DNA from: Mesorhizobium sp. AR02
GTDB lineage: Bacteria; Pseudomonadota; Alphaproteobacteria; Rhizobiales; Rhizobiaceae
Length of the DNA: 64,000 nt
Direction: 5' to 3'
Assembly (NCBI RefSeq): GCF_024746835.1
Contig: NZ_CP080531.1
Coordinates: 5,290,001 to 5,354,000 of the forward strand
The position numbers were made by a program, and so were the translations under genes. Below, in pieces: positions 1 through 64,000 of the stretch. How positions within the stretch are numbered: position 1 is the first letter of the stretch; every line of letters starts with the position of its first letter. The notes beneath the pieces were generated by a model. The model was not told the origin of the DNA. It saw only the letters and a list, made by a program, of their open reading frames with translations, and did no database searches.

Positions 1-736
1 TGGCCGCGACGCAGCAGGCGTCATGGATGGCAGGATACTCGATCTGCAGCAGGCCGCCATGCGTGGTCGCTATGAACTCCCAGATATCGAGGATGAACTT
101 GGCCATCGGGCCGCCGACGGCGCGCACCCTGTCCTGTAGCTCCGGGGTGGCCAGCGCCTGGTGGGTGAGGTCGAGACCCACCATGGTGACGTCCCAATTC
201 GCCCGGAACACCACGTCGGCGGCCTCCGGGTCGGCATAGACGTTGAACTCCGCCGCGGGCGTGATGTTGCCCCGCGTAAAACTTCCGCCCATGGCGACGA
301 CCCGCTTCACCCGCTCGACGATGCATGGCTCCTTGCGCATGGCGAGGGCGATGTTGGTGTAGGGACCGACCGGAACCAGCGTGATCGTCTTCGGCTCATG
401 CGCCATGACGGTGTCGATGATGAAATCGACGGCATGCCGCTTGTCGAGCTCGAACGAGGCGGGCGGCAGCACGGGGCCGTCGAGCCCGGTATCGCCGTGG
501 ATCTCGACGGCCAGCACCTGATCGATGATGAGCGGGCCGGGAGAGCCCTTCGCCACTGGCACCTTGATGCCATAGGCAGTGCATACGGAAAGCGCATTGC
601 GCGTGGTGTTCTCGACATTGTGGTTGCCCGAAACCGTGGTGATGCCGAGGAGGTCGATCTTCGGGTTGCCTGCCGCCAGCAGGATGGCGATCGCGTCGTC
701 GTGTCCTGGGTCGCAGTCCAGGATGATCTTTTCCAT
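1..736 (-). CDS. Inosine-uridine preferring nucleoside hydrolase, 3'-truncated by window edge
   Basis: The reading frame is open from an ATG at 736 to the left edge, so the C-terminus is missing. The protein starts MEKIILDCDPGHDDAIAILL, which carries the DxDPGxDD calcium- and ribose-binding signature of nucleoside hydrolases (IunH/RihA type). Further conserved stretches are VPVGPYTNIA and the MGGSF / PAAEFNVYADPEAA pair. The family hydrolyses the N-glycosidic bond of ribonucleosides in purine/pyrimidine salvage. A strong Shine-Dalgarno (GGGAGGT on the minus strand) lies just upstream of the ATG and fixes the start. About 245 of the usual roughly 310-320 residues are visible. Substrate preference cannot be told from the visible part. 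Confidence 0.93.
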   Translation of the reverse strand, partial: MEKIILDCDPGHDDAIAILLAAGNPKIDLLGITTVSGNHNVENTTRNALSVCTAYGIKVPVAKGSPGPLIIDQVLAVEIHGDTGLDGPVLPPASFELDKRHAVDFIIDTVMAHEPKTITLVPVGPYTNIALAMRKEPCIVERVKRVVAMGGSFTRGNITPAAEFNVYADPEAADVVFRANWDVTMVGLDLTHQALATPELQDRVRAVGGPMAKFILDIWEFIATTHGGLLQIEYPAIHDACCVAA

Positions 737-1055
737 GGTGGGCACCTCCCTTGTCGGCCGAACCTGTGGGCACAAGAGGCTGGCGCGCCCGAGCCGTCAA
801 GGTTTTGGTGCTCGGCCGATCCAGGCCGCACCGCTGCCGGCGTAAGTCTGGTCGCGCGCCCGCCGGAGCATGCTCAGCGCCGCTGATTGGAACAGAGCCG
901 TCTTACGGGCACTGGGCAGCGGAAAAGTTTCGTTCGTTCGAATGACAACAAGCAGGGAAATAGAAGATAGCGTCTGGGTGACGCGGCATCCGGCGCCGTG
1001 GCTCAAATAAAGTGGAGAATACGATCGCGGTGAGGGTCGCGCCAGGTGAGGTCAA
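737..1055. other. Intergenic, divergent promoter region
   Basis: This is 319 bp between the divergent nucleoside hydrolase and the coiled-coil gene. It holds the hydrolase ribosome-binding site at its left edge and presumably both promoters. I see no convincing gene, terminator or repeat in it. Confidence 0.5.
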
Positions 1056-2534
1056 GTGATGAATCATTTGCAAGGTACCACGTCAAAATATCCACGCTGT
1101 GACTTCACCTTTACTAAACGACGGCCTTTGATTTTACTTCACGGGATACGTGGCATGGGGTGGAACGCCGTGCTATCCCTCATTTCTTCAATCCTCATGT
1201 TGCTGTTGGCGTCTCCGGCAAACAGTCAGCTGGCACCCGATGCGTCCGCGACTGCCGCAGTCAACGGCCGTTCGCCGGTCGCGGTTTCGGACCCCACGGA
1301 TATCGCGAAAGAAGCGGGCAAGGTGCAACCCGGCGCGGTCGGAACCGACATATTCAATCTGACGCTCAGTGAAGCACAGGCCCTCAAGGGCGCGCAAACG
1401 TTGCCCGGCGAGGATGAGCAGGCCTTGCGCCGCGAATTGGCCGCGGCACGGGCTGAACTGGCCAGGCAAGCGCAGGCCCTGAAAGAGCAGCAGCAAACAG
1501 ACGAAACGCTCACGCTCAATCTGGAGACGGCGCAGCGTGCCATCGAAAATTTCAGGGCGGAAGCCAGTCTCTGGGACAGCAAGAAAGGCGCGATGCCTGA
1601 AGCGCACCCCTCCACGGATGCCTCTCAGGCTGCTGCGAACCAGGCGCTTGATGAGGAGCGCCATAAGGGTGAGCTCCTGGGACAAGAACTCGCCACGGCT
1701 CGTCAAACGATCGATGCTCTCAAGACAGGCGCAAATCTGGCCGTAGCGGAGCAGGCCAAGGGCGTGAAGGACCGGCAAGTGGCCGACGCCGCTGCGAACC
1801 AGGCGCTTGATGAGGAGCGCCATAAGGGTGAGCTCCTGGAACAAGAACTCGCCACCGCTCGTCAAACGATCGATGCTCTCAAGACAGGCGCAAGTATGGC
1901 CGCGATGGAGCAGGCCAAGGCCGTGAAGGACCGGCAAGCGGCCGACGCCGCTGCAACGCAGGCGCTTGATGACGAACGCCATAAGGTTGAGCTCCTGGAA
2001 CAAGAACTCGCCACGGCTCGTCAGACGATCGATGCTCTCAAGGCAAGCGCAAATCTGGCCGTAGCGGAGCAGGCCAAGGCCGCGAAGGACCGGCAAGTGG
2101 CCGATGCCGCTTCAAACCAAACTAGAGAAGCACTCGAATTGGAACGTCAACGAGCAGATTCAGCCATGCGTGACCTCGACAGTGCTCGCAAGGAACGCGA
2201 TGCCTTGAAGCAGAGCTCGATAGACTTGAGTGCGGCGCTGGACCAGGAGCGTGAAAGGGCTAACGGCTTGGCCCGCAGCCTCAGTGCCGCGCGTGAGGAA
2301 ATCGACAGCATCAAGGACAAGCGTCGGACCGCGGCCGTGGTGCGCGCGCCCAAAGCAGGTACCCCCAAGACTGCGTTGGCAAGTTCGTTGCCGCGTGCGG
2401 TCGCCCTACCGGCCCGTAAGCCGGGCTTGCCGAAAAAACGCAAGGTGAAGGGTCCAAAGTCGCCGCAACCTGTCCTGCTGGCAACCATCGCTCTTCCCGC
2501 CGCATTGCTGCCAACCCGACCACTTTCGCCGTGA
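1056..2534 (+). CDS. Exported or membrane-anchored coiled-coil repeat protein, unknown function
   Basis: The 492-residue product has one hydrophobic segment near residues 34-58 (MGWNAVLSLISSILMLLLAS), either a signal peptide or an N-terminal anchor. From about residue 120 to 420 it is almost all Glu/Ala/Gln/Lys/Arg-rich helix, predicted coiled coil. Residues 193-351 are three nearly identical 53-residue repeats (core ALDEERHKGELL / ATARQTIDALK), followed by a more diverged helical stretch and a basic Pro/Lys-rich tail. The first ATG has a GGTGAGG-like ribosome-binding site. An alternative ATG at 1155 would place the hydrophobic segment at the very N-terminus as a classical signal peptide. It lies 40 bp upstream of a Gly-rich secreted protein. 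Function unknown; an envelope scaffold role is only a guess. Confidence 0.75.
   Translation: MMNHLQGTTSKYPRCDFTFTKRRPLILLHGIRGMGWNAVLSLISSILMLLLASPANSQLAPDASATAAVNGRSPVAVSDPTDIAKEAGKVQPGAVGTDIFNLTLSEAQALKGAQTLPGEDEQALRRELAAARAELARQAQALKEQQQTDETLTLNLETAQRAIENFRAEASLWDSKKGAMPEAHPSTDASQAAANQALDEERHKGELLGQELATARQTIDALKTGANLAVAEQAKGVKDRQVADAAANQALDEERHKGELLEQELATARQTIDALKTGASMAAMEQAKAVKDRQAADAAATQALDDERHKVELLEQELATARQTIDALKASANLAVAEQAKAAKDRQVADAASNQTREALELERQRADSAMRDLDSARKERDALKQSSIDLSAALDQERERANGLARSLSAAREEIDSIKDKRRTAAVVRAPKAGTPKTALASSLPRAVALPARKPGLPKKRKVKGPKSPQPVLLATIALPAALLPTRPLSP
1632..2108 (+). repeat. Three tandem 159-bp in-frame repeats
   Basis: Units at 1632-1790, 1791-1949 and 1950-2108 share a 159-bp period (53 codons). 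Units 1 and 2 differ at few bases, so amplification was recent. A fourth, diverged unit starts at 2109. Confidence 0.9.
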
Positions 2535-2574
2535 AAGACAGGGGAGCGAAATGTATGGCGCAGGGAGGGTGACA

Positions 2575-3357
2575 ATGAAAAAATACGTCGCAGCCGCGTT
2601 GACGATCGGTATCGCAATCGGGCCTGCCTCGGCTCTCGATGCAGGTTTGGGCGGTAACATCGGCGGTCTCGGGGTCGGTGCTGGAGTGAGCGCCGGTTCG
2701 CAAGGCGCATCCGTAGGGGTGGGCGCAAGCGTCGGCGGTGTTGGCGGAGCAAACGTCGGAGCTTCGGTCGGCGCAGGCAACGCAGGCGTCAGCGCCAGCG
2801 GCAACGTTGGCAACACGGGCGTCAGTGCCAGCGGCAATGTTGGCACCACAGGCGGAGGCGTTTCGACGGGTGTCGGTCCGGGCGCCAATCCGTCTGCCGA
2901 AAGCGGATCGGCGGCCGCGCCCGGTGGTCAGGCCGCTGCCACGACAGCCACTGGCTCTTCCACAACAGCCACCGCCTCTGCCACGACAGCCACTGCCTTT
3001 ACCAAGACCGCCAGGCAATCGATCGCTCTGCCATCCATCCTCAGGCCTTCGAAAGCCGGTCAGGGCGACCTCACCAGAGGATATCCCTTTGCACCCCTGG
3101 AAGCACTGAAAGCGAAACCCGGAACGCCAGCCGCGGTCGTGCTGGCCTGCCGCACGGCGATCATGTCCGCTGCCAAGCCGCTTGGCGCCGTCCGTGTCCG
3201 CGCAGTCAGCGCAGGTGCCTTGCGTCAACGTGGGGGTGCACTCCTGGCGCCGATCAAAGTGCGAATAGACTATGCAGGACGAGGTGGCATCGAAGTCCGG
3301 CAAGCGCAAGTCGGTTGTCGCCTCGATACTGCGGGCAGGGTCACAGCGGTAATATAG
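2575..3357 (+). CDS. Secreted glycine/alanine-rich protein with a compact C-terminal domain
   Basis: The start at 2575 (MKKYVAAALTIGIAIGPASA) gives a clean signal peptide cleaved after ASA, with GGGAGGG 8 bp upstream. An upstream in-frame ATG at 2551 would add eight residues before it. Residues about 20-110 are low complexity, with Gly-Val-Gly-Ala and Asn-Val-Gly repeats. A Thr/Ala-rich linker follows. The last 90 residues look folded and contain two Cys (VVLACRTA, QVGCRLD) that could form a disulfide. It probably shares a transcript with the coiled-coil gene. Not recognised; a surface or matrix role is inferred from composition. Confidence 0.7.
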   Translation: MKKYVAAALTIGIAIGPASALDAGLGGNIGGLGVGAGVSAGSQGASVGVGASVGGVGGANVGASVGAGNAGVSASGNVGNTGVSASGNVGTTGGGVSTGVGPGANPSAESGSAAAPGGQAAATTATGSSTTATASATTATAFTKTARQSIALPSILRPSKAGQGDLTRGYPFAPLEALKAKPGTPAAVVLACRTAIMSAAKPLGAVRVRAVSAGALRQRGGALLAPIKVRIDYAGRGGIEVRQAQVGCRLDTAGRVTAVI

Positions 3358-3711
3358 CACCAAACCTGGGCACATGGAGCTCCGCCAACAGCGCCGATGC
3401 CCATAGCCTTCGACGGCGGCAAGCAGGACATGGAAGCGAACCCATGCTCGCCAAGGATCACGAAACGATTTTTCGCCGCATGTCCCGTTCCCGGGCATCG
3501 GGCATATCGAGAAAGGCGATGATGCCTTCAAATGGGCGCCAAGTGACAAGCCACTGTCCACCTGATATCTCTATGGTCCGACCTGCGCCGGCCGTCATCG
3601 CAAGTTTGGTGAGCGATAGCGTAACCCACGAGACCTCCGCGAACTCACTTGTCTTGACTGGCGGGAAGAGAATTGGATCGTTCGGACCGCTCCGTCGCGA
3701 TGGGGGTTAGC
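3358..3711. other. Intergenic, possible gene remnant on the minus strand
   Basis: This is 354 bp without a confident gene. The minus strand from about 3700 to 3465 is open and reads protein-like (for example GQWLVTWRPFEGIIAFLD, ending RRKIVS), but it lacks a good start and opens directly after a stop. It may be the C-terminal relic of a gene or chance. Confidence 0.3.
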
Positions 3712-4221
3712 ATGTCTGCCTCAAGACGTGTCATTTCGGTTCTATCGCTCGCGCTTCCCTTGGCGATATACGCAGAGCGCGCTTCGGCTGAAATAAAAAT
3801 ATGCAATAATTTTTCGCAGACGGTTTATTTTTCTATAGGTTACGCCCAGCCGGGCTACGATTCCTTTATGTCTCGCGGATGGCTTATATTGAATCCGAAC
3901 GGCGGTTGCGACCAGTTCGACAGTGCGCTTCATCTTTCTGTATTTTGGTATTATGCGGAAACAAACTCATACTACGTACGAAAACACGTAAGAAACATGA
4001 ATACGTGGGGGGCCGTGCACCCGGACAAACAGTTATGGGTCGCGCAGCACTCGTTTAATATCATTGATAATCCAGGTATGGGTCGGCCATCCGATCCGGG
4101 AGCGAAACTGGTCGGCTTTACCAAGTCGATTGAAGCCAGCGGGTCCGAACTGAATGAGACGCTGACGATCGAAGCGGACGGGATCAACGTCACGCAGAGC
4201 ATCAAGAACGATAGCCAATAG
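3712..4221 (+). CDS. DUF1036-family exported protein
   Basis: The start at 3712 has GGGGGT 4-9 bp upstream and begins a signal peptide (MSASRRVISVLSLALPLAIY, ending ASA). Earlier in-frame ATGs at 3673 and 3700 lack this. The mature part opens with KICNNFSQTVYFSIGYA, matching the CN-x-T-x-x-V-x-x-A-x-GY opening of DUF1036, followed by GWLILNPNGGC. The protein is 169 residues, normal for the family. Base composition is lower in GC than its neighbours (AT-rich codons such as ATA and AAT), suggesting recent acquisition. Function of the family is unknown. It is convergent with the acyl-CoA synthetase. Confidence 0.75.
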   Translation: MSASRRVISVLSLALPLAIYAERASAEIKICNNFSQTVYFSIGYAQPGYDSFMSRGWLILNPNGGCDQFDSALHLSVFWYYAETNSYYVRKHVRNMNTWGAVHPDKQLWVAQHSFNIIDNPGMGRPSDPGAKLVGFTKSIEASGSELNETLTIEADGINVTQSIKNDSQ

Positions 4222-4312
4222 TTTTGTTCGGCCGAGCCTCGAGCCTTCATGGCAGGTGGGTTTTGACAGGCCGCTTTTGGTGCAAGGCGAAGCTTCGACC
4301 TTTGAGGCCGCT

Positions 4313-5971
4313 TCACCCCTTCCGCTTCTCCACCTCCGCCTTCCTCAGCAGGAACCGCTGGATCTTGCCGCTCGGCGTCTTCGGCAATTCGCTGACGAAA
4401 TCGATCTCGCGCGGATAGGCGTGGGCAGAAAGCCGCTTGCGGACATGCTGCGTCAGTTCCTCGGCCAACTCCGGGCTGCCCTGGTAGGCCGGTGCCAGGA
4501 TGACGAAGGCCTTGACGATCTCGGTGCGCTGCGGGTCGGGCACGCCGACCACGGCCGCCTCGTTGACGGCGGGATGTTCGATGAGCGCGCTTTCGACGTC
4601 GAAGGGGCCGATGCGGTAACCGGACGAGGTGATGACATCGTCGGCGCGGCCGATGAAGGAGACCGAGCCGTCCGGCTCGTATTCCACCGTGTCGCCGGTG
4701 CGGTAATAGCCGCCTACAATCGCCGGCGTCTGCTCCTGGTGATAGCCGTCGAACCAGCGCAGCGGCGAGTTGGCGATATCGACGGCGAGGATGCCGGGCT
4801 GGTTCGGGCCGAGTTCCCGGCCTTCGTCGTCGAGCACCACCATGCGGTAGCCCGGCATGGCGAAGCCGGCGGACCCCGCCCGCACGGTATGCGCGAGGCC
4901 GTGATGGTTGTTGACCATCATGCCGTTCTCGGTCTGGCCGTAATGGTCGTGAATGGGGGCGGCGAAGTGGGCGTCGAACCAGCGGATCACTTCCGGGTTG
5001 AGCGGCTCGCCGGCGCTGCTCACCACGCGCAGCCGGCCCTTGATGCGGGCGGCGGCCTCAGGTCCTTCGGCGAGCAGCAGGCGGAAGGCGGTGGGCGAGC
5101 CGGCGAGGCTGGTGACGCCGAGCCGCTCGATGACGTCGTAGGTGCTTTTGGCCGCGAAGGCGCCTTCGTTGAAGGTGGTGGCGATGCCGAGCAGCAGCGG
5201 ACCCGTGATGGCGTAGTAGAGGCCATAGGCCCAACCGGGATCGGCAATGTTCCAGAAGATGTCGTCGGGGCGAAGCCCGATGGCGTCGCGCATATAGGCG
5301 CCGAAGGCGAGCAGGGCGCTGAGCGGCACCGGCACGCCCTTGGGCAGGCCCGTCGTTCCTGATGTCGACATCATCATGAACAGGTCATCGCCCTTGCGCA
5401 TGACGGGTTCGCAGTTCGGGGAGGCGGCGGCGAGGGCGGCGCGGAAGTCGATGTCGCCTTGGGGCAAGGTATCGCCGGGGCCGAGAATGGTTGCCACGCG
5501 CGGGCAGGTCTCCATCTCGTCGAGCTTGCCGCGATTGGCCGGATTGGTCACCACCAGCTTTGCGCCGCTATAGTCGAGCCGATGCTCCATCGCCTTCGGT
5601 CCGAAGGCGGTGAACAGCGGCTGGTAGACCGCGCCGATGCGCCAGGTGCCGAGGATCAGCGCCACCAGTTCGGGAATGCGCGGCAGCATGCCGGCCACGA
5701 CATCGCTGGGGCTGACGCTCAGTTCCTTGAGCAGATTGGCGACGCGGCCCGACATATCAGCGAGTTGGTCGAAGCTGAACTCGCGCAACTCGCCACTGGC
5801 GGAGATTGCGCGCAGCGCCAGCCGGTTCTCACCGGTGTGGCGGCCGCAGCATTCGACATAGGCGTTGATGCCGGTTGCCGGGTCGCCATGAAGCCGCGCG
5901 ATCTCATCCTCGATGCGAAAGGCCGCAACGGCATCCTCGTAGCGCGGCAAGCCGGCTTCTTTGCTGGTCAT
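4313..5971 (-). CDS. Acyl-CoA synthetase / AMP-dependent ligase
   Basis: The 552-residue ATP-dependent ligase activates a carboxylic acid through an acyl-adenylate and transfers it to CoA. Visible motifs are the P-loop MSTSGTTGLPKG, the adenylate motif HYGQTENGM, YYRTGDTVEYEPDG, the hinge region FIGRADDVITSSGYRIGP and the catalytic lysine in PKTPSGKIQR. It resembles the medium-chain/aromatic or acetate-like branch; the substrate is not evident. The start ATG at 5971 has GGGAGGA upstream. It is divergent from the serine hydrolase, with 172 bp between them for both promoters. Confidence 0.93.
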   Translation of the reverse strand: MTSKEAGLPRYEDAVAAFRIEDEIARLHGDPATGINAYVECCGRHTGENRLALRAISASGELREFSFDQLADMSGRVANLLKELSVSPSDVVAGMLPRIPELVALILGTWRIGAVYQPLFTAFGPKAMEHRLDYSGAKLVVTNPANRGKLDEMETCPRVATILGPGDTLPQGDIDFRAALAAASPNCEPVMRKGDDLFMMMSTSGTTGLPKGVPVPLSALLAFGAYMRDAIGLRPDDIFWNIADPGWAYGLYYAITGPLLLGIATTFNEGAFAAKSTYDVIERLGVTSLAGSPTAFRLLLAEGPEAAARIKGRLRVVSSAGEPLNPEVIRWFDAHFAAPIHDHYGQTENGMMVNNHHGLAHTVRAGSAGFAMPGYRMVVLDDEGRELGPNQPGILAVDIANSPLRWFDGYHQEQTPAIVGGYYRTGDTVEYEPDGSVSFIGRADDVITSSGYRIGPFDVESALIEHPAVNEAAVVGVPDPQRTEIVKAFVILAPAYQGSPELAEELTQHVRKRLSAHAYPREIDFVSELPKTPSGKIQRFLLRKAEVEKRKG

Positions 5972-6143
5972 GTCAGTCCTCCCTGGCGGCGCTCCATCTC
6001 CCCATGGCGCACCATCATCGGTCAGATTGCCTGAAATCGTGGTCATGGTCGATTGCGACGAAGGTGGACCGCCGGGCAGGCATTGGCCTCGTTTGCACCG
6101 GCCTGTATTATAGCCAGGTGAATGCAGGAGAGGAGGCTCGAGC

Positions 6144-7700
6144 GTGCGACTGGATCGGAACCTCTGCCATTGGCGAATCTGGGCCTGCATCGCCGTACTG
6201 GCGCTTTGGTCGCGTGCTGCGTCGGCCGACACCATTACGCCAGAGCGCATCGCTGTTGCCCTTTCGAAGCTCGAAGCGCTCGCCCAAGGTGCCGTCGCGG
6301 ACGGTGCCGTGCCCGGTCTCGCCATCGGGGTGGTGCACGGCGATGAAGTGATCTTCCTGAAAGGTTTCGGGCATCGCGAGGCAGGCAAGCCTGAGGCCGT
6401 CGACCCGGACACGGTGTTCCAGATCGCGTCGCTTTCCAAGCCGGTCTCCGCCACTGTCGTGGCGGCGCTGGTCAGCGACGGGATCGTGTCCTGGGACTCG
6501 AAGATCGCCGACCTCGATCCGGCCTTCCGGCTGGCTGATCCCTATCCAACCAGCCAACTCACCGTCCGCGACCTGCTTTCGCACCGCAGCGGACTGCCCG
6601 GCACCGCCGGAGACGACCTCGAGGACATAGGCTATGACCGCGCCGAGATCCTGCATCGCTTGCGGTTCGTGCCGCCATCGTCGAGCTTTCGCGCCGGCTA
6701 CTCCTACAGCAATTTCGGACTGACAGAGGGCGCCATCGCGGCCGCCATGCCGACAGGCAAGCCCTGGGAGGAGGTCGCCGAGGAGAAGCTCTACCGTCCG
6801 CTTGGCATGGTCTCGACCAGTTCCCGTCATTCGGACTTCGTCAAGCACACGGACCGTGCCGCGCTGCACATCAAGGTCGATGGCGCCTGGGTCGCCAAGA
6901 TAGAGCGCAATCCGGATGCGCAGGCGCCTGCGGGCGGCGTCAGTTCCACCGCGCGCGATCTCTCGCAATGGATGCGCCTCATCCTCGGCAACGGGGTCTA
7001 TGCCGGCAAGATGCTGATTGCCGCCGATGCGCTGGACCAGACGCATGTGCCGCTGATGACGCGGGGCAAGAACCCTGTCTCCGGCAGCGAGTCCTTCTAC
7101 GGCCTCGGCTGGAATGTCGAATTCGGCCGGCATGGCCTGAGCTGGGGCCATGCCGGTGCCTTCAGCGTCGGCGCACGCACGCTGGTGACGATCTTTCCGC
7201 AGGAGAAGCTTGGCATCGTCATCATCGCCAACGCCTTCCCGACAGGTGTGCCGGAAGGGCTGTCCGACAGTTTTGCGGACCTCGTCTTCGAGGGTTCGGT
7301 CGAGAAGGACTGGGTCAAGGCATGGGACGGCGTCTACAACGGCATGTTCGGTCCGGTGGTCGAGGCGGCCAAGGCCACCTATGCCGCGCCGCCATCTCCG
7401 GCAAGGCCGGCCGCACCGGCCAGTGCCTATGCTGGCCGCTACACCAACGATTTCATCGGCGATGCTGTCGTGGCGAGCGCGGGAGACAGCCTTGTGCTCA
7501 AGGTCGGCCCGGCCGGCGCCCGGTCCTACTCACTGACACATTTCGACGGCGATCTTTTCCTGACTTTCCCCGATGCCGAGACACCGGACAGGCCAACCGG
7601 CGTGAGCTTCGTCGTCGGCCCCGACGGCAAGGCGTCGGCGATGACCATAGGCTTCCTCGACGACAACCATCTCGGCACGCTGCGGCGCGTGGGTGATTAA
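6144..7700 (+). CDS. Serine hydrolase of the beta-lactamase / class C PBP family
   Basis: The 518-residue exported protein has a signal peptide (CIAVLALWSRAASA). It carries the serine-hydrolase motifs SLSK (S96-K99, nucleophile and base) and YSN (Y188-N190) with a Gly-rich WGHAG element for the third motif. About 110 C-terminal residues form an extra domain after the catalytic core, as in many esterase/peptidase relatives. The GTG start has an AGGAGAGGAGG ribosome-binding site. It could be a D-aminopeptidase, esterase or penicillin-binding protein; the motifs do not separate these. Its stop overlaps that of the small convergent gene. Confidence 0.9.
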   Translation: MRLDRNLCHWRIWACIAVLALWSRAASADTITPERIAVALSKLEALAQGAVADGAVPGLAIGVVHGDEVIFLKGFGHREAGKPEAVDPDTVFQIASLSKPVSATVVAALVSDGIVSWDSKIADLDPAFRLADPYPTSQLTVRDLLSHRSGLPGTAGDDLEDIGYDRAEILHRLRFVPPSSSFRAGYSYSNFGLTEGAIAAAMPTGKPWEEVAEEKLYRPLGMVSTSSRHSDFVKHTDRAALHIKVDGAWVAKIERNPDAQAPAGGVSSTARDLSQWMRLILGNGVYAGKMLIAADALDQTHVPLMTRGKNPVSGSESFYGLGWNVEFGRHGLSWGHAGAFSVGARTLVTIFPQEKLGIVIIANAFPTGVPEGLSDSFADLVFEGSVEKDWVKAWDGVYNGMFGPVVEAAKATYAAPPSPARPAAPASAYAGRYTNDFIGDAVVASAGDSLVLKVGPAGARSYSLTHFDGDLFLTFPDAETPDRPTGVSFVVGPDGKASAMTIGFLDDNHLGTLRRVGD

Positions 7701-7903
7701 GGGCTGACAGGGGCAACAAGTGGCGTCGGGTCGCAGCTCTTGTGCCGCAGCTCATCGTTCCAGATATATTTGCCCGATGTCGGATCGTCGCAAAGATCGA
7801 TGCGATGGTTCACTGCGCCGCACTGCCACAACACGATCGCGATGGGCGATAGTGCCAGCGCTGGAAGGAGCCCCCATCTGACAAGCGATCGGATTTTTCT
7901 CAC
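7697..7903 (-). CDS. Small single-pass membrane protein, hypothetical
   Basis: A GTG start at 7903 gives 68 residues: a basic N-terminus (RKIRSLVR), one hydrophobic segment (WGLLPALALSPIAIVLWQCG) and a short polar tail containing LCDDPTSGKYIWNDELRHK. It is convergent with, and overlaps the stop of, the serine hydrolase. The IS91-like array begins only 56 bp upstream, so the native promoter may have been separated from the gene. Function unknown. Confidence 0.55.
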   Translation of the reverse strand: MRKIRSLVRWGLLPALALSPIAIVLWQCGAVNHRIDLCDDPTSGKYIWNDELRHKSCDPTPLVAPVSP

Positions 7904-8079
7904 GGCGCATCCTATTTCTACAGAGATGACTTTACGAAAACGACGTCCGCTTTGCGCCGCATGCACGAACCCGCTTCGCGGGAGGGTCGCCTCGACCTGA
8001 GATGGCGCGACAGGCATTTGACTTGAGCGGGTAGAGGCGTCGATCTGACCATGGAGTTCCCTTCAACGAGGAACTCGCC

Positions 8080-8985
8080 ATGGCTACCCTGTCGACCGAT
8101 GCACCAATCTCTCCGCTTCGCCAGCGCATGCAGCACGACATGCTCATGCGTGGCCTGGGCTCCCATACCCAGCAGGACTACGTTCGTCACGTCCGGCGCT
8201 TCGCTGTGTTCCTTGGCCGCTCGCCGGACACTGCGACGGCTGAGGACATCCGCCGATTCCAGCTGCATCAGCATGAGAGCGGCGTCGGCCCTGCGACGAT
8301 CAATGGCGCGGTCTCGGCATTGCGGTTCCTGTTCCTCGTGACGCTGAAGCGGCGGGATCTGGCGCGCGCGCTGGTGATTATGAGGTATCAGCGCAAGCTG
8401 CCCGACGTGCTGAGCGTGGAGGAAGCGGCGCGGCTGCTCGAAGCGGCGCCAGGCATCAAGTACAAGGCCGCGCTCGGTGTCGCCTATGGCGCTGGTCTGC
8501 GCGTGTCCGAGGTCGCGCACCTCAAGGTCGACGACATCGATAGCACACGCATGCTGATCCGCGTTGAACAGGGCAAGGGACGCAGGGACCGCAACGCCAT
8601 GCTCTCGCCGCAACTTCTGGAACTGCTGCGGCTGTGGTGGCGCGAAGGCAGGCGGCGCGGGGTGATGCTCCCGCATGGCTGGCTGTTCCCAGGGCGCAGC
8701 TGCACGGCGCCGATCTCGTCGCGGCAACTGCATCGCGCGGTCCAGGAAGCAGCCGAAGTCGCCGGCATCCGCAAGCGCGTCAGCCCGCACACGCTGCGCC
8801 ACAGCTTCGCCACTCATCTGCTCGAACAGGATGTCGACATCCGCGTCATCCAGGTGCTGCTTGGCCACAGCAAGCTCGATACCACCGCGCTCTACACCAA
8901 GGTCTCGACGCGGACGATCCATGCGGTCGCAGGGCCGCTCGACCGGCTGATGGCGCTGATGGAACACAAGACGCCGCCCGGCTGA
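8080..8985 (+). CDS. Tyrosine recombinase of IS91-like element (copy 1)
   Basis: The 301-residue site-specific recombinase of the XerC/D-like phage integrase class has an N-terminal SAM-like domain (about 13-95). The catalytic residues are visible: R141 (GAGLRVSEVAHLK), a Lys near 166 (GKGRRD), H237-x-x-R240 (HTLRHSFATHLLE), H263 (LLGHSK) and the nucleophile Y272 (ALYTK). All are intact, so the enzyme looks active. The ATG follows cgagga. Recombinases of this kind accompany a subset of IS91-family elements, where they may resolve dimers or co-integrates; that role here is inferred. Confidence 0.93.
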   Translation: MATLSTDAPISPLRQRMQHDMLMRGLGSHTQQDYVRHVRRFAVFLGRSPDTATAEDIRRFQLHQHESGVGPATINGAVSALRFLFLVTLKRRDLARALVIMRYQRKLPDVLSVEEAARLLEAAPGIKYKAALGVAYGAGLRVSEVAHLKVDDIDSTRMLIRVEQGKGRRDRNAMLSPQLLELLRLWWREGRRRGVMLPHGWLFPGRSCTAPISSRQLHRAVQEAAEVAGIRKRVSPHTLRHSFATHLLEQDVDIRVIQVLLGHSKLDTTALYTKVSTRTIHAVAGPLDRLMALMEHKTPPG

Positions 8986-8988
8986 GCC

Positions 8989-10182
8989 GTGCGCACCTCT
9001 GTCGAGGTCGCCGACATCTTCCGTGCTGCCGGCCCCGCCTATCGGGCCGCCCATGCAGGTCACCTGAGCCTCATCCAGCTCAAGGTGATGTCGGCGATCG
9101 AGCATTGCCGCACCGCGGCGCTCGGCGGTCACGTCGAGGCCTGCGAGGACTGCGGCCAATGGCGGATCGCCTATAACAGCTGCCGCAACCGGCACTGTCC
9201 CAGGTGCCAGGGCGCGGCCGCGCGTACATGGCTCGCCGAGCGCGAAGCCGACCTGCTGCCAGTCGGCTACTTCCACGTCGTGTTCACGCTGCCCGCCGAG
9301 GTCGCCGTCATCGCGTTCCACAACAAGGCGCTGGTCTATGACCTGCTGTTCAAGGCGGCATCGGAGACGATGCTGGCGATCGCGGCGGATCCCAAGCACC
9401 TCGGCGCGCGCATCGGCATCACCGCCGTGCTCCACACATGGGGCTCGGCAATGACGCACCATCCTCATGTCCACATGATCGTGCCGGGCGGCGGCATCAC
9501 GCCGGACGCGTCACGCTGGATATCGTCGCGGCCGGCCTTCCTTCTCCCAGTCAGAGTGCTGGGCAAGCTGTTCCGCCGTCTGTTCCTGACCCGACTGGTC
9601 GCGCTGCACGACGCCGGTCGGCTCGCCTTCTTCGGATCGGCGGCGCACCTCGCCGATCGTCGGGCCTTCCTACGCCACCTGGCTCCCGTCAAGAAGAAGC
9701 GCTGGGTGGTCTACGCCAAGCCGCCCTTCGCCGGTCCCGGGGCGGTGCTCGCCTATCTGTCGCGCTATACCCACCGGGTTGCGATCTCGAACCGCCGCCT
9801 GATCGCCTTCGAAGAGGCTGGGGTCACCTTCCGCTACAAGGATTATCGCCGCGACGGCACCGACCGGCAGCAGGTCATGACGCTCGCCACAGATGAGTTC
9901 ATCCGCCGCTTCCTGCTCCACGTCCTGCCGCGCGGCTTCCATCGCATCCGACATTATGGCCTGCTCGCCGGCTCCGCCCACAAGGCCAGCCTCGCACGCG
10001 CCCGCGAACTGCTGGGCGTCGCTGCCCCGTCCGATGACCACACACCCGAACCAGAGGACTTCCGGCCGCCATGCTCCTGCTGTGGCGGACGCATGATCGT
10101 CATCGAGGTGTTCGAACGGTGGAGGAGGCAGCCGCGCGGACCTCCGAACGCATCGGCACCGATCCGGGAGACCGCTCCATGA
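8989..10182 (+). CDS. IS91-family HUH (Y2) transposase (copy 1)
   Basis: The 397-residue rolling-circle transposase has an N-terminal zinc finger with C52, C55, C65, H69, C70 and C73, the HUH metal-binding motif HPHVH (158-162), and the two catalytic tyrosines in YLSRYTHR (Y256, Y260). It starts at GTG 3 bp after the recombinase stop, so the two are translationally coupled. All key residues are present. The stretch coding residues 41-85 differs from copy 2 at eight bases. Confidence 0.95.
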   Translation: MRTSVEVADIFRAAGPAYRAAHAGHLSLIQLKVMSAIEHCRTAALGGHVEACEDCGQWRIAYNSCRNRHCPRCQGAAARTWLAEREADLLPVGYFHVVFTLPAEVAVIAFHNKALVYDLLFKAASETMLAIAADPKHLGARIGITAVLHTWGSAMTHHPHVHMIVPGGGITPDASRWISSRPAFLLPVRVLGKLFRRLFLTRLVALHDAGRLAFFGSAAHLADRRAFLRHLAPVKKKRWVVYAKPPFAGPGAVLAYLSRYTHRVAISNRRLIAFEEAGVTFRYKDYRRDGTDRQQVMTLATDEFIRRFLLHVLPRGFHRIRHYGLLAGSAHKASLARARELLGVAAPSDDHTPEPEDFRPPCSCCGGRMIVIEVFERWRRQPRGPPNASAPIRETAP

Positions 10183-10600
10183 CCCGGCATGGTCTGATTC
10201 AGCCTCCAGCCACAGGCGCTCAACCTGCGGCGACGGACCCACGCGCGCCCATGGTGCTCAGCGAGGCCCGCAGGGCCCCGTCCGCCTGCGCGCAGAGGCT
10301 ACAAGGCTGTGCGGAGGCTTCACTGAGCGGTCCGTCCGTGTCCACCGCGTCGCCTAACGGGGGCGGTCACGCCGTCGCCGACATCAGCCGCAAACTAAAA
10401 TCCCCATAGCCATCAACTGTGGCCCGCGGGTTCCTGCATGAGAGGCTTTCGTACGCCTCTCGGCACCCGAAACCCTTCAGCATGCACGAACCCGCTTCGC
10501 GGGAGGGTCGCCTCGACCTGAGATGGCGCGACAGGCATTTGACTTGAGCGGGTAGAGGCGTCGATCTGACCATGGAGTTCCCTTCAACGAGGAACTCGCC

Positions 10601-11506
10601 ATGGCTACCCTGTCGACCGATGCACCAATCTCTCCGCTTCGCCAGCGCATGCAGCACGACATGCTCATGCGTGGCCTGGGCTCCCATACCCAGCAGGACT
10701 ACGTTCGTCACGTCCGGCGCTTCGCTGTGTTCCTTGGCCGCTCGCCGGACACTGCGACGGCTGAGGACATCCGCCGATTCCAGCTGCATCAGCATGAGAG
10801 CGGCGTCGGCCCTGCGACGATCAATGGCGCGGTCTCGGCATTGCGGTTCCTGTTCCTCGTGACGCTGAAGCGGCGGGATCTGGCGCGCGCGCTGGTGATT
10901 ATGAGGTATCAGCGCAAGCTGCCCGACGTGCTGAGCGTGGAGGAAGCGGCGCGGCTGCTCGAAGCGGCGCCAGGCATCAAGTACAAGGCCGCGCTCGGTG
11001 TCGCCTATGGCGCTGGTCTGCGCGTGTCCGAGGTCGCGCACCTCAAGGTCGACGACATCGATAGCACACGCATGCTGATCCGCGTTGAACAGGGCAAGGG
11101 ACGCAGGGACCGCAACGCCATGCTCTCGCCGCAACTTCTGGAACTGCTGCGGCTGTGGTGGCGCGAAGGCAGGCGGCGCGGGGTGATGCTCCCGCATGGC
11201 TGGCTGTTCCCAGGGCGCAGCTGCACGGCGCCGATCTCGTCGCGGCAACTGCATCGCGCGGTCCAGGAAGCAGCCGAAGTCGCCGGCATCCGCAAGCGCG
11301 TCAGCCCGCACACGCTGCGCCACAGCTTCGCCACTCATCTGCTCGAACAGGATGTCGACATCCGCGTCATCCAGGTGCTGCTTGGCCACAGCAAGCTCGA
11401 TACCACCGCGCTCTACACCAAGGTCTCGACGCGGACGATCCATGCGGTCGCAGGGCCGCTCGACCGGCTGATGGCGCTGATGGAACACAAGACGCCGCCC
11501 GGCTGA
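10601..11506 (+). CDS. Tyrosine recombinase of IS91-like element (copy 2)
   Basis: The protein sequence is identical to the copy at 8080-8985 and has the same intact catalytic set (R141, H237, R240, H263, Y272). See that entry for function. Confidence 0.93.
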   Translation: MATLSTDAPISPLRQRMQHDMLMRGLGSHTQQDYVRHVRRFAVFLGRSPDTATAEDIRRFQLHQHESGVGPATINGAVSALRFLFLVTLKRRDLARALVIMRYQRKLPDVLSVEEAARLLEAAPGIKYKAALGVAYGAGLRVSEVAHLKVDDIDSTRMLIRVEQGKGRRDRNAMLSPQLLELLRLWWREGRRRGVMLPHGWLFPGRSCTAPISSRQLHRAVQEAAEVAGIRKRVSPHTLRHSFATHLLEQDVDIRVIQVLLGHSKLDTTALYTKVSTRTIHAVAGPLDRLMALMEHKTPPG

Positions 11507-11509
11507 GCC

Positions 11510-12703
11510 GTGCGCACCTCTGTCGAGGTCGCCGACATCTTCCGTGCTGCCGGCCCCGCCTATCGGGCCGCCCATGCAGGTCACCTGAGCCTCATCCAGC
11601 TCAAGGTGATGTCGGCGATCGAGCATTGCCGAACCGCGGCGCTCGGCGGTCACGTCGAGGCCTGCGAGGACTGCGGCCAATGGCGGATCGCCTATAACTC
11701 CTGCCGCAACCGGCACTGCCCGAAGTGCCAGGGCGCGGCCGCGCGGACATGGCTCGCCGAGCGTGAAGCCGACCTGCTGCCAGTCGGCTACTTCCACGTC
11801 GTGTTCACGCTGCCCGCCGAGGTCGCCGTCATCGCGTTCCACAACAAGGCGCTGGTCTATGACCTGCTGTTCAAGGCGGCATCGGAGACGATGCTGGCGA
11901 TCGCGGCGGATCCCAAGCACCTCGGCGCGCGCATCGGCATCACCGCCGTGCTCCACACATGGGGCTCGGCAATGACGCACCATCCTCATGTCCACATGAT
12001 CGTGCCGGGCGGCGGCATCACGCCGGACGCGTCACGCTGGATATCGTCGCGGCCGGCCTTCCTTCTCCCAGTCAGAGTGCTGGGCAAGCTGTTCCGCCGT
12101 CTGTTCCTGACCCGACTGGTCGCGCTGCACGACGCCGGTCGGCTCGCCTTCTTCGGATCGGCGGCGCACCTCGCCGATCGTCGGGCCTTCCTACGCCACC
12201 TGGCTCCCGTCAAGAAGAAGCGCTGGGTGGTCTACGCCAAGCCGCCCTTCGCCGGTCCCGGGGCGGTGCTCGCCTATCTGTCGCGCTATACCCACCGGGT
12301 TGCGATCTCGAACCGCCGCCTGATCGCCTTCGAAGAGGCTGGGGTCACCTTCCGCTACAAGGATTATCGCCGCGACGGCACCGACCGGCAGCAGGTCATG
12401 ACGCTCGCCACAGATGAGTTCATCCGCCGCTTCCTGCTCCACGTCCTGCCGCGCGGCTTCCATCGCATCCGACATTATGGCCTGCTCGCCGGCTCCGCCC
12501 ACAAGGCCAGCCTCGCACGCGCCCGCGAACTGCTGGGCGTCGCTGCCCCGTCCGATGACCACACACCCGAACCAGAGGACTTCCGGCCGCCATGCTCCTG
12601 CTGTGGCGGACGCATGATCGTCATCGAGGTGTTCGAACGGTGGAGGAGGCAGCCGCGCGGACCTCCGAACGCATCGGCACCGATCCGGGAGACCGCTCCA
12701 TGA
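11510..12703 (+). CDS. IS91-family HUH (Y2) transposase (copy 2)
   Basis: This copy differs from copy 1 by a single residue, R72K, inside the zinc finger (CPKCQG instead of CPRCQG). Eight nucleotide differences cluster in the codons for residues 41-85, and seven of them are silent. The HUH motif and both tyrosines are intact. Confidence 0.95.
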   Translation: MRTSVEVADIFRAAGPAYRAAHAGHLSLIQLKVMSAIEHCRTAALGGHVEACEDCGQWRIAYNSCRNRHCPKCQGAAARTWLAEREADLLPVGYFHVVFTLPAEVAVIAFHNKALVYDLLFKAASETMLAIAADPKHLGARIGITAVLHTWGSAMTHHPHVHMIVPGGGITPDASRWISSRPAFLLPVRVLGKLFRRLFLTRLVALHDAGRLAFFGSAAHLADRRAFLRHLAPVKKKRWVVYAKPPFAGPGAVLAYLSRYTHRVAISNRRLIAFEEAGVTFRYKDYRRDGTDRQQVMTLATDEFIRRFLLHVLPRGFHRIRHYGLLAGSAHKASLARARELLGVAAPSDDHTPEPEDFRPPCSCCGGRMIVIEVFERWRRQPRGPPNASAPIRETAP

Positions 12704-13252
12704 CCCGGCATGGTCTGATTCAGCCTCCAGCCACAGGCGCTCAACCTGCGGCGACGGACCCACGCGCGCCCATGGTGCTCAGCGAGGCCCGCAGGGCCCC
12801 GTCCGCCTGCGCGCAGAGGCTACAAGGCTGTGCGGAGGCTTCACTGAGCGGTCCGTCCGTGTCCACCGCGTCGCCTAACGGGGGCGGTCACGCCGTCGCC
12901 GACATCAGCCGCAAACTAAAATCCCCATAGCCATCAACTGTGGCCCGCGGGTTCCTGCATGAGAGGCTTTCGTACGCCTCTCGGCACCCGAAACCCTTCA
13001 GCATAGCAGACATTCCTACGGTCCCGTCCCTGCACCCAAAAGCCGACATCGCTAATACAGGCCACAGCCAGCTTTGCGCCAATCATCGGACATTTGCCGA
13101 CGCCGCGGGGCCTCTCGATGCAAGGCGGTCGCTCGCAGAGCAGCGCGAAATGAGGCGAACTGATGCTTGCTTGATACGAAGGTTGGGGCAGGCGATTTGA
13201 ATCTATTCAAAGTTGGTCGAGCAGTTCCTTGGGAGTTGGCACGCAATCGTGT

Positions 13253-14698
13253 CTATCCCCGCATAATGCGATAGACAGTTGCATTACCCTCCACACCTCG
13301 AAGAGGCGCGTCAAAGGCCACGACACGATGGCCGGCAAGCATGTCGCGAATCCCGGGCGCGGAATAGAGCGCCTCGGAAATGCAGACCTGTCCGGCTTCT
13401 GCCAAGGACTGCACGCGCGCGGCGACATTCACGGTCTGGCCGAAATAGTCGAGGTTGTCGTTGAGCGTCACGGCGATCGACGGTCCACAGTGGGCCCCGA
13501 TCTTGAGGATGATCCCAGGCCCGTCGTGGTCGCCGTTGAAGCGATCGATTTCTTCAAAGATGTGGAGTGCAGCCGAAATCGCATCCGAAGGCTGCGAGAA
13601 TACAGCCATCACCGCATCCCCAATCGTCTTGACCACCGCTCCGGAATGTTGCTGAACCGCCGCGTTGACCAGAGCGAAATGCTCGCGGACCAAAGCATAG
13701 GCGTTGAGGTCACCCAGGCGCTCATACATGGCGGTCGAACCCTTGAGGTCCGTGAACAGGAAGGTGATCTGCCTGATGCCGAGCCCCTCCTTCTCGTCGA
13801 CACGTTCGGACCGGAAGAGCTGGCGGAAGGTTTGCCGTGCAAGCAGCGCTCCACCGGAAACATAAGGGTCGAAATCGAGCGCCGGCTTGGTAGTCAGCGC
13901 GACGAGCTCGGGCGGCCAGTTGATGACAAGCAACGAACCTCGCACTGGCCCCCTATTCGCTACCTCAATGACAATCGGACCAGGTGGCACAGCGGACAAC
14001 GCCGGCAAGAAGCGTTTGCCGTCATAATCGATCTTCAGAAGTGTCGGCGCCAACATCGGATCGCCTGATATTGGCACGGCGAATGCGGCCTGCGTCTGCA
14101 CGTTGACGCCCGAAAGGGCGCCCGGTCCAAGGTCGGCGCGGAGAACCGTGGTGGTGCCGGGCGGCAGAAACGTCATGCCCCGAACGAAGCCGCGCAGAAC
14201 GTCAAGAAAGCGAACGTCTTGCCCCGGTAGCCGCCCATCATGTCCGAAGTGGAGCTTCCAGTGAAAATCCTCGACGGGGAGCGTCTCTGGATCGTGGTAC
14301 GGCAGGCGCCGTAACTTCGGCGATACCGAGAAGGTGACCTCGATGAAGTCGTCGAGGTCGGTGTCGCCCGATACGTCGCACAGGCCACAGACGTAGTGGG
14401 TCTTCAGCGTGCGCAGGGCGCCGAAACTATCGAGCACCATCCCGGACTGGGGACAGAGCACATCCCAGCTCATGTCGAATAAGCCACAGCGGGCGGCATG
14501 AAGGAAGAGGTCGATTGCTTCAGGCTCGGCGATTGCGCGGTCGCGAGCAAAGCTCAGCGGATTGACGCGATAGAGTGAGTGGTCGTCGGCGCTCCTGATC
14601 AGCGTCTCGAATTTCGAGATGACGCGTGGGCTCCAGGCTCGCGCCTGCTCCACCTTGGTCATCTTGCTTTCGAGAAGACGATCGTCGACTACCGTCAC
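13253..14698 (-). CDS. Class III adenylate/guanylate cyclase with N-terminal DUF5939-like domain
   Basis: The 481-residue protein has two parts. The N-terminal 280 residues resemble DUF5939, with a paired-Cys motif (VLCPQSG, then CGLCDVSGD) that could bind zinc. The C-terminal cyclase homology domain has the metal-binding aspartate in FLFTDLKGST and the second metal/transition-state region in VKTIGDAVMAVF, plus a GQTVNVAARVQ signature typical of bacterial class III cyclases. No transmembrane segment is seen, so it is probably cytoplasmic. The GTG start at 14698 is the longest option; an ATG at 14662 is possible. The gap to the IS array downstream (13005-13252) holds nothing I recognise. Confidence 0.9.
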   Translation of the reverse strand: MTVVDDRLLESKMTKVEQARAWSPRVISKFETLIRSADDHSLYRVNPLSFARDRAIAEPEAIDLFLHAARCGLFDMSWDVLCPQSGMVLDSFGALRTLKTHYVCGLCDVSGDTDLDDFIEVTFSVSPKLRRLPYHDPETLPVEDFHWKLHFGHDGRLPGQDVRFLDVLRGFVRGMTFLPPGTTTVLRADLGPGALSGVNVQTQAAFAVPISGDPMLAPTLLKIDYDGKRFLPALSAVPPGPIVIEVANRGPVRGSLLVINWPPELVALTTKPALDFDPYVSGGALLARQTFRQLFRSERVDEKEGLGIRQITFLFTDLKGSTAMYERLGDLNAYALVREHFALVNAAVQQHSGAVVKTIGDAVMAVFSQPSDAISAALHIFEEIDRFNGDHDGPGIILKIGAHCGPSIAVTLNDNLDYFGQTVNVAARVQSLAEAGQVCISEALYSAPGIRDMLAGHRVVAFDAPLRGVEGNATVYRIMRG

Positions 14699-14866
14699 GC
14701 CGGATCCTCAATTTTACCTCGAGACAGCCCACTAGAACAACAGCTCGGTGCGAACGGATTGAATTCCTTTATTGTAGCACAGTCCTGTCTAAGAGGCTCA
14801 AAATGGCACGCGGCGCACTGGAGCAGCTGCGCCTAAACGTCATCGTTGATGCGCAGTTCTGCAGAC

Positions 14867-15247
14867 TCAAGCCGGCTTGGCGTATTGCTCCGCGCTCAGC
14901 ACCTCGATGCACTGGAACGGCGCGTTGCCTTCAACCCAGGCGTCGTGGCCGGGCGGGATCGTGTAGGATGTGCCCTTGGTGAATGTCTTTTGCGTGCCGT
15001 CATTCAACTTGACGGTGATCGATCCGGACACGACATAGCCGACATGCGAGACTTGGCAGCTATCGGTCTTGACCACCGGCTTCACGCATTCGGACCATCT
15101 CCAGCCCGGCTCCATGTTCATCCGCGCAAGCGAGTAGCCAGGCAGCCTTACGATTTCGACACGTGTCTTGGCGGGCGAGCGCACCTTGTCCGGCTTGTCA
15201 TGCGACTTGGCTTCGAATTTCGTGACGTTCATTGCAGCTTCGGCCAT
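14867..15247 (-). CDS. Cupin-domain protein
   Basis: The 126-residue single-domain cupin has the first cupin motif around EPGWRWSECVKP, VGYVVSGSITVKLNDG in the barrel, and the second motif region IPPGHDAWVEG. A metal-binding His set is only partly evident, so it may be a binding protein rather than an enzyme. It lies downstream of the monooxygenase-like and methyltransferase genes on the same strand and may be co-transcribed (gap 112 bp). Substrate unknown. Confidence 0.8.
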   Translation of the reverse strand: MAEAAMNVTKFEAKSHDKPDKVRSPAKTRVEIVRLPGYSLARMNMEPGWRWSECVKPVVKTDSCQVSHVGYVVSGSITVKLNDGTQKTFTKGTSYTIPPGHDAWVEGNAPFQCIEVLSAEQYAKPA

Positions 15248-15359
15248 GGCATCCTCCCATATCTAAGCGGTGCCCGACGCTGCGATCGTCGGCGACCGCT
15301 GCCGGATTCATACGCTCAACTATGAGTATTTGCTAATATAATTGGGAGCGTGCGGCTCC

Positions 15360-15665
15360 TTAGCCTTTGGTATCTATTTCGGCGACGACTGTGCCCGAGA
15401 CAGGATCGGTCACGCCGAGGTCGCCGCCGAGATTCTCCAGCATGTCTCGCATGGTGTCCAAAAGGCCGATCATCTGCGGCCGTGCCGATGCGAGGCTGTC
15501 CATGTCTTTCCATTCACCGACGACGCAGAAGGTCCGGTCGCCGGTCTTGATCAGAGCGGCCTTGCGGAAGCCCTTGACGTCGAGGCTTGCCTTCTTGTGT
15601 GCATCGATGAATGCCTGTTCCTTGCCCGGCTTGGTGCGGAACCGAACGACATTGTAGGCAGTCAT
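15360..15665 (-). CDS. Antibiotic biosynthesis monooxygenase-like (dimeric alpha/beta barrel) protein
   Basis: The 101-residue protein starts MTAYNVVRFRTKPGKEQAFI and contains the CVVGEWKDMDSLASARPQM region, typical of the small ferredoxin-like-fold ABM/YgiN family that works as dimers. An ATG at 15665 with GGAGGAAGG upstream sets the start; a TTG four codons earlier overlaps that site and is unlikely. It sits 44 bp downstream of the methyltransferase gene, probably in one operon. No cofactor is needed by some relatives; the reaction here is unknown. Confidence 0.75.
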   Translation of the reverse strand: MTAYNVVRFRTKPGKEQAFIDAHKKASLDVKGFRKAALIKTGDRTFCVVGEWKDMDSLASARPQMIGLLDTMRDMLENLGGDLGVTDPVSGTVVAEIDTKG

Positions 15666-15709
15666 ACCTTCCTCCAATCGATTGCGAAGACTCTCTTGCC
15701 TCGCCAGCC

Positions 15710-16849
15710 TTACGGGCGTGCCTCGAGCACCATGTTGAACGGCGTCTCCGTGGCGCGGCGGAACCGCTTGAACCCGCCGCCCGAAACGACCTTGCGCCGC
15801 CTCGCCTCGCCGGCCTGGGCGCCGAGGCCGAGCCCGACCTCCTGGGAGAGCGACGCAGGCGTGCAGATGAAGGTCGAAGCGGCGTAGTAGATGCGACCGA
15901 CCGGGTTGAGGTTCGCTGACAGCTGGTCGTGGGCGAAGGGCTCGACGATCATCCAGGTGCCGTCTGCCTTGAGCGCGTTGTGCACATGCCTGGCAGCACC
16001 CTCCGGATCGCCCATGTCGTGCAGGCAGTCGAAGAATGCGACGAGATCGTAGGTGCCTGGGAAATCCTTGGCCGCCGCAACCTCGAAGTGGGTGTTGCCG
16101 GCAACGCCGGCCTCTTTCGCGGCGGCGCGGGCGCGCTCGATCGACGGGGCGTGATAGTCGAAGCAGGTGAAGCGCGAGTTCGGGAAGGCCTTGGCCATTA
16201 GCACGGTAGAGGCGCCATGGCCGCAGCCGACATCGGCAACGTCTATGCCGCGCTCCAGCCTTTCGACAACACCATCAAGCGCCGGCAGCCAGGAGTCGAT
16301 CAGATTGGCGTTGTAGCCTGGCCGGAAGAAGCGTTCGGTGCCACGAAACAGGCAGGCGCTGTGGTCGTGCCAGCCGAGGCCCTTGCCGGAGCGAAACGCC
16401 TGTCTGACCTTCTCCTCGTCGAGCCACAGCGTCGAGACGACCTCGAAAGCGCCGGCCATGAAGGCGGGGCTGTCCTCATTGACGAAGACTTGTTCCTGCT
16501 CCGGGCTGAGGTAGAAGCTGTCGCCCGCCTCGTCATATTCGACATAGCCGGCCGCCGCCTGCGCCGAGAGCCACTCGCGGACCAGCCGCTCCTGGGTGCC
16601 GGTCTTATTGGCGAGCTGTGCGGCGGTCATCTTGCCGCTCGCGCTCATTGCCGCGAAAAGGCCGAGCCTGTCGCCCAGCAGCACTGCAGCTCCTGTGGTG
16701 ATGGCGCCCAGATCGCCGACCATCTTTCCAAGCAGCGCCTCAAGCTTTTCCTGGTCGGGTTGCGTCTTCTTATTGCTCGATCCCAAACACTCGCCATCGG
16801 CGACAAGCCAGATCCCGTCACCAGGGAAGGCCTCGCCATAACAATCCAT
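15710..16849 (-). CDS. SAM-dependent class I methyltransferase with winged-helix N-terminus
   Basis: The 379-residue protein has an N-terminal winged-helix dimerisation-like domain (about 35-120, TAAQLANKTGTQERLVREWL) and a Rossmann methyltransferase domain. Motif I is VADVGCGHGAS, the acidic ribose-binding position is in FTCFDYHAPSI, and motif IV is LVAFFDCLHDMGDP. The first about 25 residues (MDCYGEAFPGDG...) look atypical; a TTG near residue 22 could be the real start. It leads a likely operon with the ABM-like and cupin genes. Relatives are annotated only as methyltransferases of unknown substrate. Confidence 0.85.
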   Translation of the reverse strand: MDCYGEAFPGDGIWLVADGECLGSSNKKTQPDQEKLEALLGKMVGDLGAITTGAAVLLGDRLGLFAAMSASGKMTAAQLANKTGTQERLVREWLSAQAAAGYVEYDEAGDSFYLSPEQEQVFVNEDSPAFMAGAFEVVSTLWLDEEKVRQAFRSGKGLGWHDHSACLFRGTERFFRPGYNANLIDSWLPALDGVVERLERGIDVADVGCGHGASTVLMAKAFPNSRFTCFDYHAPSIERARAAAKEAGVAGNTHFEVAAAKDFPGTYDLVAFFDCLHDMGDPEGAARHVHNALKADGTWMIVEPFAHDQLSANLNPVGRIYYAASTFICTPASLSQEVGLGLGAQAGEARRRKVVSGGGFKRFRRATETPFNMVLEARP

Positions 16850-16891
16850 TGTTCGCCCCGCAGCGACTGACTGTTACAGCTTCACAGCAAC

Positions 16892-17224
16892 GTGACCGAC
16901 GCCCTGGAATTCTCGGCGAGCGCAGCCTCCTTGCTGGCGTTCTTCGTCGTGGCATCGGGCGGGATCGGCTCGATTGCCGGTGGCATTGTGGCGGATCGAA
17001 TCGGCCGCGCCGCAACGGCAGCTGCTATGATGGCGGTCTCCCGCCTTTGCGCACTGACCATAGGCGCGCTCACCTTCGTTTCCATCCACCTGACCGGAAC
17101 AGTGGCGCAAGCTATCGGCTGGCGCTGGAGCTTCCTGGTGCCCGGCCCGGTGCTTGGCGTCGTGGCGATGCTGGTGTTGCGATGCATGCTTGCTGCAACG
17201 CGAGTTGCGCAAGGGCTGAAGTAA
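16892..17224 (+). pseudogene. MFS transporter remnant with internal deletion
   Basis: The 110-residue frame resembles two separate pieces of a 12-helix major facilitator. ASGGIGSIAGGIVADRIGRA matches a TM-loop element with the DRxGR motif, and TGTVAQAIGWRWSFLVPGP matches the last helices. In full-length relatives these are separated by more sequence, and the N-terminal half is missing. No signal or proper start is seen. It is best read as a decayed gene. Confidence 0.6.
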
Positions 17225-17409
17225 GGTCCACTACGGGACGATCCGCATAAGCAGGTTAGGCTGTTGAGCCAACGATAGGAACCACACCGAACGGCAACTT
17301 TCTGGCTAGTTCGTCTCGAAACCGGACCGTCTTCTTGCGGCCCCAACCCGGTCTTTGAAAGTGTTTGGGTTTGTCACCAGAGCGGCGGGTCTGGCTAATC
17401 GCTCCCACC

Positions 17410-18345
17410 TCACGACCCCTGGCCGTACCGGAGCAGTTTGAAGCAATCGCCGCTGCCCGATTTCGCCTGCGTTAGCAGCGGTTTCGACCGCTCGATCCAT
17501 TCCTGGTGCGACCTGGCATCGGCCTCGATCGCATCGATCGGCCGGAGGCTGACGAAGCCGCGCCCGTTGCTGAAGAGCCAGCACGCACGGCCGAGAAATC
17601 GCCTGCTGCGCTGGCGCAGCAGGTCGGCATCGTAAAGGACGTCGAGCACCTCGTGCTTGATCTTGCGCTGCTTTTCAGGATCGGCGACCGCAGCCTCGAC
17701 CGGCTCGCCGCCGATCGCGTCCTGCAGGTCCTTGTAATCGAGGGCGAGCTGGGTGGTGGCATATTTGATCTCGCTCTCGTCACGCACGATGTTGAACCAC
17801 AGCGTCGGATCCAACTCGTTGACGACGAACGAGGATTCGAAATCGCGCGACAGGTTCAGCATGTCGAAGTCCCGGATATCGACGTCGCGCTCGACCAGGA
17901 GGATTTCGGCGACCTGCTTGCCGAGATCGGATCCCTGAGCGCTGACCGCGGCGTTCGTTCCCCCAAGCTCAGGACTGACATAGGGCCCGCCTTTATCCAG
18001 CAGCGCGTCGAATTCGCCAAGCGATCCGACGACGGGGGCGCCGCGGGCGATGCGCGCGGCGAGTTTGGCGAGAACCTGCTGCAGTTCCGTCTCGCGTCTG
18101 CGCTGGTCCTGATAGTTCTGCTGGAAGAAGAAGATGAACAGCGACACACCGATGCCGATCAGGATCACGCCCAGCTGTGAAAAGATGTTGCGGTAATATT
18201 CGAGCAGCTTTTCGCGATGGCGCACGTCGTTGCGCACGCTGTGGGCGACGCGAAGATTGACGATCAGCGACAGGATCAGCAGCCCGGCACCGACCAGGAT
18301 GAGGCCGCCGATGAGGAGGTAGCCATGGCCTGTGCTGAAATCCAT
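17410..18345 (-). CDS. Two-TM membrane protein of unknown function
   Basis: Starting at the ATG at 18345 (MDFSTGHGYLLIGGLILVGAG) gives 311 residues; a GTG at 18399 would add 18. Two membrane helices are visible (LLIGGLILVGAGLLILSLIV and LGVILIGIGVSLFIFFF), then a coiled-coil-like QNYQDQRRRETELQQVLAKLA and a soluble C-terminal domain rich in acidic residues. Topology suggests a large cytoplasmic or periplasmic domain after a short hairpin. I do not recognise the family. Confidence 0.65.
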   Translation of the reverse strand: MDFSTGHGYLLIGGLILVGAGLLILSLIVNLRVAHSVRNDVRHREKLLEYYRNIFSQLGVILIGIGVSLFIFFFQQNYQDQRRRETELQQVLAKLAARIARGAPVVGSLGEFDALLDKGGPYVSPELGGTNAAVSAQGSDLGKQVAEILLVERDVDIRDFDMLNLSRDFESSFVVNELDPTLWFNIVRDESEIKYATTQLALDYKDLQDAIGGEPVEAAVADPEKQRKIKHEVLDVLYDADLLRQRSRRFLGRACWLFSNGRGFVSLRPIDAIEADARSHQEWIERSKPLLTQAKSGSGDCFKLLRYGQGS

Positions 18346-18469
18346 CCCTTTGCCCCAAGACCCCAGACCGCGCAGGATAATGCCATTTTGCTTCAACACC
18401 TACGGTTTCGTCGGCGATGGGGTCGATGGCGGCGAGATACCCATGATGGGCAACGGAATGGCTGCATCC

Positions 18470-19369
18470 CTACAAATTCGCCTCGGCGAAGATGCGCGCC
18501 GCCCAGTCGAGGAAGACGCGCAGGCGTGGCGAGAGCTGCCGGTTCTGCGGGTAAAGTGCCGACAGCGGCGTCGGCGAGGGTGGGTAGTCGGCCAGCACCT
18601 CGACCAGCGTGCCGTCGGCAAGGTCCTTCTCGAAGCGGTAGCGCGGCGCCTGGATGAGGCCGAGGCCAAGCCGCGCGAGGTCGGCGGCGGTGTCGGAATT
18701 GTTGGCGGCGACACGGCCCGGCAGCCGGACCTCGCGCGTCTTGCCGCCGACGGTGAATTCGAAGGGCAGCACCTCGCCGGTGCGCGATGAGACGAAGCCC
18801 ACCGCCTGGTGGCCGTCGAGCGCGTCGGGGGAGGCGGGTATGCCGTGCCGTTCGAGATAGGCGGGACTGGCGCAGGTCATCTCGCGGATCATGGCCAGGC
18901 GGCGCATGATCATGCCGCTGTCGGGCGGCTCACCGACGCGGATGACGCAGTCGACGCCCTCGCGCACGAGGTCGACCAGCCGGTCGCTTTGGCCGATCTG
19001 CAAATCGATGCGGGGGTAGCGCGCTAGAAACTCCGGCAGGCGCGGCAGCAGGAAGGTGCGGGTGAGTAGCGTGCTGGCGTCGATGCGCAGCAGGCCGAAC
19101 GGCTCGGCCTTGCGGAAGGCGGCTTCGGCATCCTCGATCTCGGCCAGGATCGACAGGCAGCGCTGGTAATAGGCCTCGCCGTCCTGCGTGGCGTTCACCT
19201 GCCGCGTCGTCCGTTCCAGCAGGCGGGCGCCGAGATGCTCTTCGAGCCGGCGGACGGCTTCCGTCGCGGTTGAGCGTGGCAAGCCGAGATCGGCCGCGGC
19301 AGCGGTGAAACTGCGCCGCTCCAGCACGCGAACGAAGAGCCGCATCGTATCCAGGCGATCCATGGCCAT
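18470..19369 (-). CDS. LysR-family transcriptional regulator
   Basis: The 299-residue protein has an N-terminal winged helix-turn-helix (MRLFVRVLERRSFTAAAADL through STATEAVRRLEEHLGARLLE) and a C-terminal periplasmic-binding-like sensor (about 90-295), normal for the LysR family. It is transcribed divergently from an SDR gene, with 97 bp between the starts, the usual arrangement in which LysR proteins control the divergent gene. Effector unknown. Confidence 0.94.
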   Translation of the reverse strand: MAMDRLDTMRLFVRVLERRSFTAAAADLGLPRSTATEAVRRLEEHLGARLLERTTRQVNATQDGEAYYQRCLSILAEIEDAEAAFRKAEPFGLLRIDASTLLTRTFLLPRLPEFLARYPRIDLQIGQSDRLVDLVREGVDCVIRVGEPPDSGMIMRRLAMIREMTCASPAYLERHGIPASPDALDGHQAVGFVSSRTGEVLPFEFTVGGKTREVRLPGRVAANNSDTAADLARLGLGLIQAPRYRFEKDLADGTLVEVLADYPPSPTPLSALYPQNRQLSPRLRVFLDWAARIFAEANL

Positions 19370-19466
19370 TGTTCGCAGTTTCCGAATAGTGATGTCAAGA
19401 GGCGGCTGATTATCCGGAACTTGGCTTGGCCTATATCCGCGTCATCAACAACACGGAGAGACTTCC
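19370..19466. promoter_or_regulatory. Divergent LysR/SDR promoter region with imperfect dyad
   Basis: This is 97 bp between divergent starts. GTTTCCGAATA (19378-19388) and TTATCCGGAAC (19410-19420) form an imperfect inverted repeat, a possible LysR binding site. A ribosome-binding site (ggagag) for the SDR lies at the right end. The assignment of the operator is by eye only. Confidence 0.35.
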
Positions 19467-20204
19467 ATGACAAACCCAACCAGAACCGCGATCGTGACCG
19501 GCGCCTCCAAGGGCATTGGTGCGGCAATCGCACAGCGGCTCGCTCGCGACGGCGTCGCCGTCGTCGTCAACTATGCACGGGGCCGTGCGGAGGCCGAAGC
19601 GGTCGTCAATGCGATCGAAGCCGAAGGCGGCAAGGCGATCGCCGTGCAGGCCGATATCGCTGATCCCACAGGCATTGCAGCACTGTTCGACGCCGGCGAG
19701 AAGGCGTTCGGCGGTGTCGACATCCTCGTCAACAATGCCGGCATCATGAAGCTTTCGCCCGTCGCCGCGACCGACGACGCCGCGTTCGACACGCAGATCG
19801 CGATCAATCTCGGCGGTGTGTTCCGTGGCATGCGCGAAGGTGCAAAACGCCTGCGCGATGGTGGCCGCATCGTCAATTTCTCCAGCAGCGTCGTCGGCCT
19901 CTACCAGCCGGGCTACGGCGTCTATGCCGCCACCAAGGCGGCCGTCGAGGCGATGACGCACATCCTGGCCAAGGAGCTTGGCGCGCGCCGCGTCACCGTC
20001 AATGCGGTGGCGCCGGGACCGGTCGAGACCGCCCTGTTCACGGACGGCAAGAGCGCGGCGCAGATCGAGGCGATCGGCAAGATGATCCCGCTCGGCCGGC
20101 TCGGCCAGCCCGGCGACATTGCCGGCGTCGTCTCGTTCCTGGCCGGGCCGGACAGCGGCTGGGTCAATGGGCAAATCATCCGCGCCAATGGCGGCGTGAT
20201 CTGA
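19467..20204 (+). CDS. SDR-family oxidoreductase (first of pair)
   Basis: The 245-residue classical short-chain dehydrogenase has the nucleotide-binding motif TGASKGIGAA, NNAG at VDILVNNAG, the catalytic Ser in VNFSSSVVG and the YxxxK pair in YGVYAATKAAVEA. The C-terminus GWVNGQIIRANGGVI is typical. It is an NAD(P)H-dependent reductase or dehydrogenase of unknown substrate. It heads a run of three genes (SDR, SDR, tautomerase) with gaps of 11 and 30 bp, probably one operon controlled by the divergent LysR protein. Confidence 0.94.
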   Translation: MTNPTRTAIVTGASKGIGAAIAQRLARDGVAVVVNYARGRAEAEAVVNAIEAEGGKAIAVQADIADPTGIAALFDAGEKAFGGVDILVNNAGIMKLSPVAATDDAAFDTQIAINLGGVFRGMREGAKRLRDGGRIVNFSSSVVGLYQPGYGVYAATKAAVEAMTHILAKELGARRVTVNAVAPGPVETALFTDGKSAAQIEAIGKMIPLGRLGQPGDIAGVVSFLAGPDSGWVNGQIIRANGGVI

Positions 20205-20215
20205 AGGAGACTGAT

Positions 20216-21106
20216 ATGCAACAGACAATTTTGATCACCGGTGCTTCCTCGGGCTTCGGCGCGATGACGGCGCGGGCGCTCGCGAGAGCCGGTCACACGG
20301 TCTATGCCTCGATGCGGGACCCCTCGGCGCGTGGCGCGGCGGTAGCCGAGATGGAAACGTTCGCCCGCGACGAGGGTGTGGCGCTGAAAACCATTGCGCT
20401 CGACGTCACCTCGGACGCATCGGCGCAGGCGGCGATCCGGCAGATCGTCGCCGAGGCCGGCCAACTCGACGTGCTGATCCACAATGCCGGGCATATGGGG
20501 TTCGGGCCGGCCGAGGCGTTCTCGCCCGAACAGCTGGCGCAGCTCTATGACGTCAACGTCGTCGGCACGCAGCGCGTCAACCGCGCCGCCCTGCCGCATA
20601 TGCGGTCTCTCGGCCGGGCGCAGATGATCTGGGTCGGTTCGAGCAGCACGCGCGGCGGCACGCCGCCGTTCCTCGCGCCCTATTTCGCGGCCAAGGCCGG
20701 CATGGACGCGCTGGCGCAGAGCTATGCGCTGGAACTCGCCCGCTTCGGCATCGAAACGACGATCGTGGTGCCGGGCGCCTTCACCAAGGGCACGGAGCAT
20801 TTCCACCACGCGGCGGCACCGACCGATGCGGAGCGCGCCGACGCCTATTGGTCCGGCCCCTATGCCGGTGCCGATCAGCAGGCGCTGAAGGGGCTGGCGG
20901 CCTTGGAGCCGGCGGATGCCGATCCGGCTGATGTCGCTGCGGCCATCGTCGACCTCGTCGCCATGCCGCACGGGAGCCGTCCGCTGCGCGTCCATATCGA
21001 TCCCTCCGACGACGGTGCGGCAATCGTCAACGGCGTTGCCGACCGCGTGCGTGCACAACTGCTGGAACGGATCGGCCTTGCCGACCTGCTCCATCCCAAA
21101 GCCTGA
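20216..21106 (+). CDS. SDR-family oxidoreductase (second of pair)
   Basis: The 296-residue SDR of a longer subtype has TGASSGFGAMTARAL at the N-terminus, HNAGHMGFGPAE, the catalytic Ser in IWVGSSST and YxxxK in YFAAKAGMD. A C-terminal extension of about 40 residues distinguishes it from its neighbour. A GAAGGAGA ribosome-binding site precedes the ATG. Substrate unknown. Confidence 0.92.
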   Translation: MQQTILITGASSGFGAMTARALARAGHTVYASMRDPSARGAAVAEMETFARDEGVALKTIALDVTSDASAQAAIRQIVAEAGQLDVLIHNAGHMGFGPAEAFSPEQLAQLYDVNVVGTQRVNRAALPHMRSLGRAQMIWVGSSSTRGGTPPFLAPYFAAKAGMDALAQSYALELARFGIETTIVVPGAFTKGTEHFHHAAAPTDAERADAYWSGPYAGADQQALKGLAALEPADADPADVAAAIVDLVAMPHGSRPLRVHIDPSDDGAAIVNGVADRVRAQLLERIGLADLLHPKA

Positions 21107-21136
21107 AATCCAACTTCAACGGAAAAGGAAACGATC

Positions 21137-21349
21137 ATGCCATTCGCCAACATCAAGATGCCGCAGGCGGCGCTCTCCAAGGCACAGAAGGAAGACCTCA
21201 TCCATCGGACCACGGCCATGTTCGTCGACTTTTTCGGCGAAGGCGCGCGGCCCTACACGATGGTATTGGTCGAGGAGGTCGCCGACGGCGGCTATGGCCG
21301 GGCCGACGAGGTGTTCGTCGTCCCGGAAGCCTATCGCGCCAAGGAGTAG
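21137..21349 (+). CDS. 4-Oxalocrotonate tautomerase-family protein
   Basis: The 70-residue protein begins MPFANIKMPQ. After Met removal, Pro1 would be the catalytic base of the tautomerase superfamily, and VLVEEVADGGYG fits the conserved second half. The small subunits form hexamers or dimers. Its place after two SDRs suggests a keto-enol step in the same catabolic or detoxifying pathway. It has a GGAAAAGGAA ribosome-binding site. Confidence 0.88.
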   Translation: MPFANIKMPQAALSKAQKEDLIHRTTAMFVDFFGEGARPYTMVLVEEVADGGYGRADEVFVVPEAYRAKE

Positions 21350-21430
21350 TGCCGGCCCCGAGCTGTGCACCTGTTTCGGGCGGCTTGTTTCGCCCTCGCG
21401 GCATGACATCGCCATGTCACGGCTGAAGTC

Positions 21431-21553
21431 CCCCTCTCCGTCTCGGCTTCGCCGAGTCACCTCTCCCCACTTTCGTGGGGCGAGGAACCCAGGTCTTGAC
21501 AGGTTTGCGCCAGCACCCCCACCCGGACCTGCGGTCCGACCTCCCCGCAAGGG
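21431..21553. repeat. Intergenic mosaic palindromic repeat (RIME-like), left part
   Basis: Two modules are visible. One has the hairpin ctcggcttcgccgag followed by cctctccccactttcgtgggg. The other runs ccggacctgcggtccg then cctccccgcaaggg. The same modules recur near 22.7, 29.7, 31.3 and 43.3 kb. The ISAs1-type element interrupts the second module at 21553. Confidence 0.75.
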
Positions 21554-22596
21554 CAGGGCTATCGCATATGAGTAAAGAGGTCATAGAAGAAGTCTTTGCT
21601 CCAGTTTGCCCTGCGCATCTTGCTGGCGATTGGCTTGTCGAGTGGATGGGCAGCCAAGATGTTTTGAGCGAGCCTTCGGATGACAGCCAGGTTTTGTGGA
21701 GCGTTATCCTTTCGGGTGCGAGCGTCGTCTTCGCGGAAGACGACATCAAGGCTCCAGTGCAACTGGTTCTCGATCGTCCAGTGGGCGCGAACCGTCTCAG
21801 CCAGATGCTTGGGCGTCAGCACCTTGGAAAGCGCGACGTATCGGACCGAGGCAGCCGTCTTGCCGTCGGTGGTGCGCAGAGCCTCGATACGGCCGATGGC
21901 CTTGAGGCCGGGGAACACGGGCAGGTCCTTGAGTTTGGCAAGCGGCAGCACGCTGGCTCGTCGCACTTCCGTGCGACCATGAGCCGTATCGCGCGTTTCG
22001 AAACTGGCGATCTCGCCCGCCACGGCGAAGCTTTTCTCAGCTGCGGCAAACAGACGGCCCCGGAGGCCAGCGCCCGCGTTGCTGCAATCGCCAGCCTGGT
22101 CTCGGCATCCCAGGCATTGACCATCAGCGGTGGCATGAAGGCACGGCCCTTCTCATAACCGCGCCTGAGCGCCTTGCCGTCGATGGCCACCACGCCACGC
22201 GGCGAGCCAAGTCCAAGCTCACGCCGCAATGCCACCATGAAGGCGCTCAGTGCATCCGACAGCGCCTGCGGATCAAGAAGCCGAAACACCCGGCTGAAGG
22301 TGTCGTGGCTCGGACACCCATGCTTCAGCTCGACGATCGCTTTCAGTTCGTCTTCCCGGCCCTCCACGAATTCAGCAATGTCCACACAGCTTTTGGCCCC
22401 ACACAGCGTCGCTGCAAGTGCCACAAACAGAAGTTCAGCAAGATTATGCCGCGCGTTGATGTCGCGCGGATCGCGAACTTCTTGCAGGATCGACAAAACC
22501 AGCCGCACTCGGACCTCCTCTGCAACGAGAAAGCCTCTCAAGAATCCCTCTTGTCCTGCTTGGCAAGAGCCAATCAACTTATCTGCGATTCCCCTG
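21554..22596 (-). mobile_element. ISAs1-family insertion sequence, internally deleted (about 1043 bp)
   Basis: Terminal inverted repeats are visible: CAGGGCTATCGCATATGAG at 21554 and, on the other strand ending at 22596, CAGGGGAATCGCAGATAAG. It is flanked by a 10-bp duplication, cccgcaaggg (21544-21553) and cccacaaggg (22597-22606), with one mismatch. The insertion lies in the stem of a mosaic palindrome. Full-length relatives are about 1.2-1.3 kb, consistent with the transposase deletion. Confidence 0.85.
21559..22508 (-). pseudogene. ISAs1-family transposase, frameshifted and internally deleted
   Basis: The N-terminal part (about 22508-22085) reads LSILQEVRDPRDINARHNLA, the HDTFSRVFRLLDPQ region, then the first catalytic Asp in VVAIDGKALRRG and NAWDAETRLAIA. 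The C-terminal part continues in another frame from about 22075 (AAAEKSFAVAGEIASFETRD, WTIENQLHWSLDVVF). Roughly 80-100 residues between them, including the second catalytic Asp, are missing. The GTG start at 22508 has GAGGAGG upstream. It cannot make an active enzyme. Confidence 0.85.
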
Positions 22597-22820
22597 CCCA
22601 CAAGGGGGAGGTAGGGAGCCCGCCCTTTTTGCCGCATCTCCATTTCGCACTTACAGAAGAGCACTGTCCGCTGGAGGGCAGGGCGCTTCCTCACCCTCCC
22701 CCTTGTGGGGAGGGTCGCTGCGTAGCAGCGGGGTGGGGGGCAGCGCGGCGGTGCAAGGCTTGGGTTCCCCACAGCGCGGGAAGAGGTGGCTCGGGCGAAG
22801 CCCGAGACGGAGAGGGGGCC
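22597..22820. repeat. Intergenic mosaic palindromic repeat (RIME-like), right part
   Basis: This continues the element split by the insertion sequence (cccacaagggggaggtaggg), then carries further modules in reverse orientation: caccctcccccttgtgggga followed by ggtgggggg, and gaggtggctcgggcgaagcc followed by cgagacggagaggggg. Confidence 0.75.
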
Positions 22821-22924
22821 TTGTCCAGATGTCGCAGCAGGACAATGTGCAGCAAGCGCGGCTGTTGACGGAAACTTGCTGGCGCCCGATAGGTCCGCAC
22901 CAGGCACGCCACCCGAGAATACCG

Positions 22925-24049
22925 ATGACTTCAGACACCAAACTTCGCGACCCCTTCGACGAGGCCCCCGACACCGCCTGGCAGGACGATGTCCGCCAGG
23001 GCGTGCGCCATGTGCGCGACCTCGACCGCCTGCCGCTGTCGCCAGCCGAGCGCGCCGCCGCGCAGGAGGCCGCCGTGCTCCACAAGGTGCGCGCGCCAAA
23101 AGCCTATCTCGACCTGATCGACTGGAACGACCCCGCCGATCCGATCCGGGCGCAGGTCATCCCGTCACTGGGCGAATTGGTGGAGACGGAGGGCGAGCTT
23201 GGCGATCCGATCGCCGACCACGACTTCAGCCCAGTGCCGCGATTGACGCATCGCCATGCCGACCGGGTGCTGTTGTTTCCGACCTATCAATGCGCGGTCT
23301 ATTGCCGGTTCTGCTTCCGCAAGGAGTCGCTGACCTCGATCGGTCGCGGCTATACGCGCGAGGCGCTGGAGCCGGCGCTGGCCTATATCGCGGATCATCC
23401 CGAAATCCGCGAGGTGATCCTGACTGGCGGCGATCCGCTGTCGCTGCCCGACAAGGCACTGGCCGAAATCCGCGCCCGCGTCGAAGCCATCCCGCATGTG
23501 CGGCTGCTGCGCATCCACACGCGCGTGCCGGTGGCGCTGCCGTCGCGCATCACGTCAGGGCTGGTCGCGGCGCTGCAGGGCCGGCTGATGGTCACCGTCG
23601 TCACCCATTTCAACCACGCGCGCGAGATCACCGATGCCGCCGAGACAGCCTGCAGGACGATGCGCCAGGCGGGCTTCGTGCTGCTTAACCAAAGCGTTCT
23701 CCTGAAGGGCGTCAATGACAGCGTCGAGGTGCTGGAGGAGCTCTGCCGCGAGCTGATGTATCGGCTGGGGGTAAAACCCTATTACCTCCACCATGGCGAC
23801 CTCGCGCGCGGCATGGCGCACCGGCGCACCACGATTGCGCAGGGGCAGGCGCTGGTGGAAGCGTTGAGGGCGCGGCTGTCGGGTGTATGCAATCCGGTCT
23901 ATGTGCTCGACCTGCCGGAAGGCGGCGGCAAGGTGCCGCTCGGGCCGTGTCCTATCGAGGGACGCGACGGGGAGACCTGGCGGATACGCGGTCAGGATGG
24001 CGCGGTGAGGACCTATCGGGAGATCGTCGGTGCGCGGGAAGAACAGTGA
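22925..24049 (+). CDS. KamA-family radical SAM protein (lysine 2,3-aminomutase-like)
   Basis: The 374-residue protein has the radical SAM cluster motif C123-x3-C127-x2-C130 (YQCAVYCRFCFRK), VILTGGDPLSL for SAM binding, and the two lysine-binding aspartates of the family in LKGVNDSVEV and HHGDLARGMAHRRT. The C-terminal LDLPEGGGKVPLGP matches the GGGGKxP motif of lysine 2,3-aminomutases. Enzymes of the family need PLP and isomerise L-lysine to L-beta-lysine; EpmB relatives act on lysine for EF-P modification. No efp or epmA gene is adjacent. Instead it is convergent with the PPTase of a Pls-like synthetase operon. It starts at the ATG at 22925. Confidence 0.88.
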   Translation: MTSDTKLRDPFDEAPDTAWQDDVRQGVRHVRDLDRLPLSPAERAAAQEAAVLHKVRAPKAYLDLIDWNDPADPIRAQVIPSLGELVETEGELGDPIADHDFSPVPRLTHRHADRVLLFPTYQCAVYCRFCFRKESLTSIGRGYTREALEPALAYIADHPEIREVILTGGDPLSLPDKALAEIRARVEAIPHVRLLRIHTRVPVALPSRITSGLVAALQGRLMVTVVTHFNHAREITDAAETACRTMRQAGFVLLNQSVLLKGVNDSVEVLEELCRELMYRLGVKPYYLHHGDLARGMAHRRTTIAQGQALVEALRARLSGVCNPVYVLDLPEGGGKVPLGPCPIEGRDGETWRIRGQDGAVRTYREIVGAREEQ

Positions 24050-24073
24050 TCAGGGCGCCTGCACCGAGGCCCT

Positions 24074-24718
24074 CTAATCCGCATCGTCCACAAACGCCAG
24101 GACGACCACGCGCGGGGCAACGCAGTATGCGAGCCTGACCTTGCGGCCGGTCTTCGTCGTCGCGCGGCCCGCGTCGAGATCGACGGCGATATCTTCGTAG
24201 CCCAGGATCTCGCGATCGAGCGGATAGGCCGCCTTGTAGACCGCTTCCTTGGCGCAAAACAGGATGCGGCCGGCAAGCCGCCGGTCCGCCGCGCCTGTCC
24301 GATCCGCGCCGGTTGCAACGATCGCGAAAATGTCGTCCGGCAGGGGTTGGGCGGGCTCGACATCGATGCCGAGGGAGACGATGCGGCCGACAGGCGCAAC
24401 CGCCGCCACGGCCATGTCGTCGTCATGGGCGAGCGAACCAATTATCCCGTCCGGCCAGACCGGAGCACCGGACGGCGCGCGCGGGATGGCGACGTCGCTG
24501 ATGCCGATATCGGCCAGCAGCCGGTGCGCGATCCAGCGGGCGGCACCGCTGGATCGCCGCATGGCCGGCTGGCGCGCGGGGATGGAACGCGCTTCCTCGG
24601 GCAGCAGATGGGCCTCGTCCGCGTCGCCTATCACCCGGCATCCGGTGCGGACATTTCGGGGCGCGATTGCCGCCATAGCTTCGGCCAACGCGGCTTCAGG
24701 GGAGGGCGGCCGCGTCAA
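24074..24718 (-). CDS. 4'-Phosphopantetheinyl transferase (Sfp/EntD superfamily)
   Basis: The 214-residue enzyme transfers phosphopantetheine from CoA to the Ser of carrier domains. The two family motifs are visible: LGIDVEPAQP (117-121, Mg/CoA binding) and FCAKEAVYKAAY (154-163, the W/F-x-x-K-E-x-x-x-K signature). APSGAPVWPDG and SLAHDDDMA match the upstream substrate-binding motifs. The TTG start overlaps the stop of the GNAT gene (TTGA), indicating translational coupling. It is third in the operon with the synthetase whose T domain it presumably activates. Confidence 0.9.
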   Translation of the reverse strand: MTRPPSPEAALAEAMAAIAPRNVRTGCRVIGDADEAHLLPEEARSIPARQPAMRRSSGAARWIAHRLLADIGISDVAIPRAPSGAPVWPDGIIGSLAHDDDMAVAAVAPVGRIVSLGIDVEPAQPLPDDIFAIVATGADRTGAADRRLAGRILFCAKEAVYKAAYPLDREILGYEDIAVDLDAGRATTKTGRKVRLAYCVAPRVVVLAFVDDAD

Positions 24719-25191
24719 CGGCCATCCCTTGGCAGGACGAGGTCGGCGATCATTTCGCCATCCTCGTCGAGCCCTTCTTCGACGAAACCGGCGGTGCGAT
24801 AGAGCTGGCGTGCCGCTTCATTCTCCGGTTCGTAGCAGATCGAGACGTGCCTGATGTGACCGAGCCCGCCGATTTCGCGCAGCACCTCGCGCAACGCGGC
24901 TTTGCCGTAGCCCTTGCCCTGGCTGGCGCGGTCGATCATGAAGCGGTAGATCCGCGCCTCGTCATCATCCTGCGGTGCGTCGTACATCAGGAAACCGACG
25001 ATACGATCCCCGGCCATGATGACGCGGGGCCGCGCGTCCCTGTCGGATTTGGCTTCGCGCAGCGAGGCTGCGTTGCTTGCGACGAAATCCATCTGTTCCG
25101 GGGCCAGCCGCAGTGCGGTGACCAAGGCGCTGTTGGCCGGGGTCACCGGGGCGATCCGGATGTCCATTGTGCTTCCGGATCGCTCTGCCAC
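24715..25191 (-). CDS. GNAT-family N-acetyltransferase
   Basis: The 158-residue protein has the acetyl-CoA binding motif in DRASQGKGYGKAALREVL (R/Q-x-x-G-x-G/A) and the NEAARQLYRTAGFVEEG segment typical of GNATs. Closest in style are spermidine/diamine or amino-acid acetyltransferases (RimI/SpeG-like). The GTG at 25191 has GGAGG 4 bp upstream; an ATG at 25167 (MDIRIAPV) is an alternative. It is 23 bp downstream of the synthetase and overlaps the PPTase start. A role in acetylating an amine product or providing self-protection is inferred from context. Confidence 0.85.
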   Translation of the reverse strand: MAERSGSTMDIRIAPVTPANSALVTALRLAPEQMDFVASNAASLREAKSDRDARPRVIMAGDRIVGFLMYDAPQDDDEARIYRFMIDRASQGKGYGKAALREVLREIGGLGHIRHVSICYEPENEAARQLYRTAGFVEEGLDEDGEMIADLVLPRDGR

Positions 25192-25214
25192 GTGGCCTCC
25201 GACGGGATCGAGCG

Positions 25215-28200
25215 TCAGGATGACGCCCTGGAGCCGTCCTCCATGATCGGCTCGACGAACCGATGCAGCTTGGCCGGGTTGCCGCGCCAGATCGAGTTGG
25301 GCTCCAGCTCTTCGCCCTTCATCACGAAGGAGTCCGTATCGACGACCGATCCCTTACCCATGACGACGCCGTAATGGACAAAGGCGGAAGGTCCGAGCGT
25401 GCAACCATCACCGATGCGGATGAAGTCCGACTTGAACGCACCTTCTTCCAGCGAGTGGGCCTGGATGACGCAGCCCTCGTTGAGCGTGACGTCGTCGCCG
25501 ATCTCGACCAGCGAGCGTTCGGTGAGGTTGCTGCCGCCGTCATAGACCCGCTTGCCGACCTTGACGCCCAGCATGCGCAGGATCATCGGCCGGAACGGCG
25601 TGCCGGCGAACAGGCGCACGATCGGCGAATCCGCCAGCTTCCAATGGCGTTCGTGGCGCCAGAAGGCGACGTCGTAGATCGTCGTCATCTGCGGCTTCAG
25701 CCGGCCAAAACCAAGGCTTGCCCGCTCGACAAAGATGTAGAACGGAATGGTGATCGCCGAGGTCAGGAGCACGGCGACGAAGAGAGCGACCTCCGCCCAT
25801 TCGGTGTAGTAGTTCAGCGCCCGGTCCCAGATCGCCAGCGTGGCGAACAGCATGACCCATTGCGTTGCCATGAACAGAAGGATCGTCACCAGATTGTGGC
25901 GGTTCTTGAACGGGATGCGCTGGCGCCGATCTGCTTCGTCGACGCCGGCAATGAGTTCCTTGTCGCGGTTGACCATGCGCGGGATTTCAAAGGCAGGCGA
26001 ACCAAGCAGGCCGACATTCTCGCGCAGCGGGCCGTCGATGGGGATCATCACCTTGGTGCCGAGCAGGACGTTGTCGCCCGTGCGGCCATCCGGCGGATAG
26101 TAGATGTTGTTGCCGAGATAGTTGCGCTCGCCAATGCGTGTCGGCTCCAGCCGGAACGCCGAGGCGGATTTGTGCACATTGATCATGAACAGGCCGTCCG
26201 ACACCATGGTTTCGGTGCCGATCTCGCACAGAAGCGGGTTGTCGTGCTGCTGGTTGGAGCCGAAGTTGGAGCCGGTCTGCACCACCTTGTTGAGGTTCCA
26301 GCCGATGGCGCGCATGTAGTGGACGATCGCCGAGCTGTCGCCGAACAACAGCCCCAGCACACGCGAATTGCTGGAGAATTCGGACACGGTCTGCAGCCAG
26401 TAACGGAAGCCGTAGAGCGTATAGGTGCGGCCAGGCTTCAGGATCAGGCTGAAAACGCGCGGCAGGACGGTGGCGGCGAAAAAGGCGACGGCGATATAGC
26501 CGAAAAGCGTGACCGTGGTGCCGATGGCGACAAGACCGATCGTCTCCTGATAGTCGTCGCCGACATATTCCCAATAGCTATGGAACAGGAACGGCAGCGG
26601 GGTGATGACAGCGAACAGCAGGAACAGCTGAACGGCCTCGTAAAGGAAGCGTCGGACCTCGTAAGGGTTCGCGGTGCGCACCTTGCAATAATCCGCCGTG
26701 GTCGGCACGGCCGGCGATCCATGCCAGTGCTCGCCATCGGGAATGCTTTGCCCGCGCTGCAGTGAGGACGAATGGCCGAGCTGGCCGCCGTCGCCGATGG
26801 AGGTGTCGATGTCGAGCGTCGAGCCGACGCCGACGAAGGCATCGCGACCAATGCTCAGCGGTCCGGTGTGGATATAGCCGGCCTGGGCCCGATAGCCGAG
26901 GATCATCGATTCCTTGCGCAGGATGGTGTTGGCGCCGATCGAAATGAGATCCGTGCAGACGGGCACGGATTTGGATTCGATGACGGCGTTGTGCCCGAGC
27001 TTGGTGCCCAGCAGTTGCAGATAGATGCTGTAGAGCGGGCTGCCGCGGAACAGGACGACGGGCGCCGAGCGGATCAAGGTCTTGACGACCCAGAAGCGAT
27101 AGTAGCGCCATCCCCAGATGGGGAACGCCTCGGCCTTCCAGCGGCCGATGAGCAGCCATTTCGCGGCAACGGCAAAGCCGGACATGCCGAAGAACACGCC
27201 GGCCGACAGCGCCACGCACCTGACGTAGAGCTCCAGCGGTTCGTCGAGTGCGTCATAGACCCAGTCGAGGCCGTGGTCGAGGACCCACAGCGCGGCATAG
27301 CTGTAGAGCAGGTAGAACGAAAGCTGGCCCGCTCCGCAGGTCCAATAGGCAAGGTTCGATGCCTGGCGGGTGAGGACAGGCTCGTTGGTGGCCGTCGTCA
27401 TCTCTTCCGCCACGCTCAGATGCTTGGCCAGGCGCGCAACGGTCGGATAGAGATAGATGTCGCGCATGGACGTCGTCGCCCATTCCTTGCGGGTGCGCAC
27501 GCGGGCGCAGAAATGCGCCATCAGCAGCGAGTTGGCGCCGAGATCGTCGAAGAAATTGTCCTCGACCGACACCGCGTCGAATTTCAGCACCGCGGCCAGC
27601 GCCTCGGCCAGGAAGCGCTCGTCGTCATTGCCGGGCGCCACCATCTCGCGGTCGGCGGAAAGCCGCACACTTGTCGGCTTCGGCAGCTGGCGAAGGTCGA
27701 CCTTGTTGGAGACCGTCATCGGGATGACAGGCAGTTCCTCCAGATAGGAGGGCACCATGTAATCCGGCAGGCGCCGCTTCATAGTCTGGGCAATGTCGGC
27801 GCGCGAGAGTGCCGGCTGGCCGGCCTTGCGCGCGTAATAGGCGACGAGCTCGACGCGGCCGGGCTCGATCTCCCAGGTGGTGACTGCAGCCTGTGCGATC
27901 TCCGGCTGGTCGAGCAGCACCGCCTCGATTTCGCCGAGTTCGATGCGATAGCCGCGGATCTTCACCTGGGTGTCGATGCGCCCGGCATACTCGATCTCGC
28001 CTTCGCCGTTGATCCGGCCAAGGTCGCCCGTGCGGTAGATGCGCTGCGACGGGTTGTTCGGCAGGCCGAGGAAATCGGCGATGAATTTCTGCTCCGTCAG
28101 GTCTTGCCTGTTGAGATAGCCGACGGCGAGGCCGATGCCGGCGATGCCGATCTCGCCCAGTTCGCCAGGCTCGGCCAGCTCCGGCAGCGAAGGGTCGAGA

Positions 28201-29351
28201 ATGACGATGGAATAGGTGGGCAGCGGCGCGCCGATGGTGACGGGCTTGTCCGGCGTCAGCGCGCCCATCGTTGCCGTGACGGTCGCCTCTGTCGGGCCAT
28301 AGGTGTTGAGGATCTGCCGCCCCGGCTTCGACCAGCGCACCACCAGATTGTGCGGGCAGGCCTCGCCGCCGACCAGGAGCGTGCGCAGGCTGGGTACATC
28401 CGATGTCATCGACGACAGAAGCGTCGGGCTGCAGGCCATGCAGGTGATGTCATGAAGACGCAGGAAATCGGCGAGTTCCTCGCCCACCAGAGGCATCTGG
28501 CCGGGTGCGGGCACCACCGTCGCGCCGGCGACGAACGGCACCCAGATCTCTTCGGAAGAAAAGTCGAAGGCGATGGTCATGCCCTGGTAGACGCGGTCGC
28601 CCGGCCGGTAGCCGTAGGATGCGGCGGCGACGCGGATGAAGTTGACGAAGCTCTGGTGCCTGATGGCCACGCCCTTCGGCCTGCCGGTCGTGCCCGACGT
28701 GTACAGGATGTAGCAGATGTCTTCGACTGCAGTGGGGGCCGACCCCTTGTGCGGCTTCAGCGGCGCGCCGGACTGTTTGGAGATCTCGGCGGCGGCACTG
28801 TCGATCAGCACATTGGGAACCGGCAGCTGGTCGGCGCGCGACGCATAGGTGGCGATGGTGACGATCAGGCTGACGCTGGCGTCTTCGATGATGAGCGCCA
28901 TGCGCTCTTGCGGAAAGGCGGTGGCCAGCGGCACGAAGGCGGCGCCTGCCTTCACAACTGCGAGCAAGGCGACATAGGTTTCCGCCGACCGGTCGAGAAT
29001 GAGCCCGACCCGGTGGCCCGGCCGCACGCCGCGCTTGATCAGCACACGGGCGAACTGGTTGGCACGGCTGTCCAGCTCCTGATACGTCCAGGCACGTCCG
29101 TCGGAGATCACCGCCGGCAAGGCGGCAAATGTCTCGGCGAGCTGCTCGAAGACCGCGTCGAGCCGCTCATCCGGCTGACCTTGCCGGGCGAAATCGGCGC
29201 CCACCAGGATCTGGTTGCGAGCAGTTGCTGCCGAGGCGTGAGCGATCCTTGCGAGTGCATCGACGCTTGCCAGGCCGGTTTCGGCTGGGCTGCCCTGGCT
29301 TGCCGCGTCCCTGTCCAGGCCGGCGATGTCGACACCGTAATCCATTTCCAT
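25215..29351 (-). CDS. Pls/PosA-like membrane-bound non-ribosomal peptide synthetase (A-T-6TM-C-like)
   Basis: The 1378-residue protein begins with an adenylation domain (about 65-570; core motifs ILYTSGTTGRPKGVA, NTYGPTEATVTA, YRTGDLGRINGEGEIEYAGR, A10 Lys in SNKVDLRQLP). A thiolation domain follows, with the phosphopantetheine Ser in DDLGANSLL (about 605). After that come six membrane helices in three pairs (about 675-735, 905-970, 1160-1210), separated by soluble segments with hexapeptide-like turns. This is the architecture of epsilon-poly-lysine synthetase (Pls) and relatives, which polymerise amino acids without a thioesterase. The start ATG at 29351 follows GAGAAAG. The downstream GNAT and PPTase form its operon. 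Product unknown. Confidence 0.9.
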   Translation of the reverse strand: MEMDYGVDIAGLDRDAASQGSPAETGLASVDALARIAHASAATARNQILVGADFARQGQPDERLDAVFEQLAETFAALPAVISDGRAWTYQELDSRANQFARVLIKRGVRPGHRVGLILDRSAETYVALLAVVKAGAAFVPLATAFPQERMALIIEDASVSLIVTIATYASRADQLPVPNVLIDSAAAEISKQSGAPLKPHKGSAPTAVEDICYILYTSGTTGRPKGVAIRHQSFVNFIRVAAASYGYRPGDRVYQGMTIAFDFSSEEIWVPFVAGATVVPAPGQMPLVGEELADFLRLHDITCMACSPTLLSSMTSDVPSLRTLLVGGEACPHNLVVRWSKPGRQILNTYGPTEATVTATMGALTPDKPVTIGAPLPTYSIVILDPSLPELAEPGELGEIGIAGIGLAVGYLNRQDLTEQKFIADFLGLPNNPSQRIYRTGDLGRINGEGEIEYAGRIDTQVKIRGYRIELGEIEAVLLDQPEIAQAAVTTWEIEPGRVELVAYYARKAGQPALSRADIAQTMKRRLPDYMVPSYLEELPVIPMTVSNKVDLRQLPKPTSVRLSADREMVAPGNDDERFLAEALAAVLKFDAVSVEDNFFDDLGANSLLMAHFCARVRTRKEWATTSMRDIYLYPTVARLAKHLSVAEEMTTATNEPVLTRQASNLAYWTCGAGQLSFYLLYSYAALWVLDHGLDWVYDALDEPLELYVRCVALSAGVFFGMSGFAVAAKWLLIGRWKAEAFPIWGWRYYRFWVVKTLIRSAPVVLFRGSPLYSIYLQLLGTKLGHNAVIESKSVPVCTDLISIGANTILRKESMILGYRAQAGYIHTGPLSIGRDAFVGVGSTLDIDTSIGDGGQLGHSSSLQRGQSIPDGEHWHGSPAVPTTADYCKVRTANPYEVRRFLYEAVQLFLLFAVITPLPFLFHSYWEYVGDDYQETIGLVAIGTTVTLFGYIAVAFFAATVLPRVFSLILKPGRTYTLYGFRYWLQTVSEFSSNSRVLGLLFGDSSAIVHYMRAIGWNLNKVVQTGSNFGSNQQHDNPLLCEIGTETMVSDGLFMINVHKSASAFRLEPTRIGERNYLGNNIYYPPDGRTGDNVLLGTKVMIPIDGPLRENVGLLGSPAFEIPRMVNRDKELIAGVDEADRRQRIPFKNRHNLVTILLFMATQWVMLFATLAIWDRALNYYTEWAEVALFVAVLLTSAITIPFYIFVERASLGFGRLKPQMTTIYDVAFWRHERHWKLADSPIVRLFAGTPFRPMILRMLGVKVGKRVYDGGSNLTERSLVEIGDDVTLNEGCVIQAHSLEEGAFKSDFIRIGDGCTLGPSAFVHYGVVMGKGSVVDTDSFVMKGEELEPNSIWRGNPAKLHRFVEPIMEDGSRASS

Positions 29352-29589
29352 ACTTTCTCGTCCTGGTCGTGCATCGCCCGGCTGTTCATGCCGCCGTTCG
29401 AGCAGGCATTTTCGGCTGTGCCGCCGCTGCAATTTGACCCTTGTTGATGGAGGACCGAAGCTTCCAAAAAGGAAGAATCCACAGTCCCCCGCAGGATGAT
29501 TATGCCATCCGATCTTTTCGCCAGTTTTTCCGAACTGTTGAATATTGTTTCTGAATTGTGTCTGAGCGAGCCAGTCTGGCGCATCCTTG
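29352..29589. other. Leader/promoter region of the Pls-like operon
   Basis: AT-richer DNA upstream of the synthetase. It presumably holds the operon promoter on the minus strand. No gene is recognised on either strand, although the terminator just to the right would suit a short plus-strand transcript. Confidence 0.35.
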
Positions 29590-29620
29590 AAGGCGCCGGC
29601 GCGCTGCGCCGGCGCCTTTT
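29590..29620 (+). terminator. Strong Rho-independent terminator-like hairpin
   Basis: A perfect 13-bp stem (aaggcgccggcgc, loop gct) is followed by TTTT on the plus strand. No annotated plus-strand gene lies upstream, so it is an orphan. Confidence 0.65.
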
Positions 29621-29666
29621 ATGTGTCTAAGCGATGCTCCTCACGGAAAGCGGAGGCGCTCCCAAG

Positions 29667-29828
29667 CCTGGGTTCCTCGCCCCCGCCAGAGGCGGGGGAG
29701 AGGTGGCCGCGAAGCGGACGGAGAGGGGGCCTTCGTAGGGCGCGACCTTTCCAGCAAATTCTGGCATAGGTCTGCGCCATCCCCCGCTCCGTCTCGGCTT
29801 CGCCGAGCCACCTCTCCCCCACTTTTGT
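29667..29828. repeat. Intergenic mosaic palindromic repeat, left of the IS4 element
   Basis: A reversed module (cctgggttcctcgccccc to ggacggagaggggg) and a forward module (ctccgtctcggcttcgccga, then gccacctctcccccactttt) are visible. The forward module is cut by the IS4-type element after ccacttttgt. Confidence 0.75.
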
Positions 29829-31198
29829 CTACGGAATGCACACATCTCTGAGTTCCCAGCCTTTTGCGATGGCACGGAAGTATTCGAGGCCGTGTCGGAA
29901 GGTGATGGGACCAGGTGGTTTGGAGGAGGGATAGCCATTCCAGCCGCCAAGGCGGGCAATGATCCAGGCGGCCCATGCGAGACTGTGCCTTGGGTGCGGG
30001 TTGTTTTGCAAGGCAGTGCGACCTTGATAGCTGGCATCGAGGCTGTCGAGCACGGCGATGTCGGAAGTGCTGAAGGCATTGGCGGCGTGTTCGCCACCAA
30101 TGCCTTCGCGGGCCTGGACGAGTTGCAGGATAACCGCCGCAGCCTTGGTGGCGATGGCGGCGAGCTTGACCAACACCTCGGCGCTGGCGAGTTGGCTGTC
30201 CTCGAGGCGCAGGCCATGCGTCTTCATCAGACGGAACAACTGCTCGATGGTCCAGCGCCGCCTGTACCAGTCGACGATCTGCCAGGCGGCGGCGACGTCG
30301 CTGATCTCATGGGTGGTGAGCAGACGCCAGTGCACTGGCTCGGCCGCGGCTGGAGGACCAAGTTCGACGACTTCGACAAGGTTCAGCGTCACGGTCTTCG
30401 GCAAATCCCTGGCGCCGGGATTGTCGGGACGGCACACCTCGACCTTGCTGAAGCGCAGGCTCACCTGGGTGCTGCGTGCCGCCCGCTTGTGCGTGGCCAA
30501 CAACTCAAGCCTGCGCGCGGCCACGAACGGCAGCGCTGCCGTCACGCTCGACAAAGTACCGCCGCCCGCTACGGCACGATCGTGCATCACACGCGTCAAA
30601 AGGTGGACATTGCCGCCGGGCAGTGTCGCCCATTCGGCATAGATGTCGCTCTCGCGGTCGGCCACGATCGTAACAGTGGCGGCTTTGGCCAGCACGCTTC
30701 TGGCCTGAAGGGCCGTGTCGATCCAGCGGCGCGATTCCTTGTCCTTGAGCGAGCGCTTGGCGTGCGGTGTCTCGACCCGGCCCTTGCGCGTGTAGACGCT
30801 GCCGGCCACCAGCCCCAGACAACCGCCGCTCACCGCATCGATGGCCACCATCGCATGCACCAGCACGCCGCGCCCACCACCTTTGCCGATCTCACCCAGG
30901 CCGCGTCGCCGCTCGGGCGTGGTGGCAAAGGTGATCTCGCTGGTGTCCTGGATCGCCAACACATGCCGCTCGGCGGCCGCAGACACCGTCTGTTCGCTCC
31001 AGCCTTGGATCAACCGCTCGATCGTCACCTTGTCATTGGCCAGCAGGCGATGGAACCCGACCTCCTGCGCCCGCCGGCCCTCGCCAAGCCGGCGCAGGCA
31101 GATATCTTGGCGCGCAACCATGCGGTCGAGCAGCATCGCCCCCTTTTGTCGAGGCGCAAATCCCCGAAACGGCCCAGCGACGGTTGCTCAACAAGCAT
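29829..31198 (-). CDS. IS4-family transposase, N-terminal frame broken
   Basis: The main frame (ATG at 31136, 435 residues) carries the DDE fold with DTSEITF, VADRESDIYAE and the IS4 signature Y-(2)-R-(3)-E-(6)-K in YRRRWTIEQLFRLMKTHGL. The expected N-terminus (MLVEQPSLGRFGDLRLDKRG, starting 31198) is in a different frame. The two join at a run of A4G5 on the minus strand near 31140, where re-reading one G (a -1 shift) would restore the protein. It is either a single-base deletion or a programmed frameshift. The stop codon TAG lies within the terminal inverted repeat. Confidence 0.85.
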
Positions 31199-31320
31199 GC
31201 GACACCTCGAATCAAGCAAAGTGCCTGATACAGAATCACGCCGAAAGCCGAGACCGCCAGCCCTCCTCAAGCCGAGAGTCAATCCGCCGCACCCCACTCC
31301 TAGATGTGTGCATTCCGTAG
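29829..31320 (-). mobile_element. IS4-family insertion sequence (1492 bp)
   Basis: Perfect 19-bp terminal inverted repeats: ctacggaatgcacacatct at 29829-29847 and its complement at 31302-31320. A perfect 10-bp target duplication, ccacttttgt, flanks it (29819-29828 and 31321-31330). Removing the element restores an intact mosaic palindrome (ccccacttttgtgggggcga), so the insertion site is certain. Confidence 0.95.
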
Positions 31321-31353
31321 CCACTTTTGTGGGGGCGAGGAACCCAAGTTCTG
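31321..31353. repeat. Mosaic palindrome remnant right of the IS4 element
   Basis: Right half of the module interrupted by the insertion sequence, reading ccacttttgtgggggcgagg then aacccaagttctg. It starts with the 10-bp target duplication. Confidence 0.75.
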
Positions 31354-31494
31354 TACGCCCCCAGCCCCCCAATCCCCCCTTCTAAAAAAATCTCACACCC
31401 CCCGGGAATAAAGCACCGCCCTGCCGGGTCTTCACTACAGCGAGGCCAATCTGCCGGCCCGCGACCCGAAGAAACGAAACAAGGATTTACGGAG

Positions 31495-31740
31495 ATGACC
31501 AAGCTCGCTCTCAGCGTGGCCGCGATGTTGCTTGCCTCGAGCTCTGCCTTTGCCGGCAGCGACCATTTCGGCGCCGACAATGCCAACCAGCCTGTCGCTA
31601 CTGTCGACACCAATGCCACCGCGTCCATCCCCTACACGCAGCAGAACGGCGTCGACACCAAGGTGACGACCGCGCCGAGCCAGGGCTCGGTGCAGGACAT
31701 CATCAACCGGCACAACGACGAAGGCCTCTGGGGCCGCTGA
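31495..31740 (+). CDS. DUF680-type small secreted protein (paralog 1)
   Basis: The 81-residue precursor has a signal peptide (MTKLALSVAAMLLASSSAFA) followed directly by GSDHFGADN and ends in GLWGR. The GSDHFG start of the mature chain and the Trp-Gly C-terminus are shared with paralogs at 31782 and 34743. This pattern is known from the DUF680 family of Mesorhizobium, of unknown function. AAGGA lies 9 bp upstream of the ATG. It is followed after 41 bp by paralog 2. Confidence 0.82.
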   Translation: MTKLALSVAAMLLASSSAFAGSDHFGADNANQPVATVDTNATASIPYTQQNGVDTKVTTAPSQGSVQDIINRHNDEGLWGR

Positions 31741-31781
31741 GCGCGCCTTCAAGCAATCTCTCAACAATAGGAACCATCGAC

Positions 31782-32000
31782 ATGAAAAACATCGCTCTCA
31801 CCGCCGCCGCGATCCTCGTTGCCACCGGCGCCTTTGCCGGCAGCGATCATTTTGGCGACCGCACCGTCAATCCGACGGCCGCCACCGTCGACAACAGCTA
31901 CACCGCCTCGATCCGCAAGCCGGACATGGTTCGGCACGGCATGCAGGCAACGACCAAAACTGATGCGGATGAACCCGGCCAGGGCATCTGGGGAAACTGA
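31782..32000 (+). CDS. DUF680-type small secreted protein (paralog 2)
   Basis: The 72-residue precursor has a signal peptide (MKNIALTAAAILVATGAFA), mature start GSDHFGDRTVN and C-terminus GQGIWGN. The middle is polar and not conserved with its paralogs, so the ends appear to be the functional parts. It is probably co-transcribed with paralog 1. A 12-bp stem-loop with one mismatch (32049-32079) lies between it and the MBL-fold gene. Confidence 0.82.
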   Translation: MKNIALTAAAILVATGAFAGSDHFGDRTVNPTAATVDNSYTASIRKPDMVRHGMQATTKTDADEPGQGIWGN

Positions 32001-32114
32001 GTTCAGGGGTTGGGACAGCCTCGAGGTCCCGGCCCGGTCCGCAATCAGGACGGGGGGCCATGTGGCGTGGCCCTCCGTCACCTCTGCCGCCACGCAACCC
32101 ACAGGAGATTACCC

Positions 32115-33086
32115 ATGTTCAGCATGACACGCCGCACACTGCTTGGAACCGCCACTGCTGCCGCTGCCTTCGGCCTTGCCGGCAAGCTCGAATTCACCCG
32201 CCCCGCTTTCGCTGAGACCCCCGTGGAGCCGACCGTCGGCTTCTACAAATACACGGTCGGCGACATCGAGGTCACCGCCATCTATGACGGCATCTGGAAG
32301 AAGCCGCATGACCCGGCCTTCATCAAGGATGTTTCCGTCGACGAGACCAAGGCAGCGCTCGCCAAGGCAGGGCTGACCACCGACTTCATGCCCATCCCGC
32401 TCACCGTCGTCGTGCTCAAGATGGGCGGCAAGCTGATCATGATGGATGCCGGCTCGGGCGTCGGCCAGTGGCAGGCCAACGCCACGCACCTGCCGGCCAA
32501 CATGGCCGCTGCCGGCATCGACTACAAGGCGATCGACACCATCATGATCTCGCATTTCCACCCCGACCATGTCTGGGGCCTGATGGAGAAGGGCACCAAC
32601 ACGCCGGTGTTCCCCAATGCCGAGCTGATCGTCAACGCCACCGAATACAATTGGTGGACCGACCCCAGCCGGCTGGCCAAGCTGCCCGAAGGCCGCAAGC
32701 CGGCGGGCAAGCGCATCGCCGAGAATTTTCCGAAATGGAAGAACTGGAAGCTGGTCGAGGATGGTGCGGAAGTCGCGCCCGGCATCCAGATCATCGCCGC
32801 CCCCGGCCACACACCAGGTCATTCGGTCTACCTCGCCAATTCCGGCAAGGAGCAGCTGATGATCTCGGCCGACACCATGTATGTGCCGGCGCTTCTGGCG
32901 CCGCATCCGGAGTGGCAGGGCAGCTACGACCAGGATGGGCCGACGGCCATCACCACGCGCCACAAGATCATCGACCGGGTGATTGCCGACGGCATCCGCA
33001 TTTCCGGTTCGCACTTCCCGTTCCCGGGCACCGGCGTCTTCGTCAAGGACGGCAATGCCTACGGCTTCACTCCTGTCCAAATTTGA
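32115..33086 (+). CDS. MBL-fold metallo-hydrolase with Tat-type signal
   Basis: The 323-residue protein has a twin-arginine signal (MTRRTLLGTATAAAAFGLAG). The metallo-beta-lactamase fold is shown by ISHFHPDHVWG (HxHxDH, two-metal site), APGHTPGHSVY and SADTMY. It is predicted to fold in the cytoplasm with metals and be exported to the periplasm. Relatives include lactonases, glyoxalase II-like enzymes and thiosulfohydrolases; the substrate is not evident. An ACAGGAGATT ribosome-binding site sets the ATG. It precedes the TPR gene by 31 bp, likely in one operon. Confidence 0.9.
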   Translation: MFSMTRRTLLGTATAAAAFGLAGKLEFTRPAFAETPVEPTVGFYKYTVGDIEVTAIYDGIWKKPHDPAFIKDVSVDETKAALAKAGLTTDFMPIPLTVVVLKMGGKLIMMDAGSGVGQWQANATHLPANMAAAGIDYKAIDTIMISHFHPDHVWGLMEKGTNTPVFPNAELIVNATEYNWWTDPSRLAKLPEGRKPAGKRIAENFPKWKNWKLVEDGAEVAPGIQIIAAPGHTPGHSVYLANSGKEQLMISADTMYVPALLAPHPEWQGSYDQDGPTAITTRHKIIDRVIADGIRISGSHFPFPGTGVFVKDGNAYGFTPVQI

Positions 33087-33117
33087 GCGTGAGCTCCCAA
33101 ACCAAGCGAGAAAGACA

Positions 33118-33597
33118 ATGAAACAATCCTTCCTGGGCAAGCACGCCCTCTACGGCCTGCTCGGCGCCATTGCCGTGCTGACCGTGGTTCCCGTCGCGAC
33201 AATCATGCCGGCCTATGCGGTCGACGACATCGAGGGCACTGACGCGCCCGACCTCACCGCCGTCCAGGCCAAGATCGCCGCCAAGGATTACAAGGGCGCG
33301 CTGGCCGATCTGCGTGATCTGGCGCAGGACAACCAGCAGGCCGATGTCTACAATCTGCTCGGCTTCACGCTGCGCAAGACCGGCGACTTCACCACCGCGC
33401 TGACCTACTACAACAAGGCGCTGGAGCTGAAGCCCGACCACAAGGCCGCCCGCGAATATCTGGGCGAGCTCTATGTCGAGACCGGCGACATGGACAAGGC
33501 CAAGGCGCAACTGGCCTCGCTGCAAAAACTCTGCCCCGCCGGCTGCGACGAGCTTTCCGACCTGCAAAAGGCCATCGACACCAAGGTGACGCAGTAA
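33118..33597 (+). CDS. Exported TPR-repeat protein
   Basis: The 159-residue protein has a signal peptide or anchor (YGLLGAIAVLTVVPVATIMP, then AYA). Two to three tetratricopeptide repeats follow (DYKGALADLRDLAQDNQQAD, KTGDFTTALTYYNKALELKP, ETGDMDKAKAQLASLQKLC). Two Cys near the end (CPAGC) may pair. It may act as a periplasmic scaffold for the MBL-fold enzyme encoded just upstream; that is inferred from linkage only. Confidence 0.85.
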   Translation: MKQSFLGKHALYGLLGAIAVLTVVPVATIMPAYAVDDIEGTDAPDLTAVQAKIAAKDYKGALADLRDLAQDNQQADVYNLLGFTLRKTGDFTTALTYYNKALELKPDHKAAREYLGELYVETGDMDKAKAQLASLQKLCPAGCDELSDLQKAIDTKVTQ

Positions 33598-33600
33598 GTT

Positions 33601-33752
33601 CCCCCTCACCCGGATTGCCAAGACCGAATTGCAAAGAGCAATTCGGGGCAATCCGACCTCTCCCCGAGGGGAGAGGAGGGCGCCGGCGTTGACACAAGTC
33701 TCTTCTCCCCAGCGGGGAGAAGGTGGACGCGAAGCGGCCGGATGAGGGGGCC
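33601..33752. repeat. Intergenic palindromic repeat, second mosaic type
   Basis: Inverted modules include ctctccccgaggggagag, cttctccccagcggggagaa and an attgc/gcaat arm pair (ccgaattgc / gcaattcgg). The ends read ccccctcacccgg and ccggatgaggggg, inverted relative to each other. Confidence 0.65.
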
Positions 33753-33815
33753 TTGGCGCTGACTCGTGCGGCCGCCATGAATCACAGTTTGGGCGCTCGT
33801 GGCTGGCGCCCATTG

Positions 33816-33855
33816 CCGGAGCCGGCGCCTCTCCCTCGAGCCGGCTCCGGCCTTT
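33816..33855 (+). terminator. Rho-independent terminator-like hairpin
   Basis: A perfect 11-bp stem, ccggagccggc (33816-33826) with gccggctccgg (33840-33850), followed by ccttttc. It would end transcripts from the MBL/TPR genes or insulate the DoxX gene. Confidence 0.6.
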
Positions 33856-33936
33856 TCGAAGATCCCATCCGGCAAACGCCGCGCGCCCCACGGCGCGCAC
33901 CGCGCTTGCCTGCGACCAAAAATTGGAGGCTGACCC

Positions 33937-34458
33937 ATGACACCGAACGAAATCGCTGCGAAGCTCACCGGCCTCGCCACGAAATACCACATCAGGGACG
34001 TGACCCTGCTTGCCGGCCGCCTGCTTATGTCCTTCATCTTCCTGCATGAGGGCGTGACGCTGGCCACCCATTTCGACGGCGCCGCCAAGGCGATGGCCGC
34101 GCAAGGCGTCGGGCTGCCGCTGTTCGTCGCCACCATCGCGCTGCAACTGGGAGCAGGGCTCTCGGTGGCTTCAGGCCTGCTGACGCGGCTGGGCGGCATC
34201 GGGCTCGGCCTGTTCTGCCTGGCAACGGCCACGCTGTTCCACACCAACTTCGCCAGTCAGACCGAGCTGTTGAATTTCGAAAAGGATCTGGCGATATCAG
34301 GCGGCATGTTCGTGCTGGCCGCTGTCGGCGCAGGCAGGATTTCGCTGGACTGGCTGCTGGCCCGCTACCTGCAAAAGCGCCAGCGCGACAAGGAAATGGT
34401 CAGGGCATTGCTGGCCGTGGAGAACGAATTCACGCTGGATGTACGGCTGCCGGTTTGA
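33937..34458 (+). CDS. DoxX-family membrane protein
   Basis: The 173-residue protein has four predicted helices (LLAGRLLMSFIFLHEGVTLA, PLFVATIALQLGAGLSVASG, GIGLGLFCLATATLFHTNF, LAISGGMFVLAAVGAG), normal for DoxX. The conserved N-terminal R-x-x-x-x-x-F-x-x-x-G pattern and the charged FEKDLAI before the last helix are present. A strong TTGGAGG site precedes the ATG. DoxX proteins occur with thiol/redox or quinone functions; the role here is open. Confidence 0.87.
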   Translation: MTPNEIAAKLTGLATKYHIRDVTLLAGRLLMSFIFLHEGVTLATHFDGAAKAMAAQGVGLPLFVATIALQLGAGLSVASGLLTRLGGIGLGLFCLATATLFHTNFASQTELLNFEKDLAISGGMFVLAAVGAGRISLDWLLARYLQKRQRDKEMVRALLAVENEFTLDVRLPV

Positions 34459-34742
34459 ACGGCGCGCAGCGCTTTCCGGCCGCATTCCACGCAAAATTCC
34501 ACTCTTTCAGCGGTTCTTACCACGCTGGCGACCACGCTCGCACAAACACCACGCCCTTATTGAAGTGGCCAACAGCGCAACAACGAACCGAGACGGTCGT
34601 GCGCTGACAGCCTGCCACCGCAAAGATCCAGCGAGGGTCGCGGTTGGCCGGTTTCGCCCGAGGGCATGAACAGACAGCCTCACGAACGCGATGCGGGCGG
34701 CGCGTCGAGGCCGATGTCAACTTCTAGAGATGGAGACTTGAA

Positions 34743-35006
34743 ATGAAGAAGATCATTCTCAGCATCGCTGCGCTCCTGTTCGCCTCCGGCATGGCTTTTG
34801 CCGGCAGCGACCATTTCGGCTCGGACTTCGTCCCCGCCGCCAGCAGCTACCCGACCACCCATTCGATGGGGTCGGGCGGCGCCAAGGCGGTCGACCAGAG
34901 CGTCACTAAGAGCGTCACCAAGAGCATCACCGACAGCGCGGCCGAGGGAAGTGCGACCTCCGGCATGCCTGCACCGGGTTATGGCCAGGGCATCTGGGGC
35001 CACTGA
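34743..35006 (+). CDS. DUF680-type small secreted protein (paralog 3)
   Basis: The 87-residue precursor has a signal peptide (MKKIILSIAALLFASGMAFA), mature start GSDHFGSDF, an imperfect SVTKSVTKSITDS repeat in the middle, and C-terminus GQGIWGH. It shares only the ends with the two paralogs 3 kb upstream. A GGAG site lies upstream and a strong terminator 27 bp downstream, so it is probably a single-gene transcript. Confidence 0.82.
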   Translation: MKKIILSIAALLFASGMAFAGSDHFGSDFVPAASSYPTTHSMGSGGAKAVDQSVTKSVTKSITDSAAEGSATSGMPAPGYGQGIWGH

Positions 35007-35032
35007 CACCAAGGCCGGCCAGTACGGCCGAC

Positions 35033-35069
35033 ATCCAGGCGGCGGGCTTGCCCGCCGCCTGGATCATTT
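35033..35069 (+). terminator. Rho-independent terminator
   Basis: A perfect 14-bp stem (atccaggcggcggg, loop ctt) followed by catttt, directly downstream of the third DUF680-type gene. Confidence 0.8.
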
Positions 35070-35196
35070 TGGGCTCTGGCCGGCGCCTCGCCTCTTCCCA
35101 CCCATCCAGCAATTCCACCCGGACCAGCGATCACGCAAATTTTTTGGATCAATCCCACCAACTCGGCGTTCATCCCTCACACAAGGGAGAACGACA

Positions 35197-35520
35197 ATGA
35201 TCGACGACCGCAACGACAAGATCCGTGACCGCGCCTACGCAATCTGGCAGCGTGAAGGCGGCGCCCATGGCGACCACGAGCGGCACTGGCACCAGGCCGC
35301 GATGGAGATCGACAGGGAAGCCGCTTTGCCGCTGACAGCCGACGACGCGCTGCCGCAAACCCGTGAGATCGCCAGCACCGACGTGCTGGAGGTCGAGCAA
35401 CTGGCCGTGCGCACCGGCATATCGGGCGACGAGGCGCAGGACCTGATCGACCGCCTGGGCGCCGACCGCGCCGCGACAGAGCAAGCCGCCCGCAGCCTCA
35501 AGGCCAAGCGGAAATCCTGA
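35197..35520 (+). CDS. DUF2934-like N-terminal / DUF3606-like C-terminal small protein
   Basis: The 107-residue protein begins MIDDRNDKIRDRAYAIWQRE and continues GGAHGDHERHWHQA, matching the R-x-R-A-Y-x-I-W-x-x-E-G pattern of DUF2934. The second half (EVEQLAVRTGISGDEAQDLI, LGADRAATEQA) resembles the helical DUF3606 domain. It is cytoplasmic, with no signal. AAGGGAG precedes the ATG. It is followed after 31 bp by the 49-residue gene; the same pair, with this gene collapsed to 17 codons, recurs at 37531. Confidence 0.72.
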   Translation: MIDDRNDKIRDRAYAIWQREGGAHGDHERHWHQAAMEIDREAALPLTADDALPQTREIASTDVLEVEQLAVRTGISGDEAQDLIDRLGADRAATEQAARSLKAKRKS

Positions 35521-35551
35521 GCGGGGCCAAATCCTAACTGGGGAGAGCGAG

Positions 35552-35701
35552 ATGATCCGCAAACTCAAGGACGGAAAATACCGGCTTTATTCACGCAAGA
35601 AGGACGAGAAGACCGGGAAGAGGCGGAACCTGGGGACGTTCGAGACGCGCGAGGCGGCAGAGAAGCATGAGCGGGAGGTGCAGTATTTCAAGCGGCATTG
35701 A
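35552..35701 (+). CDS. 49-residue basic protein, arm-type DNA-binding-like (copy 1)
   Basis: The 49-residue protein begins MIRKLKDGKYRLYSRKKDEK. It is highly charged, with a predicted three-strand sheet and a C-terminal helix (EAAEKHEREVQYFKR). This resembles the stand-alone arm/AP2-like N-terminal domain of tyrosine recombinases (GKxRLY... GTFETREAAE). The ATG follows GGGGAGAG. An identical protein is encoded at 37609, with 12 nucleotide differences, all silent, which shows the gene is real and its protein under purifying selection. Function unknown; nucleic-acid binding is inferred. Confidence 0.8.
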   Translation: MIRKLKDGKYRLYSRKKDEKTGKRRNLGTFETREAAEKHEREVQYFKRH

Positions 35702-35917
35702 CCTCGGGGGCGATAGTGAAGTGCCGGTGTCGAAGCGGCAAGCGGGGCTCCTTTCAAGCGCCCCCGCTGACGAAGCGCTGCCGCAGCCGGAGGCCTGTGA
35801 CATCCCGGCTCGCAGACCACCGCCGGAAGCGACAATGTTTCCCGTTTGCGCCCATTCGGCTAAGCTGCGACGGACGCAAAACCCGATCTGGAGTGAGGCC
35901 GCCGGGGGGAATTCGAT

Positions 35918-36346
35918 ATGCGGACCAGGTGCGCAATCCTGATGGGGCTTCTATTGATCGCTCCCGCAGCCGCGGAGGACGCGCAGTGCCCGAAAGGTAT
36001 TCAATTGGAGGCGGACATTAAGGCCACGCCCGATTGCCTGGCCGCTCACAAATTGCACCAGGCCTGCGCCTGGGGATCAAGCGGCGACGAATTTATGTCG
36101 GAGGCCGTGATCGACAAATGCGAGGCTGGATTTCTCGATCAGCTGACCCGCAAGCAAAAGCGCCTGTATCAAAAGCGCATCGGGGCATGCGGCGAACGCT
36201 ATCCCGCCACCGAGGAGGGCGGGTCTATCCAGATATACCTGTCATGGATGTGTGACGAGGATCTCGCGGCGACCTATTTCAAAGCCGCAAAGGGCGGGCA
36301 AATTGCGGGAACGCCACGCTGGCGGGTGCCCAATCTATCTCAGTGA
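35918..36346 (+). CDS. Exported Cys-containing hypothetical protein
   Basis: The 142-residue protein has a signal peptide (MRTRCAILMGLLLIAPAAAE). Its mature part has six or more Cys (AQCPKG, PDCLAAHKLHQACAWGSSGD, DKCEAG, GACGER, WMCDED) in a helical context, probably disulfide-bonded in the periplasm. GGGGGGA lies 7 bp upstream. Not recognised beyond a family of rhizobial hypothetical proteins. Confidence 0.7.
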   Translation: MRTRCAILMGLLLIAPAAAEDAQCPKGIQLEADIKATPDCLAAHKLHQACAWGSSGDEFMSEAVIDKCEAGFLDQLTRKQKRLYQKRIGACGERYPATEEGGSIQIYLSWMCDEDLAATYFKAAKGGQIAGTPRWRVPNLSQ

Positions 36347-36487
36347 ACCGATTGTCCGTTTCGGGAAGCTGGACTATCCGAAATCTGAGACGTCAGCGGA
36401 CTTCTCGACCCGCGATCATCGCGCCGATTGGACCGGTCCACGGATGCCCGAAGCATCGAGAGCGCAACCCCAAATCCTTGGCTTATC

Positions 36488-36757
36488 TCAGCCCTGGCCT
36501 GACTGCTGCTCGCCCTTGTCGACAGGCAAGCTCAATGGCGCGGCCGCCTCCGGGCAACCGTTCTGAATTTTTTTCCATGACGAAATGTTGAGATTCATGT
36601 CGCATTGCACGAGTTCTGGACCCGACGGCAATTGCAGGCACGTAAATTCGCCATGATGGAAAATGTGGCCGTTGGCGAGACATTGACAATCCGCTCGCGC
36701 GGACGCCGCGGCGAGCACTGCGCAAACCAGCACGCAAGAGGCCAAAGTCATCCTCAT
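36488..36757 (-). CDS. Small exported Cys-rich hypothetical protein
   Basis: From the ATG at 36757 the protein has 89 residues with a signal peptide (MTLASCVLVCAVLAAASARA) and a mature part containing four or more Cys (CQCLANGHIFHHGEFTCLQL, QCDMNL). A longer frame to 36838 would add a basic leader without signal character. Function unknown. Confidence 0.55.
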   Translation of the reverse strand: MRMTLASCVLVCAVLAAASARADCQCLANGHIFHHGEFTCLQLPSGPELVQCDMNLNISSWKKIQNGCPEAAAPLSLPVDKGEQQSGQG

Positions 36758-36877
36758 GCAACATCGTAGCACAATCCGGAGCGATCGGTAATGGCCGCGT
36801 GGAACTCGACGCTCCCGCCTGCCGCAAGGCGCGGCCACCTGTGCACGTCGATGGACCGAAGGAGCCAGGCGTGCAAC

Positions 36878-37375
36878 TCATCCCTCGACCGGCTCTTCGT
36901 AGATGCCGATGATGAGGAGCCATGCGCCTGAAATCAGGAAGGCGAACAGGACGATGGTTCCAAGGGCCGCGATGTAGAGGCCCACGCCGCGCCCGAGAAT
37001 AAGCAAAATCGCGCCTGCAACCTCGGCCAGGTAGCACATCGTGCCGCCAGCCAGCCGGGGCCCGGTCAACCCGACGGAACTCATCCCCGCCATGATGGCT
37101 GCAACATACCCCCTGACGAATATGAATGTTGCTATGCCCCAGAGGAAAAGCCATTCGAAGCCAAGTGCCGGAAGATATTGACCTCCCAGAAGCGCAAGGC
37201 TGCATGCCATGAAAATCGCGCTGAAGCCCGACAGCATGTTGATTGCCCGGTTCTTGTGCGTCGTGTTGCGGACAATGCGTTCGGGATTGATCGAGATGGC
37301 GACGAAGATCAACCCGGCAAGCCCTGCCGCGCCGCCACCCACCATGACGAAGAAATTAGTCCATTGATCCAACAT
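36878..37375 (-). CDS. Polytopic membrane protein, hypothetical
   Basis: The 165-residue protein has about five membrane helices, starting FFVMVGGGAAGLAGLIFVAI and ending TIVLFAFLISGAWLLIIGIY. The conserved-looking NPERIVRNTTHKNRAINML loop lies between the first two. GAGGGGC precedes the ATG. It resembles small rhizobial membrane proteins without assigned function. Confidence 0.7.
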   Translation of the reverse strand: MLDQWTNFFVMVGGGAAGLAGLIFVAISINPERIVRNTTHKNRAINMLSGFSAIFMACSLALLGGQYLPALGFEWLFLWGIATFIFVRGYVAAIMAGMSSVGLTGPRLAGGTMCYLAEVAGAILLILGRGVGLYIAALGTIVLFAFLISGAWLLIIGIYEEPVEG

Positions 37376-37530
37376 GACTTGCCCCTCAGGTCCGAGCTTC
37401 AGGCGGCTCGATGGAGGCTAGCATAGCTGCGTTCTCGAACTCCACGGGGCGAGACAGCCGATCGTGGGGTTTCGTCGTTCTACGTTCGCACCGGCACGGC
37501 GTTCATCCCTCACCCAACGAAGGAATCACG

Positions 37531-37584
37531 ATGGCCGACGACCGCGACGACAAGATCAGCCTCAAGGCCAAGCGGAAATCCTGA
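37531..37584 (+). pseudogene. Collapsed copy of the DUF2934-like gene (17 codons)
   Basis: The frame reads MADDRDDKISLKAKRKS. It joins the first nine codons of the 35197 gene directly to its last seven (LKAKRKS), with the middle deleted in frame. The upstream context (ggcgttcatccctcac) is shared with the intact copy. It still has a start, stop and downstream partner, so it may only serve as a leader for the 49-residue gene. Confidence 0.75.
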
Positions 37585-37608
37585 TCGGGCCAAACCAGGG
37601 AGAGCGAG

Positions 37609-37758
37609 ATGATCCGCAAACTCAAGGACGGCAAATACCGGCTTTATTCGCGCAAGAAGGATGAGAAGACCGGGAAAAGGCGGAATTTGGGGACGTTTGA
37701 GACGCGGGAGGCTGCGGAGAAGCATGAGCGCGAGGTGCAGTATTTTAAGCGGCATTGA
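37609..37758 (+). CDS. 49-residue basic protein, arm-type DNA-binding-like (copy 2)
   Basis: It encodes exactly the same 49 residues as 35552-35701 despite 12 base differences, all synonymous (11 third-position, one CTG to TTG). AGGGAGAG precedes the ATG. It borders the low-GC island that starts at about 37.8 kb. Confidence 0.8.
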   Translation: MIRKLKDGKYRLYSRKKDEKTGKRRNLGTFETREAAEKHEREVQYFKRH

Positions 37759-37895
37759 GGGGGAAGGGCCGACACGTCTCCGTGCAGATCACAGCAGGCA
37801 TCGGCCCTATCATGAGGCAGCAACCCTTGCGGCAGCCTTCTTTAGTGCCTCCCTACCACAAATGCGGTCCCGTGGCGTAGCTAGTCTAGCGCTAA

Positions 37896-38990
37896 CTAAT
37901 TTTGGGAAGGCGCTTTTTTCCGAAGGCGGGACCATTTCCTGAACACCATCACCTGCCATTCGATTGGCTTATTGTAATCTGGGTTAGTCGTGTGGGTCAG
38001 TTTATTTAGGAAGCTTTCAGGAATCAAAGTGCCTTCTGCCGATCCAACAAGCGCTACCAAATCCGTAATGGCCTGTTTGAGGCAACTTCCGCAGATGTCG
38101 CCCCAGTTATAGTTCAAAGTCATTGATTGCAGTTTTACGGGAAAAAGGCGAGCGACATACCTCCAGTTCCCATACCGTCCTTCACCGAGTACATCAGATA
38201 TAGCGTCGTAGACAGCCTTGTATTTTTCTGACGCCTCCCTCGCACCTACCACCAACAGGATACCGCGGTTGCGAAGGTAACGTCCGCAGCGCTGAAGGTC
38301 CACTTTTAGGTCTATTACTTGCTCAGCAGTTGTCAGAAAATTGCTCAGCACAATGAAGTCATACCGATGCCTGACAGTTATTTTGTGAAACTCAGGCTCC
38401 CCATCATCATTCCAATCTTGAAACGCCCTTGTTTCGTCCAACGGAAGGTCCCTAAATTCCAAGAAGGATCCGTGATGGTATGGAACGTGCCAACGCATCC
38501 CACTCGTGTTCGATACATTTGCGTACTCCGTAAAATGATGAAGCCATGATCGAAAGCGTTGACTGCGCTCTACATAGTCAATTCGGAATCGAGGGTGTTG
38601 ATTTCCGGTAGAATCGTCGCCGGCCACGCCAAGTAGATTAACGTAAAAATCCGAGATGGCGAACATGGACGGCCCAGGTCCTGTCCCAACATCCAGTATG
38701 TCAATAGCACGGTTTCTGATCGGTATCACTCTTTGGGCGTGTAGATTTTCCAAGGTTATCTGGAATCGATGATATCGATCTAGGAAGTGGAGCAGAGCAT
38801 AAGCCTCAGCCGTTCCCTCTTCATCGTATGTGATAGTGTCGCAGTATTGAAGGACGTTTAGAAGCTGCTTGCCCACTGACTGGGCAAGCTGTGCGTCGTC
38901 GCTAAGCCTCCATGAGAGGAACCCCCGGATCAGGACATCGAGTTCCACGAATCGCTTGTGTGGCGTAAACCCATGATGTTTATCCGTCAT
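37896..38990 (-). CDS. Class I methyltransferase-like protein of an AT-richer island
   Basis: Starting at the ATG at 38990 (MTDKHHGFTPHKRF) gives 364 residues; an ATG at 39038 would add 16. A Rossmann SAM-binding core is visible: motif I in AIDILDVGTGPGPSMF, an acidic residue at the second strand in RIDYVERSQRF, motif IV in RYDFIVLSNFLTTAEQV and strand 5 in LRNRGILLVVGARE. A roughly 100-residue helical N-terminal domain precedes it. Base composition is clearly lower in GC than the surrounding genes. Divergent from a HEPN-like gene. The substrate (RNA, protein or small molecule) is not evident. Confidence 0.68.
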   Translation of the reverse strand: MTDKHHGFTPHKRFVELDVLIRGFLSWRLSDDAQLAQSVGKQLLNVLQYCDTITYDEEGTAEAYALLHFLDRYHRFQITLENLHAQRVIPIRNRAIDILDVGTGPGPSMFAISDFYVNLLGVAGDDSTGNQHPRFRIDYVERSQRFRSWLHHFTEYANVSNTSGMRWHVPYHHGSFLEFRDLPLDETRAFQDWNDDGEPEFHKITVRHRYDFIVLSNFLTTAEQVIDLKVDLQRCGRYLRNRGILLVVGAREASEKYKAVYDAISDVLGEGRYGNWRYVARLFPVKLQSMTLNYNWGDICGSCLKQAITDLVALVGSAEGTLIPESFLNKLTHTTNPDYNKPIEWQVMVFRKWSRLRKKAPSQN

Positions 38991-39093
38991 GATTTGGTCT
39001 GAACTCCTGATTGGAGAGCGTTTCTGCAAAAAGGGCATATCAAGTCTATCAATTCAGAAGCTTCATACCTTTGTGCCTACCCTGTGATGTTCC

Positions 39094-39975
39094 ATGCAAC
39101 GACTACATTATCTCGATCCGCTAGGTAACCGAGTGCCGGCGCTTGAACGCAACATCTTGCGCCTGCGCTCGATGCAAATCGTGCTGGTTCTGTTCTACGC
39201 TGAGCAGCTCAAACAAAAGGTGCTAAACCTGATCCAGAATACGGACAAGTTTCACTCTCGCATGGTTAGCGGCACAACGGAGCGGGCGCCGAAGGGCGCG
39301 AAGGGTCAAGTGAAGAAATGCCTCAATGCTCTGATGGCAGATGGGGCGATTTCAACGGCTGAGAAAGATGAGATCAAGCGACTGATCGATTACCGCAACG
39401 TTGTTGGCCATGACATCCACGAATTGGTCGCCGATCTTAGCACCGAGCGCTATATCCGTGCGAGCCTCGATTTGGCACCCGATCGCTCTGCTGCCTACGA
39501 CTATGAAGCTGCTGATCGACTCCGCCACTATCTCCACTTGCTTAGCGAGCGGCAGATCAAGCATCACTACATTGGCACGATTAGCATGGACAGCCTGACG
39601 TTCATCTCGGCCGAGCGCACGTTACGCGCCGACATTAAGAAACTGAAGGGGAAGATCCAGAGGTTGGCAGATGAACGAAACAAGAAAATTCACGAACTGA
39701 ACGAACAGCTAAAACTGGAAGACACGGTAGGAAACGAAGGTTATCCCGATCACCCACTGAACCAGTATGATGATAAACGTTTGACCAGGCGCGGGCAGGA
39801 GATTTGCTACCGGCTGTTCGATAAGGGCAAGCAGCCGATGGCTATCGCGCACCTGATGGGGATTTCGCTCACGGCCGCACGCAAGCGCAAGGGCATGTGG
39901 GACCAAGCCACCCGGCCTACTGTTGACCTTGACAGCCTACCACGCCGGAAATTCTATCGACGCGATCGTGATTGA
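39094..39975 (+). CDS. HEPN-like protein with C-terminal helix-turn-helix
   Basis: The 293-residue protein has a helical N-terminal domain containing IDYRNVVGHDIHEL, where R101-x4-H106 matches the Rx4-6H catalytic motif of HEPN ribonucleases. A coiled coil follows (KKLKGKIQRLADERNKKIHE). The C-terminal about 60 residues form a helix-turn-helix (CYRLFDKGKQPMAIAHLMGI, SLTAARKRKG). No good ribosome-binding site precedes the ATG. It is convergent with another HEPN-like gene and divergent from the methyltransferase. It could be a toxin/regulator or a defence component; this is inference. Confidence 0.65.
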   Translation: MQRLHYLDPLGNRVPALERNILRLRSMQIVLVLFYAEQLKQKVLNLIQNTDKFHSRMVSGTTERAPKGAKGQVKKCLNALMADGAISTAEKDEIKRLIDYRNVVGHDIHELVADLSTERYIRASLDLAPDRSAAYDYEAADRLRHYLHLLSERQIKHHYIGTISMDSLTFISAERTLRADIKKLKGKIQRLADERNKKIHELNEQLKLEDTVGNEGYPDHPLNQYDDKRLTRRGQEICYRLFDKGKQPMAIAHLMGISLTAARKRKGMWDQATRPTVDLDSLPRRKFYRRDRD

Positions 39976-40010
39976 TGTCAGTGGATTGCAGGTGAATAGC
40001 TCGCCGCAGT

Positions 40011-41099
40011 CTAGCCCGCTTGATGCTGCTTCTCGATCATTTTCCGGGATACTACTTTCGTGTGATCGCGTTCGCGATACCGCCTCGCGAATTCTTCGTC
40101 GCTGAGTTCCTCATGGCCATAGTCCGCATAGTCTAAGTGTCGCCAACCTGCATCTGGCGACAGCTCCATGCCATAGAGGAGGCCAACGAATCCGCTGTGT
40201 GGGATAATGTAAGCACGTACAAATGGGTCATTCTCGTAAGATCGCTTCACGAACTGCGCTCCTGGAGTGCCCTCGATAAACCAAGGTTGGCGGCCGAAAT
40301 ATCCGAACTGGTTGGAGATGATGTGATCTAGTCGCTGCAGGGCGTCAAGGGCATCATCGCGCAACAAATGATAAGTGTCTGGGTTGAAATGGATTGAGCG
40401 ATTGCGAAGCTCGCCCAGAAGGAGAAATTCGGCCCCGACTCCGTCAGCTAAGACTTTCCAGTCAGTCAAAGCGGAGATCACAATTGGCCAGTTATCGAAA
40501 GACTTTTTGCGATAGAGATTCCTGTAATGCGGGGAGGACTTGAAGCTATGTCGAAGGTCCAGCACAAGATGGTTGAGTATGCGCTCGCCGAGTGCGCAGG
40601 CGGCAACCAATGCGGGATAGTACGCCCCTGTGACAAAGGCTCGGCGAGCCTGCTCATGCAGCGTGTTATGATATGCTAGCACGGACATTGACTTTGGACC
40701 CAAGTCTGCCGCGTTTTTGACGATATTCTCTATATGGCGTGTGCCGTGCTCATGCTTTAGTCGCTCTATGAGTTGGGTGCGGTTCTCGTTGTGAACGCGT
40801 TTGACTTCATCCTCCCAGTGCTCCTCCGGATCCTTGAGGATCAGCGACGTCGAGTCGAAATCAAACGAAAAGGGATGATAGCGGCGGGCGCCCCGGTCTG
40901 AGAGATCGGCGTGGCCGTCGTAATGATAGAGACCGTTCGTTAGATCGGCGATTGTTTTGCGCATTTCCCGCAGCTTTCCGATTGATGCAACCCGACTTCC
41001 AGACCCTGCCCGGTCGGTCTCAAGATACTCGAAGTCGGTCGCTATTTTCCACGGGATCGATTGACTGTGCCACCTCTTATTGGCCCCCCCATTAACCAT
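40011..41099 (-). CDS. HEPN-domain-like protein
   Basis: The 362-residue protein has an all-helical central region (about 140-260). ARRAFVTGAYYPALVAACAL followed by GERILNHLVL is typical of HEPN helices, and R232-x4-H237 in LGELRNRSIHF is the HEPN RNase-type motif. N- and C-terminal extensions are not recognised. The start at 41099 lies inside the CtrA-type box upstream of minC; no other start codon occurs in frame for many residues. Lower GC than the min genes. A defence or stress role is possible but not shown. Confidence 0.65.
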   Translation of the reverse strand: MVNGGANKRWHSQSIPWKIATDFEYLETDRAGSGSRVASIGKLREMRKTIADLTNGLYHYDGHADLSDRGARRYHPFSFDFDSTSLILKDPEEHWEDEVKRVHNENRTQLIERLKHEHGTRHIENIVKNAADLGPKSMSVLAYHNTLHEQARRAFVTGAYYPALVAACALGERILNHLVLDLRHSFKSSPHYRNLYRKKSFDNWPIVISALTDWKVLADGVGAEFLLLGELRNRSIHFNPDTYHLLRDDALDALQRLDHIISNQFGYFGRQPWFIEGTPGAQFVKRSYENDPFVRAYIIPHSGFVGLLYGMELSPDAGWRHLDYADYGHEELSDEEFARRYRERDHTKVVSRKMIEKQHQAG

Positions 41100-41107
41100 T
41101 CGTTAAC
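41092..41107 (+). promoter_or_regulatory. CtrA-type box upstream of minC
   Basis: TTAA (41092-41095), seven bases, TTAAC (41103-41107) matches the full alphaproteobacterial CtrA site TTAA-N7-TTAAC. It lies 45 bp upstream of the minC start. CtrA is known to control min genes in Sinorhizobium. Confidence 0.75.
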
Positions 41108-41151
41108 CATTCCCTCGCTAGCGTTTACCTCTCAGTAAGGATTCGCCAGCC

Positions 41152-41979
41152 GTGACCTTTGCCGCTCCCCTCGAGGCCAAATCCATTCGCTTTCGTGCAC
41201 GCTCTTTCGTCGCTTTCACATTGACCCCGGAAGCGCCCATGGTGGAGTGGCTGCAGGGGCTGGACCACTGGATCGGCAACTCGCCGGGCTATTTTGCCGG
41301 GCGGCCGGTGCTGCTGGATTTGAATGTGCTCAAGCCCGCGGTTAGCGAGATCGCAGCACTTGTGGCTGAGCTTTTCACGCGCGGCATCCGCATCTATGCC
41401 ATCGAGCTTGAGGGGGCGGCACTCGGCCCCGACCTGCCGCCTTTGCTGGTCGGCGCCAAGGAGGCGACGACGGATGGGCTGCTGCCTGGCCGCAAGGGTG
41501 GGCAAGAGGTTTCCGGCAGGGAAGGCAAGGCCGAGGGCAGGGCGCCGGACCACCGCATGGATGCGCGCGCCGATGCTGGCAGCGTTGCGAAGGGCAAGGC
41601 TGGCGCAAGCAAGGCTGATGAAAGCGAGCCGCAGGTTTCGCACTACGATTCGGGCACGCTGATGATCAAGGCGCCGATCCGCTCCGGCCAGGCGATCATG
41701 CATGCGCATGGCGATGTCATCGTGCTGGGCTCGGTCGCGTCCGGTTCGGAGATCGTCGCCGCGGGCTCCATTCACGTCTACGGCACGCTGCGCGGGCGCG
41801 CTTCGGCGGGGGCGCTCGGCAACACCGGCGCGCGCATCTTCTGCCGCCGCAACGAGGCCGAGCTTCTGTCGGTCGACGGCTGGTACATCACCGCCGAGGA
41901 GATGGAAGGGGTGTCGCGCGGAAAACCGGTGCAGGCCTTCCTCGACGGCGAGGGCCTGCGCGTCGAGACACTGAGCTGA
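41152..41979 (+). CDS. minC: Septum site-determining protein MinC
   Basis: The 275-residue FtsZ-assembly inhibitor acts with MinD at the membrane to block polar division. The N-terminal domain (about 8-105) is followed by a long Gly/Lys/Glu/Ala linker (about 110-165) and the right-handed beta-helix C-terminal domain (IRSGQAIMHAHGDVIVLGSV, then EIVAAGSIHVYGTLRGRASA with GARIFCRRNEAELLSVDG). The start is GTG at 41152, with AGTAAGG 11-12 bp upstream. It is the first gene of minCDE, under a CtrA-type box. Confidence 0.95.
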   Translation: MTFAAPLEAKSIRFRARSFVAFTLTPEAPMVEWLQGLDHWIGNSPGYFAGRPVLLDLNVLKPAVSEIAALVAELFTRGIRIYAIELEGAALGPDLPPLLVGAKEATTDGLLPGRKGGQEVSGREGKAEGRAPDHRMDARADAGSVAKGKAGASKADESEPQVSHYDSGTLMIKAPIRSGQAIMHAHGDVIVLGSVASGSEIVAAGSIHVYGTLRGRASAGALGNTGARIFCRRNEAELLSVDGWYITAEEMEGVSRGKPVQAFLDGEGLRVETLS

Positions 41980-42086
41980 GAAAGGCCGTCAGGGCGGCCG
42001 ACTGAGAAACAGGCCGGTGCGGCCGACTAAAGGCCGGCAAGCCGGCCCGGGACAACAAACGAACAACAACGACGGAGGCTTTTTTC

Positions 42087-42902
42087 ATGGGCAAGGTAGT
42101 GGTGGTCACTTCGGGCAAGGGGGGCGTCGGCAAGACCACCTCGACGGCGGCGCTCGGTGCGGCCGTGGCCAAGACCGGCAAGAAGGTGGCGCTGGTCGAT
42201 TTCGACGTCGGCCTCAGGAATCTCGACCTGATCATGGGTGCGGAACGCCGCGTGGTGTTCGACCTCGTCAACGTCATCCAGGGCACCGCAAAACTGTCGC
42301 AGGCGCTGATCCGCGACAAGCGGGTCGACACGCTGTTCCTGCTGCCGGCCTCGCAGACGCGCGACAAGGACGCGCTGACCGAGGAAGGCGTCGGCGAAGT
42401 CATCGACAAGCTGCGCTCGGTGTTCGACTATGTGTTCTGCGACAGCCCGGCCGGCATCGAGCGCGGCGCGCAGCTCGCCATGCGCTTTGCCGACGAGGCG
42501 GTCATCGTCACCAATCCGGAAGTGTCATCGGTGCGCGATTCCGACCGCATCATCGGCCTGCTCGACGCCCGCACCATGCGCGCCGAACAGGGCGAGCAGA
42601 TCGCCAAGCACGTGCTGGTCACCCGCTATGACGCGGGGCGGGCCGCGCGGGGTGAAATGCTGTCCATCGACGATGTCCTGGAGATCCTGTCGGTGCCGCT
42701 GCTCGGCATCATCCCCGAGAGCCAGGATGTGCTGCGCGCCTCCAACCTCGGTTCGCCCGTCACGCTGTCGGAGCCGCTCAACACCGCCGCCAAGGCCTAT
42801 ATCGACGCCGCAAGGCGGCTGGAAGGCGAGGACCTGCCTGTTGTCGTTCCCTTCGAGCGCAAGGGCTTTTTGGACCGTCTGTTGGGAAGGAGGGCGGCAT
42901 GA
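42087..42902 (+). CDS. minD: Septum site-determining ATPase MinD
   Basis: The 271-residue membrane-binding ATPase of the ParA/MinD class has the deviant Walker A motif [12 protein letters not shown] (10-18), [18 protein letters not shown] with the switch Asp, and a C-terminal amphipathic targeting helix ([16 protein letters not shown]). It recruits MinC and is released by MinE. The minC-minD gap of 107 bp contains a short repeated gcggccgact. The ATG follows GGAGG, and its stop overlaps the minE start (ATGA). Confidence 0.98.
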
Positions 42903-43171
42903 ACGTCTTCGACCTCTTCAAGCGGCGCTCCAGCGCGCCGGTGGCGCGCGAGCGGCTGCAAGTGCTGCTCGCCTATGAGCGCCGCAACCGCAGCCAGCCC
43001 GACCTCGTCTCCATCCTGCGCGAGGAGATCATGGCGGTGATCGCCAAGCATGTGCAGATCGACCAGGATTACCTCCAGGTCTCGATGGAACGCGGCGAGA
43101 CCATGTCGACGCTGGAGATCGATATCCAGATCCCCAACAAGAGCGCCGTGCCGATGGCGATCGCGGGGTGA
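42899..43171 (+). CDS. minE: Cell division topological specificity factor MinE
   Basis: The 90-residue protein has the membrane-binding N-terminus [12 protein letters not shown], the MinD-contact helix [14 protein letters not shown] and the dimerisation domain ([20 protein letters not shown], then [10 protein letters not shown]). Normal length. Its ATG overlaps the minD stop by 4 bp, so the two are translationally coupled. It stimulates MinD ATPase and drives the oscillation. Confidence 0.97.
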
Positions 43172-43179
43172 TCTTTACC

Positions 43180-43453
43180 TTCCCCCTTTGTGGGGAGGGT
43201 TGGCTCGCAGTCGGAGCGAAGCGGAGATTGCGAGCCGGGGTGGGGTCTGCGCGACGCTGCAAGACTTGGGTTCCGTGAGGCCAGCGCCAGTACCCCCACC
43301 CGGACCTGCGGTCCGACCTCCCCACAAGGGGGAGGTGGGGAGCCCAGTTTTTACACGCCTCGATAAGAACGCTGTTCCGCAGGCGGGCAGGGAGCCTCTT
43401 CACCCTCCCCCTTGTGGGGAGGGTCAATCCGCAAAGCGGATCGGGGTGGGGGG
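43180..43453. repeat. Intergenic mosaic palindromic repeats (RIME-like)
   Basis: Modules include tccccctttgtggggagggt, ccggacctgcggtccgacct, ctccccacaagggggaggtg and caccctcccccttgtgggga, in alternating orientation. They fill the space between the convergent minE and histidine-kinase genes and could form bidirectional transcript ends. Confidence 0.75.
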
Positions 43454-43465
43454 CTGCGCGGCCCC

Positions 43466-44707
43466 TCACACCGCCTTGAACACCACCGTCTGCGCCAGCC
43501 CACCCCCCTTGCGGTTCTCCAGCGTCACGGTCCCGCCATAGCGCTCGATGATCTCCTTGGCGATGGCCAAGCCCAGGCCGGCGCCGGGGATGAATTGCTG
43601 GCGGCCGGGGTCGACGCGGAAGAAGGGCTCGAAGGCCTTGTTGATGAGGTCGGGCGGGATGCCCGGGCCGTTGTCGGAAATGGTCAGCACGGCGCGCCTG
43701 TCGGTGGCCGCAAGGGCAATGGTGCAGGCCTTGCCATGGGTGGCGGCGTTGACGATCAGATTGCGCAGCGCCCGGCGCAGGCCGAGTGCGCCGGCGCGCA
43801 CCGATACCTTGTCCAGATGGCCGATCGAGACGGCATGGCCGAGCGAGACCATCTCGGCTTCGATGTCGCGCACCATCTTTTCCAGGTCCATCGGCTCGAC
43901 GGCATCCTGGTTCACCTCCTCGCGCACCAGGCGGATGGCGCTGTCGGCGATACGGTCGAGCTCGTCGAGATCGTGAAGCCATTTGTCGCGCTCCTCGTCT
44001 AGGAATTCGGCGCGCAGGCGCATGCGCGTCATCGGCGTGCGCAGGTCATGGCCGGCGGCGGCGACGAGGCGCATGCGGCTCTCCATGGCAGTGCGCAGCC
44101 GCGACGAGAGCTGGTTCAGCGCATGCGCCGTCGCCTTGACCTCGGCCGAGCCCACTTCCGGCACCGTAGCCAGCACACCATCGCTGCCGATCTTGGATAC
44201 GGCGGCCTCCAGCATTTCCAGCGGCCGGATCAGCACCGAGGTGAAATAGACCGAGACGGCGGTGGCGCCGGCGACGATCAGCGAGATCCAGCCGGCCAGA
44301 ACCAGCCATTCGCGCCCGGGCGGCTTGAGGTGCGGCACCTCCATGATCGCCCAGCGATTGTCGGGCAGTTGCACCGAGGCCAGCTGGCCGGGTTCGTCCG
44401 GCTTCTCGCTGACGATGGCCAAAAGGTTGAGGCCGCGGCGGTGCAGGATGTCGTTGAGCATCGTCGTTTCCGCACGGGCGACCTTGCCGTCGGCCGGGCG
44501 GTCGCTGAATTGCACGCGCAGCACATCCGGGATCGGCCCCGGCAGCAGGCGCACCACGAGTTCCATCTGCTGCGCGATCCAGGGCACCGTCAGCTCCGGC
44601 GGCGGCCCGCCGCCGCGCACGCTGATGACGGCGGCGGTCGCTAGGCCGACGACACCGACGATCGAAAGGATCAGCAGCAGGATGAGGCGGCGGCGCAGCG
44701 AGTTCAC
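43466..44707 (-). CDS. Sensor histidine kinase (EnvZ-like)
   Basis: The 413-residue inner-membrane kinase has two TM helices (LILLLILSIVGVVGLATAAV and WLVLAGWISLIVAGATAVSV) around a periplasmic sensor of about 100 residues, then HAMP (about 165-215). The phospho-acceptor His lies in AAGHDLRTPMTRMRL, with N box LRNLIVNAATHG, G1 ISDNGPGIPP and G2 GAGLGLAIAKEII. The GTG start overlaps the regulator stop (GTGA). It pairs with the OmpR-type regulator and is divergent from a Spy-like gene and efflux operon. Confidence 0.95.
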   Translation of the reverse strand: MNSLRRRLILLLILSIVGVVGLATAAVISVRGGGPPPELTVPWIAQQMELVVRLLPGPIPDVLRVQFSDRPADGKVARAETTMLNDILHRRGLNLLAIVSEKPDEPGQLASVQLPDNRWAIMEVPHLKPPGREWLVLAGWISLIVAGATAVSVYFTSVLIRPLEMLEAAVSKIGSDGVLATVPEVGSAEVKATAHALNQLSSRLRTAMESRMRLVAAAGHDLRTPMTRMRLRAEFLDEERDKWLHDLDELDRIADSAIRLVREEVNQDAVEPMDLEKMVRDIEAEMVSLGHAVSIGHLDKVSVRAGALGLRRALRNLIVNAATHGKACTIALAATDRRAVLTISDNGPGIPPDLINKAFEPFFRVDPGRQQFIPGAGLGLAIAKEIIERYGGTVTLENRKGGGLAQTVVFKAV

Positions 44708-45429
44708 GCTTGCGCCTCCACCGCCTCGACGCGGGCTGTGAGCTGGTAGCCGCCATTGCGCACGGTCTTGAACAGCGGCCCGTCGCCAGTGTCGGAGAAT
44801 TTGCGGCGCAGCCGGCTCATCAGCACGTCGACCGAGCGTTCGAGCGGGTCGCGCTCGCGGCCTTGCGTGAGATCAAGCAGCTGGTCGCGCGACAGAAGCC
44901 GGCCGGGGCGGTCGAGGAACACCTGCAACAGGTCGAACTCGGCGCCGGTGAGGTCGATGAGCTCGCCCCGCGCGTCCGTCACCTTGCGGGTGTCGGGTTC
45001 CAGCCGGTAGCTGGCAAAGCGGTAGATGCGCGCGCGGGGGGCGGGCGCCTCCTCGGGTGCGGCGCGCCGCAGCACGGCGCGGATGCGGGCGGTGAGTTCG
45101 CGCGGGTTGAAGGGCTTGCCGAGATAATCGTCGGCGCCGAGCTCCAGGCCAATGATGCGGTCGACATCTTCCTTCAGCGCCGTCAGCAGGATGACAGGGA
45201 TGTGCGGTTTGCGGTCGCGCAAGGTGCGGCAGATGTCGAGCCCCGACCCGTCCGGCAGCATGACGTCGAGCACGACGAGATCGAACTGGCCCGCGCCGAG
45301 TTTCTGCTCGCATTCGCGCCGGTCGGCCGCCACCGAGACGCGAAAACCCTGGCCGTCGAGGTAGCGGCCGAGCAGCGTGCGGATTTCGCGGTCGTCGTCC
45401 ACGACGAGGATATGGGGTTGTGATTGCAT
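44704..45429 (-). CDS. OmpR-family response regulator
   Basis: The 241-residue regulator has a receiver domain (acidic pocket DDD at 11-13, phospho-acceptor D55 in LVVLDVMLPDGSG, Lys in DDYLGKPFNPREL) and a winged-helix C-terminal domain (LTGAEFDLLQVFLDRPGRLL, SVDVLMSRLRRK, VRNGGYQL). The start is the ATG at 45429; a long in-frame extension upstream overlaps the divergent gene and is rejected. It probably controls the divergent envelope-stress and efflux genes. Confidence 0.95.
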   Translation of the reverse strand: MQSQPHILVVDDDREIRTLLGRYLDGQGFRVSVAADRRECEQKLGAGQFDLVVLDVMLPDGSGLDICRTLRDRKPHIPVILLTALKEDVDRIIGLELGADDYLGKPFNPRELTARIRAVLRRAAPEEAPAPRARIYRFASYRLEPDTRKVTDARGELIDLTGAEFDLLQVFLDRPGRLLSRDQLLDLTQGRERDPLERSVDVLMSRLRRKFSDTGDGPLFKTVRNGGYQLTARVEAVEAQA

Positions 45430-45480
45430 GATCGGCCCTTGCTTAGCCGTGATTATAGGGAGAGCGCGCGCCAGCGGCAT

Positions 45481-45553
45481 GGAAAATTGCAACGCAATGT
45501 TTCCGACGGGCCGCCAGAAACGTTCGGAAACAAATTGCCCCTTTGCGGAAACC
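45481..45553. promoter_or_regulatory. Operator-like repeats between regulator and Spy-like gene
   Basis: GTTTCCGA (45499-45506) and TCGGAAAC (45524-45531) form a perfect inverted repeat. CGGAAAC recurs at 45525 and 45547, spaced 22 bp (two helical turns). An adjacent dyad reads ggaaaattgc / gcaatgtttcc (45481-45504). This is a good candidate binding region for the adjacent OmpR-type regulator. Confidence 0.5.
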
Positions 45554-45636
45554 TTCGGCAACACGCCGACGCGAAGCAGACAAACACGCTTCCTATCCTC
45601 ATGGCTGTCCGATGCATGAGAGAAAGGAACACCGTC

Positions 45637-46335
45637 ATGCGAAGCAGACTTCTTGCGCTCGGCCTGTTTTCCGTCGCCGCAATCCACCCCGTGCTGGCGG
45701 CACAGCCCGATGCCGGCGCCGCGCCCGGCGAGCCCCCGGTCATCGCTCAGGATGGACCGGACCATGGCCCCATGCCCTGGTTCGGCCAGAATGGGCCGCA
45801 TGGGCCGATGCGGCACGGTCCGCAGGGCTTTGGCCCCGAAGGCTTCGGCCCGCACCGTATGGGACCACCGCCGGAATTCATGCTGGCCGCCCGGCTGGCG
45901 GCGCTGGAGACGCGCGTTGGCATCCGCAGCGAACAGCTCGATGCCTGGCGCGACTATACCAGCGCGCTGCAGGCGGTGCTTGCGCCGCCACGGCATGATC
46001 GCGGACCCGGCGGTACCGGTGGCCCCGGCCCGGGTGAGCCCGAGGCCAAGGGCCCCGATGCGGGGCCGGGCGGCAAACCCGATCCCTTCGCCTTCCAGGA
46101 AAGGCTGGCCGACGAGGTTACGGCGCGCGCGGCTTCGGCGGCCAAGCTGAAAGACGCGATCGCCGAGCTGCGCACCAAGCTCACGCCCGAACAGCTCGAA
46201 ATCCTCGCTTCGGCGGAACGCCCCCACGGACCACCCCCCGGTCCCTGGGGCGGCCCGCCGGAAGATGCAGCCGGACCTGGAGGTCCGCCCGACCAGGGCG
46301 GACAGCTTCCGCCACCCCAGCCCGGGAATGGCTGA
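45637..46335 (+). CDS. Spy/CpxP-like periplasmic protein with LTxxQ motif, Pro/Gly-rich
   Basis: The 232-residue precursor has a signal peptide (MRSRLLALGLFSVAAIHPVL, then AAQ). Its mature part has a Pro/Gly/His/Met-rich N-terminal region (PMPWFGQNGPHGPMRHGP), a helical core (PPEFMLAARLAALETRVGIR) and an LTxxQ motif in KLTPEQLEIL. This LTxxQ plus helical core pattern is that of Spy/CpxP chaperones and heavy-metal-linked relatives. His/Met richness suggests metal binding. It is divergent from a two-component system and followed by a terminator. Confidence 0.75.
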   Translation: MRSRLLALGLFSVAAIHPVLAAQPDAGAAPGEPPVIAQDGPDHGPMPWFGQNGPHGPMRHGPQGFGPEGFGPHRMGPPPEFMLAARLAALETRVGIRSEQLDAWRDYTSALQAVLAPPRHDRGPGGTGGPGPGEPEAKGPDAGPGGKPDPFAFQERLADEVTARAASAAKLKDAIAELRTKLTPEQLEILASAERPHGPPPGPWGGPPEDAAGPGGPPDQGGQLPPPQPGNG

Positions 46336-46353
46336 CAACTCCGTCCGGCTGCG

Positions 46354-46399
46354 CCGGCCGGCCCGGTGTCCAACCCGTTCTCGGGCCGGCCGGTATTTT
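46354..46399 (+). terminator. Rho-independent terminator after the Spy-like gene
   Basis: A perfect 12-bp stem, ccggccggcccg (46354-46365) with cgggccggccgg (46382-46393), followed by tatttt. It separates the Spy-like gene from the efflux operon, or acts as an attenuator within it. Confidence 0.75.
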
Positions 46400-46461
46400 C
46401 AGGGATGGCGGGCCATGTCCGCCATCCCACCGTTCAAATCATCCAAAATGGAAGCACGGCA

Positions 46462-46674
46462 ATGTGGGAAGCCATGATGATGCTGCGGCTGATCGCATCG
46501 ATGAGCCCGAGGCTTTCGCTCGGCCAGCGCGCCAGCCATGCCGCCACGCCGGCGGCGCTGCCGGCCGATACGCTGAAGGGCGCGGTGCGCTTGCACTTTG
46601 CCGCCTGGCGCCTGTCGCTGCCGGTTTCGCAGCAGCCCAACGGCCACGGACATCATGACCGCAAGATCGCGTAA
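46462..46674 (+). CDS. Possible small leader protein of the efflux operon
   Basis: A 70-codon frame (MWEAMMMLRLIASMSPRLSL...) follows GGAAG and ends 20 bp inside the adaptor gene, so it could couple translation to it. No signal or known domain. Its overlap and position favour a real leader, but composition alone does not prove coding. Confidence 0.35.
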   Translation: MWEAMMMLRLIASMSPRLSLGQRASHAATPAALPADTLKGAVRLHFAAWRLSLPVSQQPNGHGHHDRKIA

Positions 46675-47809
46675 GACCTATCTTGTCCTGGCGGGCGTGC
46701 TGATCGTCCTGGTCGCCATGGCGGCGCTGAGGGCCTATGGGCGTGGCGCGATTGAGCCCGCGGCACAGGCGGTCGCGACGCCGCGGGCCAGCCTAACGGT
46801 TGCGGTCGAAAAGGTGCGCTCCGAGGCAATCGCCTCGTCGATCAGCGCCACGGGCACCGTCGCCGCCTGGCAGGAAGCAGCCATCGGCGCCGAGACATCG
46901 GGCCTCAAATTGACGGAAGTGCTGGTTGGCGAAGGCGACCATGTGCGGGCCGGCGACGTCGTCGCCCGGCTCGATGCCTCGGTGCTGAAGGCACAGCTGG
47001 CGGAGCAGAAGGCCGCGGTCGACCAGGCGCAGGCGACGCTGGACACCGCCGTTTCGGCCGCCGGCCGCGCCGACAGGCTGCTGGCCAGCAAGGCAATCAG
47101 CGCCGAGACGGCGGAGGACAAGGCGACCGCCGTCAAGACCGGCCGGGCCGCGCTCGAGCAGGCCAAGGCCGCCACTGAGCGGCTGCAGGCCGAACTCGAC
47201 CAGGCAACCATCCGCGCGCCCTTCGACGGTGTCGTCTCCAGCCGGCCGGCGGTTGCCGGTTCGATCGTCCAGGCCGGCACCGAGCTGATGAAGATCATCC
47301 GCGACGGCAGGCTGGAGGTCGGCGTGCTCGTTCCTGAAAAGGACCTTCCTTCGGTCTCGGTAGGGCAGGCGGCCAATGTCGTCGACGCTTCGGGCCGGAC
47401 CTTTGCCGGCAGCGTCTCTTCGATCGCCGAGACGGTCAGTTCGACGACGCGGCTCGCCACCGTCTATGTCGCGCTCGGCGCGGGCTCGGGCCTGAAGCCC
47501 GGCATGTTCGCCCGCGTCTCGATCGCTGGCGCCGCCTCGCAAAGGCTCAGCGTCGCCGAGGCCGCCCTGGTCTGGCAGGACGGCAAGCCCAGGGTTTTCG
47601 TGGTCGACGCCACCGGCAAGGCCGCCGCACGCATGGTCACCACCGGCGCGCACCAGAACGGCCGCGTCGCCATAGAAAGCGGGCTGTCGGAGGGTGACAG
47701 CGTCGTCGTCGCCGGCGCCGGTTTCCTCAGTGATGGCAATCTGGTGCGTATCGCCGATGCGCAAGCGGGCACTGATGCCGCCGGCAAGGTGACGGAGGCG
47801 GCGCGATGA
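46655..47809 (+). CDS. RND efflux periplasmic adaptor (first)
   Basis: The 384-residue membrane fusion protein has an N-terminal anchor (YLVLAGVLIVLVAMAALRAY), lipoyl half-motifs around TGTVAAWQEAAIGAETSGLK and ATIRAPFDGVVSSRPAVAGS, and a coiled-coil hairpin between them (about 110-175). A beta-barrel and membrane-proximal domain follow. It links the RND pump to the outer-membrane channel. Its stop overlaps the start of the pump gene (ATGA). Confidence 0.93.
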   Translation: MTARSRKTYLVLAGVLIVLVAMAALRAYGRGAIEPAAQAVATPRASLTVAVEKVRSEAIASSISATGTVAAWQEAAIGAETSGLKLTEVLVGEGDHVRAGDVVARLDASVLKAQLAEQKAAVDQAQATLDTAVSAAGRADRLLASKAISAETAEDKATAVKTGRAALEQAKAATERLQAELDQATIRAPFDGVVSSRPAVAGSIVQAGTELMKIIRDGRLEVGVLVPEKDLPSVSVGQAANVVDASGRTFAGSVSSIAETVSSTTRLATVYVALGAGSGLKPGMFARVSIAGAASQRLSVAEAALVWQDGKPRVFVVDATGKAAARMVTTGAHQNGRVAIESGLSEGDSVVVAGAGFLSDGNLVRIADAQAGTDAAGKVTEAAR

Positions 47810-50800
47810 ACGCCATTTCCTCCTGGTCGATCCGCAACCCGGTGCCGACTATCGTGCTGTTCCTGTCGCTGACCATTGCCGGCCTCTACGGCTTCATGCA
47901 GCTGCGCACCAACAACATGCCCGATATCGACCTGCCGACGGTCACCGTCACCGTCTCGCAGCCGGGCGCGGCACCGAGCGAAATGGAAGTGCAGGTGGCG
48001 CGGGTGGTCGAGAACGCCGTGGCGACGCTGGAAGGCGTCGACGACGTTTCGACCTCGATCAGCGAGGGCTCGTCCGTCACCACGGTCGAGTTCACGCTAG
48101 GCATCGATCCGGAGACCGCCACCAACGATGTCCGCAACGCCGTGTCCGAGGTGCAGTCGAGCCTGCCGGCGGCCGCGCAGACGCCTGTCGTGGCCAAGAT
48201 GAACGCGACCGGCAATTCGGTGCTGACCTATGTCGTCAAGGCGCCGTCGCTGTCCCCGGACGCGCTGAGCTGGTACATCGACAATGATGTCGCGAAGGCG
48301 CTGCTCGGCGTCGACGGCGTCTCCAAGATCACCCGTTCGGGCGGCGTCGACCGCGTCATCCGCGTCGAGCTCGATCCGGACCGTCTCGCCGCGCTCGGCA
48401 TCAGTGCCGGCGATGTCAGCCAGACGCTCGCCTCCAACAACGTCAACCAGCCGGGCGGCCGCACCAGTGTCGGTGGCCAGGAGCAGTCGGTGCGCACGCT
48501 GGCCAGCGCCGGCACCGTCGAGGCGCTGGCCGACACCCGCATCGCGCTGTCGGGCGCCGGCGGCGTCAAGCTCTCGGATCTCGGCCGCGTGGTCGACAGC
48601 TGGGAAAAGCCGCGCCAGGCCGCCTATCTCGACGGCAGGCAGGTTGTCGCTTTCAACGTCTACCGCTCGGTCGGCTCGAGCGAGATCGACGTGGTCAAGG
48701 CCGCGCGCGCCGCGATCGCCGGGATCGGCGAGAAGACCGACACCGCCAAATTCACCGAAGTCACTTCGTCCTCCGGCTTCGTCCAGGAAAGCTATGATGC
48801 CGCATTCGAGGCGCTGTGGCTCGGCGCGTTGCTCGCCATCGGCGTCGTCTGGCTGTTCCTGCGCGACATCAGGGCGACGCTGGTTTCGGCAGTGGCCATG
48901 CCGCTGTCGCTGATCCCGACCTTCGCTGTCATGGCAGCGTTCGACATCTCGCTCAACAACATCACCTTGCTGGCGCTGTCGCTGGTGGTCGGCATCCTCG
49001 TCGACGACGCCATCGTCGAGATCGAGAACATCGTGCGCCATATGCGCCAGACCGGCGCCAGCGCGTACCAGGCGGCGATCGAGGCCGCCGACGAGATCGG
49101 GCTTGCCGTGGTGGCGACCACGGCGACGATCGTGGCGGTGTTCCTGCCGGTCGCCTTCATGCCCGGTATTCCCGGAAAATTCTTCTTCTCCTTCGCCGTT
49201 GCCGTCTGCGTGTCGGTGCTGTTCTCGCTGCTGGTGGCGCGCATGCTGACGCCGCTGATGGGCGCCTATCTGGTGCGCGCCGGCGGCCATAGCGAGGACG
49301 ATCTGCCAGCCTGGGTGCCGACCTATCTCTGGCTTCTGCGCAAGGCGCTCGACCATCGCTGGATCACGCTTGTCGCCGGCATCGCCTTCTTCGCCGGTTC
49401 GATCGGGCTGGCGACCAAACTGCCGACCGAATTCATGGCAGCGACCGATCGCGGCCGCTCGATGATCTCGGTCGAGCTGCAGCCGGGCTCGACGATCGAA
49501 CAGACGACCGCCGTCGTCCAGGACATCACGCGGCGCCTGAAGGACGAGCCGGCCGTCGACAGCATCTTCGCCACCATCGGCACCGCGGCCGCCTCGGGCG
49601 GCGGGCCGAACCGGGGTTCGACATCGGCCGAGGTGCGCAGCGCCAACGTCACCGTCGATCTGAAGCCGCGCGGCGAGCGCAGCGTCAGCCAGCAGCAGTT
49701 CGAGGCCGAGGCCTCACCGAAGCTCAACGATATTCCTGGCGCCCGTATCCAGTTCGGCGCCGACGGCTTTGCCGGCGCCAAGGTGGCGATCACGCTGGTC
49801 GGCGACGATGGCGAGGCGCTGCAGAGAGCGAGCGATGCGCTGATCGATGGAATGAAGTCGGTGCCCGGCCTCATCAACCCGACCTCGACGGCGGCGACGA
49901 CCAAGCCCGAACTGATCGTGCGCCCCGACAGCGCCAGGGCCGCCGAACTCGGCGTCACGCCGACCGAGATCGCGGCGACGGTCAAGATCGCCACCATCGG
50001 CGACACCGACACCAGCCTGGCCAAGTTCAACCTCGGCGACCGCCAGGTGTCTGTTGTCGTCACCTTGCCCGACGGTGCCATCGACGATCCGGCGAAACTG
50101 GCCGTCCTGCCGCTGATCGGCAGCAAAGGCACGGTGCCACTGGGCGCGGTCGCCGATATCGGCTTCAATGCCGGGCCAAACAGCATCACAAGGGTGGGGC
50201 GCAGCCGCAGCGCCACTGTCGAGGCGGATCTTTCCGGCCTGACGCTCGGCCAGGCGACCGCGACCATCCATGCCTTGCCTGCGATGCGCAACCTGCCCGC
50301 CGGCGTGCATGAACTGGCGCGCGGCGACGCCCAGCGCATGCAGGAGCTGTTTTCCGGCTTCGCCACAGCGATCGCCGCCGGCATTTTGCTGATGTACCTG
50401 ACGCTGGTGCTGCTGTTTCGCGGTTTCGTGCAGCCGGTGACCATCCTGGTCGCGCTGCCGCTGTCGATCGGTGGTGCGCTCGGCTTCATGCTGATGACCG
50501 GCAAGGCGCTTGGCATATCGCCGCTGATCGGGATATTGATGCTGATGGGCATCGCGGCCAAGAACTCGATCCTGCTTGTCGAGTACGCCCTGGTCGCCGA
50601 GAAGGAGCGTGGCATGAGCCGCTTCGACGCACTGCTCGACGCGGCCCGCAAGCGGGCACGGCCCATCGTCATGACATCGATCGCCATGGGCGCCGGCATG
50701 CTGCCGATCGCGCTCGGCATCGGCGCCGACGCCGAGACGCGGGCGCCGATGGCGATCGCCGTAATCGGCGGGCTCATCTCCTCTACGGTGCTCAGCCTCG

Positions 50801-50955
50801 TCTATGTTCCTGTCGTCTACACCTTCATGGACGACATCCAGCGCTTCCTCGGCCGGCATCTCGCCCGGCTCCTGGTGGAACGATCCGATCCCGACAGCCA
50901 GACGGCGACCGCAACTCCAGCGAAAGATCATCCAGGCCATGTCTATCCAGTCTAG
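47806..50955 (+). CDS. RND-type efflux pump, HAE1 family (MdtB/C-like)
   Basis: The 1049-residue, 12-helix proton antiporter has WSIRNPVPTIVLFLSLTIAG as TM1, the paired TM4 aspartates in GILVDDAIVEIENIVR (proton relay), two large periplasmic loops and the second-half MGIAAKNSILLVEYAL element. Full length for the family. The first-half sequence (LRTNNMPDIDLPTVTVTVSQ) is closest in style to MdtB/MdtC/MuxB pumps. It exports drugs or other amphiphiles; substrates unknown. Confidence 0.95.
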   Translation: MNAISSWSIRNPVPTIVLFLSLTIAGLYGFMQLRTNNMPDIDLPTVTVTVSQPGAAPSEMEVQVARVVENAVATLEGVDDVSTSISEGSSVTTVEFTLGIDPETATNDVRNAVSEVQSSLPAAAQTPVVAKMNATGNSVLTYVVKAPSLSPDALSWYIDNDVAKALLGVDGVSKITRSGGVDRVIRVELDPDRLAALGISAGDVSQTLASNNVNQPGGRTSVGGQEQSVRTLASAGTVEALADTRIALSGAGGVKLSDLGRVVDSWEKPRQAAYLDGRQVVAFNVYRSVGSSEIDVVKAARAAIAGIGEKTDTAKFTEVTSSSGFVQESYDAAFEALWLGALLAIGVVWLFLRDIRATLVSAVAMPLSLIPTFAVMAAFDISLNNITLLALSLVVGILVDDAIVEIENIVRHMRQTGASAYQAAIEAADEIGLAVVATTATIVAVFLPVAFMPGIPGKFFFSFAVAVCVSVLFSLLVARMLTPLMGAYLVRAGGHSEDDLPAWVPTYLWLLRKALDHRWITLVAGIAFFAGSIGLATKLPTEFMAATDRGRSMISVELQPGSTIEQTTAVVQDITRRLKDEPAVDSIFATIGTAAASGGGPNRGSTSAEVRSANVTVDLKPRGERSVSQQQFEAEASPKLNDIPGARIQFGADGFAGAKVAITLVGDDGEALQRASDALIDGMKSVPGLINPTSTAATTKPELIVRPDSARAAELGVTPTEIAATVKIATIGDTDTSLAKFNLGDRQVSVVVTLPDGAIDDPAKLAVLPLIGSKGTVPLGAVADIGFNAGPNSITRVGRSRSATVEADLSGLTLGQATATIHALPAMRNLPAGVHELARGDAQRMQELFSGFATAIAAGILLMYLTLVLLFRGFVQPVTILVALPLSIGGALGFMLMTGKALGISPLIGILMLMGIAAKNSILLVEYALVAEKERGMSRFDALLDAARKRARPIVMTSIAMGAGMLPIALGIGADAETRAPMAIAVIGGLISSTVLSLVYVPVVYTFMDDIQRFLGRHLARLLVERSDPDSQTATATPAKDHPGHVYPV

Positions 50956-52204
50956 CCCGTCTTCCCTGCCGGTCCGCCGGCTCGCGCCCTGGGCCGCAGC
51001 GCTTGCCGTCACGGTTCTTCTGGCGGCCTGTTCGCAGGAGGGGAGCAAAGCTCCCGCCGGCATGGGCGGCGTCGGCAAGCCGGAGGTCGGCGTCGTCACG
51101 CTGCATCCGCAATCGGTGGCGATCACGGCCGAACTGCCGGGACGCACGTCAGCCTCGCTCACCGCCGATGTGCGCCCGCAGGTCAACGGCATCATCCAGG
51201 CACGGCTGTTCAAGGAGGGCAGCGAGGTGGTGGTCGGGCAGCCGCTCTACCTCATCGATCCGGCGAGCTACCAGGCAGCCTATGACAGCGCGCAGGCAGC
51301 CCAGCAGAAGGCCGAAGCGGCGGTGCCGACGGCGCAGGCCAAGTTCGACCGCTATGCCGGCTTGTTGAAGCAGAACGTTGTTTCCAAACAGGATTATGAC
51401 GATGCCGCGGCAACATTGGCCCAGGCCAATGCGGATGTGGCATCCGCCAAGGCCAGTGTCGAAACCGCGCGCATCAATCTCGACTACACCAAGATCACCG
51501 CGCCGATCGCCGGCCGCATCGACAAATCATCGCTGACGCCGGGCGCCCTGGTCACCGCCAATCAGGACACCTTGCTCACCACCATCCGTTCGCTCGATCC
51601 GATCAATGTCGACGTCACGCAGTCGAGCACCAATTTGCTCAATCTGCGCCAGGCCATCAATGAGGGCCGGCTGAAGTTCAGCGGCCCCAATGTCAGCGTC
51701 AAGCTGAAGCTCGAGAACGGCACCATCTACACGCAGACCGGCAAGTTGGAATTCGCCGGCGCCAATGTCGACCAGACGACAGGCACCTTTGCGCTGCGGG
51801 CCGAATTCCCCAATCCCGACCGCCTGCTTCTGCCGGGCATGTATGTGCGGGCGCTGGTCGAGGAGGGCGTCGCCCAGAACAGTTTCCTGGTGCCGCAACG
51901 CGCCGTCACCCGCAACACCAAGGGCGAGGCAACCGCCATGGTCATCAACGCGCAAGGGAAAGTCGAGACGCGTGTGCTGGCCGTCCGCAACAGCGTCGGC
52001 AACAACTGGCTGGTGGATTCAGGCGTCGGCGATGGCGACCGCGTCATCGTCGAGGGCCTGCAACTGGTGCGCCCCGGCGGCGACGCGACGGGTGTCGAAG
52101 TGACGATCGACGAGACGACCGGCGAGGTGAAGGACCGGGCGCAGACCTCTTCGGCCGCACCTTCCACCTCCAAGATGGCCAGCAATCAGTCGACCGGGAA
52201 CTGA
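50939..52204 (+). CDS. RND efflux periplasmic adaptor lipoprotein (second, AcrA/MexA-like)
   Basis: The 421-residue protein has a lipoprotein signal with lipobox in [10 protein letters not shown], so it is anchored through an acylated Cys. Lipoyl halves ([20 protein letters not shown] and [20 protein letters not shown]) flank a coiled-coil hairpin (about 100-165). Typical AcrA-like [16 protein letters not shown] is visible. The ATG lies 17 bp inside the preceding pump gene. It pairs with the following AcrB-like pump. Confidence 0.94.
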
Positions 52205-52208
52205 GGCG

Positions 52209-55200
52209 ATGTCAGCATTCTTCATCAACCGGCCGATCTTCGCCTGGGTGATCGCCATCGTGATCATGCTGGGCGGCCTGCTCGCGCTGACCACGCTGCC
52301 GATCTCGCAATATCCGCAGATCGCGCCGACCACGGTCAACATCAGCGCCAACTATCCGGGTGCTGATGCGTCGACCGTCGAGAACTCGGTGACCAAGGTC
52401 ATCGAGCAAGGCATGACCGGAATCGACAATCTCGACTACATGACGGCGACCTCGACTTCGACCGGGGCGGCCACGATTACGCTGACCTTCACCAGTGCGG
52501 CCGATCCCGACACCGCCCAGGTGCAGACACAGAACAAGCTGCAGCTGGTGCAGTCGCAGCTGCCGCAGGTGGTGCAGAGCAACGGCATCACCGTCTCCAA
52601 ATCCTCGACCGGCTTCCTGATGGTCATCGGCTTCGTCTCCAGCGACGGCAAGATGAACTCGACCGATCTCGCCGACTATGTCAACGCCACCATCAACGAC
52701 ACGCTGAAGCGCGTTGCGGGTGTCGGCTCGACGCAACTGTTCGGCTCCAGCTATGCCATGCGCATCTGGCTGGATCCCGACAAGCTCGCCAAATATACGC
52801 TGATGCCGAGCGACGTGGCTTCGGCGATCCAGGCGCAGAACACGCAGGTCTCGGCCGGCCAGCTCGGCGGCATGCCGCAACGCAAGGGCCAGCAGCTCAA
52901 CGCCACGGTGACGGCCAAGAGCCGGCTGCAGACCGCCGAACAGTTCCGCAACATCATCCTGAAGAGCCAGACCGACGGCTCGCTGGTCCGTCTCAACGAC
53001 GTCGCCACCGTCGAGCTCGGCGCCCAGAGCTATACGACGGCCGCCAGATACAATGGCCAGCCGGCGGCCGGCGTCGCCGTCAACCTGGCGACCGGCGCCA
53101 ACGCCATCAGCACGGCGGAAGCGGTGCGCACGACGATCAACCGGCTGAGCCCGACCTTCCCGCAAGGCGTCGAGGTCGTCTACCCCTACGACACCTCGCC
53201 CTTCGTGCGGCTGTCGATCGAAGAGGTGGTCAAGACGCTGGCCGAAGCGATCGTGCTGGTGTTCCTGGTGATGTTCATCTTCCTGCAGAATCTGCGGGCG
53301 ACGATCATCCCCACGATCGCCGTGCCGGTGGTGCTGCTCGGCACGTTCGGCGTGCTGTCGCTGTTCGGTTATTCGGTCAACACGCTGACCATGTTTGCCA
53401 TGGTGCTGGCCATCGGCCTTCTGGTCGACGACGCCATCGTCGTCGTCGAGAATGTCGAGCGCGTCATGCAGGAGGAAGATCTGTCGCCTAAGGAGGCGAC
53501 GCGAAAATCGATGAACGAGATCACCGGCGCGCTGGTCGGCATCGCCACCGTGCTGTCGGCGGTGTTCGTGCCGATGGCCTTCTTCGGCGGCTCGACCGGC
53601 ATCATCTACCGGCAGTTTTCGGTGACCATCGTCTCGGCGATGGTGCTGTCCGTTCTGGTGGCGCTTGTGCTGACGCCCGCCCTTTGCGCCACCATCCTGC
53701 GGCGGCCCAAGGACCATGCCACGCAGACCGGTCCGTTCGGCTGGTTCAACCGCGTCTTCGACCGCGGCACATCAGCCTATCGCGACGGCTCGCACGGCAT
53801 CATCAACCGGTCCTGGCGCTTCCTCGCTGTCTTCCTCGCCATCGTCATCGCCATGGGCTGGATGTTTGCCCGGCTGCCGAGTTCGTTCTTGCCGGAAGAG
53901 GACCAGGGCATCCTGATCACCAGCGTGTCGCTGCCGGTCGGCGCGACGCAGGACCGCACCGAGCGCGTGCTGGCTGAGGTGACCGACCACTATCTCAAGG
54001 AGGAAAAGGACGCTGTCCAGGGCGTCTTCACCGCTTCCGGCTTCGGCTTCGGCGGCGCCGGGCAGAATGTCGGTATCGCTTTCGTGCCGATGAAGGATTT
54101 CAGCCAGCGCAAATCGCCGGCTTTGGCGGCGCAAGCGGTTGCCGGCCGCGCCATGGGCGCCTTCCGTAAGATCAGGGATGCGCAGGTCTTCGCGCTTGCG
54201 CCGCCCGCCATCCAGGGTTTTGGCAACACCAATGGCTTCGACTTCTACCTGCAGGACGTCAACGGCGCCGGCCATGATGCGCTGATCCAGACGCGCAACC
54301 AGCTTCTGGGTCTTGCCGCGCAGAGCAAGGTGCTCGCCAACACCCGCCCCAACGGCCAGGAGGACCAGCCGCAATTCTCGATCGACATCGACCAGGAGAA
54401 AGCCAGCGCGCTCGGCGTCAGCCTCGCCGACATCAACAACACGCTGTCGAGCGCCTGGGGCAGCGACTACGTCAACGATTTCATCGATCGCGGGCGGGTG
54501 AAGCCGGTCTATATGCAGTCGGACGCGAACTTCCGCATGCAGCCGGAGGATCTGGACAAATGGCAGGTGCGCAATGCCAGCGGCGCCATGGTGCCGTTCT
54601 CGGCCTTCGCCTCCAGCCACTGGACATTCGGTTCGCCGCGTCTCGAACGCTACAATGGTTCGGCGGCGGTCGAGATCCAGGGCGCGGCGGCCGCGGGGGT
54701 GAGCTCGGGTGCCGCCATGGACGAGATCGACAGGCTGGTGGCGCAGCTGCCCGCCGGATATTCGCATGAATGGACCGGGCTGTCGCACCAGGAACGGCTT
54801 TCCGGCAACCAGGCGCTGTCGCTCTATGCGATTTCGGCGCTGGTCGTGTTCCTGTGCCTGGCGGCACTTTATGAGAGCTGGTCGATCCCGTTCGCGGTCA
54901 TGCTGTCGGTGCCGATCGGCATTTTCGGCGCGCTCGCCGCGGCGACGCTCTTCGGCCAGACCAACGACGTCTATTTCAAGGTCGGCCTGCTGACGACGAT
55001 CGGCCTCGCCGCCAAGAACGCCATCCTCATCGTCGAGTTCGCCATCGAGCGGCAGGCCGCCGGCATGGGGCTGGTCGAGGCGACGCTGGAAGCGGCGCGA
55101 CAACGATTGCGGCCAATCCTGATGACGTCGCTGGCCTTCATCCTCGGCGTCACGCCGCTGGCGATCGCCAGCGGCGCCGGTTCAGGCGCGCAGAACTCGG

Positions 55201-55376
55201 TCGGCATCGGCGTGATGGGCGGTATGATCGCGGCGACGGTGATCGGTGTTTTCCTGGTGCCGCTATTGTTCGTAACGGTGCGGCGCATCTTCAAGGGCAG
55301 GGCGGCCAAACAGGATTCTGGGCCAGATCTCGGGCAAGACACGGACGAAAAGCCGGCGACAGCCAACCAGCAATAA
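52209..55376 (+). CDS. RND-type multidrug efflux pump, AcrB/MexB-like
   Basis: The 1055-residue inner-membrane trimeric antiporter has TM1 [20 protein letters not shown], the proton-relay pair in [16 protein letters not shown], the pore-region [15 protein letters not shown] typical of AcrB/MexB, and the second-half [16 protein letters not shown]. It begins 4 bp after the adaptor stop, and the OMF gene follows after 11 bp. It captures drugs from the periplasm and drives them through the outer-membrane factor. Confidence 0.97.
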
Positions 55377-55387
55377 GGAAACTTCCC

Positions 55388-56881
55388 ATGACAGGTTTGG
55401 AACGTGGCCCAGTGGCCGCGGGGCGGCTCATTGTGCCCATGATTACGGCTGTTTTGCTCAGCGGATGCGTTGTCGGCCCGGACTATCGGACACCCATCCT
55501 GCCGATGCCGGCAAACTGGAGCGGTGAGAAGCCGACGAAATCCGTCCAGCCGGCGCAACTGTCGCAATGGTGGCAGCGCCTGCGCGATCCGCAGCTCAAC
55601 ACGCTTGTCGAGGAGGCGGTCGCCGGCAATCTCGACGTCGCCACCGCAAAAGCCAAGATCCGCGAGGCACGCGCCAGCTATCGCCAGAGCGCAGGCACGT
55701 TGCTGCCATCCGTGGACGGCTCCGGCTCGGTGACGCGCAACAAGTCGGCCGAGACCACATCTGGCACCAATTCCATCTACGCAGAATACCAGTCCGGCTT
55801 CGACGCCAGCTGGGAGCTCGACCTGTTCGGCTCCAACCGCAGGGGCGTCGAGGCGGCACGCTACGGCGTGGATGCGGCGCAAGAGGAATTGCGCTCGACG
55901 CTGCTGACCCTGGTCGGCGATGTCGCGTCCTATTACACCCAGGCGCGCGGCTATCAGGCCCGCATCGCGCTTGCCCGGCGTTCGGCCGTGTCGCAGCGGC
56001 AGACCGCCGAACTCACCCGCACCATGGCGCTGGCAGGATCGGCGACGGCCGCCGACGTCGCCAAGGCGATGGGACAGGCGGCCAGCACCGAGGCCGCGGT
56101 GCCGACGCTGGAGGCGAGCTATGCCGAGGCGGTGCATCGTCTGTCGGTGCTCACCGGCCGGCCGCCGGCAGCACTCAGCGAACAGATGAAGCGCAGCAAG
56201 CCGATCCCGTCACCGCGCCTGCCGATGCCGACCGGGATACCCGCCGACATCCTTTTGTCGCGCCCAGATGTGCGCATGGCCGAGCGGCAGTATGCGCAAT
56301 ACACCGCCAAGGTCGGCCAGGCCGAGGCGGCGCGCTATCCCTCGGTCAGCCTGACGGGAAACATCAGCACGGCAGCGCTCAATCTCGGCGATCTCGGCAA
56401 GAATTCGTCGATCGGCTGGTCTTTCGGGCCGTCGCTCAGCGTGCCGCTGTTCAATGCGGGCCAGTTGCAGGCGGCCGCCGATGTCGCCCGGGCGCAGCGC
56501 GACCAGTATTTCATCGCCTACCGCGCCTCGGTGCTGACCGCGCTCGAGGATGTCGAGAATGCGCTGGTGCTGATGGCGCAGGAACGCATCCGGATCAGCA
56601 AGCTTGCCGCATCGGCGAAATCCTATGGCGAGGCGGCAAATCTCGAAGGCACGCTCTACAAGGCCGGCGAAACCAGCCTGCTCGATGTGCTCGACGCCCA
56701 GCGCTCGCTCTATTCGGCCGAGGATTCACTGCTGCAGAGCCGCGTCCTTTTGGCGACCAACTACATCGCCCTCAACAAGGCGCTCGGTGGCGGCTGGGAC
56801 GGCGCGGTCGACAGCTCAAAGCCCGAGATCGTCGACGTCAAGACCGGACCACGGCTGGCGGCGACGATGACGGCACAGTGA
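55388..56881 (+). CDS. Outer-membrane efflux lipoprotein, NodT/OprM family
   Basis: The 497-residue TolC-like channel has a lipobox in VLLSGCVVGPDYRTP, then the NodT-family start (PANWSGE, LSQWWQRLRDPQLNTLVEEA). Two internal OEP repeats follow, with RPDVRMAERQYAQYTAKVGQ and AGETSLLDVLDAQRSLYSAE as typical signatures. It is the last gene of the efflux operon and provides the shared exit duct for one or both pumps. Full length. Confidence 0.95.
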   Translation: MTGLERGPVAAGRLIVPMITAVLLSGCVVGPDYRTPILPMPANWSGEKPTKSVQPAQLSQWWQRLRDPQLNTLVEEAVAGNLDVATAKAKIREARASYRQSAGTLLPSVDGSGSVTRNKSAETTSGTNSIYAEYQSGFDASWELDLFGSNRRGVEAARYGVDAAQEELRSTLLTLVGDVASYYTQARGYQARIALARRSAVSQRQTAELTRTMALAGSATAADVAKAMGQAASTEAAVPTLEASYAEAVHRLSVLTGRPPAALSEQMKRSKPIPSPRLPMPTGIPADILLSRPDVRMAERQYAQYTAKVGQAEAARYPSVSLTGNISTAALNLGDLGKNSSIGWSFGPSLSVPLFNAGQLQAAADVARAQRDQYFIAYRASVLTALEDVENALVLMAQERIRISKLAASAKSYGEAANLEGTLYKAGETSLLDVLDAQRSLYSAEDSLLQSRVLLATNYIALNKALGGGWDGAVDSSKPEIVDVKTGPRLAATMTAQ

Positions 56882-56939
56882 ACAAGATGTGTAAGCAAAA
56901 CCGGTGGCCGTCCGTTTATAATCTCGTGGAGGCAATGCG

Positions 56940-57626
56940 ATGTCCCGTACCTACGATCTTGCATCCGATGTGATCCGGCGTGTCTATGAAAAGCGCATAG
57001 ACGCGCCGGCGATCCTCGATACCGCCGCCGAATTTCCCAACGCGGCGAAATTCACCAATGCCTGGCGCGACATCCGCGACGAAGCGCTTGGCGTCCATCT
57101 GGGCAAGATTCCCCGCTTCCACGACATCATGCCGGAGCAGGCCGATATCTCGGCCAATGACGGGCTTGACTGGCGCATGTTCGTGCTCAAGGCCTATGAC
57201 ATGGCGGTGCCGGAGAACCTCGCGCGGATGCCGGTTCTCAGCCGATTGCTCGCCGAATGCCCGGAAGTCAAATCGGCGGCGGTTTCGTTCCTCGCGCCGC
57301 GCAAGCACATCCCCAGCCATCGCGGACCGTTCCGCGGCATCATGCGGTTTCACCTTGGCCTGGTCATCCCGCGACAGGCCGATGGCCGCCCGGCAACCAT
57401 CATGATGATCAACCATCAGGAGAAACGGATCACCGACGGCGAAGGCATGCTGTGGGACGATACCTACCCGCACGAGGTGATGAACAACGCCGATGAAGCC
57501 CGGATCGCCTTGCTGCTGGATGTCTGGCGGCCGGGAATGCCCTGGGACATGGAAATGCTCTCCCGGCTGATCGTGCGCGGCGTGCAGGCGGGGATGCGCC
57601 GCAGGGGCGTGTCGTTCGGCGGCTGA
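56940..57626 (+). CDS. Aspartyl/asparaginyl beta-hydroxylase family (LpxO-like) dioxygenase
   Basis: The 228-residue 2-oxoglutarate/Fe(II) oxygenase has the first iron-ligand and 2OG-binding region in HIPSHRGPFRGIMRFHLGL and the second His in WDDTYPHEVMNN, with DARIALLLDV-like strand EARIALLLDVWRPGMP. Bacterial members include LpxO, which hydroxylates lipid A acyl chains, and peptide hydroxylases; the choice is open. GGAGG lies upstream of the ATG, and TATAAT at 56917-56922 may be its -10 box. It lies 58 bp after the efflux operon. Confidence 0.85.
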   Translation: MSRTYDLASDVIRRVYEKRIDAPAILDTAAEFPNAAKFTNAWRDIRDEALGVHLGKIPRFHDIMPEQADISANDGLDWRMFVLKAYDMAVPENLARMPVLSRLLAECPEVKSAAVSFLAPRKHIPSHRGPFRGIMRFHLGLVIPRQADGRPATIMMINHQEKRITDGEGMLWDDTYPHEVMNNADEARIALLLDVWRPGMPWDMEMLSRLIVRGVQAGMRRRGVSFGG

Positions 57627-57777
57627 CCCGGCGGCGGGCGGCGGCGCGCCCGCACTGTCTTGACCCTATCAAGCCGTCTCCGCTGCCTCACGACAGGCGG
57701 GCCGGTTCGGCCTATCCCCATGCCGCCGCGTTTGCACATTCCGCAAGGGAGTGGCGGCAGGGAAGGGTGAAACAGAA

Positions 57778-58659
57778 GTGACATCGATGCCGGTTGCCAG
57801 TCGCGAAGCGGCGCCTTTGCCCGTCGCGGCGCTGATGGGGGCCATGGTGTCGATCCAGGTCGGCGCCACCTTCGCCAAGACCCTGTTCCCGCAGATCGGC
57901 GCGCAAGGCACGACGACGCTGCGGCTGGTCGTCGGCGCATTGATGCTGATCGCGGTGCTGCGGCCCTGGCAGATGCGGCCGACGCGCGCCACCTTGCCAT
58001 GGCTAGTCGCCTATGGCGTGACGCTCGCCGCGCTCAACCTTTTGTTCTACGCAGCCCTTGTCAGGATCCCGCTCGGCGTCGCCGTGGCGCTGGAGTTTTC
58101 CGGGCCGCTGCTGGTGGCGACGCTGGCCTCGCGACGCGCCAGCGACTTTGCTTGGATCGCGCTGGCGGTGGCCGGCATCATCCTGCTGTCGCCCTTCATC
58201 CATTCGCTGCGGCCGCTCGATCCGATCGGGGTGATGCTGGCGCTGGCGGCCGGCGGCTTCTGGGCGCTTTACATCGTGCTCGCGCAGAAGGCGGGCGCGG
58301 AGCTCGGCACCCGCACCACCGCCTACGGCATGGCGATCGCCGCCGTGCTGGCGCTGCCCTTCGGCGTGGCGCAGGCGGGAACGGGGCTGCTCGCACCGTC
58401 GATCCTGGTCAGCGCGCTGCTCGTCGGCCTGTTTTCGAGCGCGCTGCCGTTCTTCCTGGAGATGGTGGCGCTGACCCGCATGCCGGCCCGCATCTACGGC
58501 ACGCTGACCTGCCTGGAGCCGGGGCTCGGCGCGCTGGCCGGCTTCCTGTTCCTGCACGAGAGCTTGACCCCGCCGCAACTGGCCGGCATCGCCGCCGTCA
58601 TTGTCGCGGCCGCCGGCACCGCGCTGACCTCGAAGCCGCCGGTGCCGTCGCCGGAGTAG
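57778..58659 (+). CDS. EamA/DMT-family exporter (RhtA-like)
   Basis: The protein of about 293 residues has ten predicted helices in two EamA halves (GATFAKTLFPQIGAQGTTTL ... and YIVLAQKAGAELGTRTTAYG ...). The overall layout and FSSALPFFLEMVALTRMPAR are typical of RhtA-like amino-acid/metabolite exporters. The GTG at 57778 has GGAAGGG 10 bp upstream. GTG at 57751 and ATG at 57787 are alternatives. The last 44 bp region, including the stop, is duplicated at 59701. Confidence 0.9.
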   Translation: MTSMPVASREAAPLPVAALMGAMVSIQVGATFAKTLFPQIGAQGTTTLRLVVGALMLIAVLRPWQMRPTRATLPWLVAYGVTLAALNLLFYAALVRIPLGVAVALEFSGPLLVATLASRRASDFAWIALAVAGIILLSPFIHSLRPLDPIGVMLALAAGGFWALYIVLAQKAGAELGTRTTAYGMAIAAVLALPFGVAQAGTGLLAPSILVSALLVGLFSSALPFFLEMVALTRMPARIYGTLTCLEPGLGALAGFLFLHESLTPPQLAGIAAVIVAAAGTALTSKPPVPSPE

Positions 58660-58661
58660 GG
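58618..58661 (+). repeat. 44-bp direct repeat, left copy (3' end of exporter gene)
   Basis: The sequence from accgcgctgacctcgaagcc to gccggagtaggg spans the last codons and stop of the EamA gene. It is identical to 59701-59744. Confidence 0.9.
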
Positions 58662-58759
58662 TGGCGGATCTGCCGGCGCGCCGTGGCGTGAGCCGAAACA
58701 AGCGCTCAATCGGTGGCGAAGCGATTGAGCGTCGATCGATCCGGCGGACCCAGGTTCAG

Positions 58760-58996
58760 CTAATTGGTGCAGGCCTTGGTTGGGTCAGGCTTCCATTCGG
58801 CGGCTTCGAGCGGCTTTCCCTCCATGCACATGGTCATTTTGCCGCTGATGGTGCCAGTCACGGTTCCATATGTATCGATGGCCGGCTTCGGGCTGGCAGA
58901 GGTAATGTCGTACGTCTTGTTGCCGTCCTGCAGAATGATGCAACCGGCTTCGGTGCCTGCTCTTGCGCAACCACGCACGCGCCAGTGCGTATGCAA
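58760..58996 (-). pseudogene. Probable truncated exported protein (signal peptide missing)
   Basis: The 78-codon frame has a TTG or GTG start only. The core reads VRGCARAGTEAGCIILQDGN, KTYDITSA, GTVTGTISGKMTMCMEGKPL and ends DPTKACTN, with five or more Cys as in small periplasmic proteins of rhizobia that normally carry a signal peptide. Upstream sequence offers no signal peptide in frame, so the 5' end seems lost. Confidence 0.45.
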
Positions 58997-59142
58997 GGTC
59001 GGCGCTTCACGCCGCTACCCCGCATACCGGCCTCTCCTAATCGGCAGTTCGCTGACTCTCTTGCGGAGGGCGAGCGTTCATTAAATTCTTTGGCTGCCGT
59101 TTAACGCATCCACGATCAATGTTTGCTATCAGTCGCGACGTT

Positions 59143-59466
59143 ATGAAGGCCCCGGTTGGCGTGCGAAAATCTCTTTTCGTGTTGGTGGCGCTCTGCGGTG
59201 CCTGCTTTCCCGCGTTCGGCGACCAATCAAAAGCCGATAGCAAATGGCCGTCTTTTGTCTTTTACGGAACCGGTCAAAATCAGAGAATTGATTCTTCTCT
59301 TTATTTTAGAGAGCAAGAGGGCAAAATCCCTTCTGAACCGATGAGCGGCAATAGTTCAGGCAACGGTGCAATTGGTTCAGGAGTTGCACGGCCTAGTCCT
59401 GTAAGCGGCGATACCCACGCAACCGCCAAATTTGTGAAACCATATTTCTCGAACGGTCGGCGCTGA
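59143..59466 (+). CDS. Small exported hypothetical protein
   Basis: From the ATG at 59143 the protein has 107 residues with a signal peptide (VRKSLFVLVALCGACFPAFG) and a polar, Ser/Gly-rich mature part (GNSSGNGAIGSGVARPSPVS). An ATG at 59119 would add eight residues. Neither start has a clear ribosome-binding site. Composition is AT-richer than the neighbours. Function unknown. Confidence 0.5.
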   Translation: MKAPVGVRKSLFVLVALCGACFPAFGDQSKADSKWPSFVFYGTGQNQRIDSSLYFREQEGKIPSEPMSGNSSGNGAIGSGVARPSPVSGDTHATAKFVKPYFSNGRR

Positions 59467-59800
59467 TCGGCTCCAATTTTTAAGTCAATTGGTCGGGACG
59501 TTGCTCTTGCATCGAGGATCTCGGCATCGTTTTCGCTGCGGCTTTCATCGTCGCGCCGGTAGAGGCGCCGCGGCGCGCTAGCACGCCTTCATTGGCGAGA
59601 TCGGCGAGGTCGGGCGCCACCGCCCCTTACGGATATTTCCGAGTATTTTCGGAATTCTCCCTCTCCGAACGGCAATGAAATTGTCGCCGAGCGCACAAGA
59701 ACCGCGCTGACCTCGAAGCCGCCGGTGCCGTCGCCGGAGTAGGGCGGACGCCAGGACCGCACGGCGACGTCAATTTGGCAGTGATCGGCAGCGTCTGTCG
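59467..59800. other. Intergenic with duplicated exporter 3' end
   Basis: This is 334 bp. It contains the right copy of the 44-bp repeat (59701-59744). Otherwise I see no gene. The stretch before the repeat is unlike its surroundings and may be debris. Confidence 0.5.
59701..59744 (+). repeat. 44-bp direct repeat, right copy
   Basis: Exact copy of the end of the EamA exporter gene, 1083 bp downstream of the original and not attached to any open reading frame. Confidence 0.9.
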
Positions 59801-62800
59801 TCAGAACTTGACGCTGAGGTTTGCCCTGGCGCCGTTATCGACACTGCCGTCGCCGAACTGACCGGAATAGGACAGGCCGAGCGTGGCATTGGGCGACATC
59901 TTCATGTCGATGCCGGCTTCGATGACGGCGGCATCCCTGGCGATCGGCACGCCGGCGATGGTGAAGGCGTCGCCGCCGGCGAAGGCAAAGGTCGAAGTCG
60001 GCGTGACATCGCCGAATGCATGGCGCCAGCCGAGTATGCCGCGCGCAGTGGCATTGACGCCGCCAAGCGCAAAATCGGTCGAGCCGCGTAAGCCGAGCGT
60101 GGTGAAGGTGGCGTTGGTGCTTGTGCCGGTGCTGGTCAAGGCCGCAGCACCGCCGGTTTCGCTGAAGCCATCAGTATGCACGCTGACATAGGCGAGGTTG
60201 GCGAAGGGTTCGAAGTGGAACTGCCCGGCATCGGCCTTGTAGGCGAGCTCGCCGAACACCTGCGCCGTGCCGGCATCGTAGTCGGCTGACAGCCCATCTG
60301 CGAAGCCATTGAAGGCAACCGAGCGCTTTGTCGACAAACTGCTCCAGCTGTAGGCGGCGCCGGTGCGGAAGGCGATGGCGCCCCAATTGGTGCCGCCATA
60401 GAGGCCGAGATGATAATTGTCGCTCTTGCCGGAAGAATTGCGGTCAGCGGCATCGAAGCTCGAATGGCTGTAGCCGCCGAGAACACCGACGCGCCAACCG
60501 CCGAGCAGCGTATCGGCGCCGGCCAGCAGGCCGCCGGTCGAACGATCGAACGCAGCGGCGTTGCCGTCACCATCCGTGTTGCCCCATGAACCAAAAGCCT
60601 GACCCCAGACGGCGAAGCGATCGGTGTCGGCGGCGACCATTTCGGGGCCGCCCTCGCCATAGGCCATGACCGGCAGGGCCGCCCCGCTGCCATCGCCGAA
60701 GGCCGCAGCGATGCGGTTGCTGGCGGCGTCACGGATGAAGCTGGAGTCTTCGAGCAGCATGCCCTTGGCCGAGGCATGGATTTCACCCGACAGCTGGTCG
60801 AAGGCGGCTTGCGCAACCGCTTCGCTCGGCAGGCCCATAATGGCGTCAAAGAGCGGATTGCCGCTGCCCAGGCTCTCAGTGCCGCCGCCGGTGGCGATCT
60901 GGTTGGGTGTCAGGCCGACGGCGGCGAAGGACTTTGCCTGCACCACATCGAGATAGACATGCGTCGCGTCGTAATTGGCGACAAGGCCGATGAACGGGCC
61001 GGCCCCGTTGAGGGTGTAGGTGCCGACGACGCCCGTATCGGCTTGCAGCACCGTGTAATGCGTGCCCGGCACATAAGGCGCTGCATCCGTCTTGACCACG
61101 TCGAGGACAGCGCCGGCGGCGATCGTCGCCGTGCCGTCGCCAGGATGAGGTCGGACTGGCCGGCCGTGGTGAGCTCGACCTGGTAGATCGAGCCCGCTGC
61201 CTGGCCGATGTCGCCCGCGACATTGAGGGTGCCGATCGAATTGCCCGGTGCGATGATGCCGCCGGACTGTGCGACGATGCCGCCCACCGTGCCGTTGCCG
61301 CCCAGCGTGCCGCCCGAGATCGTCACCAGCGAGCCGGCCAGCGAACCGTTCACGCCAGCCGTCCGCCGCTCACATTGGTGGCGCCGGTGAAGCCGCTCGA
61401 ATCGGCGGTCAGATTGGTGTTGCCGGCGATCTGGTTGATCGTGCCCGCGCCGCTCATCGCCGCAGCGAAGATGTAGTTGGCGTCGGTGTGGTTGAAGTTG
61501 ATCGTACCCGCGCCCGGTCCGAACTGGATACTCGCGGCATTGAGCGAGCCGGCGGCCGTCGCCGGCGATCCGCCCGCAGCACCGATGTTCAGCGTGCCGA
61601 TGGAGCCCGCCAGGCCGGCGATGTTGACCACACCGCCGGCCGACACAGTGCCGCCATTCGCAATCGTCAGCGTGCCTGGGCCAAAACCACCGACATTGAG
61701 ATTTCCGCTATTGGCCCACGTCGAGTTGGTGCCGCTGATGCTGGCCATGCCGATGGACCCGGCACTGCCGCCCACAAAGCCATCCGTGTTGGCGACCTTG
61801 CCGCCATTCGAGACGATCAATGAGCCCGTACCACGCTGGCCGACAAAAAGGAGGCTGCTGTTGGTCCAGGTCGATCCCGCGCCGCTGACTGTTGCCGTGC
61901 CCACGGAACCGGCGTCAAAGCTCAGATAGCCAGCAGTGCTGGTGACCTTACCGCCGTTTGAGATCGCGAGCGTTCCAGTGCCGTCTGCGCCGACAGTGAG
62001 GGAAGAATTGTTGGTCCAAACCGAGCCGATACCGTCGACCGTGACCGAGCCGCTGGCACCCACGTCGACGCCGACAACGCCTCCCTGGCTGACGACGCTG
62101 CCGCCGTTGCTGATTGCCAGCGTGCCCGTACCAAGATTGCCGACGGTGAGATTGCCGCTGTTGGTCCAGGTCGAGCCGGCGCCGTCGACAAAGACCGTGC
62201 CGGTCGAGGCGGCACCATAGCCAACATAGGTCGAACCGCTGCTGACCGCGCCGCCGTTCGAGATCGACAGCGTGCCCGTGCTGAGGCCGCCGACATACAT
62301 GTCCGCGCTGGTCCAGGTCGAGCCGGCATTGGCGACCGACACCATGCCGCTCGAGCCAATCGAATTGCCGATATAGGCCGTGTCGTTGCTGACCGCGCCG
62401 CCATTGGTGATCGCCAAGGTGCCGGCGCCGAAATCGCCAATGGCCAGGTTGGAACTGTTGGTCCAGGTCGAACCGGCACCGTCGACGAACACCATGCCGG
62501 TCGAGCCTGCGATCGCACCGACAACTCCCCCGCCATTGCTGACGGCGCCGCCATGGCTGATCGCCAGCGTGCCGGTGCCGAGATCGCCGACAGACAGCGA
62601 TCCGCTGCTGGTCCAGGTCGAGCCGGCGCCATCGACGAACACCATGCCGGTCGAGCCCGCCAAGTGGCCGATATGGGCCGAGGCGTTGCTGACGGCGCCG
62701 CCGTTCGAGACCGTCAACGTTCCCGCGCCTTGATCGCCGACGAACAGATTGGAACTGTTTGTCCAGCTCGAGCCCGCACCGTCGACCGTCACCATGCCGT

Positions 62801-63461
62801 TGGAACCTACATGCCAACCGATGGTGCCCGTGGCATTGCTGACCGCGCCGCCCTTGGTGACAACAAGCGTGCCCGTGCCATGTTCGGCGATGTAAAGGTC
62901 GCCGCTGTTGGTCCAGGTTGAGCCGCTCCCGTCGACGGTCGCTGTGCCGGTGCCACCGTAACCGACATGACCCACGGTGTCGCTGACAGCGCCGCCGTTC
63001 GAGATCGTCAAGGTGCCGGTGCTGTTCGTACTCGACGCAAGGAAAAGGTCCGAACTGTTGTTCCAGGCCGAGCCTGCTCCCGTAACGGTCACGACCCCGC
63101 TGGCGTTCGAAAGATAGCCGACATAGCCGGCGGTGCTGGCGAGCGTGCCGCCGTTTTTGATCGTCAGCGAGCCTGTGTAGCTCGCAATGGTGCCAAGAAA
63201 CAGATAATGCGCGGTCGCGTTTGTCCCGCTTATCACGGTCGGATTCGGGAACGTCGGATTGAGCAAGACGTCGTCACCCGACGTGGGAACAGTGCTGTTT
63301 TTCCAGTTTCCGGCGGTGAACCAGTCCGTGGAGGTGGCGCCGGTCCATATCTCGTCAGCCGAGGCAGTGATTGGCTGGCCAAGACAGGCCAGCGCGGTCG
63401 ACGTCAGCGCCAGATACTTCAACGCCTTCGCCTTGCGGCTTCCAAATTCGTGCTGCGGCAT
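59801..63461 (-). pseudogene. Type V autotransporter (repeat passenger plus beta-barrel), two frameshifts
   Basis: Reading from 63461, the passenger starts with an extended signal peptide (YLALTSTALACLGQPITASA) and DEIWTGATSTDWFTAGNWKN. It then has about ten 48-52-residue repeats and ends NVSGGRLA at a stop near 61351. The next frame continues NGSLAGSLVTISGGTLGGNG up to about 61140. The third frame carries VVKTDAAPYVPGTHYTVLQA and the autotransporter barrel (about 280 residues), ending in Phe (LSVKF) as outer-membrane proteins do. Both breaks are single-base losses in the same direction, each next to ctggcg. Without them the protein would be about 1220 residues and surface exposed. A sequencing error is possible. 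Confidence 0.8.
61677..63173 (-). repeat. Ten tandem about 150-bp passenger repeats
   Basis: Each unit of 48-52 codons follows the pattern GTLxISNGGAVS, about 10 residues, GSTGMVxVDGAGSTWTNS, then LxVGxxGT. A partial eleventh follows. These are beta-helix rungs of the autotransporter passenger. Confidence 0.85.
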
Positions 63462-63681
63462 TCAATCCCCTGACGTGGCAGTCGTTTCACCCTGAGCTGA
63501 CATGTCACCGGCGTCAGGCTGTTGTCTTGGGCAGGGCCGCACTGGAATTGGACTGGAGCGAAGTGCGGTGGCTTTTCCGCGCACTGTGATGGTTTGGCAC
63601 TATCGCCGCCTCGGGCGCGGCTGGAGGAGCGGCCTCCGTCTCGGAAGGAAGGGAAATCGCGCCGCCCGTCCGGCAGCGGAA

Positions 63682-64000
63682 CTATCTCACACTCGTTGGC
63701 GTGTAGCCGAAGCGGCGGCGGAAACAGCGGTTGAAGTAGGACACATCGCTGAATCCGCTTATCAGCGCAATTTCGCTGACGCGCAGGGCGTCATTGTGCC
63801 TTTGCGAGAGCATCTTGCGTGCTCCCTGCAAGCGCTGTTCGAGAACACGTTCAGAAAAGCTGATGCCTGTCTCCTGGAGCAGATCCTGGACATAGCGCGC
63901 CGATAGCCCGAGTTCTTTCGCGACGCCTTGCGCGGAGATGCCGGGGTTGGCGAAATTGTCGGTGATCTTGGCCAGAATTGCCTGCAGTCTCGCCGCCCGC
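63682..64000 (-). CDS. AraC-family transcriptional regulator, N-terminus beyond window
   Basis: The reading frame is open from the right edge to a TAG at 63682-63684. The visible 105 residues are the C-terminal AraC/XylS DNA-binding domain with two helix-turn-helices: ISAQGVAKELGLSARYVQDL and the diagnostic VSEIALISGFSDVSYFNRCF, then RRRFGYTPTSVR. The sensor domain is outside the window. It is upstream of the broken autotransporter on the same strand, with 220 bp between. Confidence 0.92.
   Translation of the reverse strand, partial: RAARLQAILAKITDNFANPGISAQGVAKELGLSARYVQDLLQETGISFSERVLEQRLQGARKMLSQRHNDALRVSEIALISGFSDVSYFNRCFRRRFGYTPTSVR

Follow-up and report, generated by a model that had tools for sequence, protein, structure and literature searches.

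Cationic polyamino acids are known as antimicrobials, and the closest described system pairing such a polymer with an aminomutase gene is that of Streptoalloteichus hindustanus, whose epsilon-poly-beta-lysine synthetase carries the adenylation code DGESISVVNK and was discovered with the help of a lysine 2,3-aminomutase gene next to it (cited in the available portion of PMC10522769). Given this precedent, a beta-lysine polymer fed by KamA is not new in kind. The same portion reports that code position 2 is Phe in PDAP/PDAB synthetases, Met in PosA (the delta-poly-L-ornithine synthetase of Acinetobacter) and Ala in lysine synthetases, a rule derived from few characterised enzymes. Family members from rhizobia, with the code DLEDIGTVT/V/IK, are mentioned there as well, so the occurrence of Pls-family enzymes in these bacteria has already been published; a literature search for a rhizobial product of the Pls/PosA family, partly swamped by general rhizobium papers, found none. 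For PDAP and gamma-PLDAB synthetases, the gene contexts listed in excerpts of PMC8117764 include dat/ask. In excerpts of PMC4668381, the adenylation (A) domain of a PDAP synthetase showed weaker activity with beta-lysine and gave no product from it, while a code predictor named beta-lysine for that domain; codes for diaminopropionate (Dap) and beta-lysine can thus be confused. Furthermore, the YjeK/YjeA (EpmB/EpmA) pathway of EF-P lysylation is described in the consulted part of PMC2821294 as occurring mainly in gamma-, alpha- and delta-proteobacteria.

The locus compared here with these systems lies in a 64,000-nucleotide stretch (the window, in which all positions are numbered) of the 8.9 Mb genome of Mesorhizobium sp. 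AR02. Independent gene calls agree with the four genes placed there by the initial annotation. A KamA-family radical SAM aminomutase gene, kamA, occupies 22925..24049 on the plus strand (ATG at 22925, stop ending at 24049) and is followed on the minus strand by genes for a 4'-phosphopantetheinyl transferase (PPTase, 24074..24718), a GNAT acetyltransferase (24715..25191) and a Pls/PosA-family synthetase of 1378 aa (25215..29351). The tight coupling claimed for the latter three is borne out, with a gap of 23 bp between the synthetase and the GTG start of the GNAT gene (47 bp if the alternative internal ATG at 25167 is used) and a TTGA overlap between the GNAT and PPTase genes. kamA is indeed convergent with this operon, 24 bp separating its stop codon from that of the PPTase gene, and a shared transcript is therefore unlikely. 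The set is bordered by an IS4-family transposase upstream of the operon (29829..31136, minus strand; NF033590, 278 bits) and by the C-terminal part of an ISAs1-family transposase beside kamA (21559..22023, minus strand; NF033564); genes for a metallo-beta-lactamase-fold protein, an unannotated protein and DoxX lie beyond the cassette (32115..34458, plus strand). Elsewhere in the window, an integrase and IS91-type transposase pair is directly duplicated at 8128-12703 (2055 bp, 99.6% identical, the repeat continuing on both sides), and a histidine kinase and response regulator stand near an AcrB-family efflux pump at 43466-50955.

The synthetase comprises A, T and membrane C-terminal polymerisation domains. 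Pfam models for AMP-binding, AMP-binding_C, PP-binding and hexapeptide domains match it, the phosphopantetheine Ser of the T domain is present in GANSL, and the C-terminal domain matches TIGR02353 from model position 2 to the last, 695, scoring 935 bits where the cut-off is 423. A simple hydropathy scan, which is a rough guide, recovered five of the six expected membrane segments in this domain and gave two further peaks within the A domain, which is soluble. The Pfam and TIGR02353 matches uphold the assignment to the Pls type of A-T-membrane synthetase. Relatives with 86-95% identity are named Mesorhizobium, except for one 'Rhizobiales bacterium'. The PPTase (PF17837, PF01648) and GNAT (PF00583) matches all exceed the Pfam cut-offs, and the PPTase is presumed to load the T domain of the synthetase.

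The adenylation pocket was read in two ways, by alignment to PosA (8g95/8g97) and by MAFFT. As the code-bearing stretch aligns to PosA without gaps, the positions that make up the PosA code in the available portion of PMC10522769 can be transferred directly; residues 263, 264, 267, 306, 326, 328, 350, 358, 359 and 550 spell DFEALGTVTK. The window synthetase thus belongs to the same family as PosA but differs from it in code (DMEHNGTVSK), and the beta-lysine code DGESISVVNK is absent from its A domain. The code is uniform among the genus members read: DFEALGTVTK is identical in all 22 other full-length synthetases sampled from the 67 other genus genomes with Pls, whether kamA adjoins, is distant or is missing (as in G055 and G086); the split or truncated synthetase of G005 (L099) was left out of the reading. 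Among 50 loci from named records, which overlap the same-genus genome set, 46 carry DFEALGTVTK and four DFEAMGTVTK; two of the original 52 (L244, L245) were dropped, as only their A-T part matches (31 and 35%) and their codes are unrelated.

Phe at position 2 agrees with the PDAP/PDAB assignment in the cited part of PMC10522769 and suggests diaminobutyrate (Dab) or Dap as the monomer, a reading close to an even bet. The PDAP and gamma-PLDAB synthetases share with the window enzyme both this residue and the A-T-membrane architecture, whereas the dat/ask genes of their contexts are not linked to the window operon, which holds PPTase and GNAT genes instead. With dat and SbnA models as queries, no Dab/Dap supply gene linked to or co-distributed with the cassette was found. 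The sole dat match in the genome (C1:923162) lies on another contig than the cassette, and dat (TIGR00709) occurs in 37 of the 68 genus genomes with Pls and 32 of the 51 without (p 0.45); dat was hence rejected as a linked supply. SbnA-type Dap synthesis was likewise rejected, TIGR03945 giving weak matches in 118 of 119 genus genomes and none over the cut-off. The lack of a linked or co-distributed supply gene of either kind speaks for the use of ornithine or lysine, which every cell contains, in a clade where the position-2 rule would fail; Thr at code position 7, equivalent to Thr304 of PosA, and Thr at position 9, resembling its Ser313, point the same way. Position 2 itself, however, is neither the Met of the ornithine enzyme nor the Ala of the lysine enzymes in the rule of PMC10522769 as excerpted, and this alternative is judged less likely than a short diamino acid.

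With regard to the acetyltransferase, sequence comparison with solved structures gives spermine/spermidine acetyltransferases as the closest relatives, namely 2fl4 and 9dsb, which match residues 1-141, almost the entire protein, at E 2e-14; the diaminobutyrate acetyltransferase EctA is matched more weakly and below the cut-off. Such kinship makes it reasonable to suppose that the GNAT would acetylate amines of the monomer or the polymer.

Distribution across genomes argues for separating this cassette from kamA. Among the 119 same-genus genomes, Pls is present in 68 and KamA in 105, and scores divide the Pls genes into two classes, I with 42 members and II with 26. In 36 of the 42 class I genomes, Pls and kamA are no more than 10 kb apart; three further copies share a contig with kamA at more than 0.9 Mb even if the contig is circular, two are on contigs other than that of kamA (one, G073, a fragmented draft), and one genome (G056) is without kamA, an absence given no weight, as only 152 bp separate its cassette (L101) from the end of the contig and kamA may have fallen into an assembly gap. 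No class II gene was seen within 10 kb of kamA: four of the 26 share its contig at a distance of at least 2.4 Mb, three are in genomes without kamA, and 19 are on contigs other than that of kamA, a count made somewhat uncertain by draft assemblies. With relatedness uncorrected, kamA is weakly associated with any Pls (64 of 105 genomes with kamA vs 4 of 14 without, p 0.04) and is also associated with class I (41 of 105 vs 1 of 14, p 0.018). In the named-record loci, GNAT accompanies the synthetase in 48 of 50 cases and PPTase in 49 of 50, and 32 of the 50 have kamA within the fetched flank, which reached 9 kb at most, two of the remaining 18 (L198, L200) being cut by contig ends. Cassettes with no kamA within 9 kb occur in Phyllobacterium, Mesorhizobium soli, Rhizobium, Brucella and 'Rhizobiales bacterium' records. 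The conserved unit is thus PLS-GNAT-PPTase; linkage of the aminomutase gene to the synthetase gene is confined to part of these sets, and kamA also occurs without the synthetase.

Synteny gives a consistent picture. In three genomes (G037, G071 and G035; loci L088, L104 and L116), one or two genes separate kamA from the set downstream of it that occupies 32115-34458 in the window, and the cassette is not there. G037 and G071 carry the cassette elsewhere, beside a gene set common to both, while G035 keeps the kamA neighbourhood in a genome without Pls. This arrangement is most simply explained by arrival of the cassette next to an already resident kamA. Besides the class I linkage and the weak kamA-Pls association, one further observation counts against a separation of KamA from the cassette: in G018 (L090, L231) PLS-GNAT-PPTase has efp-epmA rather than kamA as its neighbour, at about 4 kb, and kamA and efp/epmA are both loci of the beta-lysine pathway. 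An insertion hotspot common to the two sites is a guess at its cause. Since pocket, synteny and distribution are several independent lines for separateness, KamA was rejected as a cassette member, and the synthetase, GNAT and PPTase probably constitute the cassette with KamA outside it.

For KamA itself, the subfamily model TIGR00238 is matched over its cut-off, which sustains the KamA-type assignment, although the C-terminal motif described as GGGGK-like in fact reads PEGGGK. The best model, TIGR03822 (AblA_like_2), scores 352.5 bits against a cut-off of 396, and the EpmB model TIGR03821 271.6 bits against 369.3; lysine 2,3-aminomutase 2a5h aligns over almost the full length with 278 bits. 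The own genome resembles the EpmA/EpmB/EF-P lysylation system in having one KamA, one EpmA over the cut-off and two EF-P genes, both lysine-tipped (PGKG) and the second adjoining EpmA. It differs in that kamA, whose product is below the EpmB cut-off, adjoins neither efp nor epmA and lies 2 Mb from the latter.

Across the order (239 genomes), 74 of the 77 kamA-bearing genomes have EpmA vs 12 of the 162 others, kinship being uncorrected, and 39 of the 68 over-cut-off TIGR03822 genes are within 4 kb of epmA. Within the genus, the counts are 102 of 105 vs 10 of 14 (p 0.0036, kinship again uncorrected), the exceptions being ten genomes with EpmA and no kamA and three with kamA and no EpmA. In the 22 genus genomes in which EF-P was examined, kamA, EpmA and the second EF-P are all missing from G005, G054, G055 and G115; G053 is a counterexample, having kamA while both EpmA and the second EF-P are missing. 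Seven genomes of 3.7-4.8 Mb (G006, G013, G042, G051, G075, G096 and G111) keep EpmA and the adjoining EF-P with no KamA match, and G113 (L041, L105, L106) holds both a TIGR03822 KamA over the cut-off (566 bits) and a KamA of the Mesorhizobium type. An association of kamA with EF-P modification genes and its unlinking from the synthetase in relatives, which the initial annotation had named as evidence against its own proposal, are therefore seen in part: the co-occurrence with EpmA and the many unlinked relatives agree with it, but the linkage kept by most class I genomes does not.

KamA would most likely be an older resident of the locus making beta-lysine for EpmA-dependent EF-P modification. 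A stand-alone aminomutase of lysine catabolism or other function, serving neither polymer nor EF-P, is less likely. Scores below both the EpmB and TIGR03822 cut-offs and the genus exceptions in either direction would suit such an enzyme, yet it is the sole KamA found in a genome that has EpmA and lysine-tipped EF-Ps, and the co-occurrence with EpmA across the order is strong.

Loci elsewhere in the order serve as controls for the beta-lysine proposal. Of 34 Pls places outside the genus, 20 loci were fetched and 18 codes were readable, the synthetases of L176 and L177 being spread over two open frames. Among the 239 genomes of the order, KamA stands beside Pls in three outside the genus, G120, G284 and G334, whose loci are among those fetched, and all three synthetases carry DGESVSVVNK, one conservative change from DGESISVVNK. 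The beta-lysine code is found in none of the 15 other readable loci, and KamA in none of the 17 others fetched, in stretches of 8-15 kb. The KamAs of the three have TIGR03820 (lysine 2,3-aminomutase) as best model, unlike the window KamA with its TIGR03822, all scores being below the cut-offs, and two of the three genomes (G120, G284) are among the three in the order that have kamA without EpmA. Homologues of the window-type GNAT and PPTase (E 1e-6) were seen in none of the 20 loci, but in some of these, L180 for one, the contig stops shortly after the synthetase. These aminomutase and synthetase pairs, in other families (L188:5345-11004 in G334, L189:6352-12128 in G120 and L190:4392-10125 in G284), are real candidates for epsilon-poly-beta-lysine, judging from their codes. 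The comparison suggests that pocket code and aminomutase type, taken together, could distinguish loci likely to make a beta-lysine polymer from those where the two genes are neighbours by chance.

By the same comparison, the proposal of the initial annotation that KamA supplies beta-lysine for the synthetase to polymerise and the GNAT to modify is not sustained and is considered very improbable: the tight class I linkage, the likeness of KamA to 2a5h, the gene next door as in S. hindustanus (PMC10522769, in excerpt) and the weaker activity with beta-lysine that the A domain of a PDAP synthetase showed (PMC4668381, in excerpt, though without product) speak for it, but the pocket lacks the code of the three control loci and of S. 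hindustanus and is unchanged where kamA is distant or missing, as in Phyllobacterium, Mesorhizobium soli, Rhizobium and others, while kamA, convergent and outside the operon, is not co-inherited with the synthetase, resides without the cassette and tracks EpmA. The broader part of that proposal is supported: a Pls-type synthetase, served by a dedicated PPTase and accompanied by a GNAT, whose product is probably a cationic polymer of amino acids.

The preferred reading is thus of a synthetase, GNAT and PPTase forming one operon that appears to move as a unit. The A domain would activate a short diamino acid, at about even odds 2,4-diaminobutyrate or 2,3-diaminopropionate; the T domain, loaded by the PPTase, would carry it, and the membrane domain would build a cationic oligomer by linking the units through amines of their side chains. 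Acetylation of free amines of the monomer or product, for capping or self-protection, would probably be the task of the GNAT, and KamA would remain the older resident serving EF-P. As a tentative proposal, mobile PLS-GNAT-PPTase operons of Mesorhizobium, Phyllobacterium and relatives may make an amine-acetylated polymer of a short diamino acid, an undescribed cationic product of bacteria living with plants, with a built-in acetyltransferase for protection or capping. Conserved, self-contained and equipped with a PPTase and a GNAT of its own, such an operon, carried by many rhizobia, would lend itself readily to expression and to a search for its product.
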